Assembly (NCBI GenBank): GCA_963556145.1
Contig: OY744469.1
Location: forward strand, 1,054,001 to 1,118,000
DNA from: Hygrocybe punicea
Taxonomy: Eukaryota; Basidiomycota; Agaricomycetes; Agaricales; Hygrophoraceae
Length of the DNA: 64,000 nt
Direction: 5' to 3'
Shown here: positions 1 to 64,000 of the stretch, piece after piece
Layout of the letters: each line of letters begins with the position of its first letter
Numbering within the stretch: position 1 is the first letter of the stretch
Translations under genes and position numbers: made by a program
The notes under the pieces: model-generated
The model's input: the letters and a program-made list of their open reading frames with translations, nothing else
What the model was told of the DNA's origin: nothing
Databases searched by the model: none

Positions 1-1474
1 TGAATCCCCCAGGAAGAACATGAACAGTCTTGTACCTGCTGTCGGGAGCTATGTCCAATATCACCCAGATAAAAATCCAACAGTTTGATGTCTTCTTCTC
101 GAATAATTGGGCACCATCGAGGGAGAAGAGAAGTGTGGTATCGTGCTCGTTAATCATGCCTTTTGAGAAAGCGGAAAGGTATTCAGATCCTGAAAGAAAA
201 TCTTCATATTCATCGAGTACACCGCCGTTGATTCCAAGTTCTTCCAAGATTTGACGTGTGCGAACCGATCTGTAGTGCATAGCCTGTGCGTTCTCTTTGC
301 TGCGCCATAACACTTGTAATTGCGGTCCTAGGGGTATGGTGCAAAATGTTTTCTGAGCGACTTTGATCTCGCCGCGGCTCGCATTGTATTTGATGGGATC
401 ATAGCGCAGTGTACCACATGCAGGGCAGTGGGTGAGATCAGCATACGGACCAGTGTAGCCGACACAAGAATTGATGCACATGTCGTGCCGGAGAGGTGTG
501 ATCCCAGTGAGCTGAGCAACCTTCCGTTTGACGCGGTCGAGCGAGAAATAATCACATTCAGGAAAGCGCTCAGAAACTGCCGCTCCAACTGCTGTATATA
601 CATCTTCTGAAGCCTTTGTGGTGGCGAGAAATATTCTCAATGCGAAAAGCAAGTCTGGATCGTCGACATCGGGAGGTCCTTGCTCTGGATTCCTAAGTCG
701 ATATACAGTGTCATCATCGAGACCGCCATTCTCTAGCGTCGCTGACTGCACGAGCTTGATGAAAGCAAGAGCGGTCTCCAGGTCTTCCAAATTGGCACTT
801 TGAAATGTGGGATCGATCTGTGGTTCTGCAGGCGAGGGAGAGTTGCGAGGGGATTCTGCATGTTGGGCATCGGCGAGACTTCCAGGGTCAGGTTCTTCAT
901 CTTGGGGATTAACCTATGAATTATTTAGGCTCGGGAATGGTACACGTTTGAAAAATGGAGTACTTGCCATTGCGTCGTGAGAGTCCTCTCCTCCTCCTCC
1001 CACCATCTCTGCAACAGGTTCGGGCAACGCAATGTAATCAGCGACCTACGAATTAGTTAGGCGAGGTAATGGTACACATTTGAGAAATGGAGTACTTGCC
1101 ATTGCCATTGCGTCGTCAGTTCCTCTGCCCGCCTCTCCTACGTGAGAGTCCTCTCCTCCTCCTCCCACCATCTCTGCAACAGGTTCCGGCAACGCAACAT
1201 AATCAGCATAAAGATCTTCATCGTCATTCCTATCGTCAGGTACGCCTTCTTCCACAGGAATGTCCTCGTTATCTGACATCTCTTCATCGTGATTGGTATC
1301 CAAGGGAAGCCCAGGCTCGAGGTCGTGTTGGGCGAGGTAGTCGTCAAGTGCTGAGCGAATGAGATCCCGACGATACTGGGCATGTGCAAAGTACGTTCGC
1401 CTGGAGACACTTTGGCGGCCACCGCAGTACTGAATGCAGTTGCAGTAGTACTCGCGCGCTGTGGATGTCCACAT
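1..1474 (-). CDS. Plavaka-type transposase, N-terminal part (continues beyond left edge)
   Basis: The product would move the element by cut and paste. The minus strand opens at 1474 with a Cys-rich N-terminus (YYCNC, then RRTYFAHAQYRR), followed by an acidic linker. After two introns it enters the conserved core: RFPECDYFSLDRVKR, the DMCINSCVGYTGPYADLTHC zinc-binding motif with a nearby CPAC, then LLFSLDGAQLFEKK and WVILDIAPDSRYK at the window edge. These match the copy at 5044-8224 block by block at roughly 60-70% by eye. Introns are at 1046-1099 and 914-967; both start GCAAGT and end TAG on the coding strand, so they are GC-AG introns and are copies of each other. I see no stop in the core visible here. 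The catalytic C-terminal half is outside the window, so activity cannot be judged. Confidence 0.8.
913..1206 (-). repeat. Tandem duplication of one exon plus its GC-AG intron
   Basis: The block 913-1044 and the block 1045-1206 are copies. Both hold an intron that starts GCAAGT on the minus strand, then an exon coding for an acidic, Gly-rich stretch (PEPVAEMVGGGGEDSH). The right copy has about 30 extra bases. Both introns are 54 bp and both exon copies stay in frame, so the spliced product would carry the segment twice. Confidence 0.8.
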
Positions 1475-1763
1475 AACAGTAGTATTAGCGGGCTAATGCA
1501 AGTCAAAAAAAGTAATGCAAGTCAAAAAAAGCATTGCAACAAGAAAATAGAAATATTTGCCGATGTAAACCGATTTGTGCAATAATTCTTATCTCGAACG
1601 TAGCGATACAGAGGATTGTTTGTGGTGACTTATCGCACTGATCGATTACATCATTTTCAACTCAATACAAAAATATTTGTCGTAGTTAAACCTTTGTAAA
1701 CCTTCGGACTTTTCACTGGGACTGACGAGCAAGGGGCGTAAACGTCGATCTTATATAGTCGAC

Positions 1764-1927
1764 ATGTCAGGGCCATCTGGAACAGGAAGGGGTATCATTG
1801 CAGTCCCTTTCGTCACTCCCACTCAACGTTCTCCCGCTCCGAGGGCGTCCCGGAACCTCTTGGTGAGATGTCGGTGAGCATGTTGAAACTTTGTTGAGCA
1901 GAACCGGAAGTCGATCTCGGAATCAGC
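1764..1927 (+). pseudogene. Possible 5' exons of an unknown gene interrupted by the Plavaka-type element
   Basis: Between the two Plavaka-type elements lies a short open frame starting at ATG 1764. It gives 33 codons rich in Ser, Pro and Arg, then a possible 39-bp intron (1863-1901, GTGAGA...GAGCAG), then 26 bases of exon that end at the target duplication. Past the element, at 8433, the sequence continues T then GTAAGA, so the uninterrupted locus would have read GCT|GTAAGA, a good 5' splice site. I do not recognise the product. The call rests only on frame and splice signals and could be chance. Confidence 0.3.
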
Positions 1928-2319
1928 CCCAGTGAGAAGTCCGTATGTTAAGGACCTTTTAGATAGTATAAAATATTTTTATTTCCCATGAGCATATTTA
2001 AAACGAAGTTTGCAACGATAGCATATGGATTTCGAGTGATATCCTTTACAAAACAATGGTATTTCTTTTGCAATCGTTTATGGTACTGTACAATGTGCTC
2101 CGAGAGTTTCTGCGTCCATTCCCCATTCCCCCCACCCTCATCCCCGCCCGCTCCCCGTTCCCATTCCCATTCCCATTCCCAATGCTCAGCCCACTGCAAC
2201 TCTTGCCGCTGCCGCCGCCGCCTTTGCTGCCTTGATGTCCTGTTTGACTTTCTTGCTCTTGTCCTCATAATGCTACCCAACGTATTCCGTAGTTGCAACC
2301 AAAAAAAACTTCCATAAGC

Positions 2320-4313
2320 AGACATACCTTTTTCGTGGCATCATCAAGGTCTTCCCAGACCTGTTCAAACTCGGCCTTCGTAATGCGATGCTTCGTGCAG
2401 TGGTCGATGGCAAAAAGATTCCTGTAAAGTCAGGATCAGTGTTAGCGCATGCATGAATTCAAATGACTCACTTTGGCGTCATGGCCTGCGTTGGGTTCAT
2501 CATGGGGCCCTTCTTGATCGGCTTCTCTTTATCCTTTCCCTTCGATGCATCAATGGCAGACGAAGAGGATGCAGTGTTCGCAGAACGAGTGGCGGCCCAG
2601 AAAACAGGTTTGATTAGAGGTGTTGCAACTATCTGTTGCGCAGATTCACTTTTCCAGATCAATTATTAGCTGAAATAATATATTTCGTGTCCGAGAATGG
2701 GACTCACAAAGGATTGATGATCTTGAAAGGAGGTTGTTTTGGAACGAGTGCAGAAGTGTCCTGCGCTCTGTCGGCGGGAAAAGGCATAGGGATGTCTAGT
2801 GCTTCTTTGGTTGTAGGCGACACATTTCCAGTCTCTATGAAGGATGTCATTGTCACGATGTTATAGAATATCTATCACTTACTTTCCGTAGACAAATCTA
2901 AGGGCTGTGCAGGTACAAGCGAGGGATCGATTGAGCAATCAATCTGCGGCCGCACCAGAGGGATGGGCGGAATGAAGTCTTTGGTGGCATCGACAGGAGA
3001 GCTTGGTGGTGTGGTATCAGACAATGAATCTGTTAGCGTGGAACTAGAAGACGTAGATATGCCGACAGAACTTCCTTCTTGTGTAGTGAGTTGAGGGACT
3101 TTGAAATGCCTCTTTTTACCAGGAGGTGCATGAAACCCCATCTGGCCACACTTCTGTGGTAGGTGCATATACTCGTCGCCATCGCCGGAGACCCCCGTTT
3201 CGCTCATGTTCATTTGGTCCTCTGTCTTCGGCACCTGTTCCTTCATGACGTGTTTGCTGTACCAACCGGGGTAATTAATGGTGGCAAGATGTTCTAGCTT
3301 CCAATGGTTCTCGCAATATCGAAGTTCTGGTATGTGCTTGTACATTTCCATGTGGAAGAAATTCCTTGCCGTCGCCGTACCTTTATAGTGCCCATCAGTG
3401 GATTTCAGATAAAATGATTTTACACAAAGATACCTTTGCCCCACGTCGCTGGGGCCATGTTTCTGTCATGAAGCTCGGCCCAGAGCTCTCTCATATGGAA
3501 TGTTGTGTTTGAGATTCGGAATCCATTCACGGTGAGTCCATTCTTGTCTTCGACAAATCCGCAAGAGATGTTTTCTCCTGTAGCGATTCGAGATCTGCCC
3601 CGGGTACCAACCTTGTTGTTGACTTTCGTGACATTCTGGCTTTTTGCTCCAATCCAGTCTTGCTTGCACCAGAATCTGACTTTGGGGTATTCTTGTTGAT
3701 CTGGAGGGGTCAACAGCGACTCTGAGCTGAGTTCAGGGCTGCCGGATGAGTGAATCGTGTTTGTCATAGTTTTCATTGTCTCTCTGTAGCAATGTGTTAG
3801 CATAACTATCCCGAGTAGGTATACAACATACCGCGAGAAATCCAATTGTGATTTCAAGTGCATGTGGTCGTAAAAAAGATCTCGGTAGGATGGATTGTGA
3901 AGTAGAGTGTCGTGATCAAGGTCCTCAATGATCATTTGTTGCAACGGATAACGTGAGCCAGGCTGGATTTGCTGTAAGAGTACCGTTTTTTTGTCATTGA
4001 TTGTACCAAATGGCAAATATATGCGTACCATTTGTGAAGTCATTCCAATATTACCTACACTCCATGGATCTGAAACCTGTCTATGCATTGTTTTATTTGT
4101 TGTAGCGACTTTGCGTGTACTCATTTGATTGTATGTGGGAAGGTAGAGGTTTTGATTCGAAGGCGACAAGATGCTTGCTGGTAGTTCTGGGGAATCGTCA
4201 AGAAAGAGTGAGTTCTGCTCTGACGAGCCTGACTGAGAGAAAGATGGATAAACGTAGGGATTGTTGATGCCACTTGGCATGGTCGTAGTACGAGACCAAG
4301 AGGTAGTAGACAT
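2320..4313 (-). CDS. Companion (cargo) gene of the Plavaka-type element, function unknown
   Basis: A multi-exon gene reading away from the small plus-strand gene. The start is ATG at 4313. The first exon codes for about 160 residues that are Ser/Pro/Gln rich. A 48-bp intron (3785-3832, GTATGT...CTACAG) joins phase to an exon with the most conserved-looking block: KVRFWCKQDW, NGFRISNTTFHMRELWAELHDR and TWGKG. After another intron comes a block with MYKHIPELRYCENHWKLEHL and YPGWYSKH, rich in aromatic residues, His and Cys, suggesting a folded domain. The C-terminal part is Pro/Ser rich, with further exons around 2720-2830, 2468-2640 and 2330-2420, and ends in a charged segment. I see no stop inside the exons. 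I do not recognise a named domain. By position it could be the DNA-binding partner that CACTA elements often carry beside the transposase, but that is inference. Confidence 0.65.
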
Positions 4314-4373
4314 GTCACGCCTGTAACCGCTAAGTCAGTCACCGCTAACTTGGCCAGTCACCTAACCACCTCT

Positions 4374-4883
4374 ATGGCATTACCTGCTGATCGTGTACTT
4401 CATCTTCATGTTGACAACCTCACACACGAATTCAAAAAATACACCCTAGAATTTGATGTGAAGTATCCAGGAACTATGGTCAGTCTGATCGCACCTTTCC
4501 GCCGAAAGTGACTGACCTCTATCTAGACACTTGTTATCGCAATCCGTGCTGCCGAGGATGTCATTCCCAAGCATGAAGATGTCGATATTCCGAAACGTGA
4601 AGACAGTGATATCAAACTGTTTAATTGCAAACACGAGGATGATAACGATGACTCGGATGAAATCACACTCTCGACAACTAGTGTACACACTTTGGCTGAG
4701 CCAGCCATTGTCCTAGCACGCTGCGTTATCCCAGGATCTCACAATATTCACCAACCTATCCATTCCTATCGCATTTCGTCAGCACTAGCCAGAGAGGAGA
4801 AGGAAAACCTTTTACCAGCCAAACGTCAGCAGGAGGAGGGCTCGGAGGATGGTTTTTTACAGGCCAAATGTAGGAGGATGTAG
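4374..4883 (+). CDS. Small acidic protein gene inside the Plavaka-type element
   Basis: ATG at 4374 opens 35 codons. A clean 48-bp intron follows (4479-4526, GTCAGT...CTGAC...CTAG, phase 0), and a second exon runs to the TAG ending at 4883, giving about 153 residues. The middle is acidic and Lys-rich (KHEDDNDDSDE); the C-terminus is charged and ends CRRM. There is no signal peptide or membrane segment. It is divergent from the companion gene, with only 60 bp between the start codons, so the two probably share a promoter. No family is recognised. Being inside exact element ends it is cargo or an accessory factor of the transposon. Confidence 0.6.
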
Positions 4884-4910
4884 CTATCGTGTCACTCGCT
4901 CTCTTTTGTT

Positions 4911-4976
4911 GTCATTTTGTACTCTTAACATTGTCATTTTGTACTCTTAACATTGTCATTTTGTACTCTTAACGTT
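4911..4976. repeat. Three tandem copies of a 22-bp unit
   Basis: Units start at 4911, 4933 and 4955 and read GTCATTTTGTACTCTTAACA plus two bases, nearly perfect. They lie just past the stop of the small plus-strand gene and before the end of the transposase gene, so they sit in the shared 3' region. Confidence 0.9.
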
Positions 4977-5043
4977 GTTGTGCATTCGCTCGTACTCGGA
5001 AATGATAGATTTCAATCACTCAAACAGATACATTGTTCTAAGA

Positions 5044-8000
5044 TCAATCCAAGTCTTCTTCAATACCTCCCAGTGTCGCGACATCCAAGCCGAGTTTCTC
5101 AGCAGCAAAGAATCTGGTGTTATCATGAGGGAATGGAACCATCGCTACAGCAGAATGGATTTCTGTCATGGGTATCACCTGGAATCCATCGGCACCACGA
5201 TATTGGCAGCACCAGAGTACGTTGTAGGTATTTCGTAGCAGGTCCAAGTCAGGTGGGGAATAAGTTGAAACAAGTGCTAAAGTCTTGATTTCGTCACGAA
5301 TGTCAACTTGGAAGAAGTATTGTACCTCTCCATAATGCAACATATCATCTAGCGAGAACTAAGTCCATGGAAATGTCAGTAGAATAACATGGACGCATAA
5401 GAAGGACGTACCCGGATGTTCCGTGACATACGCACATTCTCAAGAAGCTTCCGTTTCTCTTTCCAGGCAGACCGTACAATTTGTCCAGTGGGAAGTCGAA
5501 GGCGGGCCCATCGGAATAGCCTGGGATTCCATCCCTCTACATCCTGTCCTGTTTGCTCATGCATATATGCACGAACAGCTGCAGCTGCGGGTCCCTGCAA
5601 TGTTTTCATGTGCTCATCTTTCGCACGTAGAAGTACATAGCCGTTGCCGAGATCTTCTGAGCTGCAGGGGTTCTTTTCTTTTTTTTGGAGTGCCGGTATC
5701 ATGGCTTTGAGGGCGTTAACTTGAGCACGGCGAAGTCCGCATTGGGCCAAGTTGGAGTATGGCTTTGATGGTTGCTTCATTTCTTCTGTAAGGTTTCCTA
5801 TGGTCCTTTCCATCATCCACTGCGTGTGGTAACAACCAGGTCCGAGCCGCGGTACTTGGGGTGCAAGATGGAGCAGTGCATGCACAGCAGGTCGGCAGAA
5901 GTGAATCCGTTCAGGTTTGCATTGGTAATATAGTTCTTCGAACTCTTGCACAAATTGGATCATAAGTGCATGCGCCCATTGAAGTTCTTCACGTGTGATC
6001 ATATGTTGATGAAGGATTCGAAGACCAGACACGAGCTTGCAAAAGTTCTGGTAGTAGCGGTTAGGAAGTATGCCATAAAGTAAACCTGGCCCGAGAACGA
6101 AGATGTACATGAGAAATTCCCAAGCTTTGTATCCGCTGGAAATTTTCTCAGAGGGGTTGCGGGGAGGGACGTCAAAGGATCCGGGCAAGTATGGTATTGA
6201 TTCGGCAACGGTTGCTCCATGATGTGTCCATGTATCATCTTATAAGACAGCCCAATCCCACGTTAACTTGTCATCCGGTGCTTTGCAAGCTATAGTTCCA
6301 TGCCAAAGTGAGAGGAGGAGGTCGGTGATGTTCAATGCGATGAGGTGCATAAGGTCAGCGGGAAAACACAAGGGAGGGTTTATCATGCGGTATAATGGGA
6401 GTCCGCTGAAGATACTTGGCTTGACAATGCCAGTCTCCTTGTGGCGTGCGATAAATTGAGCCATATTTGCAGAGGCGATGAGGTAGTTGACATTGCAAAG
6501 GTATTCATCTGGCGGTCGCATGGGCATCTGATGGAAATTGTAGTTGTCGTGGTCGCTACCTTCGAGGATATAGTTACTGGGTTTGAGATGAGCTGGATAA
6601 TACGTGTTATCACTTTCTAACCGACGTCCCTTGATGGGGCAATAGATCCTGCAGGAGTTGTAGCCCTGGTGGCCAGTCAGCCCACTCATGTGAGAGGCGC
6701 CAGGGCCATCAGCTGCACCAAACACAAAATACAGATGGAAGACGTGAACCGCCCCATCGTGTGCATCCCATACGCAGAAACCTTCTCACTGGAGGGCAGA
6801 AAGATGGTGAAGGGTGGGGAAAAGAAATGAGTCAAAGTTTTTCGGTGCATTGGGACCTGGAATGAATCCTCCGGGTTTGACAACATCCGTTTTGTACCTG
6901 CCATCGGGAGCTAAGTCGAGTATGGCCCAAATGTGGATCCAACAGTCTGACGTCTTTTTCTCAAATATTTGTGCGCCATCAATCGAGAAGAGGAGCGTGG
7001 TGTCATGGTCACCAATGTGGCCCTCACAGAAAGCATTGAGATATTCGGAACCGGAAAGAAAATCTTCGTAAGTATCAAGTTGTTGGGTAATGGGGTCTAG
7101 ATGAGCTAAAATTTCGTGTGTGCAGGTTGCTCGATATCGCATAGCTTCTGCGGTTTCAGGACTGCGCCACAGAGCTTGCAGCTGGGGGCCAAGGGGAATT
7201 GTGAGGAAGGCTTTGACAGGTTGGCGGATCTCGCCATTACTGGCCTCGTACTGGATAGGATCATACTGCAGCGTTCCACACATGGGACAATGGGTCAAGT
7301 CCGCCAGAGGGCCTGTGAAGCCTACACACGAATTCTTGCACATATCATGGAATAGTGGTACAACTCCGGTCAACTCGCGAATCTTGCATTTGATGCGATT
7401 GAGGGAAAGGAAATCACAATCGGGAAAACGTTCCGAAATGGCATCACCAACTTCGGTGTAAACGTCTTCAGACCCTTTTGTGGTAGCTAAAAATATTTTG
7501 ATTGCAAGGGTGAGGTCGGGGTCATCAACGTCAGGCGGGCCTTCAACAGGATTGCGCAGCCGATGAATGGTGTCAGGGTCAAGCCCACCATTATCAAGCA
7601 TAGCGGAACGAACTAAAGCAATGTACGCAAGCATGAGATTGATGTTGTCAAGGGGGGCTTGGTTGAATTCGTGCTCTGGTGGGGGATCTGGCAGGTGACC
7701 TTCGGCTGGAATGCCATCAGGATCTGCATCCGGAACGCCATCGGGTTCTGCATTCTGAATGGCGTCAAGATCCCAAAGACTTCCGGGATCAACCGCTCGG
7801 TCGAGAGGGTCATTCTACAGACATGGATTCAGCACTCAGAGAGGTTTATTTGCGAGCAACATACAGTATTGTCCTCATCGTCATCAGAAACATCCATGTC
7901 AACTTGCACTTGCTGCACTGGGAGAGGGTCGGCGTAGAGGTCTGCAATTTCATCATAAGGTGTGGGGGTGTCATTGGGGGCCTCCCTGGCATCAAGAGTG

Positions 8001-8224
8001 CAATCCTGTTCATCATCGGAGACTACTTGGTCGTGATCAACTGGGTCAGGAGCTAGGTGGACAGGTCCTGGGTCAAGATTGTGCTGGCGAAGGTAATTAT
8101 CGAGGACAGTGCGAATCGCGGTGCGGCGGTACTGTGCGTGTGCATAAAACGTCCTTCGGGAGCCTTTTTGGAGTTCTACACAGTATCGTGCACAATTGCA
8201 GAAGTATTCCCATTCGTGAGACAT
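5044..8224 (-). pseudogene. Plavaka-type transposase with two in-frame stop codons
   Basis: Cut-and-paste transposase of about 950 residues. Exon 1 (7865-8224) holds the Cys-rich N-terminus (YFCNCARYC, RRTFYAHAQYRR). Intron 7815-7864 (50 bp) follows. The main exon runs to 5412 and contains DMCKNSCVGFTGPLADLTHC with CPMC, LLFSIDGAQIFEKK and WAILDLAPDGRYK. After that come FGAADGPG, GHQGYNSCRIYCP, CFPADLMHLIALNITDLLLS, SSGYKAWEFL and PAVHALLHLAPQV. Intron 5359-5411 leads to the last exon (5044-5358), ending EEDLD. Two stops break the frame. TGA at 6786-6788 falls where relatives have Arg (LSALQ*EG), which fits CGA to TGA. TAA at 6240-6242 follows TWDWAVL. The frame is otherwise continuous, with no shift. 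Unless the stops are read through, the copy cannot make full-length protein, but a related helper could move it. Confidence 0.9.
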
Positions 8225-8432
8225 TGAAGTTGAAAATAACTTGGAAAGAAAGTATGATAGAATGATGATGGTGGGGAGAAAGTACTTTGAAAACGGAAAC
8301 TTAGAGCAAGACTTAGAGGCAAGCGGAAGCGGATTCCGTTCGTTGGCATTTTCGATCGTTTACAAATGGATATAAAAGGAATTATATTATGTAAAAATAT
8401 CTCAAAATATGGACTTTTCACTGGGAATCAGC

Positions 8433-8983
8433 TGTAAGACAGAATTAAGGAAAATCAGGTTTTCCTCATATGACGTGACAAATGCACTTTTCTTATTTGC
8501 GCTTGCTTCACAACTTCCTTTGTTTAGCAATGCTGTTATATTTACTTGCAGTTTGGGGAGATTACAAGGTTCATTTTATATTCTACCTGCATACTTAGAT
8601 ACTTTTAGTCAACTATTAACTACATTTCAGTGAGGAGCAGTCTCACTCTCAGCACAAGAGAGAAATCAACGACCTGCCTTTTTTGGTTGTGTGATATTTG
8701 ATTTGCTGCCATTGTGATGGCCAAGGACCCCTGATTATTTCTACTAAGGCCAGATCAAAATCCGGACAAATTTTGAGGTTTTATTACAAAATGCCAGGGT
8801 AAAGTCCGGACAAAACCGCTCCAGGTGGCAAAAATGCCAGTTCCAAAGTCCGGACAGGGGCCCCCCAGCTACCTGAGGCCATTTAAAAATCCGGACAAGG
8901 GGACATTGCAAGAAATTTTAATTGATTAATAATTAATTTTGAGCCATCCCGGAGGTCACAGCTCACAAGCAAACGAAGCATTA
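8433..8983. other. AT-rich spacer with one repeat-family terminus; no gene seen
   Basis: No credible exon. From about 8720 to 8900 there is a stretch with several TCCGGAC motifs that begins with ACCCCTGATTAT and GGCCAGATCAAAATCCGGAC. This is the same repeat family as at 15850-16010. Confidence 0.6.
8724..8900. repeat. TCCGGAC-rich repeat, copy A (Tc1/mariner-like or MITE terminus)
   Basis: GGACCCC-GATTAT-TCTAC-AAGGCCAGATCA here matches 15846-15893 with few changes, and GGCCAGATCAAARTCCGGAC is repeated there in inverted order. The other end of this copy is not obvious. Assignment to Tc1/mariner is a guess from the motif style. Confidence 0.5.
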
Positions 8984-9160
8984 TGTAGTGTTGCCGCGGC
9001 TATGGCTAATAGCCGGCTTCTACCTGTAGCTGAGCCGCCACATTGGCTCGGCTTGTGAGTGGCTTGGCTCAGCTAGAAACCAGCTACAGCTGCAGCTATT
9101 GCATTTCCTGTAGCCATTAGCTGTGGCTATCGAGCTGACTAGCCGGTACCATCCTCATCA
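8984..9160. repeat. hAT-like terminus with AGCC/GGCT subterminal motifs, copy A
   Basis: It starts at about 8987 with TAGTGTTGCCGCGGC and is followed by many short inverted AGCCG/CGGCT and TAGCT motifs, typical of hAT subterminal regions. The same 15-mer and the preceding AAGCAT(A/T)ATG recur at 16166-16191. No matching right end or 8-bp duplication was found. Confidence 0.5.
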
Positions 9161-9276
9161 TATTCTTTGTACCCACTCAATTTAAATGATATATATCTAC
9201 GTAGGATCTACGTAGGAATGCGATTTTGTGCTAGGTAATTTTGGAACTGAGTTTAAATCCTGTGCTGGCTGGGATT

Positions 9277-9330
9277 GATTGCCTTTGAATTGATTGCCTT
9301 TGAATTGACTGCCTTTGAATTGACTTTGAA
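9277..9330. repeat. Short minisatellite, 15-bp unit
   Basis: TTGATTGCCTTTGAA occurs three times in tandem with one change (TTGACTGCC), followed by a shortened copy. Confidence 0.8.
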
Positions 9331-10680
9331 CTGACTACCAGTAGACGGAATTTCAGGTAATCCTTTCTTGCATTAAGTCCCCTCTTTCTCCGCACACTGC
9401 TTGCCACTAATTGTAAGTACTTACTTCCAACTCCATCATTGTCACCATCCACTGGCCCCGCTCATCACATACACCGTGTGCATGTTTGTGCATGAGCAGC
9501 ACGATGGCAGTCCCAACTACCACTGGCAGGAGAAGAGTCTCTCAGTGTCCTCATCAATTGAGATCATCCTCTCACCCAGCGTTCAGACAACCAGGAATGA
9601 CACGGACACAAGTGCCGCCTCCCAAGCAATCTGCAGGCCCATGAGGGAAGCAACATGTCCCAAACCTCTGGTAAGTCACCAGAAGCTCACACCAATTCAA
9701 TAAAAAGCACATTTACCCACCCCTTTCCACATTTATTCATAGTCGCAGATATATGGCCAGCCACTTGGCCTGGACTCACCGAGAATGAAAATGGAGGTAA
9801 AACGCTGCATTTCGCAACCAGAAAACTTGTCTCGTACGATTTCCGAAACCCGCCTTTCCTCATCTATTGCAAAATTCACCAAGTATGGCCTTGGCCATCT
9901 TCTCGCAGATCCTCAAATACTCGAGGATGGGACTATCTGCAATATTTTTGAAGGTGGACATGTCCATTTGGTCGGAACGAGGGATGCTGAAATGTACGTT
10001 GCAGCACCTAATGTCCTAGATAAATTTCATGGCTCTATCGTTACAGTTTCCCTGTGAATCAGTGCACAGCCCAGCACCAACCAACGGCACCTCTGGCTGT
10101 ATCTAATGCTTCGCCATATTGGGTGCGTACCATACTGTTATTCTCTACCTGTCACTCAGATATATTGTACAACAGCCGCAACATTTCCGCCATAAATGGA
10201 CATTACTTTCTGCGGAACAGTCCATTTTCTGTGAGAGCTTAGGGGGTCTAAAATCTAATTTTGGGTACCCCCCTTGCCAACCCTCAAATATTGGAGGATG
10301 GGTCGGTTTGTAGCATTTTCGCAGGTGGGCACATCCATAAATTTGCATTGTCAAATTATGACCCAAACCATCCTTTAGCAATACGAGAACAGCTCACTCT
10401 ACAATGACAGATGTACACTCTCCATGCCACAATGACAGATTCTACGCTATCAGGATCAAGGGAACGGGGAGTGGGGGAGCGGGAGGGGAACAGCGAAGAG
10501 GGGAGGAACAGCGAAGGGGGGGGGGATAGGGAACTGTACAGCAATACATAGAACGATCACAAACGATGTCAATCGATAGGATTGAAAATGTAATTATAAC
10601 TAGAAATATATGAAAGCAAAACCTTAGTGCCCTTGGTCAATTCTCGTTTGGGATGTAATTCGCACTAATTATTATATTTC
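9330..10680. other. No convincing gene; two diverged copies of a ~65 bp segment
   Basis: The open frames here are short and have no recognisable motif. The segment around 9905-9972 (CCTCAAATACTCGAGGATGG ... GGTGGACATGTCC) and the one around 10277-10345 (CCTCAAATATTGGAGGATGG ... GGTGGGCACATCC) are old duplicates about 370 bp apart. A G-rich run (10460-10530) follows. Confidence 0.5.
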
Positions 10681-10708
10681 ACCATGAAAATGTCCGATTT
10701 TCACTGGG
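10640..10708. repeat. Isolated Plavaka-type right terminus
   Basis: The sequence ends TGTCCGATTTTCACTGGG at 10708. Read inward it is CCCAGTGAAAATCGGACATT, clearly related to the termini at 1720 and 8425 but a different subfamily. No partner end was found, so it is probably a remnant. Confidence 0.55.
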
Positions 10709-11139
10709 TTCATTGTTCGAAATGGTGCAAAGAATGGGTGCGGGACTCTGGACGTTCCTGCAACATGAAGACCGACATCAATTCTCGGAAGCGGAGGTGG
10801 GATTTCAGTAGGGGCCATAGCTATTAGATAACGATCAGATTATACAACTCAAAGCGCTTGAGGTTCAAGCACGTTCTAAGTGAGCATATGTCCGAATTTG
10901 GACATAAGCCCCCTACAGGCAGGCCAGACATATGACATGGGCCAACCAGGCTGGATACAGCCCGTCAGACTGGTAAGGCCTGGATGATGGGTTCATATCC
11001 ATTGACAGAACGTTAACCCACGACCTCAGGTGTGTGAACATGCTGGCTGTTATATTGTGCAAGGTGAGAATACTGTCTTCCAAGTTCCAACTGCCACAAT
11101 GGGCCGTCGAAATACTTGCCCATGACGGTCATCTCCACC

Positions 11140-13975
11140 TCCAACCTCTCCAGAGGAGTCTTCTGAGGGCTCACAGGTTGGCCATCGTGCAGCTTGCCAA
11201 CCCAGGGATCGCCAGCCAAACTCTCAGACAGCTCCTGCTATACGCCCTCAGACCAGCAGCAACTCTCAGCCTGTTCGAACTCCTGCATCATCTCGGGGTG
11301 GCTCACGTCCACAAACTTCTCACGATATCAATCATTTTTTTCGGAAGACAAAGGGCGCACCAACTATCTGCACATTTTGCGAGTAAGTTGATGTTCTGTC
11401 TTCCAGTCCTCCCACTTATTGCTTTCAGGCGTAAACACACAGTTGACCCTAACTCCGTGACATGCAACTGGTCTTTTTCAGCAAACACAGGCAACACCAG
11501 TCTCCGAGTCCATCTGGAAAGCATCCACAAGATTGAATACCTCCAATTGTGCGAAGCAAATGGATGGGTTATAATGCTTCCGAGGATGAGGAAAGAGGCT
11601 GCATCCATCATTGATGATGACAATCCTGGTGCATCCCAGGCCCGTGTACCCTTCTCGCAGAGTCGCTTAGTGAGCGCAATTGTGAATTTTGTTGTTGCCG
11701 ACGATCAAGTATGTCGTGTACTACATTGATATTTTACCACTAACCATCTTACATTTTCAGTCCATCAACGTTGTCGAGTGTCACGAATTCCGTGAACTCC
11801 TCCTACTGCTTCGAGAAAACTTGCAAGACAAGGATATCCCTCACTGCACCAAAATCTGTGAGGCTATTGTTACTGCATGGAAGTCATGGTTTATTGGCCT
11901 AAAGAAAGAGCTTGCAGTAAGTGTATCTGTGTAGTTGTGAAATACCGTATGACAGAGCTTATTTTTAGGAAGCTCCTGGCAAAATCAGCTGCACTGCTGA
12001 CGTTTGGTCTGATAGTAACCGTCGTGGATACTTTGCTATAACGGGTCACTGGATTGCACGGGATAAGACCACTCGACGGCTAGAACTCAAGCAAGCACTG
12101 CTTGCTTTCCATCGCCTCCGTGGCAGCCATGATGGGAAGGCAATGGCGATTGCTGCCCTTTCTCTTATGGATCACGCTGGCATCACAGCACAGGTACATG
12201 TTTCGTTCTATAGCTATCTGCAATGGAGATACTGATAAGGGTTGGCAGATGGGCCACTGGACTCTTGATTACGCATCAAACAACGCCACATTCATGCAGG
12301 AGTTTGCAATTCTACTTCAAATTCGTGACATTGACTTTGATGCAATTGACCGCCGGATTATGTGCTTCCCGCATATTGTTAACACATGTTGCCATCACGT
12401 CATCGACAGTTTGACTGATATCGACTTGACTGAATCTGCTGAAGTGTCTGCTGGGCCACTGCCCCCTAGTCGGCCTGACCAGCAAACATTCGAAGATGCC
12501 GTAAAATGGGACCCTGTGGCACTGGGACGCAATATCGTGCGCGTACTTCGAAGCTCTGGCCAAAGGCATGATTTATTCGACGACATCATTTGCGACGGTA
12601 ATGCCAAGGGTTGGTTCCAGGACGACAGCGACCCCCCTCAGGCCTATGCACTGCCATCGGTGCAGCTGCTGCGTGACATGGTTGTAAGATGGGACACCGT
12701 CTATTATATGATCAGGCGTCTGCGGGAAATGCACCCTGTAAGTCAATTAATTTCTGCTTTGATTCCGCTGACATGATTCAATTGATAGGCAATCGACCAT
12801 TTCCTCTGTCTCCCGATCAACAGGGACTTGATGAAGCACAAGATGACCGATATGGAATGGTTAGTGCTCGCCGATGTTGAGGTCATCCTAGAGGTAAGAG
12901 GCGGTTTAAAAATATTTGGCTTAGCCTAACAAAAGATTAGATCCCCCATCAAGTTCAACAAGTCATGTCGAGCAATGGGAATCCTATTCTCTCAGGCGCA
13001 ATCCCTGCCTTTGAGATGTTCATGACTGCATGGGAGAGGCTTGGCGAGCACCATCCAAGACTTAAACCCTGGATCGATGTTGGTCTCAAGTGGGCAACCA
13101 CCTACTATTCTCGAATGGATCTCACGACGGCCTACATCATCGCAATGGGTAAGTGACAAATGACTTCTGCATTGTTTGTTTTGATTGACAAGACTAGCCC
13201 TCAATCCATGTATCCGCATGAGTTGGATTCAACAGCATTGGGATGAGAACTATGTGGCAAAGGCTGAACAAATTGTCAAGGAAACGGTAAGCTGTGGACA
13301 ACGTTCCCTTAGCTTGTTACTAATGCAGTCATGGCTTAGATGATCAAATACCGCCAACGAGCCAAACCTAGAGCTCCCCCATCTACAATTGTGATACCAG
13401 CCAAACCAACTGCGGCTCCTGCATATACACATCTGGCACAGAAGTACGGCTTAGCTGACATGCAAGTGGGAGCTTTGCAGGATGCTGAAGGCCAGACACT
13501 GGAACAGGAGTATCACTCATACGTTACTGCACCACTGTCCATCGAAGGGACTGATATTCTCAGGTTCTGGGAGGTATGTAATCTATCTAATTAGTAGATA
13601 TTACTTACTGATATACGCCCCCATGCAATAGTTCAGCGAGTCAACACTACCGACATTTTACGCAATGTCTCTTGATTTTCTACCTATTCAAGCATCATCG
13701 GTACCTTCTGAACGTGTGTTCTCATCAAGCGCTGAGACAGATACAAAGAAGCGAAACTGCATCAGTCCAGTACCATGGAGGCCTTACAGATGTTAAAGTT
13801 CGCTCTCAAGCGATCACGTCTCAACTTCACCGAGCATTGGCTCACGCCGGAGTCAATGTTGCAAGAACAGGAATCTGAGCTTGGTAGAGATCTCCTTGCT
13901 GATCTGCTTAGGCTTGACACGGAGGATGTTATCGATCAAATCATTCAGGAGACAGGTGACAATGATATGGCCTGA
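11140..13975 (+). pseudogene. hAT transposase with BED zinc finger (nearly intact, one frameshift)
   Basis: Cut-and-paste transposase in at least nine exons separated by 45-60 bp GT-AG introns. A Ser/Pro/Gln-rich N-terminus leads to HDINHFFRKTKGAPTICTFC. The BED finger is split by an intron and completed by TSLRVHLESIH (11360-11530). Catalytic-core motifs follow: ISCTADVWSDSNRRGYFAIT (about 11980-12045), HWTLDYASNNATFMQEF (12255-12305) and RWDTVYYMIRRLREM (12690-12735). The C-terminal dimerisation block is SSVPSERVFSSSAETDTKKR (13690-13755). A single missing base near 13766 shifts the frame, so MEALQMLKFALKRSRLNF and the last ~65 residues are in another frame and end at 13975. I did not find the first coding exon with confidence; an in-frame TGA near 11124 means an intron or later start. 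TIRs were not located. Confidence 0.85.
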
Positions 13976-14334
13976 ACAGTCCTGGATCCCCAATCATTAC
14001 TTGTGCTTTTTGTACTATGTTCACCGTGTTCTCAACGCTCATGTAAATTTGTTTGCTCTGTAATCTACTGCCTTGTGGTTCTAGAATTCTGTGTTCACCA
14101 TCAGTACGAGTACTCACGTCAGTGGCCACAGCCACTTTTCCCACAACCCAACCTCAACTTCAAACGCCTCAACACCTCAAAGGCCTCAACGTTCATTCAA
14201 CTTGTACCAAAGTTTTTTTTTCAATACATATCAGGTTTTTGTACACTGTGTGCCCCTTATCATAGATATCATGAAAAACCTGACTGACCATCAAATTGTG
14301 TCGTCTACAGGTATCACCACACTCTAGTCTGACG
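13976..14334. other. No gene seen between the hAT transposase and the kinase fragment
   Basis: It contains a low-complexity CAACxTCAA stretch (14140-14200) and a T run. It may hold the 3' end of the hAT element and the promoter of the former kinase gene. Confidence 0.4.
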
Positions 14335-14796
14335 ATGCCATTTACTACACAGCCATCTACTACATGGCCACGAAATGCGCTAGATTGTGTAGGAGGTCAA
14401 TCGCGGCAGGGAGTGAACATTGTTAGGGTTGGCGGCAGATTCAGAATAAAGGAGCGATTAGGCTCAGGGTCCTTTGGTTCGTATTGCTCTACTGTCGTCA
14501 ATGACTCACTAGATTTCATTTCAGGAATTGTCTACCTTGGAAGCAACATCATAACCAAAGAGGAAGTTGCTATCAAGCTTGAGTCTGCTGATGTAACGCT
14601 ACCTCAACTTCAACATGAATTCAAGGTGTACCAGAATCTTATCAGCAGCAGCATCCCCTCTGTTCATTGGTTTGGAACAGAATGTGACTACAATGCTCTT
14701 GTCCTTACTCGACTCGGTCCATCACTTGAAGATCTTTTCAATCGCTGCAACCGCAAGTTTAGCTTGAAGACGGTCCTACTTTTGGCAGACCAGATG
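14335..14796 (+). pseudogene. Casein kinase 1-like protein, N-lobe half (gene broken by inversion)
   Basis: Ser/Thr kinase of the CK1 family. ATG at 14335 starts a short tail, then RVGGRFRIKERLGSGSFG (Gly loop). A 48-bp intron (14477-14524) joins to IVYLGSN, EEVAIKLES (with the ATP-site Lys), PQLQHEFKVYQNL, PSVHWFGTECDYNALVLTRL, GPSLEDLFNRCNRKFSLKTV and LLLADQM. These match CK1 through the end of the helix before the catalytic loop. At the last codon, ATG at 14794-14796, an intron should begin (GTATCT). Instead the sequence runs into a G-rich tandem array. The matching second half, starting IPCIEHVHS and HRDIKPTNFLIG, is found in reverse orientation at 16525-17265. The two halves join in frame at a shared GGT if the segment between is turned around. 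Confidence 0.9.
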
Positions 14797-15640
14797 GTTG
14801 TTCGTTTTCAACACGAACAACGTCCGGGGGGTATAGACTGGCTGGGGGTGGTCAAAAACGGCCCAGGAAGGGATTGTGGTGGTTGAAAAGGGGGGGGGTG
14901 CAGATAGCCGGAACGCGAGGGCCTGAGACCTCCCGACCCATCGTTTCCAACCCGAACGAGGCCTGGGGGATATAGACTGGCCAGGGGTGGTCAAAAACGG
15001 GCCAGGAAGGGGTATTGTGGTGGTTGAAAAAGGGCGGTGGTGGTGGTTGCGCAGACAGCCGGAAGGCGAGGGCCTGAGACCCCCCAGTCGCTCATTTTCA
15101 ATGGAAACGAAGCGCGGGGGGTGTAGACTGGCTGGGGGTGGTCAAAAACGGGCCGGGACGGAGTGACCTGGTGGATGAAAAGAGGGGAGTGGTGCTGGTT
15201 GGGCAGACAGCCGGAACGCGTGGTCTTGAGACCCCCCGGCCCCTCGTTTTCGACGCGAACGAGGTGCGGGGGGTGTAGACTGGCTGGGGGTGGTCGAAAA
15301 TGGGGCGGGAAGGGGCGTCCTGGTGGTTGCAAAAGGGGGGTGTTGAAAAAGGGGGGGTGGTGGTGGATGCGCAGACAGCCGGAACGCGAGATCTTGAGAC
15401 CCCCCGGTCGCTCGTTTTCAATGGAAACGGAACGCGGGGGATGTAGACTGGCCGGGGGTGGTCGAAAACAGGTTGGGACGGGGTGTTCTGGTGGATGAAA
15501 ACGGGGGTGTTGCTGGTTGGCAGACAGCCGGATCGTGCGGTCTTGAGTCCCCCGGTCGCTCGTTTTCAATGTGAACGAGGTGCAGGGGGTGTAGATTTGC
15601 TGGGTGTGGTCGAAAAAGGGCCAGGACAGACGGCGGCGAA
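14797..15640. repeat. Tandem array of ~150-bp G-rich units (about 5.5 copies)
   Basis: Each unit carries TGTAGACTGGCTGGGGGTGG, then GCAGACAGCCGGAACGCG, then CTTGAGACCCCCCGGTC and a hairpin around CGTTTTC...GAACG. The TAGACTGG landmark recurs near 14834, 14972, 15123, 15274, 15443 and 15592, so spacing is about 138-169 bp. A 50-bp piece of the same unit in inverted orientation lies at 17321-17372, beside the other half of the kinase. The long open frames across the array are by-products of the repeat. Confidence 0.9.
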
Positions 15641-15845
15641 GGGTAAACAGTTAACTTAGAGACATAAACAGATAACTTAGAGACATTCAGGACTTGGAAC
15701 AAAGCCAAACAAATAGCGGCATTTGCCGCAAGAATAGATGGCTGGCTAAAATTCTTGGGGAGCTCGGTCCACATTAAGACCGAGACCTAAATATACATTT
15801 AGGACTCGGAATGGAGAGATTTGATTGCATGATCTGATCGTTGGG

Positions 15846-16015
15846 TGGCCATCAGGACCCCCGATTATCTCTACCAAGGCCAGATCACAAAAACTTGAAT
15901 TTTGATTTTCATGTCCGGATAAAAAATGGCCAATTTTGGCCAATTTTGTCCGGACTTTGATCTGGCCTGCCAATTTCAGTAAATTTTGTCCAGATTAACG
16001 ATCTAGCCTACTAGG
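15846..16015. repeat. TCCGGAC-rich repeat, copy B, with inverted ends
   Basis: It begins like copy A at 8724. GGCCAGATCA at 15883 is answered by TTTGATCTGGCC near 15968, giving a small foldback, followed by a second, weaker inverted motif (GATCTAGCCTACTAGG). Confidence 0.55.
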
Positions 16016-16165
16016 AAGGCGGAATTTCATACTTCTTGGATCCTTGGTGTAGATCCATGAACAGCTTAGTGTTCTCCACTGAAAGCTCAGTGTTACCTTT
16101 AGATAAGGATTTCACACCAGATTGGAGATTCAGTAGACAGAGGATTGAGATTGAGGGTAACAAAG

Positions 16166-16355
16166 CATAATGCTAGTGTTGCCGCGGCCCAGTTAACCGC
16201 GAGCTGGTTATACAAGACCGGCTAATTTGTATATTGTGGCTACACTTGGCAACAGTGACCGTGACCGTAGCCATGGCTTCGGCTATAACCAAAGTTCCTG
16301 GCCGGCCATAGCTGTAATTATGGGGAAAAAAAAAAAAAAAACTACAACACTACAA
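16166..16355. repeat. hAT-like short element or terminus, copy B
   Basis: TAGTGTTGCCGCGGCC at about 16176 opposes CAACACTA at about 16350 after a poly-A run, an 8-bp inverted terminus. GGCTA/TAGCC motifs fill the interior. Flanks do not match as an 8-bp duplication, so it is either degraded or the ends are wrong. Confidence 0.4.
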
Positions 16356-16524
16356 AAAATGGCCATAAGATCCATTACACTAGCCAGCAAGTCGTTTACA
16401 TGAAAATGGTCTATAAAGTATGAGATATCAGAGGGGTATAAAGCCAGGAATGAACCATATTCGAGACATATCGTGACTGCAACGTTGCATGATGGGCAGA
16501 CTGGCACTGCGCGATAATGAGTTG

Positions 16525-17265
16525 TCACAAGACAGAAGCCCCCAATGGGGACTGATGAGTGTGAGAGCACAGCCTGTCCAAGTCACAATTAGACATAACT
16601 CGAAGATTAAAAAAATGGACAAACACTCTCGTGCTGCTGACAGCATCCATATCATGCACCCTGGAGTGCATCTTCCCATTGATCCTCATGTGATTGTTGG
16701 GATTCTGATCATCTGCACTTATCATCGGCAGGCACCAATCAAAAATGTCATCGTCTTCATGTCCTTCGTGTATGCGAAGATCATGGAAGAGCTTGCGCAG
16801 ATATGCATAGTTGGGTTTGCCTTCGAAGTCCAATGCACGAGTATAGTCTAGAAAAATTCTGAATTTGTTTGGAATTCCTGTCAGAAGGTCGGGAATCGTA
16901 TCGACCTTCATCTTCATGATCTTGTTGCGCTGGTTACGGGTTGAGGCCTTGGCATCATACCAAGGAAGAGAGCCACAAAGAAAATAGATAAGAATGTAGG
17001 CAAGGGATTCTAGATCATCACGGCGAGACTGCTCTACACCTAAATGGCTGTTGAGTGAGGCGAATGGGGTGGTGCCTGTGAGGGTACAATGGTCCACTCG
17101 AAATGGGATATGAATGTGAGTCCCAGCGTCTCTATACCTTTTGGCAAGACCGAAATCGATGATGTAGGCTTGACTGCAATTTGCACCTGTGCCAATCAAA
17201 AAGTTGGTAGGCTTGATGTCACGGTGAACAAAGTGAAAAGAGTGGACATGCTCTATGCATGGGAT
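16525..17265 (-). pseudogene. Casein kinase 1-like protein, C-lobe half (inverted)
   Basis: The coding strand begins after a 57-bp intron (17266-17322, GTATCT...TTTCATAG) with IPCIEHVHSFHFVHRDIKPTNF; HRD and the catalytic Asp are present. Then come YIIDFGLAKRYRD (metal-binding DFG), LTGTTPFASLNSHLGVEQSR, RDDLESLAYILIYFLCGSLP, PWYDAKA and a C-lobe ending IHEGHEDDDIFDW. A short tail reaches a stop at 16525. These are CK1 hallmarks, including the family-specific HLGVEQSRRDDLES. The frame is clean across about 245 residues. It lacks the Gly loop and Lys, which sit at 14335-14796 on the other strand. Confidence 0.9.
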
Positions 17266-17320
17266 CTATGAAATTGCAGAATTAGCAGTATGACGCTAAC
17301 TTAGCTCAGTAACGATAGAT

Positions 17321-17372
17321 ACCGGGTGGTCTCAAGATCGTGCATTTCGGCTGTCTGCACAACCACCTCACA
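17321..17372. repeat. Inverted remnant of the ~150-bp array unit
   Basis: Read on the minus strand it gives GCAGACAGCCGAAATGCACG and then TTGAGACCACCCGGT, the same order as in the array at 14797-15640. It abuts the intron of the kinase C-lobe exactly at GGT/ACC (17321-17323). Confidence 0.85.
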
Positions 17373-17879
17373 GTCCACATCCGCCTCTGCCATGTTACCA
17401 AGACTTGGACAATCGCAATCTCAGAGTTCCGAGCCCACCGTCTCCAATCCCGAGCATTGCTTTTTCATTGTCTTCTGTGCTACATATGTTGTTAATACGA
17501 TAACGAGACCCCTCGCATGTTTGCAAGGGTCGCCATCACCCGAATGAGTTCCAAAGAAACTTGTATTAACATTACCATCAGAAATACTGTGAATAATGGG
17601 GAGGTTGATATTATATTGCGTGTGTGTGATATGACATTTGATTCGACAGACATTCATGACGTTTCAAGCCGGTCAAAAATTTTCCTGCCCCCGTCTATTC
17701 CAACAACCTTCGCGCATATCATTCTTCAGTGTCCATGTTTTCATGGTTGGGCCTTTTCGCCTCCCGGATTGTGTTACTGTAACCAACTTTTCGCTTCAGT
17801 ATCAGCTTTCCTTGCTCATTCGGGATTGTCATTCGTTTCCTCAACGCGTCCTATTCCTGATTTTAATATATATTTTAAC

Positions 17880-19260
17880 TATACATGGTTTCGTACCTGG
17901 GTGAATGTGCTGTCGATCAATGCGATCGAACAAAGGACTGTTAACAACTTGAAATTCTGTTCCTTGAGCGGCACGCAGACAAACGAGATCTGGACTTCGA
18001 CGATATTGCTGATGCGAAAAATCTGAGGTTTGGCATCTTCGAAGCTGCTTGAGAAGATTGTCAGTCCGTGTTGCATTTGCTGTATGAAATTACCTTCTGT
18101 CCCCTTTTTCGTTGACATGGCATATGTAATAGAGGACTTTATTTTCTTCGCTGTGCACATAACCGGACTTGGCCATATCTTCCAGAATGCCATGGGGATC
18201 AACCACCTCGCCAAATGGAATGTGTTCAATCCCTGGTGCATCTCTTTTTGGTGTGAGATATCGGTTCAAAATATCGAGGGCCTGATGTCCTGCGTGGGTC
18301 GCCGCAGTCCAACTGTTCAGCTTTCCGTTGGGAAACTGGCGGTGGAATAGGGCGTAAATTCCTTGCGCCGCCATCACAGCTTCATTGAAGGTACTTGTCC
18401 CTGCACCTGTGATAGAAATTCCTTGCCTGACAAACTTGTAGCGAGCCGGATTTACACTTCCACAATGGTCAATATCATGGTTTCTGCTGGGGTAACCACT
18501 CACAGTGGCTTTTCCATTAAAGGCGGTAGAGCAATGCCACAAACAATTCCCTGTACGGTGTATATTTTCTCTTCCATTGATCTACCGTTTTGTTCATGGC
18601 CTTCTCTGGTCGGCACATTGATCAGTCGCCAAGTGGGAGGCTGTGCCATACCAACAATATCTATTCCTTGTTGCCAGTCGGTCGGCTACTTGGTGCATGA
18701 GTCACTTGCCTGCTTTGCAGTTCGGTCGTGGACGCACCTTCATTGCATTCGATAACTGACGGTTTTCTCCAGCGTTTTGCTCAGATGCAAATTTTTGAAG
18801 TGCGGTACCTGGGTGAGATTTGTCATGTGTTCAAGATGTACGGCATCCTGTACTCACTTGCGCCTTGCAGCTCATACATTGAGTCCATCGCTTTCCAGGT
18901 GCCTTTTCCCCACACGTCCATCTTATGAGTCCCATCGTTCATGGGTCATGGATCATGCCTACTTCCTTCTTTCGGACCTTAGGTTGTTGCCTTGTGCCAT
19001 TCAGCTGTTAGTAATGCCGCCACGAATTTTACTTAACACTTCTTACCATCTTATTTTCATGTAGGGTGCCAGTTCAGAGCTCTACTGTCAACCTGAAACA
19101 CCGTCTTTGTTGCTGTTTCTGTGTATCCGCGCTTTCGTTTCTGTTGTTGGCCCGGCGCAAATTGCCCGATACATCCTTTCCATCCATTACCGCCTCTTTG
19201 TATTTGGGACTTTGCTTCTGAGTCCTGTGCTGTGAGTCTCGTGTGGTTTCCCTTAACCAC
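17880..19260 (-). CDS. Hypothetical protein of an apparently repeated basidiomycete family
   Basis: A minus-strand multi-exon gene or gene remnant. The proposed first exon begins at ATG 19260 with about 67 residues rich in Lys, Arg and Gln. Intermediate exons are uncertain. The best-preserved exon (18090-18542) reads DHCGSVNPARYKF, a helical stretch (AVMAAQGIYALFHRQF) and HIPFGEVVDPHGILEDMAKS, then YVHSEENKVLYYICH. A short intron leads to PQIFRISNIVEVQISFVCVP followed by LTVLCSIALIDSTFTQ. I recall this pattern as recurring in Agaricomycete gene models without a named domain, but cannot name it. No catalytic motif is visible. Its 5' end faces the gene at 19736 across about 475 bp. Confidence 0.45.
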
Positions 19261-19735
19261 GCACTAGCTCACCGACCGTCGTTTGCCATGTCGACTGCAC
19301 TTCTTCTGCGGATCAGTTTTCCTACTGCTACTAGTACATGTCGCAGTCCCTGCGAGTTACTATTCTCACTATGGATGCTGAGGGTATTGGGTAGGACAAG
19401 GTCATGGGATTGTGTAGTGTTGTGGTATTATATGTCGCCATTGCATATCAAGAGCCTGAGGGGCAGATTTTTTTGTTTAATACCGCCGTAACCACGTGTT
19501 CTTCCACGTTTATTTAAATTTCACGGTCATTTCAGCTGGTCAGTGGCGTTATTGCATCCAACGGCATTCATCGCACGTCTCGGTGCATTCTTGAGATGTT
19601 TCAGCATTTCTCAAGTAAGTATTCTTCATCATTTACTGTGGACCGCACTGATTCAGCCTCATATAAGTCCACCAGCCCGCTTGGTATTCCCTAACACTCC
19701 TCAATCTCTCTACATCCCAAAATCTTTCGATCTAC

Positions 19736-22157
19736 ATGTCTGCACGAACTCCTACTTCTAAACGGTGAGTATTTGTTTTATTCATCTGTGATGACATTGA
19801 TGGCCTTGTCTTACACCTCTAGGTCTCCTGCAAAATCAACAAAAAAAGCCGTTTCCCAACAGTCTCCCACTCCAGTTGCGAAACAGTATGTCTTTCTCTG
19901 TTTGTGATGGTGGCATTTTGACTTGTTTTTCTCATTTTTATAGGCCGGGACAAAAGGCATCTGCAAAGCGTAAGGCAGGTGTTCTGTCCGACTCTGACAT
20001 GTGCGTGGCATATATTTTATCTACGCTGTGTTTTTGTGCTGATATATTTGTATTAGTGAGATTGTTGACACTTCGAACGTTTCCACCAAGAAGAAAAAAA
20101 CCTCTGGACCCGCACCTGCTCCAGGCTCCCAAGAATACAGGGAGCTGCCGGCAGTATCCTTGTTGGGCCTTTTTTTTTCCTGTTTTTGACACTTAACTTA
20201 TTTTTCTGACTAAGCGTTGATGCGGCGCTCCTTGAAATCGAGTCTTCCCTCGTCTTCGGCGGCGATGAGGACTTGACTGAATTGTCTACGGAAGAAGAGA
20301 TAAAGAGGTATGACTTTCCCTGAAGTGTTTTGTTCCGGGTTGAACTATGTGCAGGTCCTCTGTTGTGAAAGGTAAAGCTGCAAGTATGAAAGGTGGACCT
20401 ACTTCCGAGGGCAAGCGCACCATTACAAAGAAGTCTAGCCAGGCCAAAGAGTCTTCCCCTGTGTAATTCATGTCCATTTTTCTTTGTGTCATATATTGAC
20501 TTTCATTTTAAGCTCTGATACCAAGCCCTGGGAAGGTGCTTTGTTAGCTACAAGGGCACGTTCTAGGTAATATATTTGGTATTTCTTTGTTCTGTTGTCT
20601 AATGTATCATAGCAGGACAAAGGTCAAATCCATGAAAGCTCGCATTATCGAGGAGCAGTATGGATCTCTTTTGTTATATCTCATTCTTATCATGACTTTT
20701 TCCCAGGGGCTTAGGCAAATCTCTGCCAACCGTAAAGCCACCGAAACTTGCCACAAAGGAAACCATTGATGAAAAGAAAGCCGACGAAAAGGGAGCCGAT
20801 GAAAAGGAAGTCTCTCCGTCGCTTTCACTACCATGAGTATTTACACTCCTTGCCGTCGTTCCGCTGATTGGGCTCTGGCAGCATTGAAGATGTGACCGCT
20901 GATGTTGACGTTGATTCGGATGCCGGTTCTAATGCTATTTGGTAAGTGTTGGCGCTCGCTTGATCTACTATGGCTCACCACAGACTTGCAGCCCGGTCAA
21001 AGATGAAGACATTTCATCTGCAGCTTCAGCCAGCGATGCCGATGAGGACCCCACTGGCAGCCTAGCAGTTATGTCCAAGGATGTGCAGGACCCAAAACTA
21101 TACAATATCTACAATAACCTCCCTAAACTCGTGTAAGTTTTTAATGTGTCCTGTCTATTCGAACCCATATATTGTGCCACAGCCAATTCTGTGATGTTCA
21201 ACCTTTCTTGGCCAATGGTGATTTCATATCAAATCGTGTGGCTTTCTCTCCTCTCGTCAAAGTTCTTGCCAAGCCTTCTATAAAGTAAGCATACTGTCTC
21301 ATCACTCGTTTTTTATTATTTACTTGTGTGGTCTGTAGCTCTATATTAAAGGGACTTGTTTTTGACAAGTCTGGCGTTTTTGTCAACACGAGTAGAGTCC
21401 ATCCGAGTTACCTTGCTGTTGAGTCGCACCGCTTGAAGATCGCTGGCACAAACAATAATGCCGTTGGGATAATGTTGGGTGTCATAACTGAGTGTTACCT
21501 CGTTGGGGAGACCACCAGTGGCTCATCAAGTGCACCATATCTAGTGCGCAAGGTAACCATTGTTCCCTTCGCACAAGAAATGTGGAGGGATACATCTATA
21601 TGGGGTCAGTTATTTGATTTTCGTGTGGTGGCTGGTACAGTTTCCAGTTTGGGCTTCTCCTTCCTTAGCCGCAAGCAAGGTACATCAAGTTTTTAAGATT
21701 ACTTCGATCTGACTATATTTGTCGCAGCTGCGAGTGCTCCTGCGTCCCTGAGCAAACATGGTGGCCTATTTATGACTGTAGCGAGTCCTATGATGCCCAG
21801 GATGCGCGGTGACCAGAGATGGGGTATATACCCAGCCTCACGTGCATTCGAAGATAACAGTATGTGTTCCACTTTCTGACATCTGTTCCAACTTTAATTT
21901 CCTGTACAGTCCCGATTTACGATGGCCGTGCTAAAGCAGGCCGCCCATTTACATTCATGGACAAAGAATTTCAGGATCTATCGAGCTTTCCCTTGTACAA
22001 GAATGGTTCTTGCGACCTTCCTGTTGATTCTGTGGTTGCTGTTGGGTATACACTCAGCACTTATTTTGCAGAGCGTTCCGGCATGACAGTTCTTTTGTCC
22101 AACATACAGTTTGTTATACTTCTAGGTATCGCTGCTGCCCCTCTTGGGGCAGCTTAG
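19736..22157 (+). CDS. Hypothetical multi-exon protein, unknown function
   Basis: ATG at 19736 opens a gene of many short exons with 45-60 bp introns. The N-terminal half (19736-21120) is low complexity: Ser/Pro/Lys-rich with KKAVSQQSPTPVAK, KRKAGVLSDSD and DVDSDAGSN, plus Lys/Glu-rich stretches, as in nuclear disordered tails. The C-terminal half (from about 20995) is folded-looking, running from QDPKLYNIYNNLPKLV through KGLVFDKSGVFVNTSRVHPS, KIAGTNNNAVGIMLGVITEC, VRKVTIVPFAQEMWRDTSIW and PIYDGRAKAGRPFTFMDKEF to VILLGIAAAPLGAA before the stop. The exons stay open, so it may be expressed. I recall related predicted proteins in multicopy families of mushroom-forming fungi but no function. Confidence 0.55.
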
Positions 22158-22499
22158 GTGGTGGACTGTTCTCGTAAATATGTTGTCTTGTTGTGTTTCA
22201 GTCTGCAATGCCATCCCGTCCATTGTGTATGATTTTACCTGATCCACAGGTAAAGAACTGAAAGCATCATCTAGCCATTAATATTTAGCCAAAAACGAAA
22301 CATGGTCAGCTTGCCTTCGCGTTGTCTTTAAAGACTTTGTAAATGTCTGCCCGGTCGTGCCGAATTCGGCTGCGAGGCGGATAACGGATGGAGATTCAAG
22401 TAAGAACACATTAGGTTGAGTGAATAACTCACTCGTGGACGTATTTACAGTTCTCAGAGTCCTGTGGAGTTCTTGAGAACGCAGGCCTCACATCAACTA
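22158..22499. other. No gene seen
   Basis: Short spacer between the convergent hypothetical gene and the NACHT fragment. No repeat or RNA gene was recognised. Confidence 0.4.
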
Positions 22500-22960
22500 C
22501 ACCCAAATTGGTCCATTCAGCGAGGTCGTTGTCAGAGTACAAATAATCCGCATGAGGCGAGCTGAAAAGGATTCAGGATGAGCTCGTCAAATTGACGAGA
22601 TTGCGGCACAGATGCAAGGCTACGATTGTTTTTGAGAATGGCACTGATATGTTCCGCCAGATCCTTGCTAAAGTCCAGCGAGGTCACGTACGATGGTGCT
22701 GAAAAACTTCTGAGGCCGGTTTCTATCCGGGATGTCTCGGTCAAAGAAGACGAGGCAAAAATTCCGGCCTTGTGGCAGTCGCGAGTGACGGTGTGCGCAA
22801 TCGTACTCTTTCCTGCTCCGGCCACATCAGACAAGAAAAATATTTCCGCTGACTTGGTACCATCAGCTTCGTTGATCCCAGCCTGTTTGAGTTCAACATA
22901 GCTGCTCAGAAGCGACGAGAGGGTTATGGGTTTATGGAGGGGGAGAGTAGTGGCTGTAGC
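22500..22960 (-). pseudogene. NACHT-type STAND NTPase fragment (P-loop region)
   Basis: On the minus strand, about 140 residues carry DVAGAGKSTIAHTV, a Walker A motif in the form usual for fungal NACHT NTPases. A long stretch then ends RSLASVPQSRQFDELILNPF, which also recurs in that family. In the usual protein this domain lies between an N-terminal effector and C-terminal WD40, TPR or ankyrin repeats, acting in nonself recognition. Here neither side is present, the frame ends at 22532, and the upstream helix (LLSSYVELKQAGINEAD) is unlike the usual one. It is a gene fragment. Confidence 0.75.
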
Positions 22961-23828
22961 AGACGATAAAGTGACCTAATTAACGGCCGATAACCTATCA
23001 GCCTGAGGGCTCAAATGTATCAGCCAAACATACCTGGTGTTCATGAGATAAACTGAAGTGCGGGGGGGCTCCGAGTCGGTGGACATCACGGGATTATAAG
23101 ACAAGCTATTGAGAAAATTTGATCAGTTTGATCGATTTCAGGACAAATACCCACATCACCAGATAAGCACGCGCCATCGCCCCTTCTGGCAACTAAAATT
23201 CTGAAATGGCATTGATGCTGCTCGCTGTCGTTGTTGACCGGTTTTGTAGTCACAGGGACTGGTACTTACATTGATTGGGGCGGCGCGGATCTATCTTGTC
23301 GCCCACATTATCACGGTTCACGGTTTGCCTGTCGTTACGGTGGACCATTGGACCTTCCCCTTCACACTGGACGCTGTCGTCTTCACTGGCCATTGTCGTT
23401 AGCTGTTCGGATTCCCCCTGCTGGCCATTGCCGTCCGCTTGTCACCCTTCCTATCGGTGCCGTAGGTCACTGACTCATTGGACCCATCATCGCGGTTGGT
23501 ATCGTGGTGATGCAGTGTTCACTATTTTGCCCAGTCACTGATAGAAATATTATTCAGAAGTTTTTCCGGCAAGATAAACTACATACTAGATTATACTAGC
23601 TACCCATCAAAGCCTGTAAATCATGAGTTCGGTGGCGCTGCTCTGTCGCTGTTGCCTAGTTTTGTAGTGAGTAAGTAATCATTGGAAATGAAAAGCTACG
23701 CCATTAATCCCGGGTAAGTAGAGGGCAACATAATTGGATAGAGGGTAATTGATAGAGGGTAATCAGAAACGATACTGGCTGCGGAGTTTGTTTAGACTTT
23801 CGCTCGCTCAATTCTCCTCGTTGCAAAA
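22961..23828. other. No gene seen
   Basis: Two short similar stretches (near 23217 and 23637, GCTGCTC...GTTTTGTAGT) suggest an old duplication. A small AGAGGGTAAT repeat lies near 23740. Confidence 0.4.
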
Positions 23829-24060
23829 ATGCGAGCATTCCAGTATCTATTGATATTCCTACTCTCGATAGTTGTACACCTCTTGTCGCAAATCCCAGCC
23901 TATGTGCCAGTTGGTGTATGGCTCCCTCTCCTTGGAACTCCAGCAGTGTAAGTCAAATTTTTGGACTTTATTCCTGCATCGCGATGATGTTTGTTCTACA
24001 GCGCCAAAGTGCTTTCGAGTTGGCCCCAAGGAATTCCACCCAAGTGTGTTTTTCCTTGAT
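23829..24060 (+). CDS. Short protein with N-terminal hydrophobic signal/anchor, interrupted locus
   Basis: ATG at 23829 opens 39 codons with a strong hydrophobic segment (YLLIFLLSIVVHLL), then a 54-bp intron (23948-24001, GTAAGT...CTACAG) and a second exon that stops at 24060. The product would be about 60 residues, secreted or membrane-anchored. The LTR element inserted at 24074, just after this point, so the real gene may once have spliced onward and the downstream exons may be displaced past 25906. The family is not recognised. Confidence 0.35.
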
Positions 24061-24073
24061 ATTTGATACACGT

Positions 24074-24229
24074 TGGAGTAGTGGGACCTGCCAGTCACGT
24101 GACCAGGTTCCCACGGTTGACCTAGTTAGTAGCCTTCCTGATGTAGTAGTCAGTCCATCATCCTATCCATCCCGTCTTACCTCTCGAGTCCTGGGTGAGC
24201 CCCCAGAGAGGTACCTCGGTACCTCTCCA
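24074..24229 (+). repeat. 5' LTR
   Basis: 156 bp, TGGAG...CTCCA. The last bases form a perfect hairpin, GAGAGGTACC/GGTACCTCTC. Confidence 0.85.
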
Positions 24230-25746
24230 TCGTGGTGATGAGAGTGTTTTCGACTCACTGATGCTTTTTTTTTGGACTTTCTCCTCTTTTTGCCCTTCTT
24301 TGCCGGTTTTTCTCACGAGACGACTCCTTTCGGCCTCACCACCCACCACTGCCCAAGGACATATTTTCCCTTCGTGCTCAGTCGTATGGTACTCGAGCTA
24401 CCCCTCCGGCACTCTCGTTCAACCCACCAATGCCCTACGTCGCTCTGAAAATGCGGGCGCGACCCATTTTGAACACCCAGCCCCAAGCTGTGTCATTTGT
24501 TTTTTGGGCCCCATCCTTCACCCTTCTCATGTCCAGGACGACCCCCACCGCCTCGTTTGACATTGTACAGCCCCACCGTGCCCCACATCATCTCAAGCGC
24601 GCCGTTGACCCTTTTCTTTGATGCCCAATGACCATCCCGTGTCGTGCCACGTCACCACCTTTCAACCCCCATTTTCCACGAGTTACCACCCCACCCACGT
24701 TCACTAGACTCCCCATGCCTGCGTTCCACCTGGCAGAACCCCCACCGCGCTTCGTTGCCCCAAACGAATCTGTCCTGCCCTTGTTGGTCATCACACGGAT
24801 CCGCCACAGCACCAACGTTGGACCCCCTGTTTCTCGTCACCCCCACCCCTACAAGGACCCATTCGACTCCCCGCACACTCATTCCACTGGCCTGGACCCC
24901 CCGTTCACCTCCATTGCGCCAAACGAGCCCCCGCCGTCATTTTCAGACACCCACGTCACCGTCGCGCGGCCCCGTTCTACCAACATACCCAGCCCCAGAC
25001 CGACTCACGAAGCTCGCGGCACACCCGCTCACCATCCTGGAGCACCCCACCTCACTCCAATACCGCGAATGGACCGTGCCCGCCATTCCCAGACCCCCAC
25101 CGCGTTCCGCCACGTCACCACCCCCCAGCCAGTTCCTAACACCCTACCTGGCCCCGCGAACCCTCGTTCAGCTCCCTGTGGCATCGTTCTTGACCTGGAC
25201 GAGCCACCCGATCCCTTCGCGTGATACGCCAACCCCCTTTGCGTCGGGATACTATGCCTCGTTAAGTACAACCCTATGCCCCGTCAGTATTATAGCTTTT
25301 ATTATAGCCTCATCCCCTGTTCCCCCCCATACTGGATGTCAATCACAGTCTACCTACAAGCCGTCACTACACTACGTTCATGCACCCGTTTACCCGATCT
25401 CCACCAATACAGTTATATTTTGGACCACCTGAACCTTCACACTGCACTAAGTACTTGCTAGGACGATTCAAGGGATCTTTGGCCTTGCGTTGTGAGCCCG
25501 AACCCTTGCGAGGGAGGCATTTGAAGAGTATTGAGTTTGAGGAGAGTCTTGTAGAGTCTGGTCATCTACCGCCCCCTGCGCGAGGACAACTTCCCGCTTC
25601 ACAATATAAGGCCCTGGCCTTGAGTCAAGGCATTCTGAGGGACTGGGAGTTGTGGCTTTAGAGTTTTTTGGTCAGTTTCTGTTTGTTTTGTGTTCTTTTC
25701 TGTAGCAGTTGGCGACGAGGGCGTCGCCATGAGGAAACGGGGCACT

Positions 25747-25902
25747 TGGAGTAGTGGGACCTGCCAGTCACGTGACCAGGTTCCCACGGTTGACCTAGTT
25801 AGTAGCCTTCCTGATGTAGTAGTCAGTCCATCATCCTATCCATCCCGTCTTACCTCTCGAGTCCTGCATGAGCCCCCGGAGAGGTACCTCGGTACCTCTC
25901 CA
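25747..25902 (+). repeat. 3' LTR
   Basis: 156 bp, with three differences from the 5' LTR (GG to CA and one A to G, all in the last third). The purine-rich tract precedes it. Confidence 0.85.
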
Positions 25903-26057
25903 ACGTCGTGTTTACTTATTGACAGCAGAAAAGTTACATCTTGGGTCGGAATGTCGACATCGTGTGTTTTTGAAAATATTATTGCTTCGTCAAGGCTTGA
26001 TTCTTATCTGTATGTAGTATAACTTCTCCTTCAGTGCAAGTGGACCACATCTCATTG

Positions 26058-26393
26058 GTGAGTGGCCTCTTATTCACAGTTGCTTGGCCATCCCACATGT
26101 ATTCTAGGCATTCACCGCTGTCACTGCCTCGAGGCATTATTGCCATATTCCATCTGTGAGTGGTGTCTTACCTATGATTCATCTACTTTCTTACATGTGT
26201 TCTAGGTGTTTGCTTCTATCACTATTGCTTGCATTGATTATCCGACTGCGTATGTTACTCTCTTCAATTTTTTTTGGCTTCATTAACCTGTGATTTCTAT
26301 TTCATGTCAGTCATTTGCTGTGGGTTGACGGCAACCTGACTGTAAGTGGTCTCATATTCAACACATGCTTCAGCTTGCTCATATGTGTTCTAG
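26058..26393 (+). repeat. Three look-alike introns with repeated exon starts
   Basis: Segments 26058-26107 (50 bp), 26156-26205 (50 bp) and 26342-26393 (52 bp) each start GTRAGTGG, have a TCTTAT/TCATAT-like stretch, and end CATRTGTTCTAG or similar. Each is followed by a similar sequence ending ...TCACT (GCTGTCACT, TCTATCACT, TTTGTCACT). They look like tandemly duplicated exon-intron units just upstream of the Helitron open frames. The coding product of the small exons is not recognised. Confidence 0.6.
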
Positions 26394-26444
26394 ACATCCA
26401 CTTTTGTCACTAAATCGGGGGCATGTTCTCCCTGGAAATGTCAC

Positions 26445-27215
26445 ATGTCACATTTCTGTATAGTGCCTTCATGCATGATGCCCATGTCTTTTAACCCTTG
26501 TGGTTGTCTGTCTTCATGCAAACCAAGCATGTCTACTGTCATACATATGTCTACTGTCAAACACATGTCTACTGTCACACATATGTCTACTGTTCTACAC
26601 ATGTCTACTATCATCCAAATGTCTAGTTTGAGCCCCACAGCTCTTACATTTATTGTACCCTTCATGAGTCTTGCTCCTGTATCCCCTGATCCTTGTTTCA
26701 GTTTACCTACTTCTGCAGACAGGAGTGCCATATTTGGGATCCATAATTTTGTTCAACATGCTGAAGTAAAAAATGCATTTGTCACTCATAGTGCATATAA
26801 CAAAGGGTGCAATGATATTAATAGTGATTCAAGAGAGTCTGCTGGTATATTCATGGTAGACTCAGTGACACATCATGCTTTTCACATGACTTCTTACAAC
26901 ATGCTCCATATTAATACCATACATAAGACGTCCAGGTCTTGGGTGGTGCAGTATATTTATGCAAGGTTATACTTCTGTGTAATTCAACTTTATGCCCTAC
27001 CCAAGCAGAATATTGCAGCTACATGTCACACTCTATCACTTATGATGCAACAAAATCAGATGTCACGTCATGACTTTCAAGCATTGCTTTTCCTTTCAAA
27101 TTCACCCTCAAGGATTGCAATGCTGCGTAAGTATAGTCGGAAAGGTGTAATCTCTCCTTTGGCTTTGATACATTGTCATATCATTCATTGGCCTTCAACT
27201 TCCTGCAAGTCTTAA
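26445..27215 (+). pseudogene. Open frame at the 5' side of the Helitron, contains an 18-bp repeat
   Basis: A 256-codon frame in the AT-rich style of the Helitron. Residues 29-60 are a short repeat (MSTVxHMSTV) from an 18-bp tandem DNA repeat at 26526-26620. The C-terminal half has Helitron-like composition (LSLMMQQNQMSRHDFQALLF) but I cannot match it to a known domain. It ends in TAA, and the next frame starts in a different phase, so it is either a separate small gene or the true Helitron N-terminus after a frameshift. Confidence 0.35.
26526..26625 (+). repeat. 18-bp tandem repeat, about six copies
   Basis: The unit is ATGTCTACTGTCAYACAT with small changes; the later copies drift (TCTACTATCATCCAA). 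Confidence 0.85.
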
Positions 27216-27252
27216 TCTACACTGGCTATTTATTGCACATGATATACTGTCT

Positions 27253-30200
27253 ATGCTGAGATGTCTATCAATTCACAAGGCTTTGCATCTATATTCATTT
27301 TCACTGAAGCCACCTTGTAACTTCTGCCAAGTTCAAAAACAAAACACCAATTCCTTGTCTATTGAGAGGATAAGATGTGGAATTAACACTGTGAATACAG
27401 CTCCTGTGGGTGGTGGCAGGTCTCATATATTTCCTGCCAATGCTATAGTTCCATATATAACAAAAGGTAGAGATCATGTTTATCCCAACTCAGTTTATTT
27501 GTTTGTCAACTACATTGATAACTCTGATCTGGTGTCTTTTCCAGTAGAGCAGAAGTTTATTCATGCCAATGTTCCATTGCTTGACATCATTCCGCACTTA
27601 CCTGGTCACATGGTAATTAAGATTGCACAGATTCACAACATTACTATTGGTTCTCATGTGCCAAAAAAACATATGACTTCCTACTTTGAAAATCACAGAT
27701 GCATTAATTGTGATCTGTATGCTAGCATATTTTCTGTTATGTTGAGCCCAGCAAAGAAGAAACAGCAGCAAAACACAAAGCATGTAACTTTGTCTGAAAA
27801 ACAAATTTTTGTTCAACATCAAAGGAAGCACAAAAATTATGTTGCCAAAAAATCTCAGCAGTGCAGCCTCTCTCCTGCTGAGCAGCATGTTTTTCCACCT
27901 CCACCTTTATCTTCAGAGTTAGCTCATACTGTTGTGTTTGACTTTTATTGTGAGTCAACTCCAAGCATATTTGAAGAGTCAGGATGTGCAGTGTGCAGTG
28001 AGCTAGTACCATTAAATAATTTAAGCCAATTGAAAAGTATAAAAGGCATGCTCAACATTCTTGAAGCTCCAGGGATGACAAGAATTGAACGGAAGAAATC
28101 AACAGACAAGATTTGTGAATACAAAGGGCCTGTTTTGGACTATAAATGCAACAAAATATGTGTTGAGTGTCGGAAATCTATTAGAAATGGAAATGTTCCT
28201 AAACTTGCTCTAGCTCAAGGACTTTGGTTAGGGAATGTTCCCAAGGAACTCACTGAGCTTCGGTTTGTGGAAAAGCTACTTATAGCTCGCATCCGTCACA
28301 ACTGTTGTTTTGTATGAGTTGCTTCAGGAATGAGGAAGATGACATCACATGTTGTTGCATTTCAATCACCCATTCCAAAGATTTACCAGGCACTCCCTCC
28401 ACCTGTTGATGATCTCGATGATGTCTTAGCCATTTTATTCACTGGGCCTTGTAAGCCAACAGAAAAGGACTTTGAACGAACACCCTTGCTGGTACGAAGG
28501 AACCATGTTGCAAGGGCACTTGAATGGCTAAAGCTCAACCACATTGACTACCATGATTTGGATATATCTTATAAGAATCTTGCTGAATATCCTGAGGATG
28601 GCCCACCTGTCTCCGTTGAGTATCGCCATAGAGAGACAAATAAAGTACCAGAGGGTACAAGTGTATTTGACCATGAAGATGAACATGGTACTGAGCATGG
28701 TGACTGTCCATTCATTGTTCATGGATTGGCTGGTGAGGATCTAGACACCAAGACAATTAAATCACTTAAAGGAATTGCACTCAGGCATCTGAATAATGGT
28801 GGTAAGATGTTGGCAATTGGTCATTCTTCTGAATATGTGTCTATTTACCACAATCCAGGAATTTATCCACAGATGTTTCCTTGGCTATTTCCATATGGAT
28901 TGGGTGGCATAGGTTCTACTTCCTTGTCTGATGCAGAACACAAGCAACATCTTCTGATGTACCATGATAAACGCCTTCAAACAGACATATACTTTCCATT
29001 TGTTGCCTTTAGTCATGCTCAAGTAAAGGCCAGCTCAACTGGTGGTTTTTTGCTTGCAGACAAGACAAAATTTCATGAAATATCCAACCGTCTGTTGAAT
29101 GTTGATCAAACTGTCTTGTCTTCTTTGGCTAAGAGATTGTCAGAGGGAGAAGTTGTGAAGCCAGTTAGTCAAGAAGAGAAAGATTGTTACCAAGTAGTCC
29201 GAGACTTGGATCATGTGGGAGCTAAAGTGAGTGGATCTACTACAAGCAAGAAGTATATGAGAAATGAAATTTGGTCCTTGATCTCTTACTGTGGTGCACC
29301 CTCATGCTACATTACTTTATCTCCAGCTGATGTCAAGCATCCAATTTGTTTATACTTTGCAGACACAGAAGAAAAATTCTATCCAAAAATTAGGTCAAGT
29401 GATGAGTGAATTTGTCTTATTGCAAAGAATCTAGTGGCTGGTGCACGTTTTTTCCACTTTATGGTCCAACTTTTTATCAAACATGTGTTGGGTGTGGATA
29501 ATAATCATCCTGGCATATATGGTGATACTTCTGCTTATTATGGCACAGTTGAGCAACAAGGACGTCTCACATTACATCTTCATATCTTGATTTGGATTCG
29601 TGGTTGCCTGACACCACAAGAGATCAGAAAGCGGATATTGGATCCAAGTTCAGATTTTCAGAAGAATATTGTTGAGTATCTAGAAAGTACACATGTTGGT
29701 GAATTTCTTACTGGACCACAAGAAGAAGTGTTGAAAAATATCAATGATGCTTCATGTTCCACAGATTATTTGGATCCAACACAGACTTTACCAGAACCAC
29801 CCCCAAAGCAATGTTCTAAAAAGTGTGGCAAATGCAACCAATGTCAAGATTTGAAAACTTGGGAGGATAAGTTTAAATCTGTAGTTGATGATATTTTGGC
29901 TAAATCAAACATACATCATTGTTCCACCAACAGAAATAAAGATGGTTCTCAGCATAAATCCCAGCAGTACATTGGATGCATGGATAATAAGTGGGGAAAA
30001 TGTAAAGCACGATTTCCTCGTCCTGTATTCAGCCAGACTGAAGTGGATCCTACAACTGGAGCTCTTAATATGAAGAAAGCAGAGCCAATGATAAACACAT
30101 TTACCCCTCTGCTTACATATTTATTCCGGTCCAACACAGATGTAACAAGTCTGAAATCTGGAACAGCAATTAAAGCTGTAATACTTTATGTATCTGATTA

Positions 30201-31910
30201 TATTACCAAAATTGCTTTGAAAACTCATGTTATATTTGATACAATTCGAGCAATGTTTCAGAAGAACAGTGAAATGATAGGTGGTCATGAAACTCAAAAG
30301 GAAAAAGCACGTCGACTTATGACAAAAATTGTAAATAACCTGAGTGCAAAGATGGAAATTGGATCACCCATGGCTTGCATGTATCTTTTACGCAACCCTG
30401 ACCATTACACAAACTTTCACTTTGCTCCATTCTATTGGCAGAGTTATCTTCATGAGGCACGTGAGGCCTGGAATCCAGATGATAGCAGAGAACATGTTGG
30501 AAAGGTAGCTTTAATCAAACACAGAGGTCACATTGTTGGATTATCACCTGTTTTTGATTATATATATCGTCCCTCTGAACTGGCAGGTATGTGCTTGTAT
30601 GATTGGATAAGCCGTTGTAAACGTGAAAAGCTTCCAAAATCTAAGTTGATTACAAAAGAAAATGGGGGTAATGTTGCTGATGAAAGCATAATTTCTGATA
30701 CATCTCATGTATCTCAGTATGATAGAGATGGGTCTGATACTGAAGAACAACATCAGACTGGTTTGTCTTGCGATCATTTAAAATCTGATGAAATAAATGA
30801 CTCTGTGCAGAAAGTGGATGAAAAGACAGAGACAACTTCTCCTGCTGGCCTATGTGTCTTTCTTGACAATCATTCACTTCACAAGTCACATGCAACTCGT
30901 TGTGTGCAGAAGGAGAGTGCACAAATTCCAACATTTGTGGGAGCTACATTACCACGATGTGACCAAGGTGATCGTGAATATTACTGTTCAGCAATGCTTG
31001 CATTATTTCGACCTTGGCGCTCTGGATATGACTTAAAAACCAAAGATCAATCTTGGGATGAGTCATTTTTAAAATTTGAGTTTAGTCAAAGACAAAGGGA
31101 GCTGATGGACAATTTCAATATAAAATATGAGTGTCTTGATGCACGTGATGACTTCCATGCACAGCTTCAAAAGGGTTCAGTGGTATTACCAAGTTGGTCT
31201 GATGATTATGATCTGATATTAAACCACAAACATTCAGAACAACTACTTGATGACTTTCAGAACAACAATGAACTGGCAGAGTTACATGAGGAGTTCAATG
31301 CTGACTTTAATGAAACTGGTAAGCATGAGAAGAAACGTCAAGTTGACATAGCAACTATGCGAGCAGTAATGACTCAAACAGGTTGGACAGAGGCTATCCT
31401 TCTGAAGTCATCAGATGTTCAGTTACCAGTACCTGAAATAATACAAACAGGGAGTCAGTGGAAAGCTGATGTGCAGAAGAAAAGACAAGACCTACTTGAA
31501 AACAGAGTTGAAAACTTGCCAAGTCATGCTAATGAATCCCTAACATGCAAACAAGGCAATCTTTCAAGATATAACAATGTAAAAATTGTTGATAAGTCAT
31601 ATCTTGAGCAAGACTATCACTCTGGTATCTCTAGATCAACAATGGACAACATTGTGAAAGACTTCCAACTGAATGTAGAACAGCAAAGAGCATTTTACAT
31701 TGTTGCAAATCATGCATCCAATAGAAAATTTGAGCAATTGAAAATGTATATTGGTGATATGGGTGGCATAGGTAAAACCCAGGTTTTGAAGGCTTTGGTA
31801 CAGTTTTTTAATGTGAATAATGAAAAACACCGTTTTGTGATAGTTGCCCCTACTGGAACAGCTGTGGCTCTGCTAGCAGGATCTACATATCATTACATGT
31901 TTGGATTAAA
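27253..31910 (+). pseudogene. Helitron Rep/helicase, N-terminal and Rep part, with two TGA stops
   Basis: Rolling-circle transposase. From 27253 the frame has a Cys-rich N-terminus (HRCINCDLYASIF), then CAVCSELVPL ... KICVECRKS and LRFVEKLLIARIRHNCCFV, resembling the DUF6570 region that precedes Rep in Agaricomycete Helitrons. The Helitron-like N domain follows (HNPGIYPQMFPWLFPYGLGG). Rep follows with YYGTVEQQGRLTLHLHILIW (the two-His motif, His codons near 29575 and 29581) and the tyrosine motif YVSDYITK near 30186. The helicase begins at MYIGDMGGIGKTQVL (Walker A, near 31750). TGA at 28315-28317 (CCFV*VASGMRKM) and TGA at 29407-29409 (SSDE*ICLIAKN) both stay in frame and fall where Arg is plausible, so both fit CGA to TGA. 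The reading stops at the palindrome after TTT GGA TTA AA. Confidence 0.9.
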
Positions 31911-32337
31911 CACTTCAGTCAACCACCTAGCCCCAACTAACTAGATGTAACACAACTCTGTAGGTGTTCCATCTAAGTGTTCATATAACCATGGTACTCC
32001 CAAGGACAATTTATTGCCCCAGGGACATTCTGACTGTAGGCAAGCGTAGGGTTATATTTTTATCCCTAGGGACAATTTCCAAAGAAGACCAAAGGCTGAA
32101 TAGTTATCCCAAGGGATGATTTTGAGAAAGGATCATGGCCTGAAATATCATCCCATGGGACATATTATAATACCATCAGGGAGAATATATATTTTCCTGG
32201 GATATATTCTCAACCAGGTGTTGCCTCAGCTCAAGCTGATGTTTTTTGAAAAATGGCTATAACATTGTAAATAAAATAGGTAAAATTATGAAAATATTTG
32301 TGTGCATAGATTAAAAGGCCTAGGGACTGTAATTTCA

Positions 32338-32650
32338 TCCCTTGGGATATGTATTTCATCCCTTGGGATATTTATTTCGTCCCTTGGGATATTTATTTAA
32401 TCCCTTGGGATATTTATTTCGTCCCTTGGGATATTTATTTCATCCCTTGGGCTATTTACTTTATCCCTGGGGATATTTATTCCGTCCCTTGGGATATTTA
32501 TTTCATCCCTTGGGCTATTTATTTCATCCCTTGGGATATTTATTTCATCCCTTGGGCTATTTACTTTATCTCTGGGGATATTTGTTTTATCCCTTGGGAC
32601 ATTTATTTTATCCCTTGGGACATTTATTTTATCCCTTGGGATATTTATTT
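32338..32650. repeat. 21-bp minisatellite, left arm (about 15 copies)
   Basis: The unit is CCCTTGGGATATTTATTTCA plus T, with changes such as CGT or AAT at the end. In one frame it spells a 7-residue PLGYLFx repeat, which accounts for the long open frame here; coding is unlikely. The mirrored array in the right arm has about 13 copies. Confidence 0.9.
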
Positions 32651-33020
32651 TACCTGAGAAAAGCCCATGGGACATATAGAATATCCCATGGGATACTTAT
32701 CTTGTCTAGAAAACAGCCCATGGGACATGTAGAATATCCCATGGGATACTTATCTTGTCTTAGAAAACAGCCCATGGGACATAGAACATCCCTTGGGATA
32801 CTTTCACTATTACAGAAACAGCCCATGGGACATGAAAAATATTGCTTGGGATATTTACGTTAACCAAGAAAAAGCCCATGGGACACATAAAATATCCCAT
32901 GGGATATTTACTTTACCCACAAAAAAGCCCATGGGACATATAAAATATCCCTTGGGATACCTTTGTTATCGCAGAAACAGCCCATGGGACATATAAAATA
33001 TCCCTTGGGATATTTACTTT
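32650..33020. repeat. ~65-bp minisatellite, left arm
   Basis: Repeated AAAGCCCATGGGACATATA followed by AATATCCCTTGGGATA-type units with variable spacers, mirrored at 37850-38265. Confidence 0.85.
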
Positions 33021-33199
33021 ACTCAAAAAAGCTCCAATCTACAGGCTGGTGGGACTGCCTGCTTGCTCAGCATCTGCCAAGTCACACAATAATAATCATA
33101 GCAATGCCACATGTTACATAATTTTAATTTACCAACCACTCAAAATGGATATAACAAATTAAATAATTATTTTACCTAACTACATGTTATTCTAATTTA

Positions 33200-34133
33200 T
33201 CAGGGAAGAGACAGGGAGGTGGAGGAGAGGGGAATGGCAGGGAATGGGGGTGAGCAGGGGGAGAAGGGGCAGGAGGTGGATGGGAGGTGGGGATGGTGGA
33301 TGGACAGCACATAGGCAGGGGGAGAAGGGGTAGGAGACAGCCAGGGGGAGAATGGAAAGGAGGAGGGAGGAGGGGGAGGGGAAAGGAGGGAAAGGGAATG
33401 ACCAACAATACATACCAGTGTTCCCCTGGTGTCCACGCCCCTCGCCCTTGTCCTCGTCCTTGTCCTCGTCGTCCCCGTCGTCCTTGTCGTCCCGGTCCCC
33501 GTCGTCCTCGTCGTCCTGGTCCCCGTCGTCCTCGTCGTCCCAGTCCCCGTCGTCCTCGTCCTCGTCCTCGTCCCCGTACCCATCCGCCTTGTCCTCGTCC
33601 TCGTTGTCCCCGTCCCCGTCGTCCTTGTCCTTGTCCTCGTAGTCCCCGTCCCCGTCCTCGTCCTCGTCGTTACCGCGTGGCCCTGTTCCCGTTCGCGTTG
33701 TCGTTGCCGTCCCGTTTGCCGTCCCGTCCTCGTCGTCCCTGTTGCCGTCATCCTTGTTGTCCCGGGCTCCGTGGTCCTCGTCGTCCCGTTCCCCCGTCCC
33801 GGTCGTCCTCGTTTCCGTCGTCCGTTGCCCCCGTCCCCGTTCCCGTGTTCGCTGTCCTCGTCCTCATCCTCGTCCTCATCCCCGTTTCTGTCCTCGTCGT
33901 CCCTGCTGCTGTCGTCCCGTTCCCCGTCCCGGTCGTTCTCGTTTCCGTCGTCCGTGGTTCCCGTCCGCCCGCTGTCCTCGTCTTCGTTTCCTCGTCCGTG
34001 TCGTGGTTCCCGTTCCCCTTGCCGTCGTCTTCCCCTTTCGCGCCGTGGTCGCGTTCGTTCGTTTACCCCGTCGTCCTCATTCCCGTCGTCCTCGTTCTTG
34101 CTGTCGTAGTGGGCCTGGGTTGTCCCCGTTCTC
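33200..34133. repeat. GTCCTCGTC-rich low-complexity tract, left arm
   Basis: A strongly periodic 3/6/9-bp repeat. The reverse strand would encode Asp/Gly/Glu/Arg-rich sequence. It mirrors 36700-37435 in the right arm. Long open frames exist in all frames on both strands, so none is evidence for a gene. Confidence 0.85.
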
Positions 34134-34141
34134 GGCTGCGT

Positions 34142-35441
34142 TAGTGTTGGGGAAGTTCGGTTTGGTCCGGTTTGGGGCCTTTTTGCCCAAACCGGAAACC
34201 GAATGGTCCGGTTTTCCACCCAAAGTCCCCAAACCAGACCGAAACCGATGCAAACGGTTTGCATCGGTTCGGTTTCGGTCCAAACACGGTCTGAACCGCG
34301 GACCGCTAGTGCTCAGTGCCCCTGCACCATTCTGACCTCGCAACAGTGCTGCGCACGTCAATTGACGTGGCCAGCCTGTTTGCGAGGTGAGATTGGGGTG
34401 CTGGGGTGCTGGCACACCCTGCGCCGGCATTGAGCCGCACGCGGGCTTCTCCATGGGTGTCCCGACGCGTCACACGCGTTGTACATGCGATGTGGGTTGA
34501 CCGCGTTGGCCGTTTTCGGTGGACGCGTGATGGTGGTGGTGGTGGTGGTGGTGGTGGTGCCCCACGCGTCATACGCGTTGTGCACGCGACGACGGCTGGG
34601 CCGCTTTGGTTGTTTTCGGCGGACGCGTGGTGGTGGTGGCATAGGAGCCTCTTCGCGAGGGTGTCCGGACGCGTCATACGCGTTGTACACACGACGACGG
34701 CCGGGTTGACCCCGTGTTGGCCTTCCTCGGTGGTGTTAGTGTTGCGTGGTGGTGGTGGTACGGTGCCGCGTTCTATAATGGACGAATAAATCAGTGAAAA
34801 AATGAATAAAGGTACATACCACGAAGGAGCGGGGTGGATGCACCACCCCTGCTGCTCTTCCACCTTGTTGACTCCACCCCATTCACGTACGTTTGGCGCG
34901 CGTTTTGAACGCGTTTGGCGTGGCGCTGGGGGTGGGCCGTGGGCGTTGCTGTGGGCGCGTCCGGCGTGGCGTTGACGGTGGTTGTAACCGTCGCCGTTGT
35001 CGTTGCCGTTGTCGTGGTCGTTGTTGTGGTGGTGGTGGTGGTGGTGGTGGCCGTGGTGCATCAACCTGTAATTTGTAAATGCGTTAGTTAAGTTCGAATA
35101 AATAAAAATAAAAAACATACGCGGGCGGCAGGGAGTACCCCGCCGCCCGTTTTGTCGACCTCAGGTGCTCCATCGTCTTCGTTTGGCGTATATCGGGGGT
35201 GTTGTTGGTGGGGTTGGTGACTTTGGGTGACTTTCGAAGTCAGCCATGTAGCCGACTTTGGACTGTCGGTTTGCGGTTCAAACTGAGTTTGAAACCGTTT
35301 CGGCCCGCGGCCAAATCTCCAAACCGGAGACTGAACGGTTCGGTCTCAGCCGAAATTTCCCAAACCGAAACCGAAACCGGCGGTTTCGGTTCGGTCTAAA
35401 CCGGGTTTGGGTCGGTCTGAGACCGAACTTCCCCAACACTA
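34142..35441. mobile_element. Non-autonomous hAT element, 1300 bp, in the left arm of the palindrome
   Basis: Inverted ends TAGTGTTGGGGAAGTTCGGT and ACCGAACTTCCCCAACACTA are perfect over 20 bp. The flanking duplication is GGCTGCGT (34134-34141 and 35442-35449), 8 bp and exact. Subterminal regions repeat AAACCG/CGGTTT many times, as is usual for hAT. The interior has three ~110-bp copies of a segment with ACGCGTCATACGCGTTG (34465-34730) and GGT/GTG microsatellites; no transposase. The corresponding site in the right arm is empty. Confidence 0.95.
34465..34735. repeat. Three tandem ~110-bp units inside the hAT element
   Basis: Units start near 34465, 34562 and 34668 with ACGCGTCAYACGCGTTGT and continue to a (GGT)n tract of variable length. 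Confidence 0.75.
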
Positions 35442-35531
35442 GGCTGCGTACCGTCTCCTTGTCGCCCGCATGCGTGTCTGCTTGTTGCTGTTGCCGCGTT
35501 CGCGTTCGTTTGGCACGAGGGTGAGGGAAAA

Positions 35532-35591
35532 AAACCTACAAGTGTGTTTAAGTAGTCAGTAGAATGAAGAAAAAAGATAAAGAATAATTAC
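35532..35591 (-). other. Intron-like segment in left arm, mirrored in right arm
   Basis: On the strand pointing away from the spacer, CCCCAG is followed by GTAATT...CTGAC...TTGTAG and GTTTTTTTCC. The right arm has the same with better signals at 36553-36609 (GTAAGT...CTAAC...TTTTAG). Both follow a frame beginning MATRPRLG and reading outward from the centre, so each arm may hold part of a former gene. Confidence 0.4.
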
Positions 35592-36031
35592 CTGGGGTGC
35601 TCTGGCATCCGCACCCGTTGTCGCGTCGTTGTTGAAAACGAAGTCTTGTTGAACTCGCGCGCGAGAATTTCAACCGGGATTTGCCGATATCCCAAACGGG
35701 GTCGAGTTGCCATATAGGGAAGGGTGGCTGGATTTTCTTATTATTATTACATGTACTACAGCACCTAAATGGCCAGGGCAAGACCCTGAAGAGATATAAG
35801 TATGCTATACCTACCCCACAGGGAGTTTTTGTATTTTATTTCATTTTATATGGGGAGATATTCACAATGCATTCTATGCCTCTGCCAAAAATGGACCCTT
35901 AAACACCTAACTTTGCGACTACAGGTCTGAAAAATCTAAATTTAATTCTACGGGTACTAGGGAAGGTGTACATTGTGTTCCAGACAAGTGCCTGGTAGTT
36001 GGTGGTGCGGAGAATGTGTTGTAGCCAAAAT

Positions 36032-36111
36032 GGATTTGGATCTTTGCATTGTGGCGAGACAATCAAAAGTCCGTATAATCATGATTCGAATGTGAGTGAC
36101 AAGTTCATAAT
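36032..36111. other. 80-bp central spacer of the palindrome
   Basis: Unique sequence between CTACAACACATT-type arm starts: the left arm ends GTAGCCAAAAT at 36031 and the right arm starts ATTTTGGCTAC at 36112. Confidence 0.9.
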
Positions 36112-36429
36112 ATTTTGGCTACAACACATTCCCCGCACCACCAACTACCAGGCACTTGTCTGGAACACAATGTACACCTTCCCTAGTACCCGTAGAATTA
36201 AATTTAGATTTTTCAGACCTGTAGTCGCAAAGTTAGGTGTTTAAGGGTCCATTTTTGGCAGAGGCATAGAATGCATTGTGAATATCTCCCCATATAAAAT
36301 GAAATAAAATACAAAAACTCCCTGTGGGGTAGGTATAGCATACCTATATCTCTTCAGGGTCTTGCCCTGGCAATTGAGGTGCTGTAGTACATGTAATAAT
36401 AATAAGAAAATCCAGCCACCCTTCCCTAT

Positions 36430-37671
36430 ATGGCAACTCGACCCCGTTTGGGACATCGGCAAATTCCGGTTGAAAGTCTCGTGCACGAGTTCAACAAGAC
36501 TTGTCGCTTTCAACAACGACGCGACAACGGTGCGGATGCCAGAGCACCCCAGGTAAGTGGTCCATTTATGCTTTTCATTTATTCTACTAACTACTTAAAT
36601 ACTTTTAGGCTTTTTTTCACGCACCCTCGTGCCAAACGAACGCGAACAAAACAAGCAGACGCGGATGCGGGCGACAAGGAGGGAGGACACAGCCCAGAAC
36701 GGGGACAACCCAGGCCGACCACGACAGCAAGAACGGGGACGACGAGAATGAGGACGAGGGGTAAACGAACGAACGCGACCACGGCGCGAAAGGGGAAGAC
36801 GACGGCAACGACAACGGGAACCACGACACGGACGAGGAAACGAAGACGATCGGGACGGGGGAACGGGACGACGAGGACCGCGGAACCCGGGACAACAAGG
36901 ATGACGACGACGACGACGACGACGGGGACGATGACGACGAGGACAGCGAGCACGAGAACGGGGACGGGAGCAACGGACGACGGAAACGAGGACGACCGGG
37001 ACGATGACGAGGACAACGGAGACCGGGACAACGAGGACAACGGCAGCAGGGACGACGAGGACTGAAATGGCGAGGACGGGATGGCAAACGGGACGGCAAC
37101 GACAACGCGAACGGGAACAGGGCCACGCGGTAACGACGAGGACGGGGACGGGGACGGGGACTACGAGGACGAGGACAAGGACGACGGGGACGGGGACGAC
37201 GAGGACGAGGACAAGGCGGATGGGTACGGGGACGAGGACGACGACGAGGACGACGGGGACCGGGACGACGAGGACGACGGGGACCGGGACGACGAGGACG
37301 ACGGGGACCAGGACGACGACGACGACGGGGACCGGGACGACAAGGACGACGGGGACGACGAGGACGAGGACGAGGACGGGGACGGGGACAAGGGCGAGGA
37401 TGCGGAGGGGCGTGGACACCAGGGGAACACCGGTATGTATTGTTGGTCCTTCCCTTTCCCTCCTTTCCCCTCCCCCTCCTCCCTCCTCCTTTCCATTCTC
37501 CCCCTGGCTGTCTCCTACCCCTTCTCCCCCTGCCTATGCTGTCCATCCACCATCCCCACCTCCCATCCACCTCCTGCCCCTTCTCCCCCTGCCCACCCCC
37601 TGCCATTCCTCCTGCCATTCCCCCTCTCCTCTCCTCTCCTCCACCTCCCTGTCTCTCCCCTTATAAATTAG
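36430..37671 (+). other. Low-complexity Asp/Gly/Arg open frames, right arm; probably not a real gene
   Basis: Outward from the spacer, a frame starts MATRPRLGHRQIPVE, crosses an intron-like segment and enters a GAC-rich tract that would code for D/G/E-rich sequence. All three frames stay open across the tract, so openness carries no information. The short N-terminal part before the intron is the only portion with ordinary composition. It may be a captured host exon. Confidence 0.3.
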
Positions 37672-37849
37672 AATACCATGTATTTAGTGAAAATAATTAT
37701 TTAATTTGCTATGTCTATTTTGAGTGGTTGGTAAATTAAAATTATGTAACATGTGGCATTGCTATGATTATTATTGTGTGACTTGGCAGATGCTGAGCAA
37801 GCAGGCAGTCCCACCAGCCTGTAGATTGGAGCTTTTTTGAGTAAAGTAA

Positions 37850-38265
37850 ATATCCCAAGGGATATTTTATATGTCCCATGGGCTGTTTCTTCGATAGCAA
37901 AGGTATCCCAAGGGATATTTTATATGTCCCATGGGCTTTTTTGTGGATAAAGTAAATATCCCAAGGGATATTTTATATGTCCCATGGGCTTTTTTGTGGG
38001 TAAAGTAAATATCCCAAGGGATATTTTATATGTCCCATGGGCTTTTTTGTGGGTAAAGTAAATATCCCAAGGGATATTTTATATGTCCTATGGGCTTTGT
38101 CTTGGTTAATGTAAATATCCCAAGCAATATTTTTCATGTCCCATGGGCTGTTTCTATAAGAGTGAAAGTATCCCAAGGGATGTTCTATGTCCCATGGGCG
38201 GTTTTTTAAGACAAGATAAGTGTCCCATGGGATATTCTATATGTCCCGTGGGCTTTTCTCAGGTA
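37850..38265. repeat. ~65-bp minisatellite, right arm
   Basis: Mirror image of 32650-33020, with a different number of units and small changes. Confidence 0.85.
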
Positions 38266-38545
38266 AAATAAATATCCCAAGGGATGAAATAAATATCCCA
38301 AGGGACAAAATAAATATCCCAAGGGATGGAATAAATATCCCAAGGGACGAAATAAATATCCCAAGGGACGAAATAAATATCCCAAGGGAAGAAATAAATA
38401 TCCCAAGGGTCGAAATAAATATCCCAAGGGAAGAAATAAATATCCCAAGGGAAGGAATAAATATCCCAAGGGATGAAATAAATATCCCAAGGGACGAAAT
38501 AAATATCCCAAGGGACGAAATAAATATCCCAAGGGATGAAATTAC
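38266..38545. repeat. 21-bp minisatellite, right arm (about 13 copies)
   Basis: Reverse complement of the 32338-32650 array. The unit is AAATAAATATCCCAAGGGA plus two bases. The copy number differs between arms. Confidence 0.9.
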
Positions 38546-38971
38546 AGTCCCTAGGCCTTTTAATCTATGCACACAAATATTTCCATAATTTTACCTATTT
38601 TATTTACAATGTTATAGCTATTTTTCAAAAAACATCAGCTTGAGCTGAGGCAACACCTGGTTGACAATATATCCCAGGAAAATATATATTCTCCCTGATG
38701 GTATTGTAATATGTCCCATGGGACAATATTTCAGGCCATGATCCTTTGTCAAAATCATCCCTTGGGATAACTATTCAGTCCTTGGTCTTCTTTGGAAATT
38801 GTCCCTAGGGATAAGAATATATCCCTACACCTGCCTACAGTGAGAATGTCCCTGGGGCAATAAATTGTCCTTGGGAGTACCATGGTTATATGAGCACTTA
38901 GATGGAACACCGACAGAGTTGTGTTACATCTAGTTAGTTGGGGCTAGGTGGTTGACTGAAGTGGGATTAAA

Positions 38972-41427
38972 TGAGAATTCTAGTGACCATATATCAAACA
39001 ATCAGATTGCACAGTTGAAGTCACGATTACAAGGTGTTGATTATATTTTTTTTGATGAGGTGTCAATGTTATCTTGTCGAGATATGTATCGTATCAGTGT
39101 AAGAATGGCCAAAATTTTCAATGAAACAGAAGTGCCTTTTGGTGGATTAAACATGATATTTGCAGGAGACTTTGCTCAACTACCCCCCTGCACTAGGACA
39201 TGAACATGCATCTCTCTATAGTAGAACAGTTGGTGGCAGATCTACTAGCCACACAGATCAGGAAGCTGCCATTGGAAAAGCTTTGTGGCACCAAGTCACA
39301 ACTGTTGTTATACTAAGAGAAAACATGAGACAACGACAACAGACAAAGGAAGATGCTCAACTACGACAAGCCCTTACAAATATGCGATACAAAGCTTGTA
39401 CTCTGGAAGATCTCGTCTTTTTGCGATCACATGTTTCTAGTAATTTACCTGGTCGTTTGTCAATCAATGATGAAGAATTCAGACAAGTCTCTATAATCAC
39501 TGCTCTCAACATTCACAAAGATGAAATTAATCGTCTTGGGTCATTGAGATTTTCAAAGGAGATAGGTCAGCCATTGACTGACTTTTTTTCTGATGACTCA
39601 ATTCATTCACAGGAAAGGCAAAAAAAGAGGCATTCATCTTGCCTTGTTGTAAGTCACAACACTACCATATCAGATAATGTTCAAGAGATTCTGTGGAATC
39701 AACCACATAGTTCTAACTCCAAATGTATACCTGGCAAACTATCTTTGTGTGTTGGAATGCCAGTGATTATTTGAAATAATAGTGCAACTGAACTATGTAT
39801 CACCAGAGGTCAAGAAGACACTGTTTATTGCTGGCAGTCTGCAATAGGTTCCAGAGGTCAGAGAATTCTGGATACTTTGTTTATAAAACTGCACAATCCA
39901 CCACAGAATGTTAAATTAAATGGATTACCTGAAAATGTTGTTCCATTAACAAGGACAAGTGTTACTATTGATTGTGCTTTACCTGATGATTCTTCTATGA
40001 CTCTTTCCCATAGTCAAGTGGAAGTACTTCCTAATTTCTCAATGACAGACTATTCCTCGCAAGGAAAAACTAGGCCTAATAATCCAGTGGACCTTAACAA
40101 TAGTCGTTCTCATCAGTCTTATTACACTGCATTGTCACAAAGTGCATCAGCTGCTGGTACAGTTATTTTGCAGGGATTTGATGCAAAGAAGATAACAGGA
40201 GGTGCATCTGGTGCATTGCGTCAAGAATTCCGTGAACTGGAGCTTCTAGATGAGATAGTTCGTTTGAGATATGAGTGTAAGTTGGACAAGTCTGTTGTTG
40301 GTGATCGCAGGAATTCACTGATACATACTTTCAGAAAATGGAAAGGAGAATATTATGTACCTGCCAATGTACACAAAGCTATTTGTTGGAATAAGTCTGA
40401 TGTTTTCAATGTAGATTCAATTGTTGATATCCCCAGGAAAATTCTGGGAAAAGCCCAGAAGGGCCAAGAAGTCAGGACTTTAAAGTCACAATTTGTGCCT
40501 GCAGCAGGGACTTCTCCTGCCAAATTTTGTCTGCCATCAGCTGTCAAGAGAAAGGTCAGTGGCTCTCAAGTGGCACCTCAAAAGAAAAAAGTGAAAACTA
40601 ATCATGTTGTTGATAGTCTTCCAACAACCTCTATTAATGTTCCTCAGGGTACTCGTTGGCACAATAACAGTTGTGCATATGACTCAGTTGTATCCATATT
40701 GTATGGTATCTGGCAAGATGACAGAACTCTGTATTCAAATTCTTTTAGAAATTTAAATGGTGAGTTTCTAGGGCTTTTGGTAGATGGTTTTTCCAGATAT
40801 TATAATGGTGAGTACTCATTGGAAGATGTTCGTGGTCTTTTGAGGCGTCATTTACATCAGCATGCACCACAGAGTTTTCCATGGGGAAGGGACACTAGTG
40901 TTGATGCTATCTTATATATGTTGTTAGCAACTAGAACCCCTGTTCTTTCTTCCAACCTTTCTTGTCCTCAACGTCATCCTGTTGCTAGAGATCAATTAGC
41001 ATTACTGAGTAATTGCAATATAAATGTTGGAGGGATCACTTCTGGATCTATCCAGAGTGACATTGATTTGTTTGTGAATGTCACTGGTTCAAAGTGCACA
41101 ACCTGTAATGACTCACTACTCAGGAAATTCAAGTTTGTGTGTTCTCCTCAGATATTAGCCTATCCTGTGTCTGGTGTTAATATGACTGTTAACCATACCT
41201 TGGCAGTACCAGTTGAAGGACAGTTACACCAGTATTGTCTCAGAGGTGTTATATATCATGGTAGTAATCATTTTACCACTCGTTTTATTAGTTCAGCAGG
41301 TCTTGTTTGGTTTCATGATGGAATTGCCACTGGGAGATCTATGGAATATGAAGGAATGTTAGATGATGTTGTCCTGACTCAATGCAGGTCAAAACAAGCA
41401 AGTATGTCATTGTATGTTTTGGTGTAA
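38972..41427 (+). pseudogene. Helitron helicase C-terminal part with protease-like tail
   Basis: The frame resumes from GGATTAAAT with NENSSDH, then SRLQGVDYIFFDEVSML (Walker B, near 39050) and FGGLNMIFAGDFAQLPP. An extra C in a six-C run (39183-39188) shifts the frame, which continues as ALGHEHASLYSRTVGG, WHQVTTVVILRENMRQR and helicase motifs to 39771. TGA at 39772-39774 (GMPVII*NNSATELCITRGQE) is followed in frame by SMTDYSSQGKTR (helicase motif VI region). The last ~250 residues hold WHNNSCAYDSVVSILYGIW and YHGSNHFTTRF, a Cys...His pair in a context like cysteine peptidases, seen as the tail of many Agaricomycete Helitron helicases. One shift and one stop make this copy defective. Confidence 0.9.
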
Positions 41428-41480
41428 GTTGTATATAATAATCTCATGTCATACAAATTTTTTGAGTAGGACTCGGATAT

Positions 41481-41505
41481 GCCGTGCAAAGCAACGGCCC
41501 TCTAG
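41481..41505 (+). other. Helitron 3' terminal hairpin and CTAG end
   Basis: GCCGT TGCAAAGCA-type loop ACGGC, then CCT and CTAG. This is the expected CTRR terminus preceded by a short hairpin, 75 bp after the helicase stop. The next base is C rather than the usual T, so the exact end is slightly uncertain. Confidence 0.7.
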
Positions 41506-41799
41506 CTCAAGTCACAAAGCTTGCCCAAAATGAGAAAACCAAATAAGGCGGCCACTGAGTTCTCCTTCTCACTGAGGCTCCTTTATGCTCTACAAGCCTT
41601 GCTGAAATGTAGTTAATAGTTGACTAAAAGTATCTAAGTATGCCAGTAGAATATAAAATGAACTCAGATTATGGGATGGAAGCTGAATTGTCATGGCAAC
41701 AAAAACCCTCAGGACCTAGCAGTGCTAAAACAAGGGTCAACCGGAAGCGCAACTGGCGGTCAACTTGATCCACAGCCTCTGCAGACTCTGATCCATTCA

Positions 41800-42752
41800 C
41801 CTTGAACAAATGTTTGCGTATGTCTCAATCCACCAATGTGGTTCTAGAAATATCATCAGATGATGGGACCCCGCAGCCTGCACCTCTCCCACAAATCAAC
41901 ACAGAGCCAGCATCACCCCACCCTTTCAAACTCACCCATCATTCAACCACCACCACAGAAACTGAAAGCACCTCAAGTGGCAGCTTGTGTACCTCCAATC
42001 CGCTCAAGATAGTTTGGCCATGAGATTTCTATGTGGTTGACATTGTTAATGGTTTCTTGGCATGTGAGGAAGTTGATGGGGCACAGGTTGCTCAGGTTTT
42101 CAGCAGGCACTTCATGTCCCCTTTTGGCGCTCTACCTACTATGAGAACAAGAAGCGATGGAAATCCATGCCACAGGCCACCAAAAACAATGCTTCCAAGG
42201 CTGACCATTTGGCTAGAAGGTTGTGGTCAGTGTTTGTCATGGGGATTCCTTCCCAGTGGGAAGGGACCAATGCATGCAAGATGGTGGTAGCACGTTCGGT
42301 GAGTATTAGCACACAGGAGAGCTCAGATTAGTTCATTTATATCCTTACTATTTGTTCATGCCCTCATCCATGTCATTCGTATTGTGTAATTTATCAATTT
42401 TATTGTTGTGCCAATGAGACATTGCTTGAGAACATATATTGCTACATTTACAATGCAGGCCAGCTACTGGGACCTCTTCCCTCTTTCGCCAGCTTGGCCT
42501 TTGTGATCCAATTTCACTGCAAGATCATTTCATTGAGAAAAAAGTCATACCCAGTAACATCTCACAACATATCACATGGAAGCCGCCAACCCAAACATTT
42601 GTCTGCTCCACAATAGATGAATTGAAATACCAACCCTTGCCATCCTCACCCAGAAGCTCAGGGAACAATGCAGGATTGCAATTCTCTTGACGGAATGTGT
42701 TGCTTTCAGCATGTTTGCATTTGAAGTGGAATACATCAACCGGGAGAGCAAT
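41800..42752 (+). pseudogene. Unrecognised degenerate gene, 5' part
   Basis: A first frame (41802-42020) is Ser/Thr/Pro rich and ends with TGA right before a better block, DFYVVDIVNGFLACEEVDGA. With one frameshift this continues PFWRSTYYENKKRWKS and KADHLARRLWSVFVMG, then a GTGAGT intron. A later exon (about 42455-42752) reads LFRQLGLCDPISLQDHF and, after another shift, RIAILLTECVAFSMFAFEVE. A hAT insertion at 42761 interrupts the frame here. The pattern resembles an orphan basidiomycete family that I cannot name; it may belong to another transposon. Confidence 0.4.
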
Positions 42753-42760
42753 GTTAGTGA

Positions 42761-43427
42761 TAGGGCTGGTCAGGGGTACACCCGCAGTGCTCTGGGGCTG
42801 TACTCGGACTCACACCCGTCATGGGTACGTACCCAAGGCCAAAAGTACAGGTATGGCACAGGTTTTGCAGGGGTACAGGAAGAAACATGCAAAATACCCC
42901 ATTTTTACCTGTTTTTGGTGGTTTTTATGGTTATTGTGGACGGAATACTGGCCGGATCCCTTTAGTGTAAAGATACACAATGTTCATAATAGTGTGGAGA
43001 GTGTTGAGAGCATTTTTACATATTTTTACAAGCAATGATTCTCATTATATCCCTCAAAAACATGCAAAATACCCCATTTTTACCTGTAAAATACCCCATT
43101 TTTACCTGTTTTTGGTGGTCTTGATGATTATTGTGGATGGAATACTGGTCGGATCCCTTTAGTGTAAAGGAACACAATGTTTAGAATAGTGTGGAGAGTG
43201 TTGAGAGCATTTTTACATATTTTTACAAGGAATGATTCTCATCATATCCCTCAAAAATAGTGAAAAATACCCCCAAAAATTGAGTTTTTGAAGTTTCTTC
43301 TCCCAAAAGAAATACAGCCCATACCAATGTGGGTACTGTGGGTATTCTGAGGCTGGACTCGTACCCTTAACCCGTGGTACCCATACTCTTAACCCCTGGG
43401 GGTATTGCATACCCTTGACCTGCCCTA
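42761..43427. mobile_element. Non-autonomous hAT element, 667 bp, related to the hAT at 60-63 kb
   Basis: Inverted ends TAGGGCTGGTCAGGGGTAC and (inward) TAGGGCAGGTCAAGGGTAT. The duplication GTTAGTGA is exact at 42753-42760 and 43428-43435. The interior is a tandem duplication of about 180 bp (starting near 42887 and 43063), each with ATACCCCATTTTTACCTG, GGATCCCTTTAGTGTAAAG and GAGCATTTTTACATATTTTT. There is no coding capacity. GGGTA/TACCC motifs and a TAGGGCTGG-type end link it to the hAT at 60083. Confidence 0.95.
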
Positions 43428-43435
43428 GTTAGTGA

Positions 43436-44086
43436 AAGCTGGATCATTCTTGATGGCCTTCTTCATGGAGCAGTTGTTGTTGAAGATGTGTGTTGGCATG
43501 TGTCCATGGATCCGAAATGTTCATTTTATCATTTCCTATAATGATGTTAATCTACAATAACTGATTTCAGATGATGACCTACTGCTACCATGGTGACAGC
43601 CTCAGCACCATAGAAGGTCTTGCAAGCAAGTATCATCCCACACAGAGCAACAATCAATTGCTTGTTGTGCGTTCTTCTCCTGCCAAAGCACACATGAATC
43701 TTCTTTGCATGGGGCAAAACTTCCAGGCAGTCATCAGGAACAACCTGGTTGTCTGCATTGATGTGAAAGGCTTGTTTGGGTTCATCATCAAGGATTGTAT
43801 CAATCTCAGTGGCTACGGCATCATTAGGATGTGTAACTTGTGCACATTTGAGCCATTCTTTAAGCTGGAAGAATGCCTGCCCATGCTTGGTATGAACATG
43901 CTCAATCTCTTAATGGGCAGGATTGTTGCATGTCTTCCTGCCAATTGCCACTGGAGAGGTGCAGTCTACAATAGCACAGACAAAGTTGAGCTCATTGTGC
44001 TGTGGGCAAAAGTGGCTGTGGTTGTTTGCAAGAGGGATATGGCAGTTGTGTTCATGGTTCTGAAAAGCCTTTTTTTACTGAAATGA
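43436..44086 (+). pseudogene. Unrecognised degenerate gene, 3' part
   Basis: Removing the hAT and one duplication joins VEYINRESNVSE to SWIILDGLLHGAVVVED in frame. Farther on, a separate open frame (43571-44086, 171 codons) has LLVVRSSPAKAHMNL, VCIDVKGLFGFII and LPANCHWRGAVYNSTDKVEL. It is not recognised. The AT-rich style and position suggest it belongs to the same old element as 41800-42752. Confidence 0.35.
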
Positions 44087-44740
44087 TCGCCAATGGGATG
44101 TCGTCCTCTCCAACTCGGAGCCCCAAGAGCAATTTAAGTTCGACCTTGTGACAGAAAGCAGAGCTTTGCATCTTTTGGAAGTTGTTGAGAGCATCGACTT
44201 GGGGTATGTGCAAAGCATCAGTAAAACTACATATCCTCTTTTTGGGCCCTTTTCATCTTTTCCATGGCATGTCTCTTATCCTGGAAAAGGTCAAACCTCT
44301 CATAAAAGCACATAAAAAAGTTCTCTAAATTGCACTGGTGATCCTATTTTTGCAGGCAATTCAGTGAGAATTTTACAAGATGAAGAAATGCTATATATAA
44401 TATTCTTGATAATCATTCATTGAGTCATCAGATGAGGCAAATAATTAAATAATTTTGATTAGGCTATAATATATTTACAATAGTACTAATACATTGTTAT
44501 TACAGTGCTGTTAAGTCACTAAAATATGGAGGAATGAACCGAAGCAAGTGCGAGAAATATAAATATGTGTTGGACTTATATATGTTTTGAGGTCACACAC
44601 AGACCATTTGGCAAAGTTTGGCAAAATGGAGTGCCAAACATTGTCACTTGCCACTTTCAGTCAGTTCTAACTTAGTGATTTTCACCACTGACCTTTGACC
44701 ACAGACATGACAACACAGCAACAGGAAAGATGGCATCGAC
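44087..44740. other. No gene seen
   Basis: AT-rich sequence with short frames only. Confidence 0.4.
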
Positions 44741-44829
44741 AAGAAACGACAAGGAGAGGTGTGAGACCACCTGGGCTGATAAGGTACATCTCCAACTGCC
44801 TCACCATCCCCAATCCCCACTAACCAGGG

Positions 44830-45275
44830 CAGGATGGCACATAGAAGATGCTACCACCACGGCCAACCGGCAGCAGCAGCAGGATGGTGGCAACTACAAC
44901 CACTGCCTACTGGCAGAAGCAGCTGGATGACAACAACAACAATGACTGCAACCATGACTGCTCCAAACTAGCAGCAGTAGGATGATGGTGGCCACCAGCA
45001 CTGCCAACTGCCAACTGGCAGCAGCAAGCAGGGCAACAACGACGATGACTGCTGTCACCACCGCCAACTGGTGGCAGCAGCAGGACAACGATGACGATGA
45101 CCCACCACCCACTGGCAGCGATGGCTGCAGGATGACATTGGCCATCACCACCGCCAACTGAGGCCAGCAGCAGCAGCACCGGGATGTCGCTGTGCCACAA
45201 TTGGCAGCAGCAGTGGGGCGACAACCATGATCATGAGCATGACCACCCACTGGCGGCAGCATCGAAATGACAATG
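44830..45275. repeat. CAG/ACC-rich minisatellite
   Basis: An irregular ~50-60 bp unit with CACCRCCAACTGGCAGCAGC and RCAACRATGAY, about eight times. Gln/Asn/Thr-rich or Cys/His/Val-rich frames across it are by-products. Confidence 0.85.
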
Positions 45276-46340
45276 ATGGTTGCAACGAAAGACTAGCAAG
45301 GACGATGGGGGGCTTCAACTTACTGTCTATAATTAATTATTGATTCAATCTAACTTGTAGTAACTTTTTTTTTAAAAGGACTCTAGCTAGAAAAAAGTGT
45401 TGAAAGGTAATTCAAAAAAGGTATGACAAAAGGTATGACAACCCAAGAAAAAAGAGTCAAAAGAAAAAAAAGTACAAGAACTTTAAACTTTTTCAAGCTG
45501 CTCAAATACCAAAAGGTGGAAGAGCCTGAAAAAAGTTGGCAAAAAAATTGAGAAAAAAGGTCAAGGTGTCAAAAGTGCAAAAAAAGGGGATGTAAATTTA
45601 CTGATGAGAGTGGACAGGAGACCTTGAGTCCAACCAGGTTTGAGGTGTATTGGTGGCGATTTGAAGGTGACCATCATTTGGCATTCAAGTTAGTGATGCA
45701 CAGTGTTGTCAAGGTCAATATGACCCTGGTCTATAATGGGTTGGGTCAGAGTGGTCAGTCTGTATGACCAGACTGGTCAATTGGATCGACATTGGTCAAT
45801 GCCTTTTTTGGACAAGTTAACGACTTCAAAATATATCTAGAATAAATATTCTTTATTTGGGTTGAACTTCATCCCCCGATGCCTCCCAAAAGCTGGGCAT
45901 GGGACCACTTCTATATGGATGGTCAAAAATACAAGAATAACAAGTTTGACTCAAATGCCTGGTGTAACACTGTCTGCTATCAAGAATGGCAGACTTCCGG
46001 GCATCAGACAGTGTTGCAGTTGCAAATGGATTGTGTAACTGTGGTCGGAGTGAAGTTGAGCTAAGGGTAGAAGGTGAAATGACACATACTAGCCTGAGAG
46101 GTGGGGCTGATGCATTCCCTATGTAGCATTAAAGCAGGGTGTAATGCAGGGTAAACCTGACAAAACCATGATACGACACTTGATAAAGTGCACCAAGGTT
46201 AGCCCAGACGTCCGAGACAAAGCAAAGCAAGCAAAGAATAAGGATCAAAATGAAAATATACCTCCTGTTCACATGTCCATAACCCCTTCTCTATCTCGTG
46301 CTGGGACTCCTGCTCTATCTTGACCTCCTCTCAGTTCCAT
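45276..46340. other. No gene seen; A-rich and possible hAT terminus
   Basis: A-rich low complexity (45400-45600). CAGTGTTGTCAAGGTCAATA at 45701 with nearby GGTCA/TGACC motifs looks like a single hAT end, with no partner found. Confidence 0.4.
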
Positions 46341-46344
46341 CCAG

Positions 46345-47345
46345 CTGTGGTCCGGGTCTTTGAACCCAGATTCATCTGCAATCCCATGCCCTGTAAAACG
46401 ACAGCGCACTGATGAGTGGAGTGCAAACAAACAGGAAGAGTTTTCAGCAGATCTGTTGAAAGTCTTTGTGTCAGCAGGGATTTCATGGAATGCAGCAAAT
46501 GATCCTGAGATACACCTATTCCACAAGAAGTGGATACCTGGGTCAAAAACACCAGATCGATGAGTCTTATCTGGATGGCTTCTTGATAAGGAGGCAACAG
46601 ATGCTGAGGGTCAGATGCAAAAGAGGATGGAAGGGAAACTTGCAACAGGACAATGCAATGGGTCGAAAAATGTAGTGAGGGCCTCCATTGTCGCTTCTAT
46701 GGTGACGGTTGAAGGCGAGGTAAGCCTACTAGAGTCTTTCAATGGCTAGATTGCGTTTATCATTTGATAGGCCTACCTTATGTGGACACATGATGTCTCT
46801 GCTGGGCAGAAGACTGGTGAATTCCTACTTGGCCTTGTGCTTGATGATATCCAGTATATTGAGACAAAATATGGAGTCATTGTCATTGCATTCTGCATGG
46901 ATGATGGAGGTGATGTGAGGAAAACGAGACAACTCTTGTTTATTTGAATGCAATGGCTAATCATCCTCCTCTGTTGGGCACATCAAATGAACCTCATTGT
47001 TGGTGATTACCTGAAGCTCCGAATTGATTTCCTTCAATGCATCAACCAGGCTGTGGAAGTTGTGAAATGGTTCAACAATCACAGCTGTGCACTTGGCCTC
47101 ATTTGAGTAGAACAAGAAATTACATACCAGAAGGCTCTCGCTCTCATACTACCTGTCATTACTCGATGGACAGCCCACTATCTCCGCTGTCATCGCTTGT
47201 TGGAGATCTCGACCACTGTTCATGCATGTGGACTTCATCACAAGGACACGCTCTTGCTATGTGCTGGGAACAAAGCAGATGCAAAGGCCAAGGCCAGGTC
47301 AATCATTGCAACAACACAGGATGACATCTTTTGGACATGACTAGC
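46345..47345 (+). pseudogene. Decayed hAT-superfamily transposase
   Basis: A frame from 46360 reads KRQRTDEWSANKQEEFSADL and VSAGISWNAANDPE; after a stop at 46561 the frame resumes KEATDAEGQMQKRMEGKL. An exon follows from about 46770 with AYLMWTHDVSAGQKTGEFLL, LDDIQYIETKYGVIVIAFCM and DDGGDVRKTRQLL. Then come CWAHQMNLIVGDYLKL, CINQAVEVVKWFNNHSCALG and LPVITRWTAHYLRCHRLLEI (hAT RW motif), ending near LLLCAGNKADAKAKARSI. At least three stops interrupt it (46561, about 46945, about 47105). The BED finger and dimerisation block were not found. Order and wording match hAT transposases common in Agaricomycetes. Confidence 0.75.
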
Positions 47346-48297
47346 TAAGTGTGCAATTATCTGGCTTTAAATGAACAAAAGGCTGATGGTCATTGCAAAG
47401 AGTGAAAACCCATCTGGAGCCTTTCACAATTGCCACCCTTGCTGTGCAAGCACCTGATGCCAAGCTCCCTGTTGTTCCCAGCCAGATTCTCGTGACCGGT
47501 GACTGAGGTCACAGCCACTTTTGGCCTCAGGTCACTGTCTCGCTCTCACTGGCAGTCACAGCATTTGTGTCATCGCCAGCGCTCGGTCATAGCTCGTTTG
47601 GCATGCCAGGTCACCACTCCTTGTGTCTTGCTCATCATCTCCCTCTGTTGACATCTCTTCCTTGGGAATGTATGTTCATTTTAAACCTTTCTACTTTGTG
47701 AATTGACTTTTTATATATATGTCAATCACATACAGTCTGCTCACTTTGCTATCCCCAGCTACATACCCAAAGAGATTTCTGGAGTTTTCATTTCCATCCA
47801 AGCACACTTTCCGAGCCTGGCATTCTCCATCCATGTAGCTCTTTTCAAGGTTGGCCAGGGCATCTGGAAACCTTTCCTTGACCTCACTCCAGAGGACATA
47901 CAGGTTTGTCTCGACACAAATGTCATGGCCGCATTTGTGTTTTCCAGGGAAGCCATCTTGCGGTTCAAGGAGAGTCACATCAACACCAAGGGAAAACTGG
48001 GTGGTAGAGGCAAATGGGGTACATTGATGTTTACGAGCACAGAATGAGCTTTGCACAACTTGGTTGGACTGTGCTCCTGTCTCAAATGAATGTCTTACTT
48101 TTCTTTTCTTTTTCATTTGATATTGAGAGAGGTGGGATTACTTGTACGCATATATTACACAAAAATTATCATGGCATTATAGAGGTTAGATATTATACAA
48201 CTATTCATTAGGCTTTCCATGCTTTGATTTATTTCGCCCTGCAATGGTTGGTGCACACTTTTTCTTTTGCTGAGTGGTTGACATGTCAGGAAGCGGC
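47346..48297. other. No convincing gene
   Basis: Two overlapping open frames on opposite strands (47691-48116) have no recognisable motif. Short GTCAC/GTGAC inverted motifs near 47495-47590 may be a hAT subterminal region for the decayed transposase. Confidence 0.4.
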
Positions 48298-48305
48298 ACA
48301 GAAGG

Positions 48306-49754
48306 TAGTGTTTCAAGGTCCAGTCCATAGGACTGGAAAAAAACTGGGACCCAACCAGACTGAACCGAAAAAGACCGGACCACCGGTTGTGGTTGCGCCT
48401 GATGTGGGAGGCTGCCGGTTGTGGTTGCCCGATTTGGCTCACCCTTATACAACCGAGTTGCAACCAGCTGCAACCGGTTACAACCGGACTTTCCGGTTCA
48501 CCTCGTAGATAGGGAAATTGTATATTTTTTTGGGGGTTGCAATCCTTGTGTATGTAGATAATAAAACTAAGGGACAAATTATGTATAATGTATAATAGTG
48601 GGCATGGCACTTTGCCCCGCCCTGCACAATTCTTGTTGGCACCAATGATGCGGCTTTCACCCTCGCGAGGTAGATGGGGGGGCCTCATGTGAGGCCATGG
48701 CCCTTAACCTGCTGGTTTCCATGACTTGGGGCACCACATACCTCGCGCGGGCCAGACGCGGTTGTCACCCTCACGAGGTAGATGGGGGGCCATCCTCACT
48801 GCCATCCTCGTTGGATGTGGGGCCATTGTTGATTGGGCTGTTGGTGTCCAATGGAGCTGGCCGTTGGGGGGACTGGCGGTGCTTGTCCAGCGGGGCCATC
48901 CTGTTGGCCCTTTCTGCATCCTTCATTATTACCATGCCGAATTCCTCGCAAACGATGTCTGCGCGTCTGTTGACACATCAGCCTGTGTTTGCGAGGTGTG
49001 TGGTTAGCAAGATGTCGATGGGACAAAGGTGGCATATGTACCTGGGCCGGTAGGTGGGCACACCACCCTCCCAGCCTTCAACTTCCCTGTCGTCATCGTC
49101 ATCGTTGTCTTGTTGTGACGTGGGTGTTGGTAGTGGTCATGGTCTTGTCATCGTGCACCTTTCTGTGGTCCAATCCGTGGTTCCTGTGGGAGATGGTGGT
49201 GGGTTGTATTATTCGTTGTCGTTGTCGCAGGTGCTGTACTTGTTCTTGCAGAATCTTGTTGTTGTGTCACGGTTGTGATGGCCGTGTGAATTGTCGTCGT
49301 CATTGTGCTGACCGATGTCGCGGTGAATATCTACATTAGAAAGGTAAAATGTTAGTGAAATATACACAGTACAATGAAAAACAGAAGACTTACCTTGAGC
49401 AGAAGGGTTCGCAATCATGAACTGTTCTGCTTGACGTTGTGGTCGGAGACTCGGAGTTGAGGTAGTGTCACTTATGTGATGAGAAGTCACACTTACAATT
49501 ACAATTCAATATTCTAAGCTTTGAATAGTATAAACCGGTCCAGACCTGGTGCAAAACCAGTCTGGACTGGTTATTAACTGGTTCAGGTTAAAACCAGTTT
49601 AAACTGGTTAATGGACTGAAAAAAACCGATGGCAACCGGTTTCTGTCCATCCAGTCCAGTTTTTTTCATTTTTGTAATGTTAGGCAACCAGTCCAGTCCC
49701 GGTTAACTTCCAAAAAAGGCAAAAAACCGGACCTAACCGGACTTTAAAACACTA
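48306..49754. mobile_element. Non-autonomous hAT element, 1449 bp
   Basis: Ends TAGTGTTTCAAGGTCC and (inward) TAGTGTTTTAAAGTCCGG. The duplication ACAGAAGG is exact at 48298-48305 and 49755-49762. Subterminal AACCGG/CCGGTT motifs are dense on both sides. The interior has a repeated segment (CACCCTCRCGAGGTAGATGG at 48659 and 48768) and GT-rich tracts. No transposase. Same TAGTGTT class as the element at 34142 but a different subfamily. Confidence 0.95.
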
Positions 49755-49929
49755 ACAGAAGGTGATTCTGGACTTGTCAAGCTTGATGTTGAACCCAAGG
49801 ATGCAGATGAGGAATCAATCTGTTTGATATTAATGAAAACCGAGACAGTTAAACCAAGCACAGGACTTACAACCGTCTGTGGTAAATCTTGAATGGCCCT
49901 TGCCTTGCAGAGTGATTTGAGATGCTGTG

Positions 49930-51150
49930 ACAGTGCATTCATGCCCAAGTGAGGTTTGTCAGGTCCCGCATGGCCTCAAGCTGAGCCATGACAGCTTTTG
50001 GGGATACTACCTGGCAATGCATCTCTGCATCGATCCACTCTGGAATTTCATGAAATCTCTCAAACCACTTTCATGCCTTGCGGATCGCACATGACATGTC
50101 AGGCTTCAATGCAGGGCAAGTCTTGAAAAGAACAGAAACATACTTTAGATCCTTTCCACCATCCTGAACCAAACTGCTGCTCAATTTGGCATATCGGTGG
50201 CTTCATTCTGGAGATGTTGCCATTCTTGTCATGGACAGCCTCACCAGAATCCCAGCACTCCCAAATTGAGGCTATCATCATCTGGTCAAAGCTCAGAGCA
50301 GAGGGTTTGTACACATCATACAGGAACTTTGGCTGTTGGATGAGTGCAAATACATCGACCCATCTTATGCACTTCTGCCCAAGAATTGGTGGCCAGAGGG
50401 TGTTTGGGGAACCTAGAGTAAGCATTAGCATCCATCAATGTCCATGTGGATGATTATGCTGACCTTCTCTGTGAAATGCTGGCAGAGGAGACAAAATAAG
50501 GTCCACTGGAGTCCAAGTCCAAGGCACACTATGACCCAGAGGGGATGCACAGACAAAGGCATGAAGGGTATGATCCTCAGCTGCATACACACCTGTGTCT
50601 TCCAATTCATGCATCGTGGGATCAATTATTGGAAGTGTTGAAGGAACTGGCACTCTGGTATCTTTCACCAGAAAGGGGTTTTCGCCACAATCGAGGATGG
50701 GGAGGAGTGTGTGCAGCCCCTTCTCATTCATCGATGGAGGATCCTGCTCCTGATGCAAGACTGGTGTCATGGATGCCAATGGTCTCAGCGCTGTGACTGT
50801 CACAGATCATGAATGGCTGAACAGGGCAGGGAATCATACTCACCTCGGTCTGCATATGTCTCATTGCTGTATCCTTTTGCTGGAGACAACATTGCTGTTC
50901 GTTGTTGCATGAGATGAGTGAGCTTCTGCAACTCAATATGCTGTGCTGCAAGCAGAGTCTGTACTTCTTCTAGCGAAAGACGTAGTGCCTCATTCTGGAT
51001 CCATGCAAGGTCAATGGGACTGCCAGCATTTGCACACAGTGTGCACAGCTCAGAAGGGAACGCCATCTTCATCCATGCCTGAACATCAGGCTGAACAAGG
51101 GCTGGCAATCGGAACAGTGCAGAGTCGGGCCATACTTGATACAAGGCCAC
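49930..51150 (-). pseudogene. Possible GCR1_C/Ndc10-like protein remnant
   Basis: Minus strand. The first exon (50800-51150) is helical with LSLEEVQTLLAAQHIELQKL. A middle part (50435-50803) is Pro-rich. A third part (50099-50431) reads MMIASIWECWDSGEAV, then PPICQIEQQFGSGWWKGSK. After a gap comes RFHEIPEWIDAEMHC and VMAQLEAMRD, with a stop just before it. The WxxW...P-P-I-x-x-IE-x-x-FGSxWW pattern resembles the GCR1_C DNA-binding domain found in fungal Ndc10/Crypton-derived proteins; this is from memory and only the last ~60 residues are informative. It seems to be a remnant. Confidence 0.4.
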
Positions 51151-51478
51151 TGCACACTAAGTAAACATAGTATATTGCAATGAATCTGTTTCACAAGCTG
51201 TCATGACGAACCTGGAAAAAATATGGCCAGAGTTCAATTAGCATTTGCCAGTAGTTTGATGCCCCCGAGAGGTTCTTTTTCCCTAGAGGCAAATATTATC
51301 AACCAAAACTGTCAATGTGAAACATAAGCACACCTTCAATTGTGTCAAGGATCTCCTTGGCCATTGGATAGACTTGCCGGAGGAAAGTATCTGGCACCCT
51401 GGTATGGCACCAGAGTGGGTCATAATTCTTGTGAAGTTTACAGCCATTTTCTTATTGCTATTTTCATATATAATGACA
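51151..51478. other. No gene seen
   Basis: Spacer containing TGGCACC motifs near 51390-51410 that are echoed by GGCACCCCGGGGTGC at 52170, just outside the foldback arms. Confidence 0.4.
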
Positions 51479-52154
51479 TTTTGAAAAACAAATATTTTAA
51501 AGAAGGAGGTCCTAGTAAAATGATAACTTGTGAAATACTGCACCAAATTACATAGTCTGAGAGGGATAGTTTGTCTATGTTCTAAGGGCCATCTTTCCCT
51601 CTATTTATAATTTCAAAATATGTGTTATATAAAAAGCTATAGGTGAATTGTTGATTTGAGTCATTGCAACTTGTACAATGAATATCTTTACAAGAAATGC
51701 TTGGATTTACATGGTTGTAGAGAGAAAGTTGTTCTATTTTGCAAGGGCTACAAGGGCCCATGCCGTATTTTTCTGTACTTTGAAATTTTGAAGGAGAATT
51801 ACACAAAAACAACCTCTGTATAAATAACATTACAATAATCTGCTAAGGTTCAAAATACAAGAAAACGCGGTATGAGCCCTTGTAGCCCTTGAAAAATAGA
51901 ACAACTTTCTCTCTACAACCATGTCAATCCAAGCATTTCTTGTAAAGATATTCATTGTACAAGTTGCAATGACTCAAATCAACAATTCACCTATAGCTTT
52001 TTATATAACACATATTTTGAAATTATAAATAGAGGGAAAGATGGCCCTTAGAACATAGACAAACTATCCCTCTTAGACTATGTAATTTGGTGCAGTATTT
52101 CACAAGTTATCATTTTACTAGGACCTCCTTCTTTAAAAGATTTGTTTTTCAAAA
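51479..52154. repeat. Foldback element with ~305 bp arms
   Basis: The left arm (51479-51788) and right arm (51846-52154) are reverse complements with a few changes; for example TTTTGAAAAACAAATATTTT faces AAAAGATTTGTTTTTCAAAA. The loop is about 57 bp. There is no coding content, no clear target duplication, and no arm similarity by eye to the 7-kb palindrome. Confidence 0.85.
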
Positions 52155-52396
52155 GGGTAGTTCTATTTGGCACCCCGGGGTGCACCTTCTTTCCCACGCA
52201 CCCCTCCCCATAAATCTCAGAGTGCCCTGGGCACTTCTCAACTCATGTGCCCCCATGGCCAGGCATGGCCGGACAGCCGCTGGATATCTTTGTGTCACCA
52301 ATGTCTTTGTCGTCTCTGTCGCCTCTCGTCACCATCACATCCTTCCACCACCACAGCCAACAGCCAACCACTACCGCCAGCTTGCTTCTTCCTTTC

Positions 52397-52932
52397 GAAT
52401 AGAACAAACTGGTCTCGGCAAGTCGATGCTCATTTATTTCACACTTTATCGACTCCCAAGGGCGCTTCACTCATGATGAGCCTGTTAGACAGACCACCGA
52501 GTTCCAGGCAGTATCTCACAGTATTTTTCCCCCTCGTTTTAAGGGTAGTCATTAACTTTACCACCCAGTCATCGTTGGGAATGGCATCAAAGTGGCGTTG
52601 AACATCGTTGATACGCCTGGATACAGGGATCAACTCAATAATGAAAACTGGTGGGTTTCTTTTTACATCTTGCTTTGCCTCGATGAGATTACTCGTCTCC
52701 TGTAGTTGGGACCCTATCAAGTACATTAAGGACCAGCACAGCGCCTATCTTCACAAAGAGCTGATGGCCATCCGTGATCGGTAAATCCAGGACACGCGGA
52801 TCCACTGCTGCCTGTAACTTCATCAATCCTACAGGTCACTCACCCTACGATGTCATTGTCATGAAAAACTTAGCGAGGTGGTCAATGTTGTGCCTGTCAT
52901 CGCCAAGTCTGACAGCTTGTCCCTAAGGTGAG
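52397..52932 (+). pseudogene. Septin pseudogene fragment
   Basis: Septins are GTP-binding filament proteins of the cell cortex and septum. Readable pieces in order: QTGLGKS (P-loop), DEPVRQTTEFQAVSHS, ALNIVDTPGYRDQLNNEN (G3), WDPIKYIKDQHSAYLHKELM, IQDTRIHCCL and KLSEVVNVVPVIAKSDSLSL (G4 AKSD). These are diagnostic and in septin order. The frame is broken by at least two stops (about 52550 and 52790) and by shifts, and the N-terminus and everything after G4 are missing. It is a dead partial copy of a host gene. Confidence 0.85.
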
Positions 52933-53700
52933 TTCACAGAGAATCCTTTGATCCGTGGGAGGTGGGAAGGACCGCAGCAAGGACAACCAAGGTGCCAAAG
53001 ATGTCGACCAAGGCAATGAGGGTGCAGCTTCCACTCCAATTCTCACCCACCAACTGAGGCACCAAAGATGAGGGAAGAGGCGAGGCTTTGGGTGTGACAC
53101 AACACAGTACACCAGCACCCACTCGAACCACCTCACGAACCATGTATGCCCACGTCAATTGACGTGGAAGCTGCATGCGTGAGGTTGTGAGTGGTCGCCA
53201 CCCCAAATCGTTTGCATCTTCTCGCAACCCTCTTGCTCTCTCCTGCCCCCTACTCGAAGCCAGGCCAGGGCCAGGGCCAAGCCGTCACTGGCGGCTTTGG
53301 CCCTGCCCGACCTTCCAGAACATCACTATTCGCTGCCGCTGCTACCCTTGCAACTATAGCTGATACATCAATGGATGTGTTCACGCATGGTCGTGAGGCC
53401 AGCCGCCGCTATGGCACACATCTGGACCATCAAATCTCTGCACTGAGTCTGGCACCGTCTCATACTGTTGTGTCATCTCCACCATACCATGACCTTTGTC
53501 AATAGGGCAATGCATTTGAGGAGTTCAATTTGAGCCACTCGCTCGAACAAGGACAGCTGTCAACATCCACTCAGGTAAGACTCCAGCATGACGCCGACAT
53601 GTACATTTCGCAGACATATTAGCAGGAATATGGCATGATCAAGAGAAGACGGGATGTATTTCAAGTTAGCTAGTCCATTGTATTCGACTACTCAGTGTAT
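52933..53700. other. No convincing gene; contains a perfect palindrome
   Basis: Weak Ser/Ala/Pro-rich frames (53190-53505), not recognised. See the palindrome at 53150-53167. Confidence 0.4.
53150..53167. repeat. Perfect 18-bp palindrome CCACGTCAATTGACGTGG
   Basis: It lies inside a larger imperfect hairpin (CCTCACGAACC ... GCGTGAGG). The 16-bp core CACGTCAATTGACGTG also occurs at 34354-34369 inside the hAT element, again within a CCTCGCAA...TTGCGAGG hairpin. A decayed version is in the hAT at about 48945-48998. Confidence 0.8.
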
Positions 53701-53701
53701 T

Positions 53702-56700
53702 TCAATCACTATCAGAATGAGCACGCTTCTTTCCGGTGCATTTGCATGTCTTCGCGTAGTGGCCAACTTTACCACACTTGGCACAGTGGTGGAGTTGACA
53801 AGTCTTCGAATGGCTAGACTTGACAATTATATCAGGACCGTGGTCAGGGATACTTTCTTGAGCTAGTTTTCCAGATTTGTCAAGGCAGATGCGCTTTCGA
53901 GAGCCCGATTTTCCCTCTATGGCTGATGTGAGACGCTTCTGCCGAGGTCGGCCTTTTGTCTTTACTGTAGGAGGAGGCAGGATTATGGGTTGATTATCCA
54001 ATTCCTGTTGCTCACTTGTACGAAGTCAGACAGTGTTGGGACAATCTAGACACTGCTCACATGATGGCATCCATGCCCAACTCCAGGAAGCATAGTTCTT
54101 CTTCGGTATGAATGTGCTTGAGTGCAACTTTGAGTTTCGACATGGCTTGATGATGAATCACTTTTGGATGGAGGGTTCGTGTAACAGGTGGCGGTGTTGC
54201 GCAACCTTCAAATGTAGGAAAGATCGGTCCCAATGGTTTTGAGAGTTCCGGCGGTGCTGCCGTCAGCTTCCCTTGTGCAACACCAGGGACAGCAGCAAGG
54301 TCCAGTTGCAAATCAAGGAGCCACCTGTACATAGAACTGGTATGAGCGAGGATGCATAATGGTAATATGCTACAACTTACCGGGCATTATACATACTGAG
54401 GTGAAACATGGAGTCAGTAGTATAGAGCACAGTAAAGGCATGGCGACATAGAATGCCAAGGTTGACACCCATCATACAGTCACAAATGATGTGGCCGCTC
54501 TTAAGGACAGTGACATAATGGCATACATCACTGTTATATCTCGAAACCTTGTACAGCCGACCTACATCCCATCCTCGCCGGTGCAGGAGTTTGAGAAGGT
54601 AATTGACAGATATGGTGGTTGTATCGTCTGCGAAGGTGTTCAGCAGACCCTTCAAAAATCCTAGAATTAGTACGGCCCACGCACAATGACTCAACTATCT
54701 TACCTTTGCCTGAATTGCTAGCTGCTCCGCTTCATCTATGGGTAGCTGCTGGTTGGATGCGGTAGATTGCCCAATGGAAACCTAGTCATAGCATTAGTAT
54801 GGAACACTGTTAGAGTCACGGCAGCTTACCAGCTTCGAAACACCTTCTGGCAACACACAAGTATCGGTATGGTAGAACACAGCCCGATTCATCTCTTCAT
54901 ATGTCTTCTGCACAGCAAAAACTACCAATTGTTTATGGATTTGTTCAAGGTGCGGTTTGAAAAGGTACTTGATGTCGGTTGGATGTTGTGCGTGTGACGA
55001 CTGATTGTAATGACTAAAATTAGTGTTACGTGTAAGTAAAGAACATAATCTTCATACCTTTATAGCATTTAGCTGCTCAGTCTCTTCTTGCTCCTCGGTA
55101 CGATTGAGGAGGTTCCGAACTAGATCATAAAGGCTGGTTTTGGGGTTTCCAAGCAATTTATTGACTTTGTTTTCGCTCTCAACACGTCCCGAAGTCCGGA
55201 CACCACAAGTGAAATGGCCAGAAACCCATGCCCACGCCCAGCGTTCCTTTGTTGGCCCAAGAACTCTTTCTAGATAATCCTGACTGCGTGGAAAGTCCTC
55301 AAGAATTTGCGTCCACTTTGCATTGAAGACCTCAGGCGAAACAGCAAAATACACTTGCCAAAATGCCATAATGAATGGCTGAAGTAAAACACCAAGGACC
55401 ATTGCCAGGTTTTTTGTGATATTGCCACTGAGGTGGTGCAGACATAACCCATGCCACACATCTTTTGAAGATAAAACATTGTCGAGGGCAAGGTCAAAAT
55501 CGGAGAAATAAACGCGAGAAGGATGTGGCCGCAAGAGGGCAAACAAATGGTCAAGGACCCACTTGTGATCCTCAATGGTTTCCGTCGTGTGGAGAGCATA
55601 AGCGACGTTCCGAGTTTTGAACTGGTGATCAATGATGACCCAGACATTTAATGGTAGGTTGTACTTGTTGCGCATCAAAGTGATGTTGTTGATGATAACG
55701 TCTGAGAATTGGGGAAGGAGGTCGCATTGTCAGGGAGACATGCAAAATAGCCTATTGAACCGATTTTCCCTGTCAACCTCCACAAAAACCACCCATTGAG
55801 GGTCTTCTTCTTTCTTTGCTGTAAGATATGCGACAAGCGCAATCATATCCCCCCCAATGTTATCGACATGATTCCAGACATTACGTTTCGCACCGTCTAG
55901 CAGGTTTGAGACTTGTTGCTTGTTGAGTGGATGGTGAGGAAAATGCAATTGGAGAAAAACGTAAATGTCGCGACGAGTGAGGTTTTTCAATGACACAATT
56001 TCTTGTACCATTGCCTTCTGCTCTTCGGAAGGCAGATTGAAAACAGGGAGTTCACTGTCAAGGAGAGCGGGGTGGTTGTGCACAAGATCAGTGCTGGTAT
56101 AACAATAGAAACCCTCCCCATCACAGCAGATATTCACACAAGCGGGACACATTCTACGTATGGTCTTTGATTTGCGATGATCAGACAGATCAATAGACCT
56201 ATTATGCTGCACGACACATGCACATGCAGAACTGCACAGAAGATGCAATCGCTTGACGTTGACACCTATGAGCCATACATCAATTGTAGCCCTATACTAG
56301 GTATAGGCAGAACCCACCGTCACTGGTTTTATGGCTCTCACCCCTCCGCCAGCGATAACCACGCCTACGCTCATATTCTTGAATGAAGTGGATGGCATCA
56401 GAAAGGGAATCAAATATCATGCCAATCCGAGGTCGGGTAGGATCTAACGGAGCGTCTCTCTCCTTTTTCGGACTCCCACTTTCTGATGACGGCACAGTGG
56501 GACAAAAATGCAGGACGTCCGTGGCATTAGGAAGCCTCAAAACTATGGGGGAAGGGCTTGAGAGATCAGTGGCAGAAGATGCCATAGATGGTGGCGACAG
56601 TATTGGAAGGGAAGTAAGACCAGAGACAAGCATTTCAATGTCTGAGGCATCATCACGATCACGAGGGGTTGAATCATGCTGAAATTGTGGAAATTCAGTA

Positions 56701-57940
56701 AGGAAATGTTGAAAACTAGAGAGGTAACAGACCAGTTGAGATTCAACGTTTGAAAGATGGTTGTGCAACAGTGACTGCATCCACCGGCAGCGGACTGCAG
56801 AAAAAACCTCATTCGTCCACATGAAAGATGAGTCAGTTGGGCTGTTTCCGGTGAACGTCCTCTCCACAGAACGAGCGAACCACATTATACCACTGATTGC
56901 AGCAAGACCACAACTACCACTTTGAGCATCTTGTTGCTCAACAGGGAGATCTCGTTCCTCCCACTTGCCGTCCTCTGGGACTGTATCTTGCAACCACCAC
57001 TACATCATCGCTCGCAAGTCCTCATTTGCGGGAAATCCAGAGGAGTCGCCTTGCAGCACAGTGTGGATACTCGGAACTGTGACAGTTGGCGACCAATGAC
57101 ATTCAGCCTTGTTGACGAGAAAGGCAAAGATGACTGGCGGATTGGCAAGAAATTCCTCTCGAAGTTTAATGAGCATGCGGGAAGGACGTTTAGACTGGAA
57201 AGAGAGTGAAAGTTCGACATGGAAAGCACAATCGAGGAACCTTATGAGGTTCGGAATGGTGCAGTTAATCTCGTGAATAAGCAGGTTGATCATAGCGTCA
57301 ATGAGGCACTTGCCCAGCCAGTTCTCGTCAAGGAGCTGCAATGTGCCAAGCGTGGGTGCCATCAAGTCCTTTCGAAATCCGCAAAGCGACTCCTTGAAAT
57401 GGCACTGCAGAAGTCTATTATATTCAGACAAGGTGAGAAGTTGCTTGACTTGGATAGTGTCGAGCACACTTCTACACATGCGATGCATTTGTGCAGGTGA
57501 TTGATGTTGGACCACCGACGAACGTCCCGGAAGTGAACCAAATACACAACGCCTATGTTTTCATGAAGACAATTTCATGACTATGATATGGTCTGGCTTA
57601 CCTCGGAAATCAACGTGGATGGACCGCATACCTTTCGCAAATTGGAAAGCTCCATTAACAAGGATTTTACAGATGTCATTGAGGCTTGGGGCAAAGAAAG
57701 CAGCTCGTCGGTATTCAAGATATCCTCATCAGGAACGATAGCGCTCCATTCCAAGATTCGGAACTCTCCAGGACATATCTGTGGAAGTCGGAGGCTCATT
57801 GCTGCCTGGACATTCAGGCGGTCAATATGCTGTGCCGAAAAAATGAGTGACGGCTCACCCGAGTCCTCATATGAAGTGAAAGTGCTGAAGTTGATGAATA
57901 CTTCCATGGATGAGGCTGAAGGCCCAGAACCACTGGTCAC
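53702..57940 (-). pseudogene. MULE transposase preceded by a Ulp1-like protease domain
   Basis: Minus-strand multi-exon gene. The N-terminal part (57940-57000) leads into a C48/Ulp1-like fold: LDENWLGKCLIDAMINLL, NKAECHWSPTVTV (His) and QQDAQSGSCGLAAI (Gln and catalytic Cys). After an acidic linker comes a FAR1/WRKY-GCM1-type zinc region (GMIFDSLSDAIHFIQEYERR, CSSACACVV, CPACVN, HNHP). The MULE domain follows: NVWVIIDHQFKTRNVAYALH, VYFSDFDLALDNVL and LCLHHLSGNITKNL. A SWIM finger (HIICDCMMGVNLGILCRHAF) and a C-terminal zinc knuckle (CAKCGKVGHYAKTC) complete it. Stops are seen at 57000-57002 (RAMM*WW) and 55730-55732 (MSP*QCDL); both stay in frame. Otherwise exons join through short introns, for example 56243-56300. 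The protein would be about 1100 residues. TIRs and 9-bp duplication were not found. It might extend upstream to about 59130. Confidence 0.85.
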
Positions 57941-59350
57941 TGAGCATGTATATCAATACTAAGGCTTAAGGGACTTTTCAATAAGAAAACTTACAAAAGA
58001 CGCAGTCATCTGCATAAGCGGGAGGGCTTCATCAGTCCCAAAAATTCGACAGCGCTTGGGTACAAAGACTCACCGACAACACTTGAAGCAAAAACTTTGG
58101 CAGCCCCACATATAAAGTGATTCCATAAAACCGAGGGTATAAGGATGAGAAAAAAAGACAGTAGAACAACGAATAGCAACCAGGATAAATCAACACTGGG
58201 ATAAAGGACGACAATGAAAGTAGTATTTGGCAGTTTACAGCCAACGATTGTAAAGCAAAACATAGCGACTGCGAGCAAGAGCATAAGGAGTGGATGGCAC
58301 AAAAAGAGTGGTATGGCTGGTTGTACCTCACATTCCTGTACTTAAGAGCAAACACCTCTGAGACGGCGTACTCGAAACAAGCTCGAGCTCTGGCTTGACA
58401 ACCAAAATACCTCGTGAAAATTAGGAGAGACAACCCTGGGGTGCTAAGAGAAGCATCTGAGGGCATATTTATTATGAGCTCAAGCTCCAGAAGGCCCAAC
58501 GTGAAGCATGGCCTTCAAGTTTTGGCTGAGAAGATCCATCAGTGGTCGTGGTGGCTGACGTTTCAGTTTGTAAACGTCAGCCTGTTTGGCACCATGGTCT
58601 GTTTGGTCAACAGGCTCATGGTATAAATCTGTCAAAGCAATCTCAATTCCAGTCTGAGTACAAACCAGCATATACTGATTTAACAGTGAGCTATTTCATG
58701 GGTCGCATCCGTGGTTCCTCATTGAAAGCTGTCATAACAGACTCTGGATCAAAAAACCAAACATGTGGGGTACTCATAATCGAGGCAAATCCAACGGATC
58801 TCTTCATATGTAAACACTAAAGGTGCACAACAGGTGCTGCCAAAATGATCTAGGGAAACCTGTTTAATTGGCCCGTCATCAAGAATGAGAGAAGTCCGTT
58901 CATTTGGCATCTCCACAGGGAATGGTTTTAATTTGATGACCTCTGAAACAAGAATTCATTCGGTCTAGTCAAGGAATGGTAGAAGAAGGCTCCAAATTTT
59001 CTTGGAACAAACTCATCCCACCGTGAGGATGTGGCTGGCCTTGCCCTCAGAATCCCCTGATCGAAGGTCTTGCCTTTAGTTTCACCTTTTGCTGCAATCT
59101 GTGACCTCACATGCCGGAGTACTGGTCTCATGTGGATTGGAAGGAAATCGTTGCTTTTCCACCGAACGATACGGATCTTGGCTTATTAATGCACAACTCC
59201 CAGAGTTCACGAATGTCCTAACCACAGTTCATTAGTCGTCGCTGTGTATGCACTTGTTATTAGCAGAGTGTCCATGATTGACCTCGTCATCGGTTGATAA
59301 GAAGTTAAGTCCACTCTATTGTGACTATCCCACCACCATTTTCAAGAAAA
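57941..59350 (-). other. Likely upstream exons or 5' region of the MULE, degenerate
   Basis: Minus-strand pieces in compatible orientation (58480-58671 with ADVYKLKRQPPRPLMDLLSQ; around 58830-58920 with PFPVEMPNERTSLILDDGPI; 58928-59131) look like coding remnants but are separated by stops. A perfect hairpin, GCTGACGTTT/AAACGTCAGC, lies at 58551-58578. Confidence 0.35.
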
Positions 59351-59686
59351 CTAAAGATTTCCCCTTTTTTTAGCATCAATACTGAGCCTGCCGACCACTG
59401 CACCACTTGTGTCCACCTGCGGATTAACCACCATTGCTGCTAAAACTTTGTCATGCGGCTTTCCATTCTTTTGTACCACAATGCTGTATGTCCCATCCGC
59501 ATTATATTTGGCTTGATCGACCAAAAATCCATGTTGTTGGTTGAGTTTTTTCGTTTGGGAGGGGGTCAGACGGCGTCCCATGCCATTCTGCGTGCCTAGG
59601 AGAAGTTTTTCCGCATTGCAGCCCATTAGGGACACATCGAAGAAGGTGCATAGCATTGGCATCTTTGAATGGTGAGTACTGTCCAT
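59351..59686 (-). CDS. Hypothetical 111-residue open frame
   Basis: Residues include MLCTFFDVSLMGCNAEKLLL, TPSQTKKLNQQHGFLVDQAK and TSGAVVGRLSIDAKKRGNL. No family is recognised, and it may be one exon of a larger gene. Composition is ordinary for a protein, unlike the surrounding repeats. Confidence 0.3.
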   Translation of the reverse strand: MDSTHHSKMPMLCTFFDVSLMGCNAEKLLLGTQNGMGRRLTPSQTKKLNQQHGFLVDQAKYNADGTYSIVVQKNGKPHDKVLAAMVVNPQVDTSGAVVGRLSIDAKKRGNL

Positions 59687-59689
59687 CTG

Positions 59690-60035
59690 TCTATTCCTCC
59701 ATCTTACTTACCTTCATTTGTTCGATAACGGGTTTCTTGCTAGTGGAGGGAATGAGATGTAGGCTTGGAGGATGTCAAGAATATATAGGACAATGAGGCT
59801 GCGTGACGATGACAGCAGGCTGCGTGAGAACTATGCAATGGTATCAGGCTACACGAAGAGAGCGTCGGCTGGCCAAGTGACGTTGTGAAGAGTGTCCACA
59901 GGTCAAGCGATGATAGCAGGGTGCACTAAGCCGTTCTCGGTCCTCGGACACAGTTGATCGCCTAGGAGGCAGGTCTCAGCTGTCGCAGCAAGCAGGCCTC
60001 GGGCCAGTCAGTAAAGGCCCCAAGTTGGGCTCAAT
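59690..60035. other. No gene seen
   Basis: A GGCTGCGTGA-type motif recurs three times (59795-59935) with CAGCAGG variants. The hAT element begins after this. Confidence 0.4.
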
Positions 60036-60036
60036 T

Positions 60037-63000
60037 AGTGTATACCATGGGTATCCTAACCCGTGTGGGTTTTTTCCACGGGTAGGGCTGGGTACGGGTA
60101 TGGGTAAGAAATTCCTTACCCGCAGCAAACCCATACCCTTGACCCAGGGTATGTGGGTTTTGCCATGGGTTTTCCATGGGTTTTACATAGGTAGCGTAGC
60201 AGTATACTAGACCCAGATTCTCCCTCCCATTCTTTACCATGGCTGTTCCCAAGAAGAAATCAACCGTTAGAAAAAAGAAATCCACCGCTACCAAGCCTGC
60301 CCAGGCGGCCAAAGCTGCAGCTGCCCATCATATTAGCCGAATGGCGTCCTTAGCGACAACACCTGCACCATCACTGTCCTCAGCAAGGGATCAGTCTCGA
60401 CAAGCTAGTGTTAGTGATGAAGAGGACGATACCGCTTCACATATTGGGGAAGTTCTCGAGGATGATACTGATTTTGTAATGGAGAAGGTTGCTTCACCGG
60501 AGGCAATTGATGTCAATCCAGAAGAGGAAGATGTATCTGAGAGCGAAGAAGATGAAATCAGTAAGGCCTGGTCTTTGTATGCCCAACAATTGACCATCAC
60601 ACATACCATAGAAAGACTCTTGAAGAACTGGACATCTTCAATATATGCCTTTTTCAAGGCTATACCTGATGTCGAATATGTCAAGAATCGCCGTTGCCAT
60701 AGCTTTGTGTGCCTTGCAAAAACCTGTCGAGCAAAAACAAGGGCAGTGAGGCGATTTCTCGATAAGGGAGACTCGAAGTCGACCAGCAACATGCGCAAGC
60801 ATGCAAAGAAATGCTGGGGCGCTGATGTCATAGCTGATGCCGATGAAGCGAAATCAGCACAAGATGTGCAAGCAACAACTGTTCAGGGAATACTGCAGCC
60901 CACGGCAATTACAGCGGCATTTGCAAGGAAAGGAAAAGGAATGGTAATGTACTCGCACCGTCAGCATACAAAAACTGAATCCCAGGCTGAAATTGTGCGC
61001 TGGGTATCGGAGAGCTTGCAGCCCTTTAACATTGTGAAGGATTGTGGTTTTCAATTGCTGATGAAAACGGGGAGGCCAGGGTATTTCATACCTTCTCCAT
61101 CTACAGTATCTTGGGACGTCAGACTGGTCTTTGCAAAAACTCGTGAGCGAGTCGCAAAGATCTTGCAGGAGCATGAGGGTGCACTTAGCTTCGGGACAGA
61201 TGCTTGGACATCTCCAAACCATAAGGCATTCATTGCCTTAACGGTGCATCTTGAACATGACGGCGTCCCACTTTGCATGATACTCGATGTTGTCAAAGTT
61301 GCCAAGTCACATTCAGGCGCTAACTTGGCCTGTGCATTTGCACAGGTTTTGGAAGACTTTGGAATATCGGACAAGGTCAGTTCCAACAGATTATCGAACA
61401 ACGCTCACCGATGCATCCAGATACTGAGCATTGTTTGTGATAATGCCTCTGTGAACGACACCATGATTGACTCGCTCGCCGACCTTCTCAAGAGCTTCCC
61501 TGGCGCTGCAAACAGGACACGTTGCTTCGCACATATCGTTAATTTAATCGCCAAGAGTGTGATACGTCAGTTCGACATCCTGAAAGGTCAAGCCGACGAA
61601 GCCTTGAGCCAGGCACAACGCGAGTTGATGGAGCTTGCAGAGGGGATCGATATGGAGGAAATGCTGACAGAGGCGGAGAGAGACGCCGATGATGATGATG
61701 ATGATGATAACAAGGATGGATGGGTTGATGAGCGCGAAGGCCTCTTGCTGGAAAACCGAGAGACTTTGGATAACAGTACGCGACCGGTGAAGCTCGTTCT
61801 CGTTAAGGTGCATTCCCTCTCAAAATCTATAGCGCTTACCTGGTTCACAATCTCCCAGCTACGCAAGATCGTGTTTGCAATTTTGCATTCCACAACAATC
61901 TTGCTGCCAGAATGGTTTGAAACATTAGAGAGGCTGAAACTTGCAGCAAGGAAAATGCCGCGCGACATTGCAACCCGGTGGAACTCAACGTTTACTATGC
62001 TTGAGTTTGCAGTTGAATACCGGCAGGCAATTGACAACATAACGGGAGACAAGACCAGCGGCCTGCGCAAGTATGAGCTAAACGATCAAGAATGGGTGAT
62101 TGCTGGCCAATTGTGTCGAGTTCTCAAAGTAGGTCTGTTTCCGGACCAATCTTTCCCATCTCATGTCATGGCTTTCAGGTCTTCAAAGACGCTACCCTGT
62201 TTTTCTCTCGGGCAACACCTAACCTCACCACTGTGATCCCGGCAATGGATCACATTGATGAAGTCCTTTCCACAGAATCTCTCGACCGAATGCTCAAGCC
62301 GTCAATCCATGCTGCCCTTTCACTCGGCAAGAAAACACTTAACAGGTACTACAACATGACAGACAGCTCAGAAGTCTACAGAATAGCAATGGGCGAGTCT
62401 TTTAGAATGATTAAGCACTCACACTGAACCCTCTTCTAGTATTGCATCCCCGGCACAAGCTACATTACTTCAAGCAAGCAAACTGGGAGCCGGAGTCGAT
62501 TGAGACGGCAGAGTCGATTGTCTGCAGTGAGTTCCAGCGAACTTATGCTAATGAAGAGGAAAGCACAGATGAACAAGACGAGACATCACTCCCGACAGTA
62601 CGTGATATTCCTACATCGTTGTCTTTACTGATGCTGTCTGGAGGCACGGAACGTTTTCGACAATTTACCTGCACTTGCAGCTCCCAAACCGTCTGAACTC
62701 CGAGGGGAGCTCGATCTGTACCTCTCAAGTGATCCAGAACACGTCAACGACGTCTTACTGTGGTGGTATCAGAAATGACACGTCTATCCTCGCCTCTCTC
62801 ACATGGCACACGATTATCTTTGTATCCCCGGTATTCTGCCATTTCTAGCAGCACTGTCCTTAACTAACCTTTTCCTCATAGCAACATCTGTTGATGTCGA
62901 ACGCATATTCAGCTGTGGTCGCATCCTTTTGTCACATATCCGAAATCGGCTCTCAGTTCAGTCAACTCGAGCGCTTCTCTGTCTCGGTGCATGGAGTGTA

Positions 63001-63292
63001 TTGGGTTTGGTGAAAGATGCAGATGTTGCTCGTGTCACTGTGCTGCCTGAGGTTGAGGGAGAAGAAGAGGAGTTGGAAGAGGGCTGGGATGCAATCTCGA
63101 AATAGCGTATATTGTTAGGATATGTGCCAGTAGTAGGCAAACAACTTAAACCCGCAAGAAACTCGTAAGAATAATAAGAGACCCATACCCATACCCATAG
63201 ATTTACTGACCCGCAGTCATGGGTATGGGTATTTACAGGTGTGGGTATGGGTACACTCAATTCTACCCATGGGTTACCCGTGCCATTAACTA
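60037..63292 (+). mobile_element. hAT element with nearly complete transposase
   Basis: Both sides of the gene carry dense GGGTA/TACCC motifs in inverted order (60040-60180 and 63175-63292). Left candidate ends are AGTGTATACC at 60037 and TAGGGCTGGGTACGGGTA at 60083; right candidate ends are GGGTACACT at 63257 and ACGGGTAACC-type at 63292. No exact 8-bp duplication was found for any pair, so the ends are not fixed. TAGGGCTGG matches the end of the small element at 42761, which this transposase family may mobilise. Confidence 0.7.
60239..63105 (+). pseudogene. BED-finger hAT transposase with one TGA stop
   Basis: ATG at 60239 starts a Lys/Ala-rich tail (PKKKSTVRKKK) and acidic linker. A BED finger follows (CHSFVCLAKTC ... 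STSNMRKHAKKCW, 60690-60830). The RNase H-like core has LSFGTDAWTSPNHKAFIAL, LSIVCDNASVNDTMIDSL, RCFAHIVNLIAKSVI and ATRWNSTFTMLEFAVEYRQA. An intron (62130-62178) joins to VFKDATLFFSRATPNLTTVI. The next intron, 62393-62439, begins GCGAGT and ends CTAG, so it is GC-AG. The C-terminus has the dimerisation block TSVDVERIFSCGRILLSHIR and QSTRALLCLGAW, ending 63105. One TGA at 62776-62778 (WWYQK*HVYPRLS) lies where relatives have Arg, a CGA to TGA change. Otherwise it appears complete (about 880 residues). Confidence 0.9.
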
Positions 63293-63299
63293 GATCTGT

Positions 63300-64000
63300 C
63301 TTGTCACCACAGCGATTGTCTATAACATCTCAGTCCATTGCCACGCCTACCCCACGCATCGCGGGTTCGGCGTCATGTGGACCAGTTTTCACCATGCTGT
63401 CCCCGGCCTATTCTCCTACTGAACTGCTTCGACCACCAACACCCACCACCTCGAAGCCTTCGATGCCCATGCCATCTGCGATACCCTCAAGCACTGGATC
63501 AGTCTTTGCGCTGCCTTATCGTATGCTGTTTGTGGTGGTCACTATGGACACTGTTGTGATCTACGATACGCAGCAGTCCGGGCCTGTCTGTCTGCTCACA
63601 AAGCTGCATTACAATGAATTCACAGATATGACTTGGTATGTATCTTACTATCGCTGTGTCACGGTTGACTGACCAGGTTGCCGGATGGGCAAGGCCTTAT
63701 TCTTTCGTCCTGTGATGGCTACTGTACGATCATAATATTCGACGAGATACTCCCGGCTCACCACACGCAACAACATTCCCTCCAGCTGCAATCAATCATG
63801 CAACACCATTCGGTTCCCATGACATACTCCACCTCCAGCTCTAGCCAAGTTCCGTCAACTATTCTGACGCCTGCAGCAACGCCTTCGAGCTCGCACATCG
63901 GCCTGCCACATGCCATTTCGACTACTGTGTCGAAGAAACGTACGATGAAGCAGTTGACCCCGCCACACAGTGGGGATGACAATGCCTCGTCATCTGTGTC
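63300..64000 (+). pseudogene. CAF-1 p60/CAC2-like WD40 protein, internal fragment (continues past right edge)
   Basis: CAF-1 deposits histones H3-H4 behind replication forks. The frame reads a Ser/Pro/Thr-rich loop, then LPYRMLFVVVTMDTVVIYDT, LTKLHYNEFTDMTW, a short intron (about 63636-63674) and DGQGLILSSCDGYCTIIIFD, followed by a Ser/Gln/His-rich tail with KKRTMKQLTPPHSGD. This matches the last WD40 blades and following tail of the CAC2/p60 family. The N-terminal five or so blades are absent from the window and the hAT element sits directly upstream. It is either a gene truncated by that insertion or a duplicated piece. The visible frame has no stop. Confidence 0.7.

Follow-up and report, generated by a model that had tools for sequence, protein, structure and literature searches.

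Among the closest described counterparts of the element reported here are the fungal KDZ (Kyakuja-Dileera-Zisupton) transposons. Zisupton leaves 8-bp duplications (PMC12730594); Cryptococcus KDZ1 measures ~11 kb, has TIRs of 241 bp, makes 8-bp duplications and carries KDZ plus CxC1, with duplications of 4-8 bp left by KDZ2 and KDZ3 (PMC12810828). The 8-bp duplications and CA..TG ends of fungal KDZ elements (Zisupton, Kyakuja, Dileera; Cryptococcus KDZ1-KDZ3) recur at the locus analysed here, and the same genome contains relatives of ~9.7-12.3 kb with KDZ and CxC domains. Unlike fungal KDZ elements, however, the element in question is palindromic almost throughout, and no transposase was found in it. 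The TIRs of the KDZ-type elements of this genome measure 1.2-2.3 kb, versus 139-241 bp published for Cryptococcus KDZ (PMC12810828), whereas the Kyakuja families described in PMC12730594 are without TIRs.

In architecture, the element resembles Galileo, a Drosophila member of the P superfamily, whose long, internally repeated TIRs, transposase-free copies consisting almost entirely of TIR, and chimeras have counterparts here, and whose TIR tandem repeats contain transposase-binding sites (PMC3573991 and PMC3688188). Two-TIR copies of Galileo average 1.7-2.2 kb, with a longest TIR of 1,260 bp (PMC3573991), whereas the arms here reach ~2.8 kb. With lengths of 4.5-24.4 kb, the 18 copies of the present family are also outside the range of MITEs, usually <600 bp as stated in PMC3573991. 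The Galileo enzyme belongs to the P superfamily, while the present family has an 8-bp duplication and KDZ-type ends. Galileo duplications are 7 bp long, and the 8 bp found here depart from this length. FB and Mutator/foldback elements such as Tm1 likewise have long inverted repeats that contain tandem repeats; FB has a 9-bp duplication and a link to Mutator, in contrast to the 8-bp duplication and KDZ-type ends described below.

The palindrome and its insertion site

The window, a stretch of 64,000 nucleotides from Hygrocybe punicea (contig OY744469.1), contains the element with the features listed in Table 1. It is delimited by perfect 14-bp inverted ends (CACTTCAGTCAACC from 31911, GGTTGACTGAAGTG up to 38963) and flanked on both sides by the octamer GGATTAAA. 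Two inverted arms of ~2.8 kb each surround an 80-bp spacer; they are of unequal length because a nested element of 1,300 bp, with the ends TAGTGTTGGGGAAG/CTTCCCCAACACTA and an 8-bp duplication of its own (GGCTGCGT), sits in the left arm. The underlying unit without it measures ~5.7 kb. From its features we take the nested element to be hAT-like; genome-wide, its 19-bp end is present at 323 places. The exact coordinates and the inverted alignment bear out the palindrome, perfect ends, 8-bp duplication, arms and spacer of the preliminary description.

Inverted arms with internal tandem repeats make up most of the element, an architecture of the foldback type. In three gap-free copies, a profile of arm identity whose first bin takes in half of the spacer starts high at the centre, drops in the GAC tract and rises again toward the ends. 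The corresponding inverted matches of the window copy are 98% over 391 nt at the centre, 88% for 33440-33782/37021-37363 in the GAC tract and 94% over the 700 nt of 31911-32610/38264-38963; in the three segments compared (T, U and C), the window arms are ~4-6% apart. No Pfam match was found in any of the eight element ORFs scanned, the KDZ transposase of an autonomous KDZ element included, and among the matches listed from a genome-wide KDZ search (186 matches; 150 of 429 candidates scored) none was located inside the element. No transposase was therefore found in it, in agreement with the preliminary description.

The element interrupts a Helitron helicase. When the flanks are joined, the helicase frame stays open until a stop at 39201-39203, and the joined junction is matched by eight Helitron paralogs at 98-99% and by further paralogs at 81-93%. 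As the site is also uncut in all six paralogs fetched (L035-L040), the earlier proposal that removal of the element restores the helicase frame holds.

Table 1. Features of the palindromic element and its flanks, in window positions.
Feature	Position	Strand	Basis or remark
Whole element, 7,053 bp	31911..38963	.	Exact inverted ends, flanking duplication, further genomic copies
Left 8-bp target duplication GGATTAAA	31903..31910	+	One copy only in 6/6 uninterrupted Helitron paralogs read
Right 8-bp target duplication GGATTAAA	38964..38971	+	Exact match to left copy
Interrupted Helitron ORF, 5' part	29434..31910	+	Helitron_like_N; PIF1 start just under Pfam cut-off
Helicase frame continued to first stop	38972..39203	+	Joined flanks
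Left terminal ~70 bp (edge approximate)	31911..31980	+	Aligns with KDZ-coding elements and other palindrome subfamily
Right terminal ~70 bp, mirrors left one	38894..38963	-	Alignment
Left outer arm, 1,120 bp, with minisatellites	31911..33030	+	CCCWWGGG n=29; TGGGAC/GTCCCA n=10
Right outer arm, 1,120 bp	37844..38963	-	CCCWWGGG n=29; TGGGAC/GTCCCA n=9
Left-arm GAC/GTC-rich tract, abuts nested element	33430..34141 (left edge approximate)	-	Direct reading
Right-arm GAC-rich tract	36700..37400 (edges approximate)	+	Direct reading, inverted match
Nested element, 1,300 bp	34142..35441	.	Ends TAGTGTTGGGGAAG/CTTCCCCAACACTA; 8-bp duplication GGCTGCGT
Left central arm	35641..36031	-	391 nt, 98% complementary to 36112-36502
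Right central arm	36112..36502	+	391 nt, 98% complementary to 35641-36031
Centre spacer, 80 bp, asymmetric, common to family	36032..36111	.	Copies compared
Candidate first exon, right arm, 41 codons	36430..36552	+	Sequence reading, family alignment
Candidate intron, 56 bp, GTAAGT ... TAG	36553..36608	+	GTAAGT columns conserved
Mirror copy of exon, left arm, 122 bp, frame-shifted	35592..35713	-	Sequence comparison

Copies of the palindrome in the genome

The exact 20-bp end of the window element occurs 58 times in the genome (31+27), versus 0 for the reversed control, which is far more than chance would give. Of these ends, 38 form 19 pairs, 18 of which were read, the other being a 30-kb pair at C34:911461-941579; two of the 20 ends with no exact partner, those of L043 and L044, were also read through. 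Among the 18 copies read whose CAACC ends are both exact, 16 are flanked by an exact 8-bp duplication, the window copy among them, and the remaining two have a 7-bp duplication and an 8-bp duplication with a mismatch, respectively. Each copy has its own flanking sequence, and the spacer, readable in 10 of the 18, is similar in all ten. For the comparison of arms, matches covering <75% of a segment were omitted, with segment C comparable for both arms in 15/18 copies; an identical pair of distinguishable arms was found in eight of the 18, including the window copy. The arm class of E24, with a diverged left T segment (86%), rests on U and C. At the level of the assembled genome, these copies show that the palindromes form a family whose ends are exact and whose 8-bp duplications are so in most cases, and that whole two-armed units have been copied to many sites. 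The family is large, recently multiplied and in part very young. The ends recur unchanged in other copies, each with a duplication of its own, which answers the refuting conditions set in the preliminary description as far as an assembly can.

Runs of N are present in 14 of the 18 copies and, in a second set, in all eight loci whose arms are mutually closest, as might be expected if the assembler had mirrored a single arm. The window copy is free of N, however, and its two arms show 28 differences over the 503 positions of the central segment, each arm being 0-1 changes away from the matching arm in other copies; moreover, the copies have individual flanks, and the arms of all eight gap-free loci of the second set are 3-10% apart. 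Since the same two distinguishable arms recur in 8/18 copies, the palindrome moves as a unit, and we regard an assembly mirror as barely conceivable. The near-identical arms of about half of the copies could alternatively stem from arm-to-arm gene conversion or repeated re-palindromisation, that is, from a palindrome that homogenises itself. This would suit the eight of 18 copies with 0-2 arm differences in segment T and 0 in U, the loci L009 and L010, with arms differing in T, not in U and in L010 also not in C, and the private changes common to both arms in some loci. Gap-free copies show no such homogenisation, though, and because all near-identical-arm copies contain N, assembler collapse is equally possible; we consider self-homogenisation possible but rather unlikely. 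A steady gradient of arm identity from centre to edge, considered as a sign of conversion, was absent in three gap-free copies.

Ends related to KDZ elements

The preliminary description had named hAT, P or KDZ-like enzymes as possible movers, of which KDZ is the one supported, as related ends enclose KDZ domains; the domains searched behind the ends were those of KDZ. Related ends with PF18758 between them were found in K_C2 (CACTTCAGGCAACC, 8-bp duplication GTATGAAT; 5.5e-58), K_C8b (CACTTCAGTCCACC; 3.6e-56) and K_C34 (CACTTCAGGCTACC; 6.1e-58), where the 8-bp duplication of K_C34, AGAGAGAA, is weak evidence because it is a simple repeat. K_C2 is nearest to the window ends, with one difference in the first 14 bases and ~85% identity over 46 bp. 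A further element with related ends, K_C8a, has CxC1 (KDZ-associated cluster) at 4.5e-10 and is without most of the KDZ-core stretch present in K_C8b. Queried with the KDZ core, a protein database gave 860 relatives.

The terminal ~70 bp of the window element align with the ends of KDZ-encoding elements, and the sister palindromes D033 and D034 have the outer 1.04-1.13 kb of the K_C34 terminal repeat at 82-84%. In each of the six elements tested, TGGGAC/GTCCCA reaches 8.0-19.4 per kb in the outer repeats, against 0.6-1.4 per kb in the middles of the same elements and the rest of the window. Similarity between the palindromes and the KDZ elements is confined to the ends with their minisatellites, the core being unmatched. 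Among the pairs and elements examined, none was an autonomous element whose ends are exactly those of the window element, and no KDZ match fell within the coordinates of E18, E24 or the 30-kb pair among the matches listed. Two large exact-end pairs were considered as autonomous elements and discarded, since a Ty3/Gypsy-like pol ORF, identified by reading, lies in E18 (18.3 kb), while E24 (24.4 kb) is occupied by a GGN tract and ~14-15 kb of tandem array.

With 8-bp duplications in 16/18 copies and ends homologous to those of KDZ/CxC-encoding elements, two features of a non-autonomous KDZ element are present. We interpret the window element as a non-autonomous, foldback-type cut-and-paste DNA transposon with KDZ ends, at a probability of roughly 0.85. 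As its ends match those of KDZ-carrying transposons, it is probably a passenger of such an enzyme. A KDZ transposase produced elsewhere would bind both ends, with the closely spaced TGGGAC/GTCCCA motifs in the outer arms probably serving as its landing platform, and the bound enzyme would excise the element and reinsert it with an 8-bp staggered cut. hAT elements leave 8-bp duplications, too, and a hAT-like family is abundant in the genome, so that a hAT transposase could be the mover and the likeness to KDZ ends convergent; yet this likeness extends over ~70 bp, the sister palindromes share 1.1 kb with the terminal repeat of a KDZ element, and the ends of the nested hAT-like element are quite different, which makes a hAT mover very improbable.

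The core and its exchange between ends

The core sequence was found behind three end types, CAACC, GGCTACC and CCACC, the last with duplications of 7 bp, not 8; ends and core have therefore been exchanged. The palindromic core would predate the split of the subfamilies and would later have been joined to three or more kinds of KDZ ends. L043 and L044 each have one CAACC end, a different second end and no duplication. L044, gap-free and with one end of each type, suggests ectopic recombination between palindromes, with which its sequence is compatible; L043 resembles it, has 200 N near the centre and may be mis-scaffolded.

The candidate exon and intron of the right arm raise the question of whether two protein genes in head-to-head orientation (a ~41-codon exon, then an acidic tail), serving the element, are what the palindrome is for. 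Among the 150 exon matches listed (150 of 267 candidates scored), 39 of 41 close pairs are head-to-head, and donor site, TATA-like box and start context are conserved. Changes by codon position, however, number 40/40/32 and, with CpG sites excluded, 11/22, 10/23 and 16/27 sites, as counted in 46 arms from 23 loci (20 pair-selected from the exon matches plus D033, D034 and the window, with no near-identical-arm copy from the family of the window element among them). A stop occurs in the first 32 codons in 8/46 arms, and the alpha arms and near-identical-arm copies are frame-shifted or stopped, with GTAATT in place of GTAAGT, yet have multiplied. These counts do not demonstrate protein-level selection; the arm gene was rejected as the reason for the palindrome, and we consider it improbable.

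At the centre, the longest block (-300..+123) gave an RNAalifold z of -5.5 against column shuffles, which speaks for some RNA structure as predicted by this model; four sub-blocks gave -1.0, -2.0, -2.7 and -1.6, and the reverse strand -2.2, 0.0 and -1.0. Rfam matched the centre with just two miRNA models, both scoring far under the gathering threshold, a result that a hairpin might give. Tentatively, and at less than even odds, the core may be a cassette that can be exchanged between elements: a promoter-like module, inverted and head-to-head, whose centre is ancient and fixed and whose conservation is at the DNA and not the protein level, and which would spread via the ends of KDZ lineages (CAACC, GGCTACC, CCACC; 8- or 7-bp duplications) and be mobilised by whichever enzyme fits these ends.

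In the literature searched, with most subscription papers outside it, we found no KDZ member described as foldback or palindromic. As the palindrome family occurs alongside probable enzyme donors with terminal repeats of 1.2-2.3 kb, the evolution of giant inverted repeats becomes directly testable. Arrays of transposase sites were proposed in the Galileo work (PMC3688188), and KDZ is a different superfamily from that of Galileo, with a candidate array in TGGGAC. Copies with distinguishable arms, finally, provide a natural marker for the copying and repair of multi-kilobase palindromes.

Insertion site, nested element and further copies

The genome examined comprised 92.2 Mb in 42 contigs. The perfect inverted ends and exact 8-bp target duplication of the preliminary description were found at the element's borders, and the arms mirror each other from these ends to the asymmetric spacer, as described there. 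The left arm is the longer because a further element is nested in it. This element is presumably hAT-like by its appearance; its 19-bp end occurs 158 + 165 times in the genome (323 in total; reversed control, 0), and among the matches listed these ends are often paired about 1.3 kb apart.

Coordinates and dimensions of the features in the window and of the KDZ-type elements
Feature	Position	Length	Remarks
Interrupted ORF	starts 29434		Helitron_like_N and start of a PIF1-like helicase
Window element	31911-38963	7,053 bp	perfect 14-bp inverted ends; GGATTAAA on both sides
Nested element, left arm	34142-35441	1,300 bp	own 8-bp duplication GGCTGCGT
Asymmetric spacer between arms	36032-36111	80 bp	
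Candidate exon and intron	right arm	41 codons, then 56 bp	intron GTAAGT..TAG
K_C8a		9,677 bp	terminal repeats 1,365 bp, 87% identity
K_C8b		9,937 bp	terminal repeats about 1,200 bp, 96% identity
K_C2		10,070 bp	terminal repeats 1,254 bp, 94% identity
K_C34 (L041+L042)	C34:778003-790273	12,271 bp	terminal repeats 2,334 bp, 99.87% identity

The PIF1 match in the interrupted ORF is slightly below the Pfam cut-off. When the element was removed and the flanks joined with a single GGATTAAA, the frame stayed open until the stop at 39201-39203, in agreement with the proposed insertion into a Helitron helicase. The host Helitron is otherwise not intact in one frame, as Helitron_like_N spans two ORFs upstream; at 27253-29409 its N-terminal regions (DUF6570, Helitron_like_N) are split across several ORFs, so that it is broken or intron-bearing upstream too. 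Across the junction, the joined 440 bases are matched by eight other genomic places at 98-99% and by more at 81-93%. Empty sites, for which a search had been proposed, were recovered as an uninterrupted ATGTTTGGATTAAATGAGAAT without the element in all six of the best-matching paralogous places fetched.

A search for other copies, proposed likewise, returned the exact 20-base end 31 times in forward and 27 times in reverse orientation genome-wide (pattern read backwards, 0), grouping into 19 pairs and 20 unpaired ends. We read 18 of the pairs, all but one that spans 30 kb on C34, as well as two unpaired ends (L043, L044). Besides the window copy, the 18 copies include 15 with lengths of 4.5-6.5 kb and two larger ones (18.3 and 24.4 kb); these two are enlarged by nested material, with no KDZ match inside either among the matches listed. 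The target duplication is exactly 8 bp in 16/18 copies, 7 bp in L020, and 8 bp with a single mismatch in L022. Tandem repeats take up roughly 14-15 kb of the 24.4-kb copy (E24; L026-L028, C33:6077291-6101720), which also contains a long GGN tract. At L015:2757-4665 (element 2299-4208), the spacer and a central arm segment are each present in two copies, the palindrome centre being locally rearranged here.

Arm types and the palindrome centre

For arm comparison, three non-repetitive segments (T, U and C) were evaluated in the 18 copies, and the nearest relatives found for each arm. One alpha and one beta arm are present in eight copies (window, L011, L014, L015, L016, L020, L023 and E24, the class of E24 resting on U and C, with its left T segment diverged). 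In the window copy, 28/503 central positions differ between the arms; yet 0 changes separate the left arm from the alpha arm of either L016 or E24, and the right arm from the beta arm of L016. The spacer was readable in 10/18 copies, and its orientation tracks alpha/beta in all seven readable alpha/beta copies. Arm classes common to different copies, together with this orientation, argue that the whole alpha-spacer-beta unit was transposed; the arms are evidently real and distinct, and copies separated by few changes or none point to recent spread.

Two further copies (L009, L010) are of mixed class, and in the other eight (L012, L013, L017, L018, L019, L021, L022 and E18) the arms agree at nearly every position. 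This near-identity could reflect real homogenisation or assembly collapse, which cannot be separated here. Runs of N occur in 14/18 copies, including all those with near-identical arms; the window copy, L014, L023 and E24 are gap-free. Among the 23 loci of a second set, the arms are closest to each other in eight, all with N, and 3-10% apart in all eight gap-free loci; the remaining seven contain N, and their arms are not each other's closest.

Each arm contains a start codon in conserved context. Searching with the exon protein yielded at least 150 matches, at 109 places among the matches listed, where 39 of 41 exon pairs less than 2.5 kb apart are oriented head-to-head. In 46 arms from 23 loci, changes at codon positions 1, 2 and 3 numbered 40, 40 and 32 (11/22, 10/23 and 16/27 without CpG sites), and a stop falls within the first 32 codons in 8/46; protein-level selection on the exon is thus not supported by the codon-position test in these arms. 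Changes per site amounted to 1.17 for the first 32 codons, compared with 0.33-0.97 for the donor site and the 300 bp upstream and 2.58 for the next exon. The most that can be said is that the centre resembles a conserved two-way promoter-like module. Exon CpG columns of the 46 arms read CG 415, TG 87 and CA 82, a decay consistent with deamination of methylated cytosine, which suggests cytosine methylation of the family.

KDZ-type relatives and a candidate binding array

Allowing one mismatch, the 14-mer end gave 55 + 56 matches versus 12 + 15 for the control, and related ends were found paired about 10 kb apart. Four elements bounded by such ends were read: K_C8a, K_C8b, K_C2 and K_C34. Pfam KDZ (PF18758) was matched in K_C2 (5.5e-58), K_C8b (3.6e-56) and K_C34 (6.1e-58). 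CxC1, a cysteine cluster associated with KDZ transposases, was matched in K_C8a (4.5e-10) and K_C8b (5.9e-7), and under the cut-off in K_C2. Nine ORFs scanned in K_C8a gave no KDZ match; it lacks a 1.1-kb stretch which covers most of the KDZ core in K_C8b. The H. punicea genome holds at least 186 KDZ matches, versus 0 in 14 control genomes. From its terminal repeats, K_C34 would be a very young or homogenised insertion. Within the KDZ elements L030, L032 and L041+L042, additional ORFs lie on the other side; examples without a Pfam match are L032:6058-6795:+ and 7730-8491:+.

K_C2, K_C8a, K_C8b and the sister palindrome D033 can be aligned with the window element over its terminal ~70 bp. The window element does not qualify as an autonomous KDZ element, and a Pfam scan of eight of its ORFs gave no match, in keeping with the initial statement that it encodes no transposase. 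Its mode of operation is that of a foldback element or a two-TIR copy of Galileo, but with KDZ-type ends and an 8-bp duplication. In the literature searched, mostly papers outside subscription, no KDZ family of palindromic or foldback form was found.

The minisatellite of the outer repeats differs in each family. In their outer 1.1-1.7 kb, all six elements tested (window, K_C2, K_C8a, K_C8b, K_C34, D033) share the motif TGGGAC/GTCCCA at a density of 8.0-19.4 per kb, compared with 0.6-1.4 per kb in the middles of these elements and elsewhere in the window; none of 200 base shuffles per outer repeat exceeded 4. Passages of one report (PMC3688188) describe binding of Galileo transposase to sites within long TIR tandem repeats, and the TGGGAC array is a candidate for such binding. 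Another motif, CCCWWGGG, is abundant in the window element (29 and 29), K_C8a (19 and 16) and K_C8b (12 and 14), and was ruled out as a common signal because it is sparse in K_C2 (0 and 0), D033 (1 and 1) and the left side of D034 (2).

Sister palindromes and exchange of ends

The subfamily D ends CACTTCAGGCTACC occur 68 + 65 times exactly in the genome (control, 0). Two gap-free copies read, D033 and D034, have exact 8-bp duplications TCTAAGGT and TCTGGAGT. Over the outer 1.04-1.13 kb, both match K_C34's terminal repeat at 82-84%, the strongest link of the palindromes to KDZ elements; their core matches that of the window element at 80-82%, and their spacer is a 90-bp version of its spacer (88%). 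Most simply, the palindrome would have formed once before the lineages split; the KDZ ends that it carries differ from lineage to lineage.

The gap-free L045 is bounded by ends of the CCACC type and flanked by a 7-bp duplication, GACATTC; its terminal repeats are about 690 bp long, and it holds a stretch of the palindrome core (83% to the window element), not the full palindrome. Another CCACC-ended pair, C1:1592497-1598498, encloses a head-to-head exon pair, by coordinates only. All three CCACC-type elements read (L029, L032, L045) leave 7 bp despite ends closely related to the 8-bp types; 8-bp duplications flank the two GGCTACC palindromes, K_C2 and K_C34, that of K_C34 being a simple repeat. 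According to published work, Zisupton makes 8-bp and Kyakuja 7-bp duplications (PMC12730594), and those of Cryptococcus KDZ2/KDZ3 measure 4-8 bp (PMC12810828).

The gap-free L044:77-6175 (C34:983236-989334) combines a D-type (GGCTACC) left end with a CAACC-type right end and has no duplication; L043 resembles it, likewise with mixed ends and no duplication, and has 200 N near its centre. One end of each type and no duplication are what recombination between two insertions should leave, so L044 likely arose by ectopic recombination and may mark a chromosome rearrangement breakpoint.
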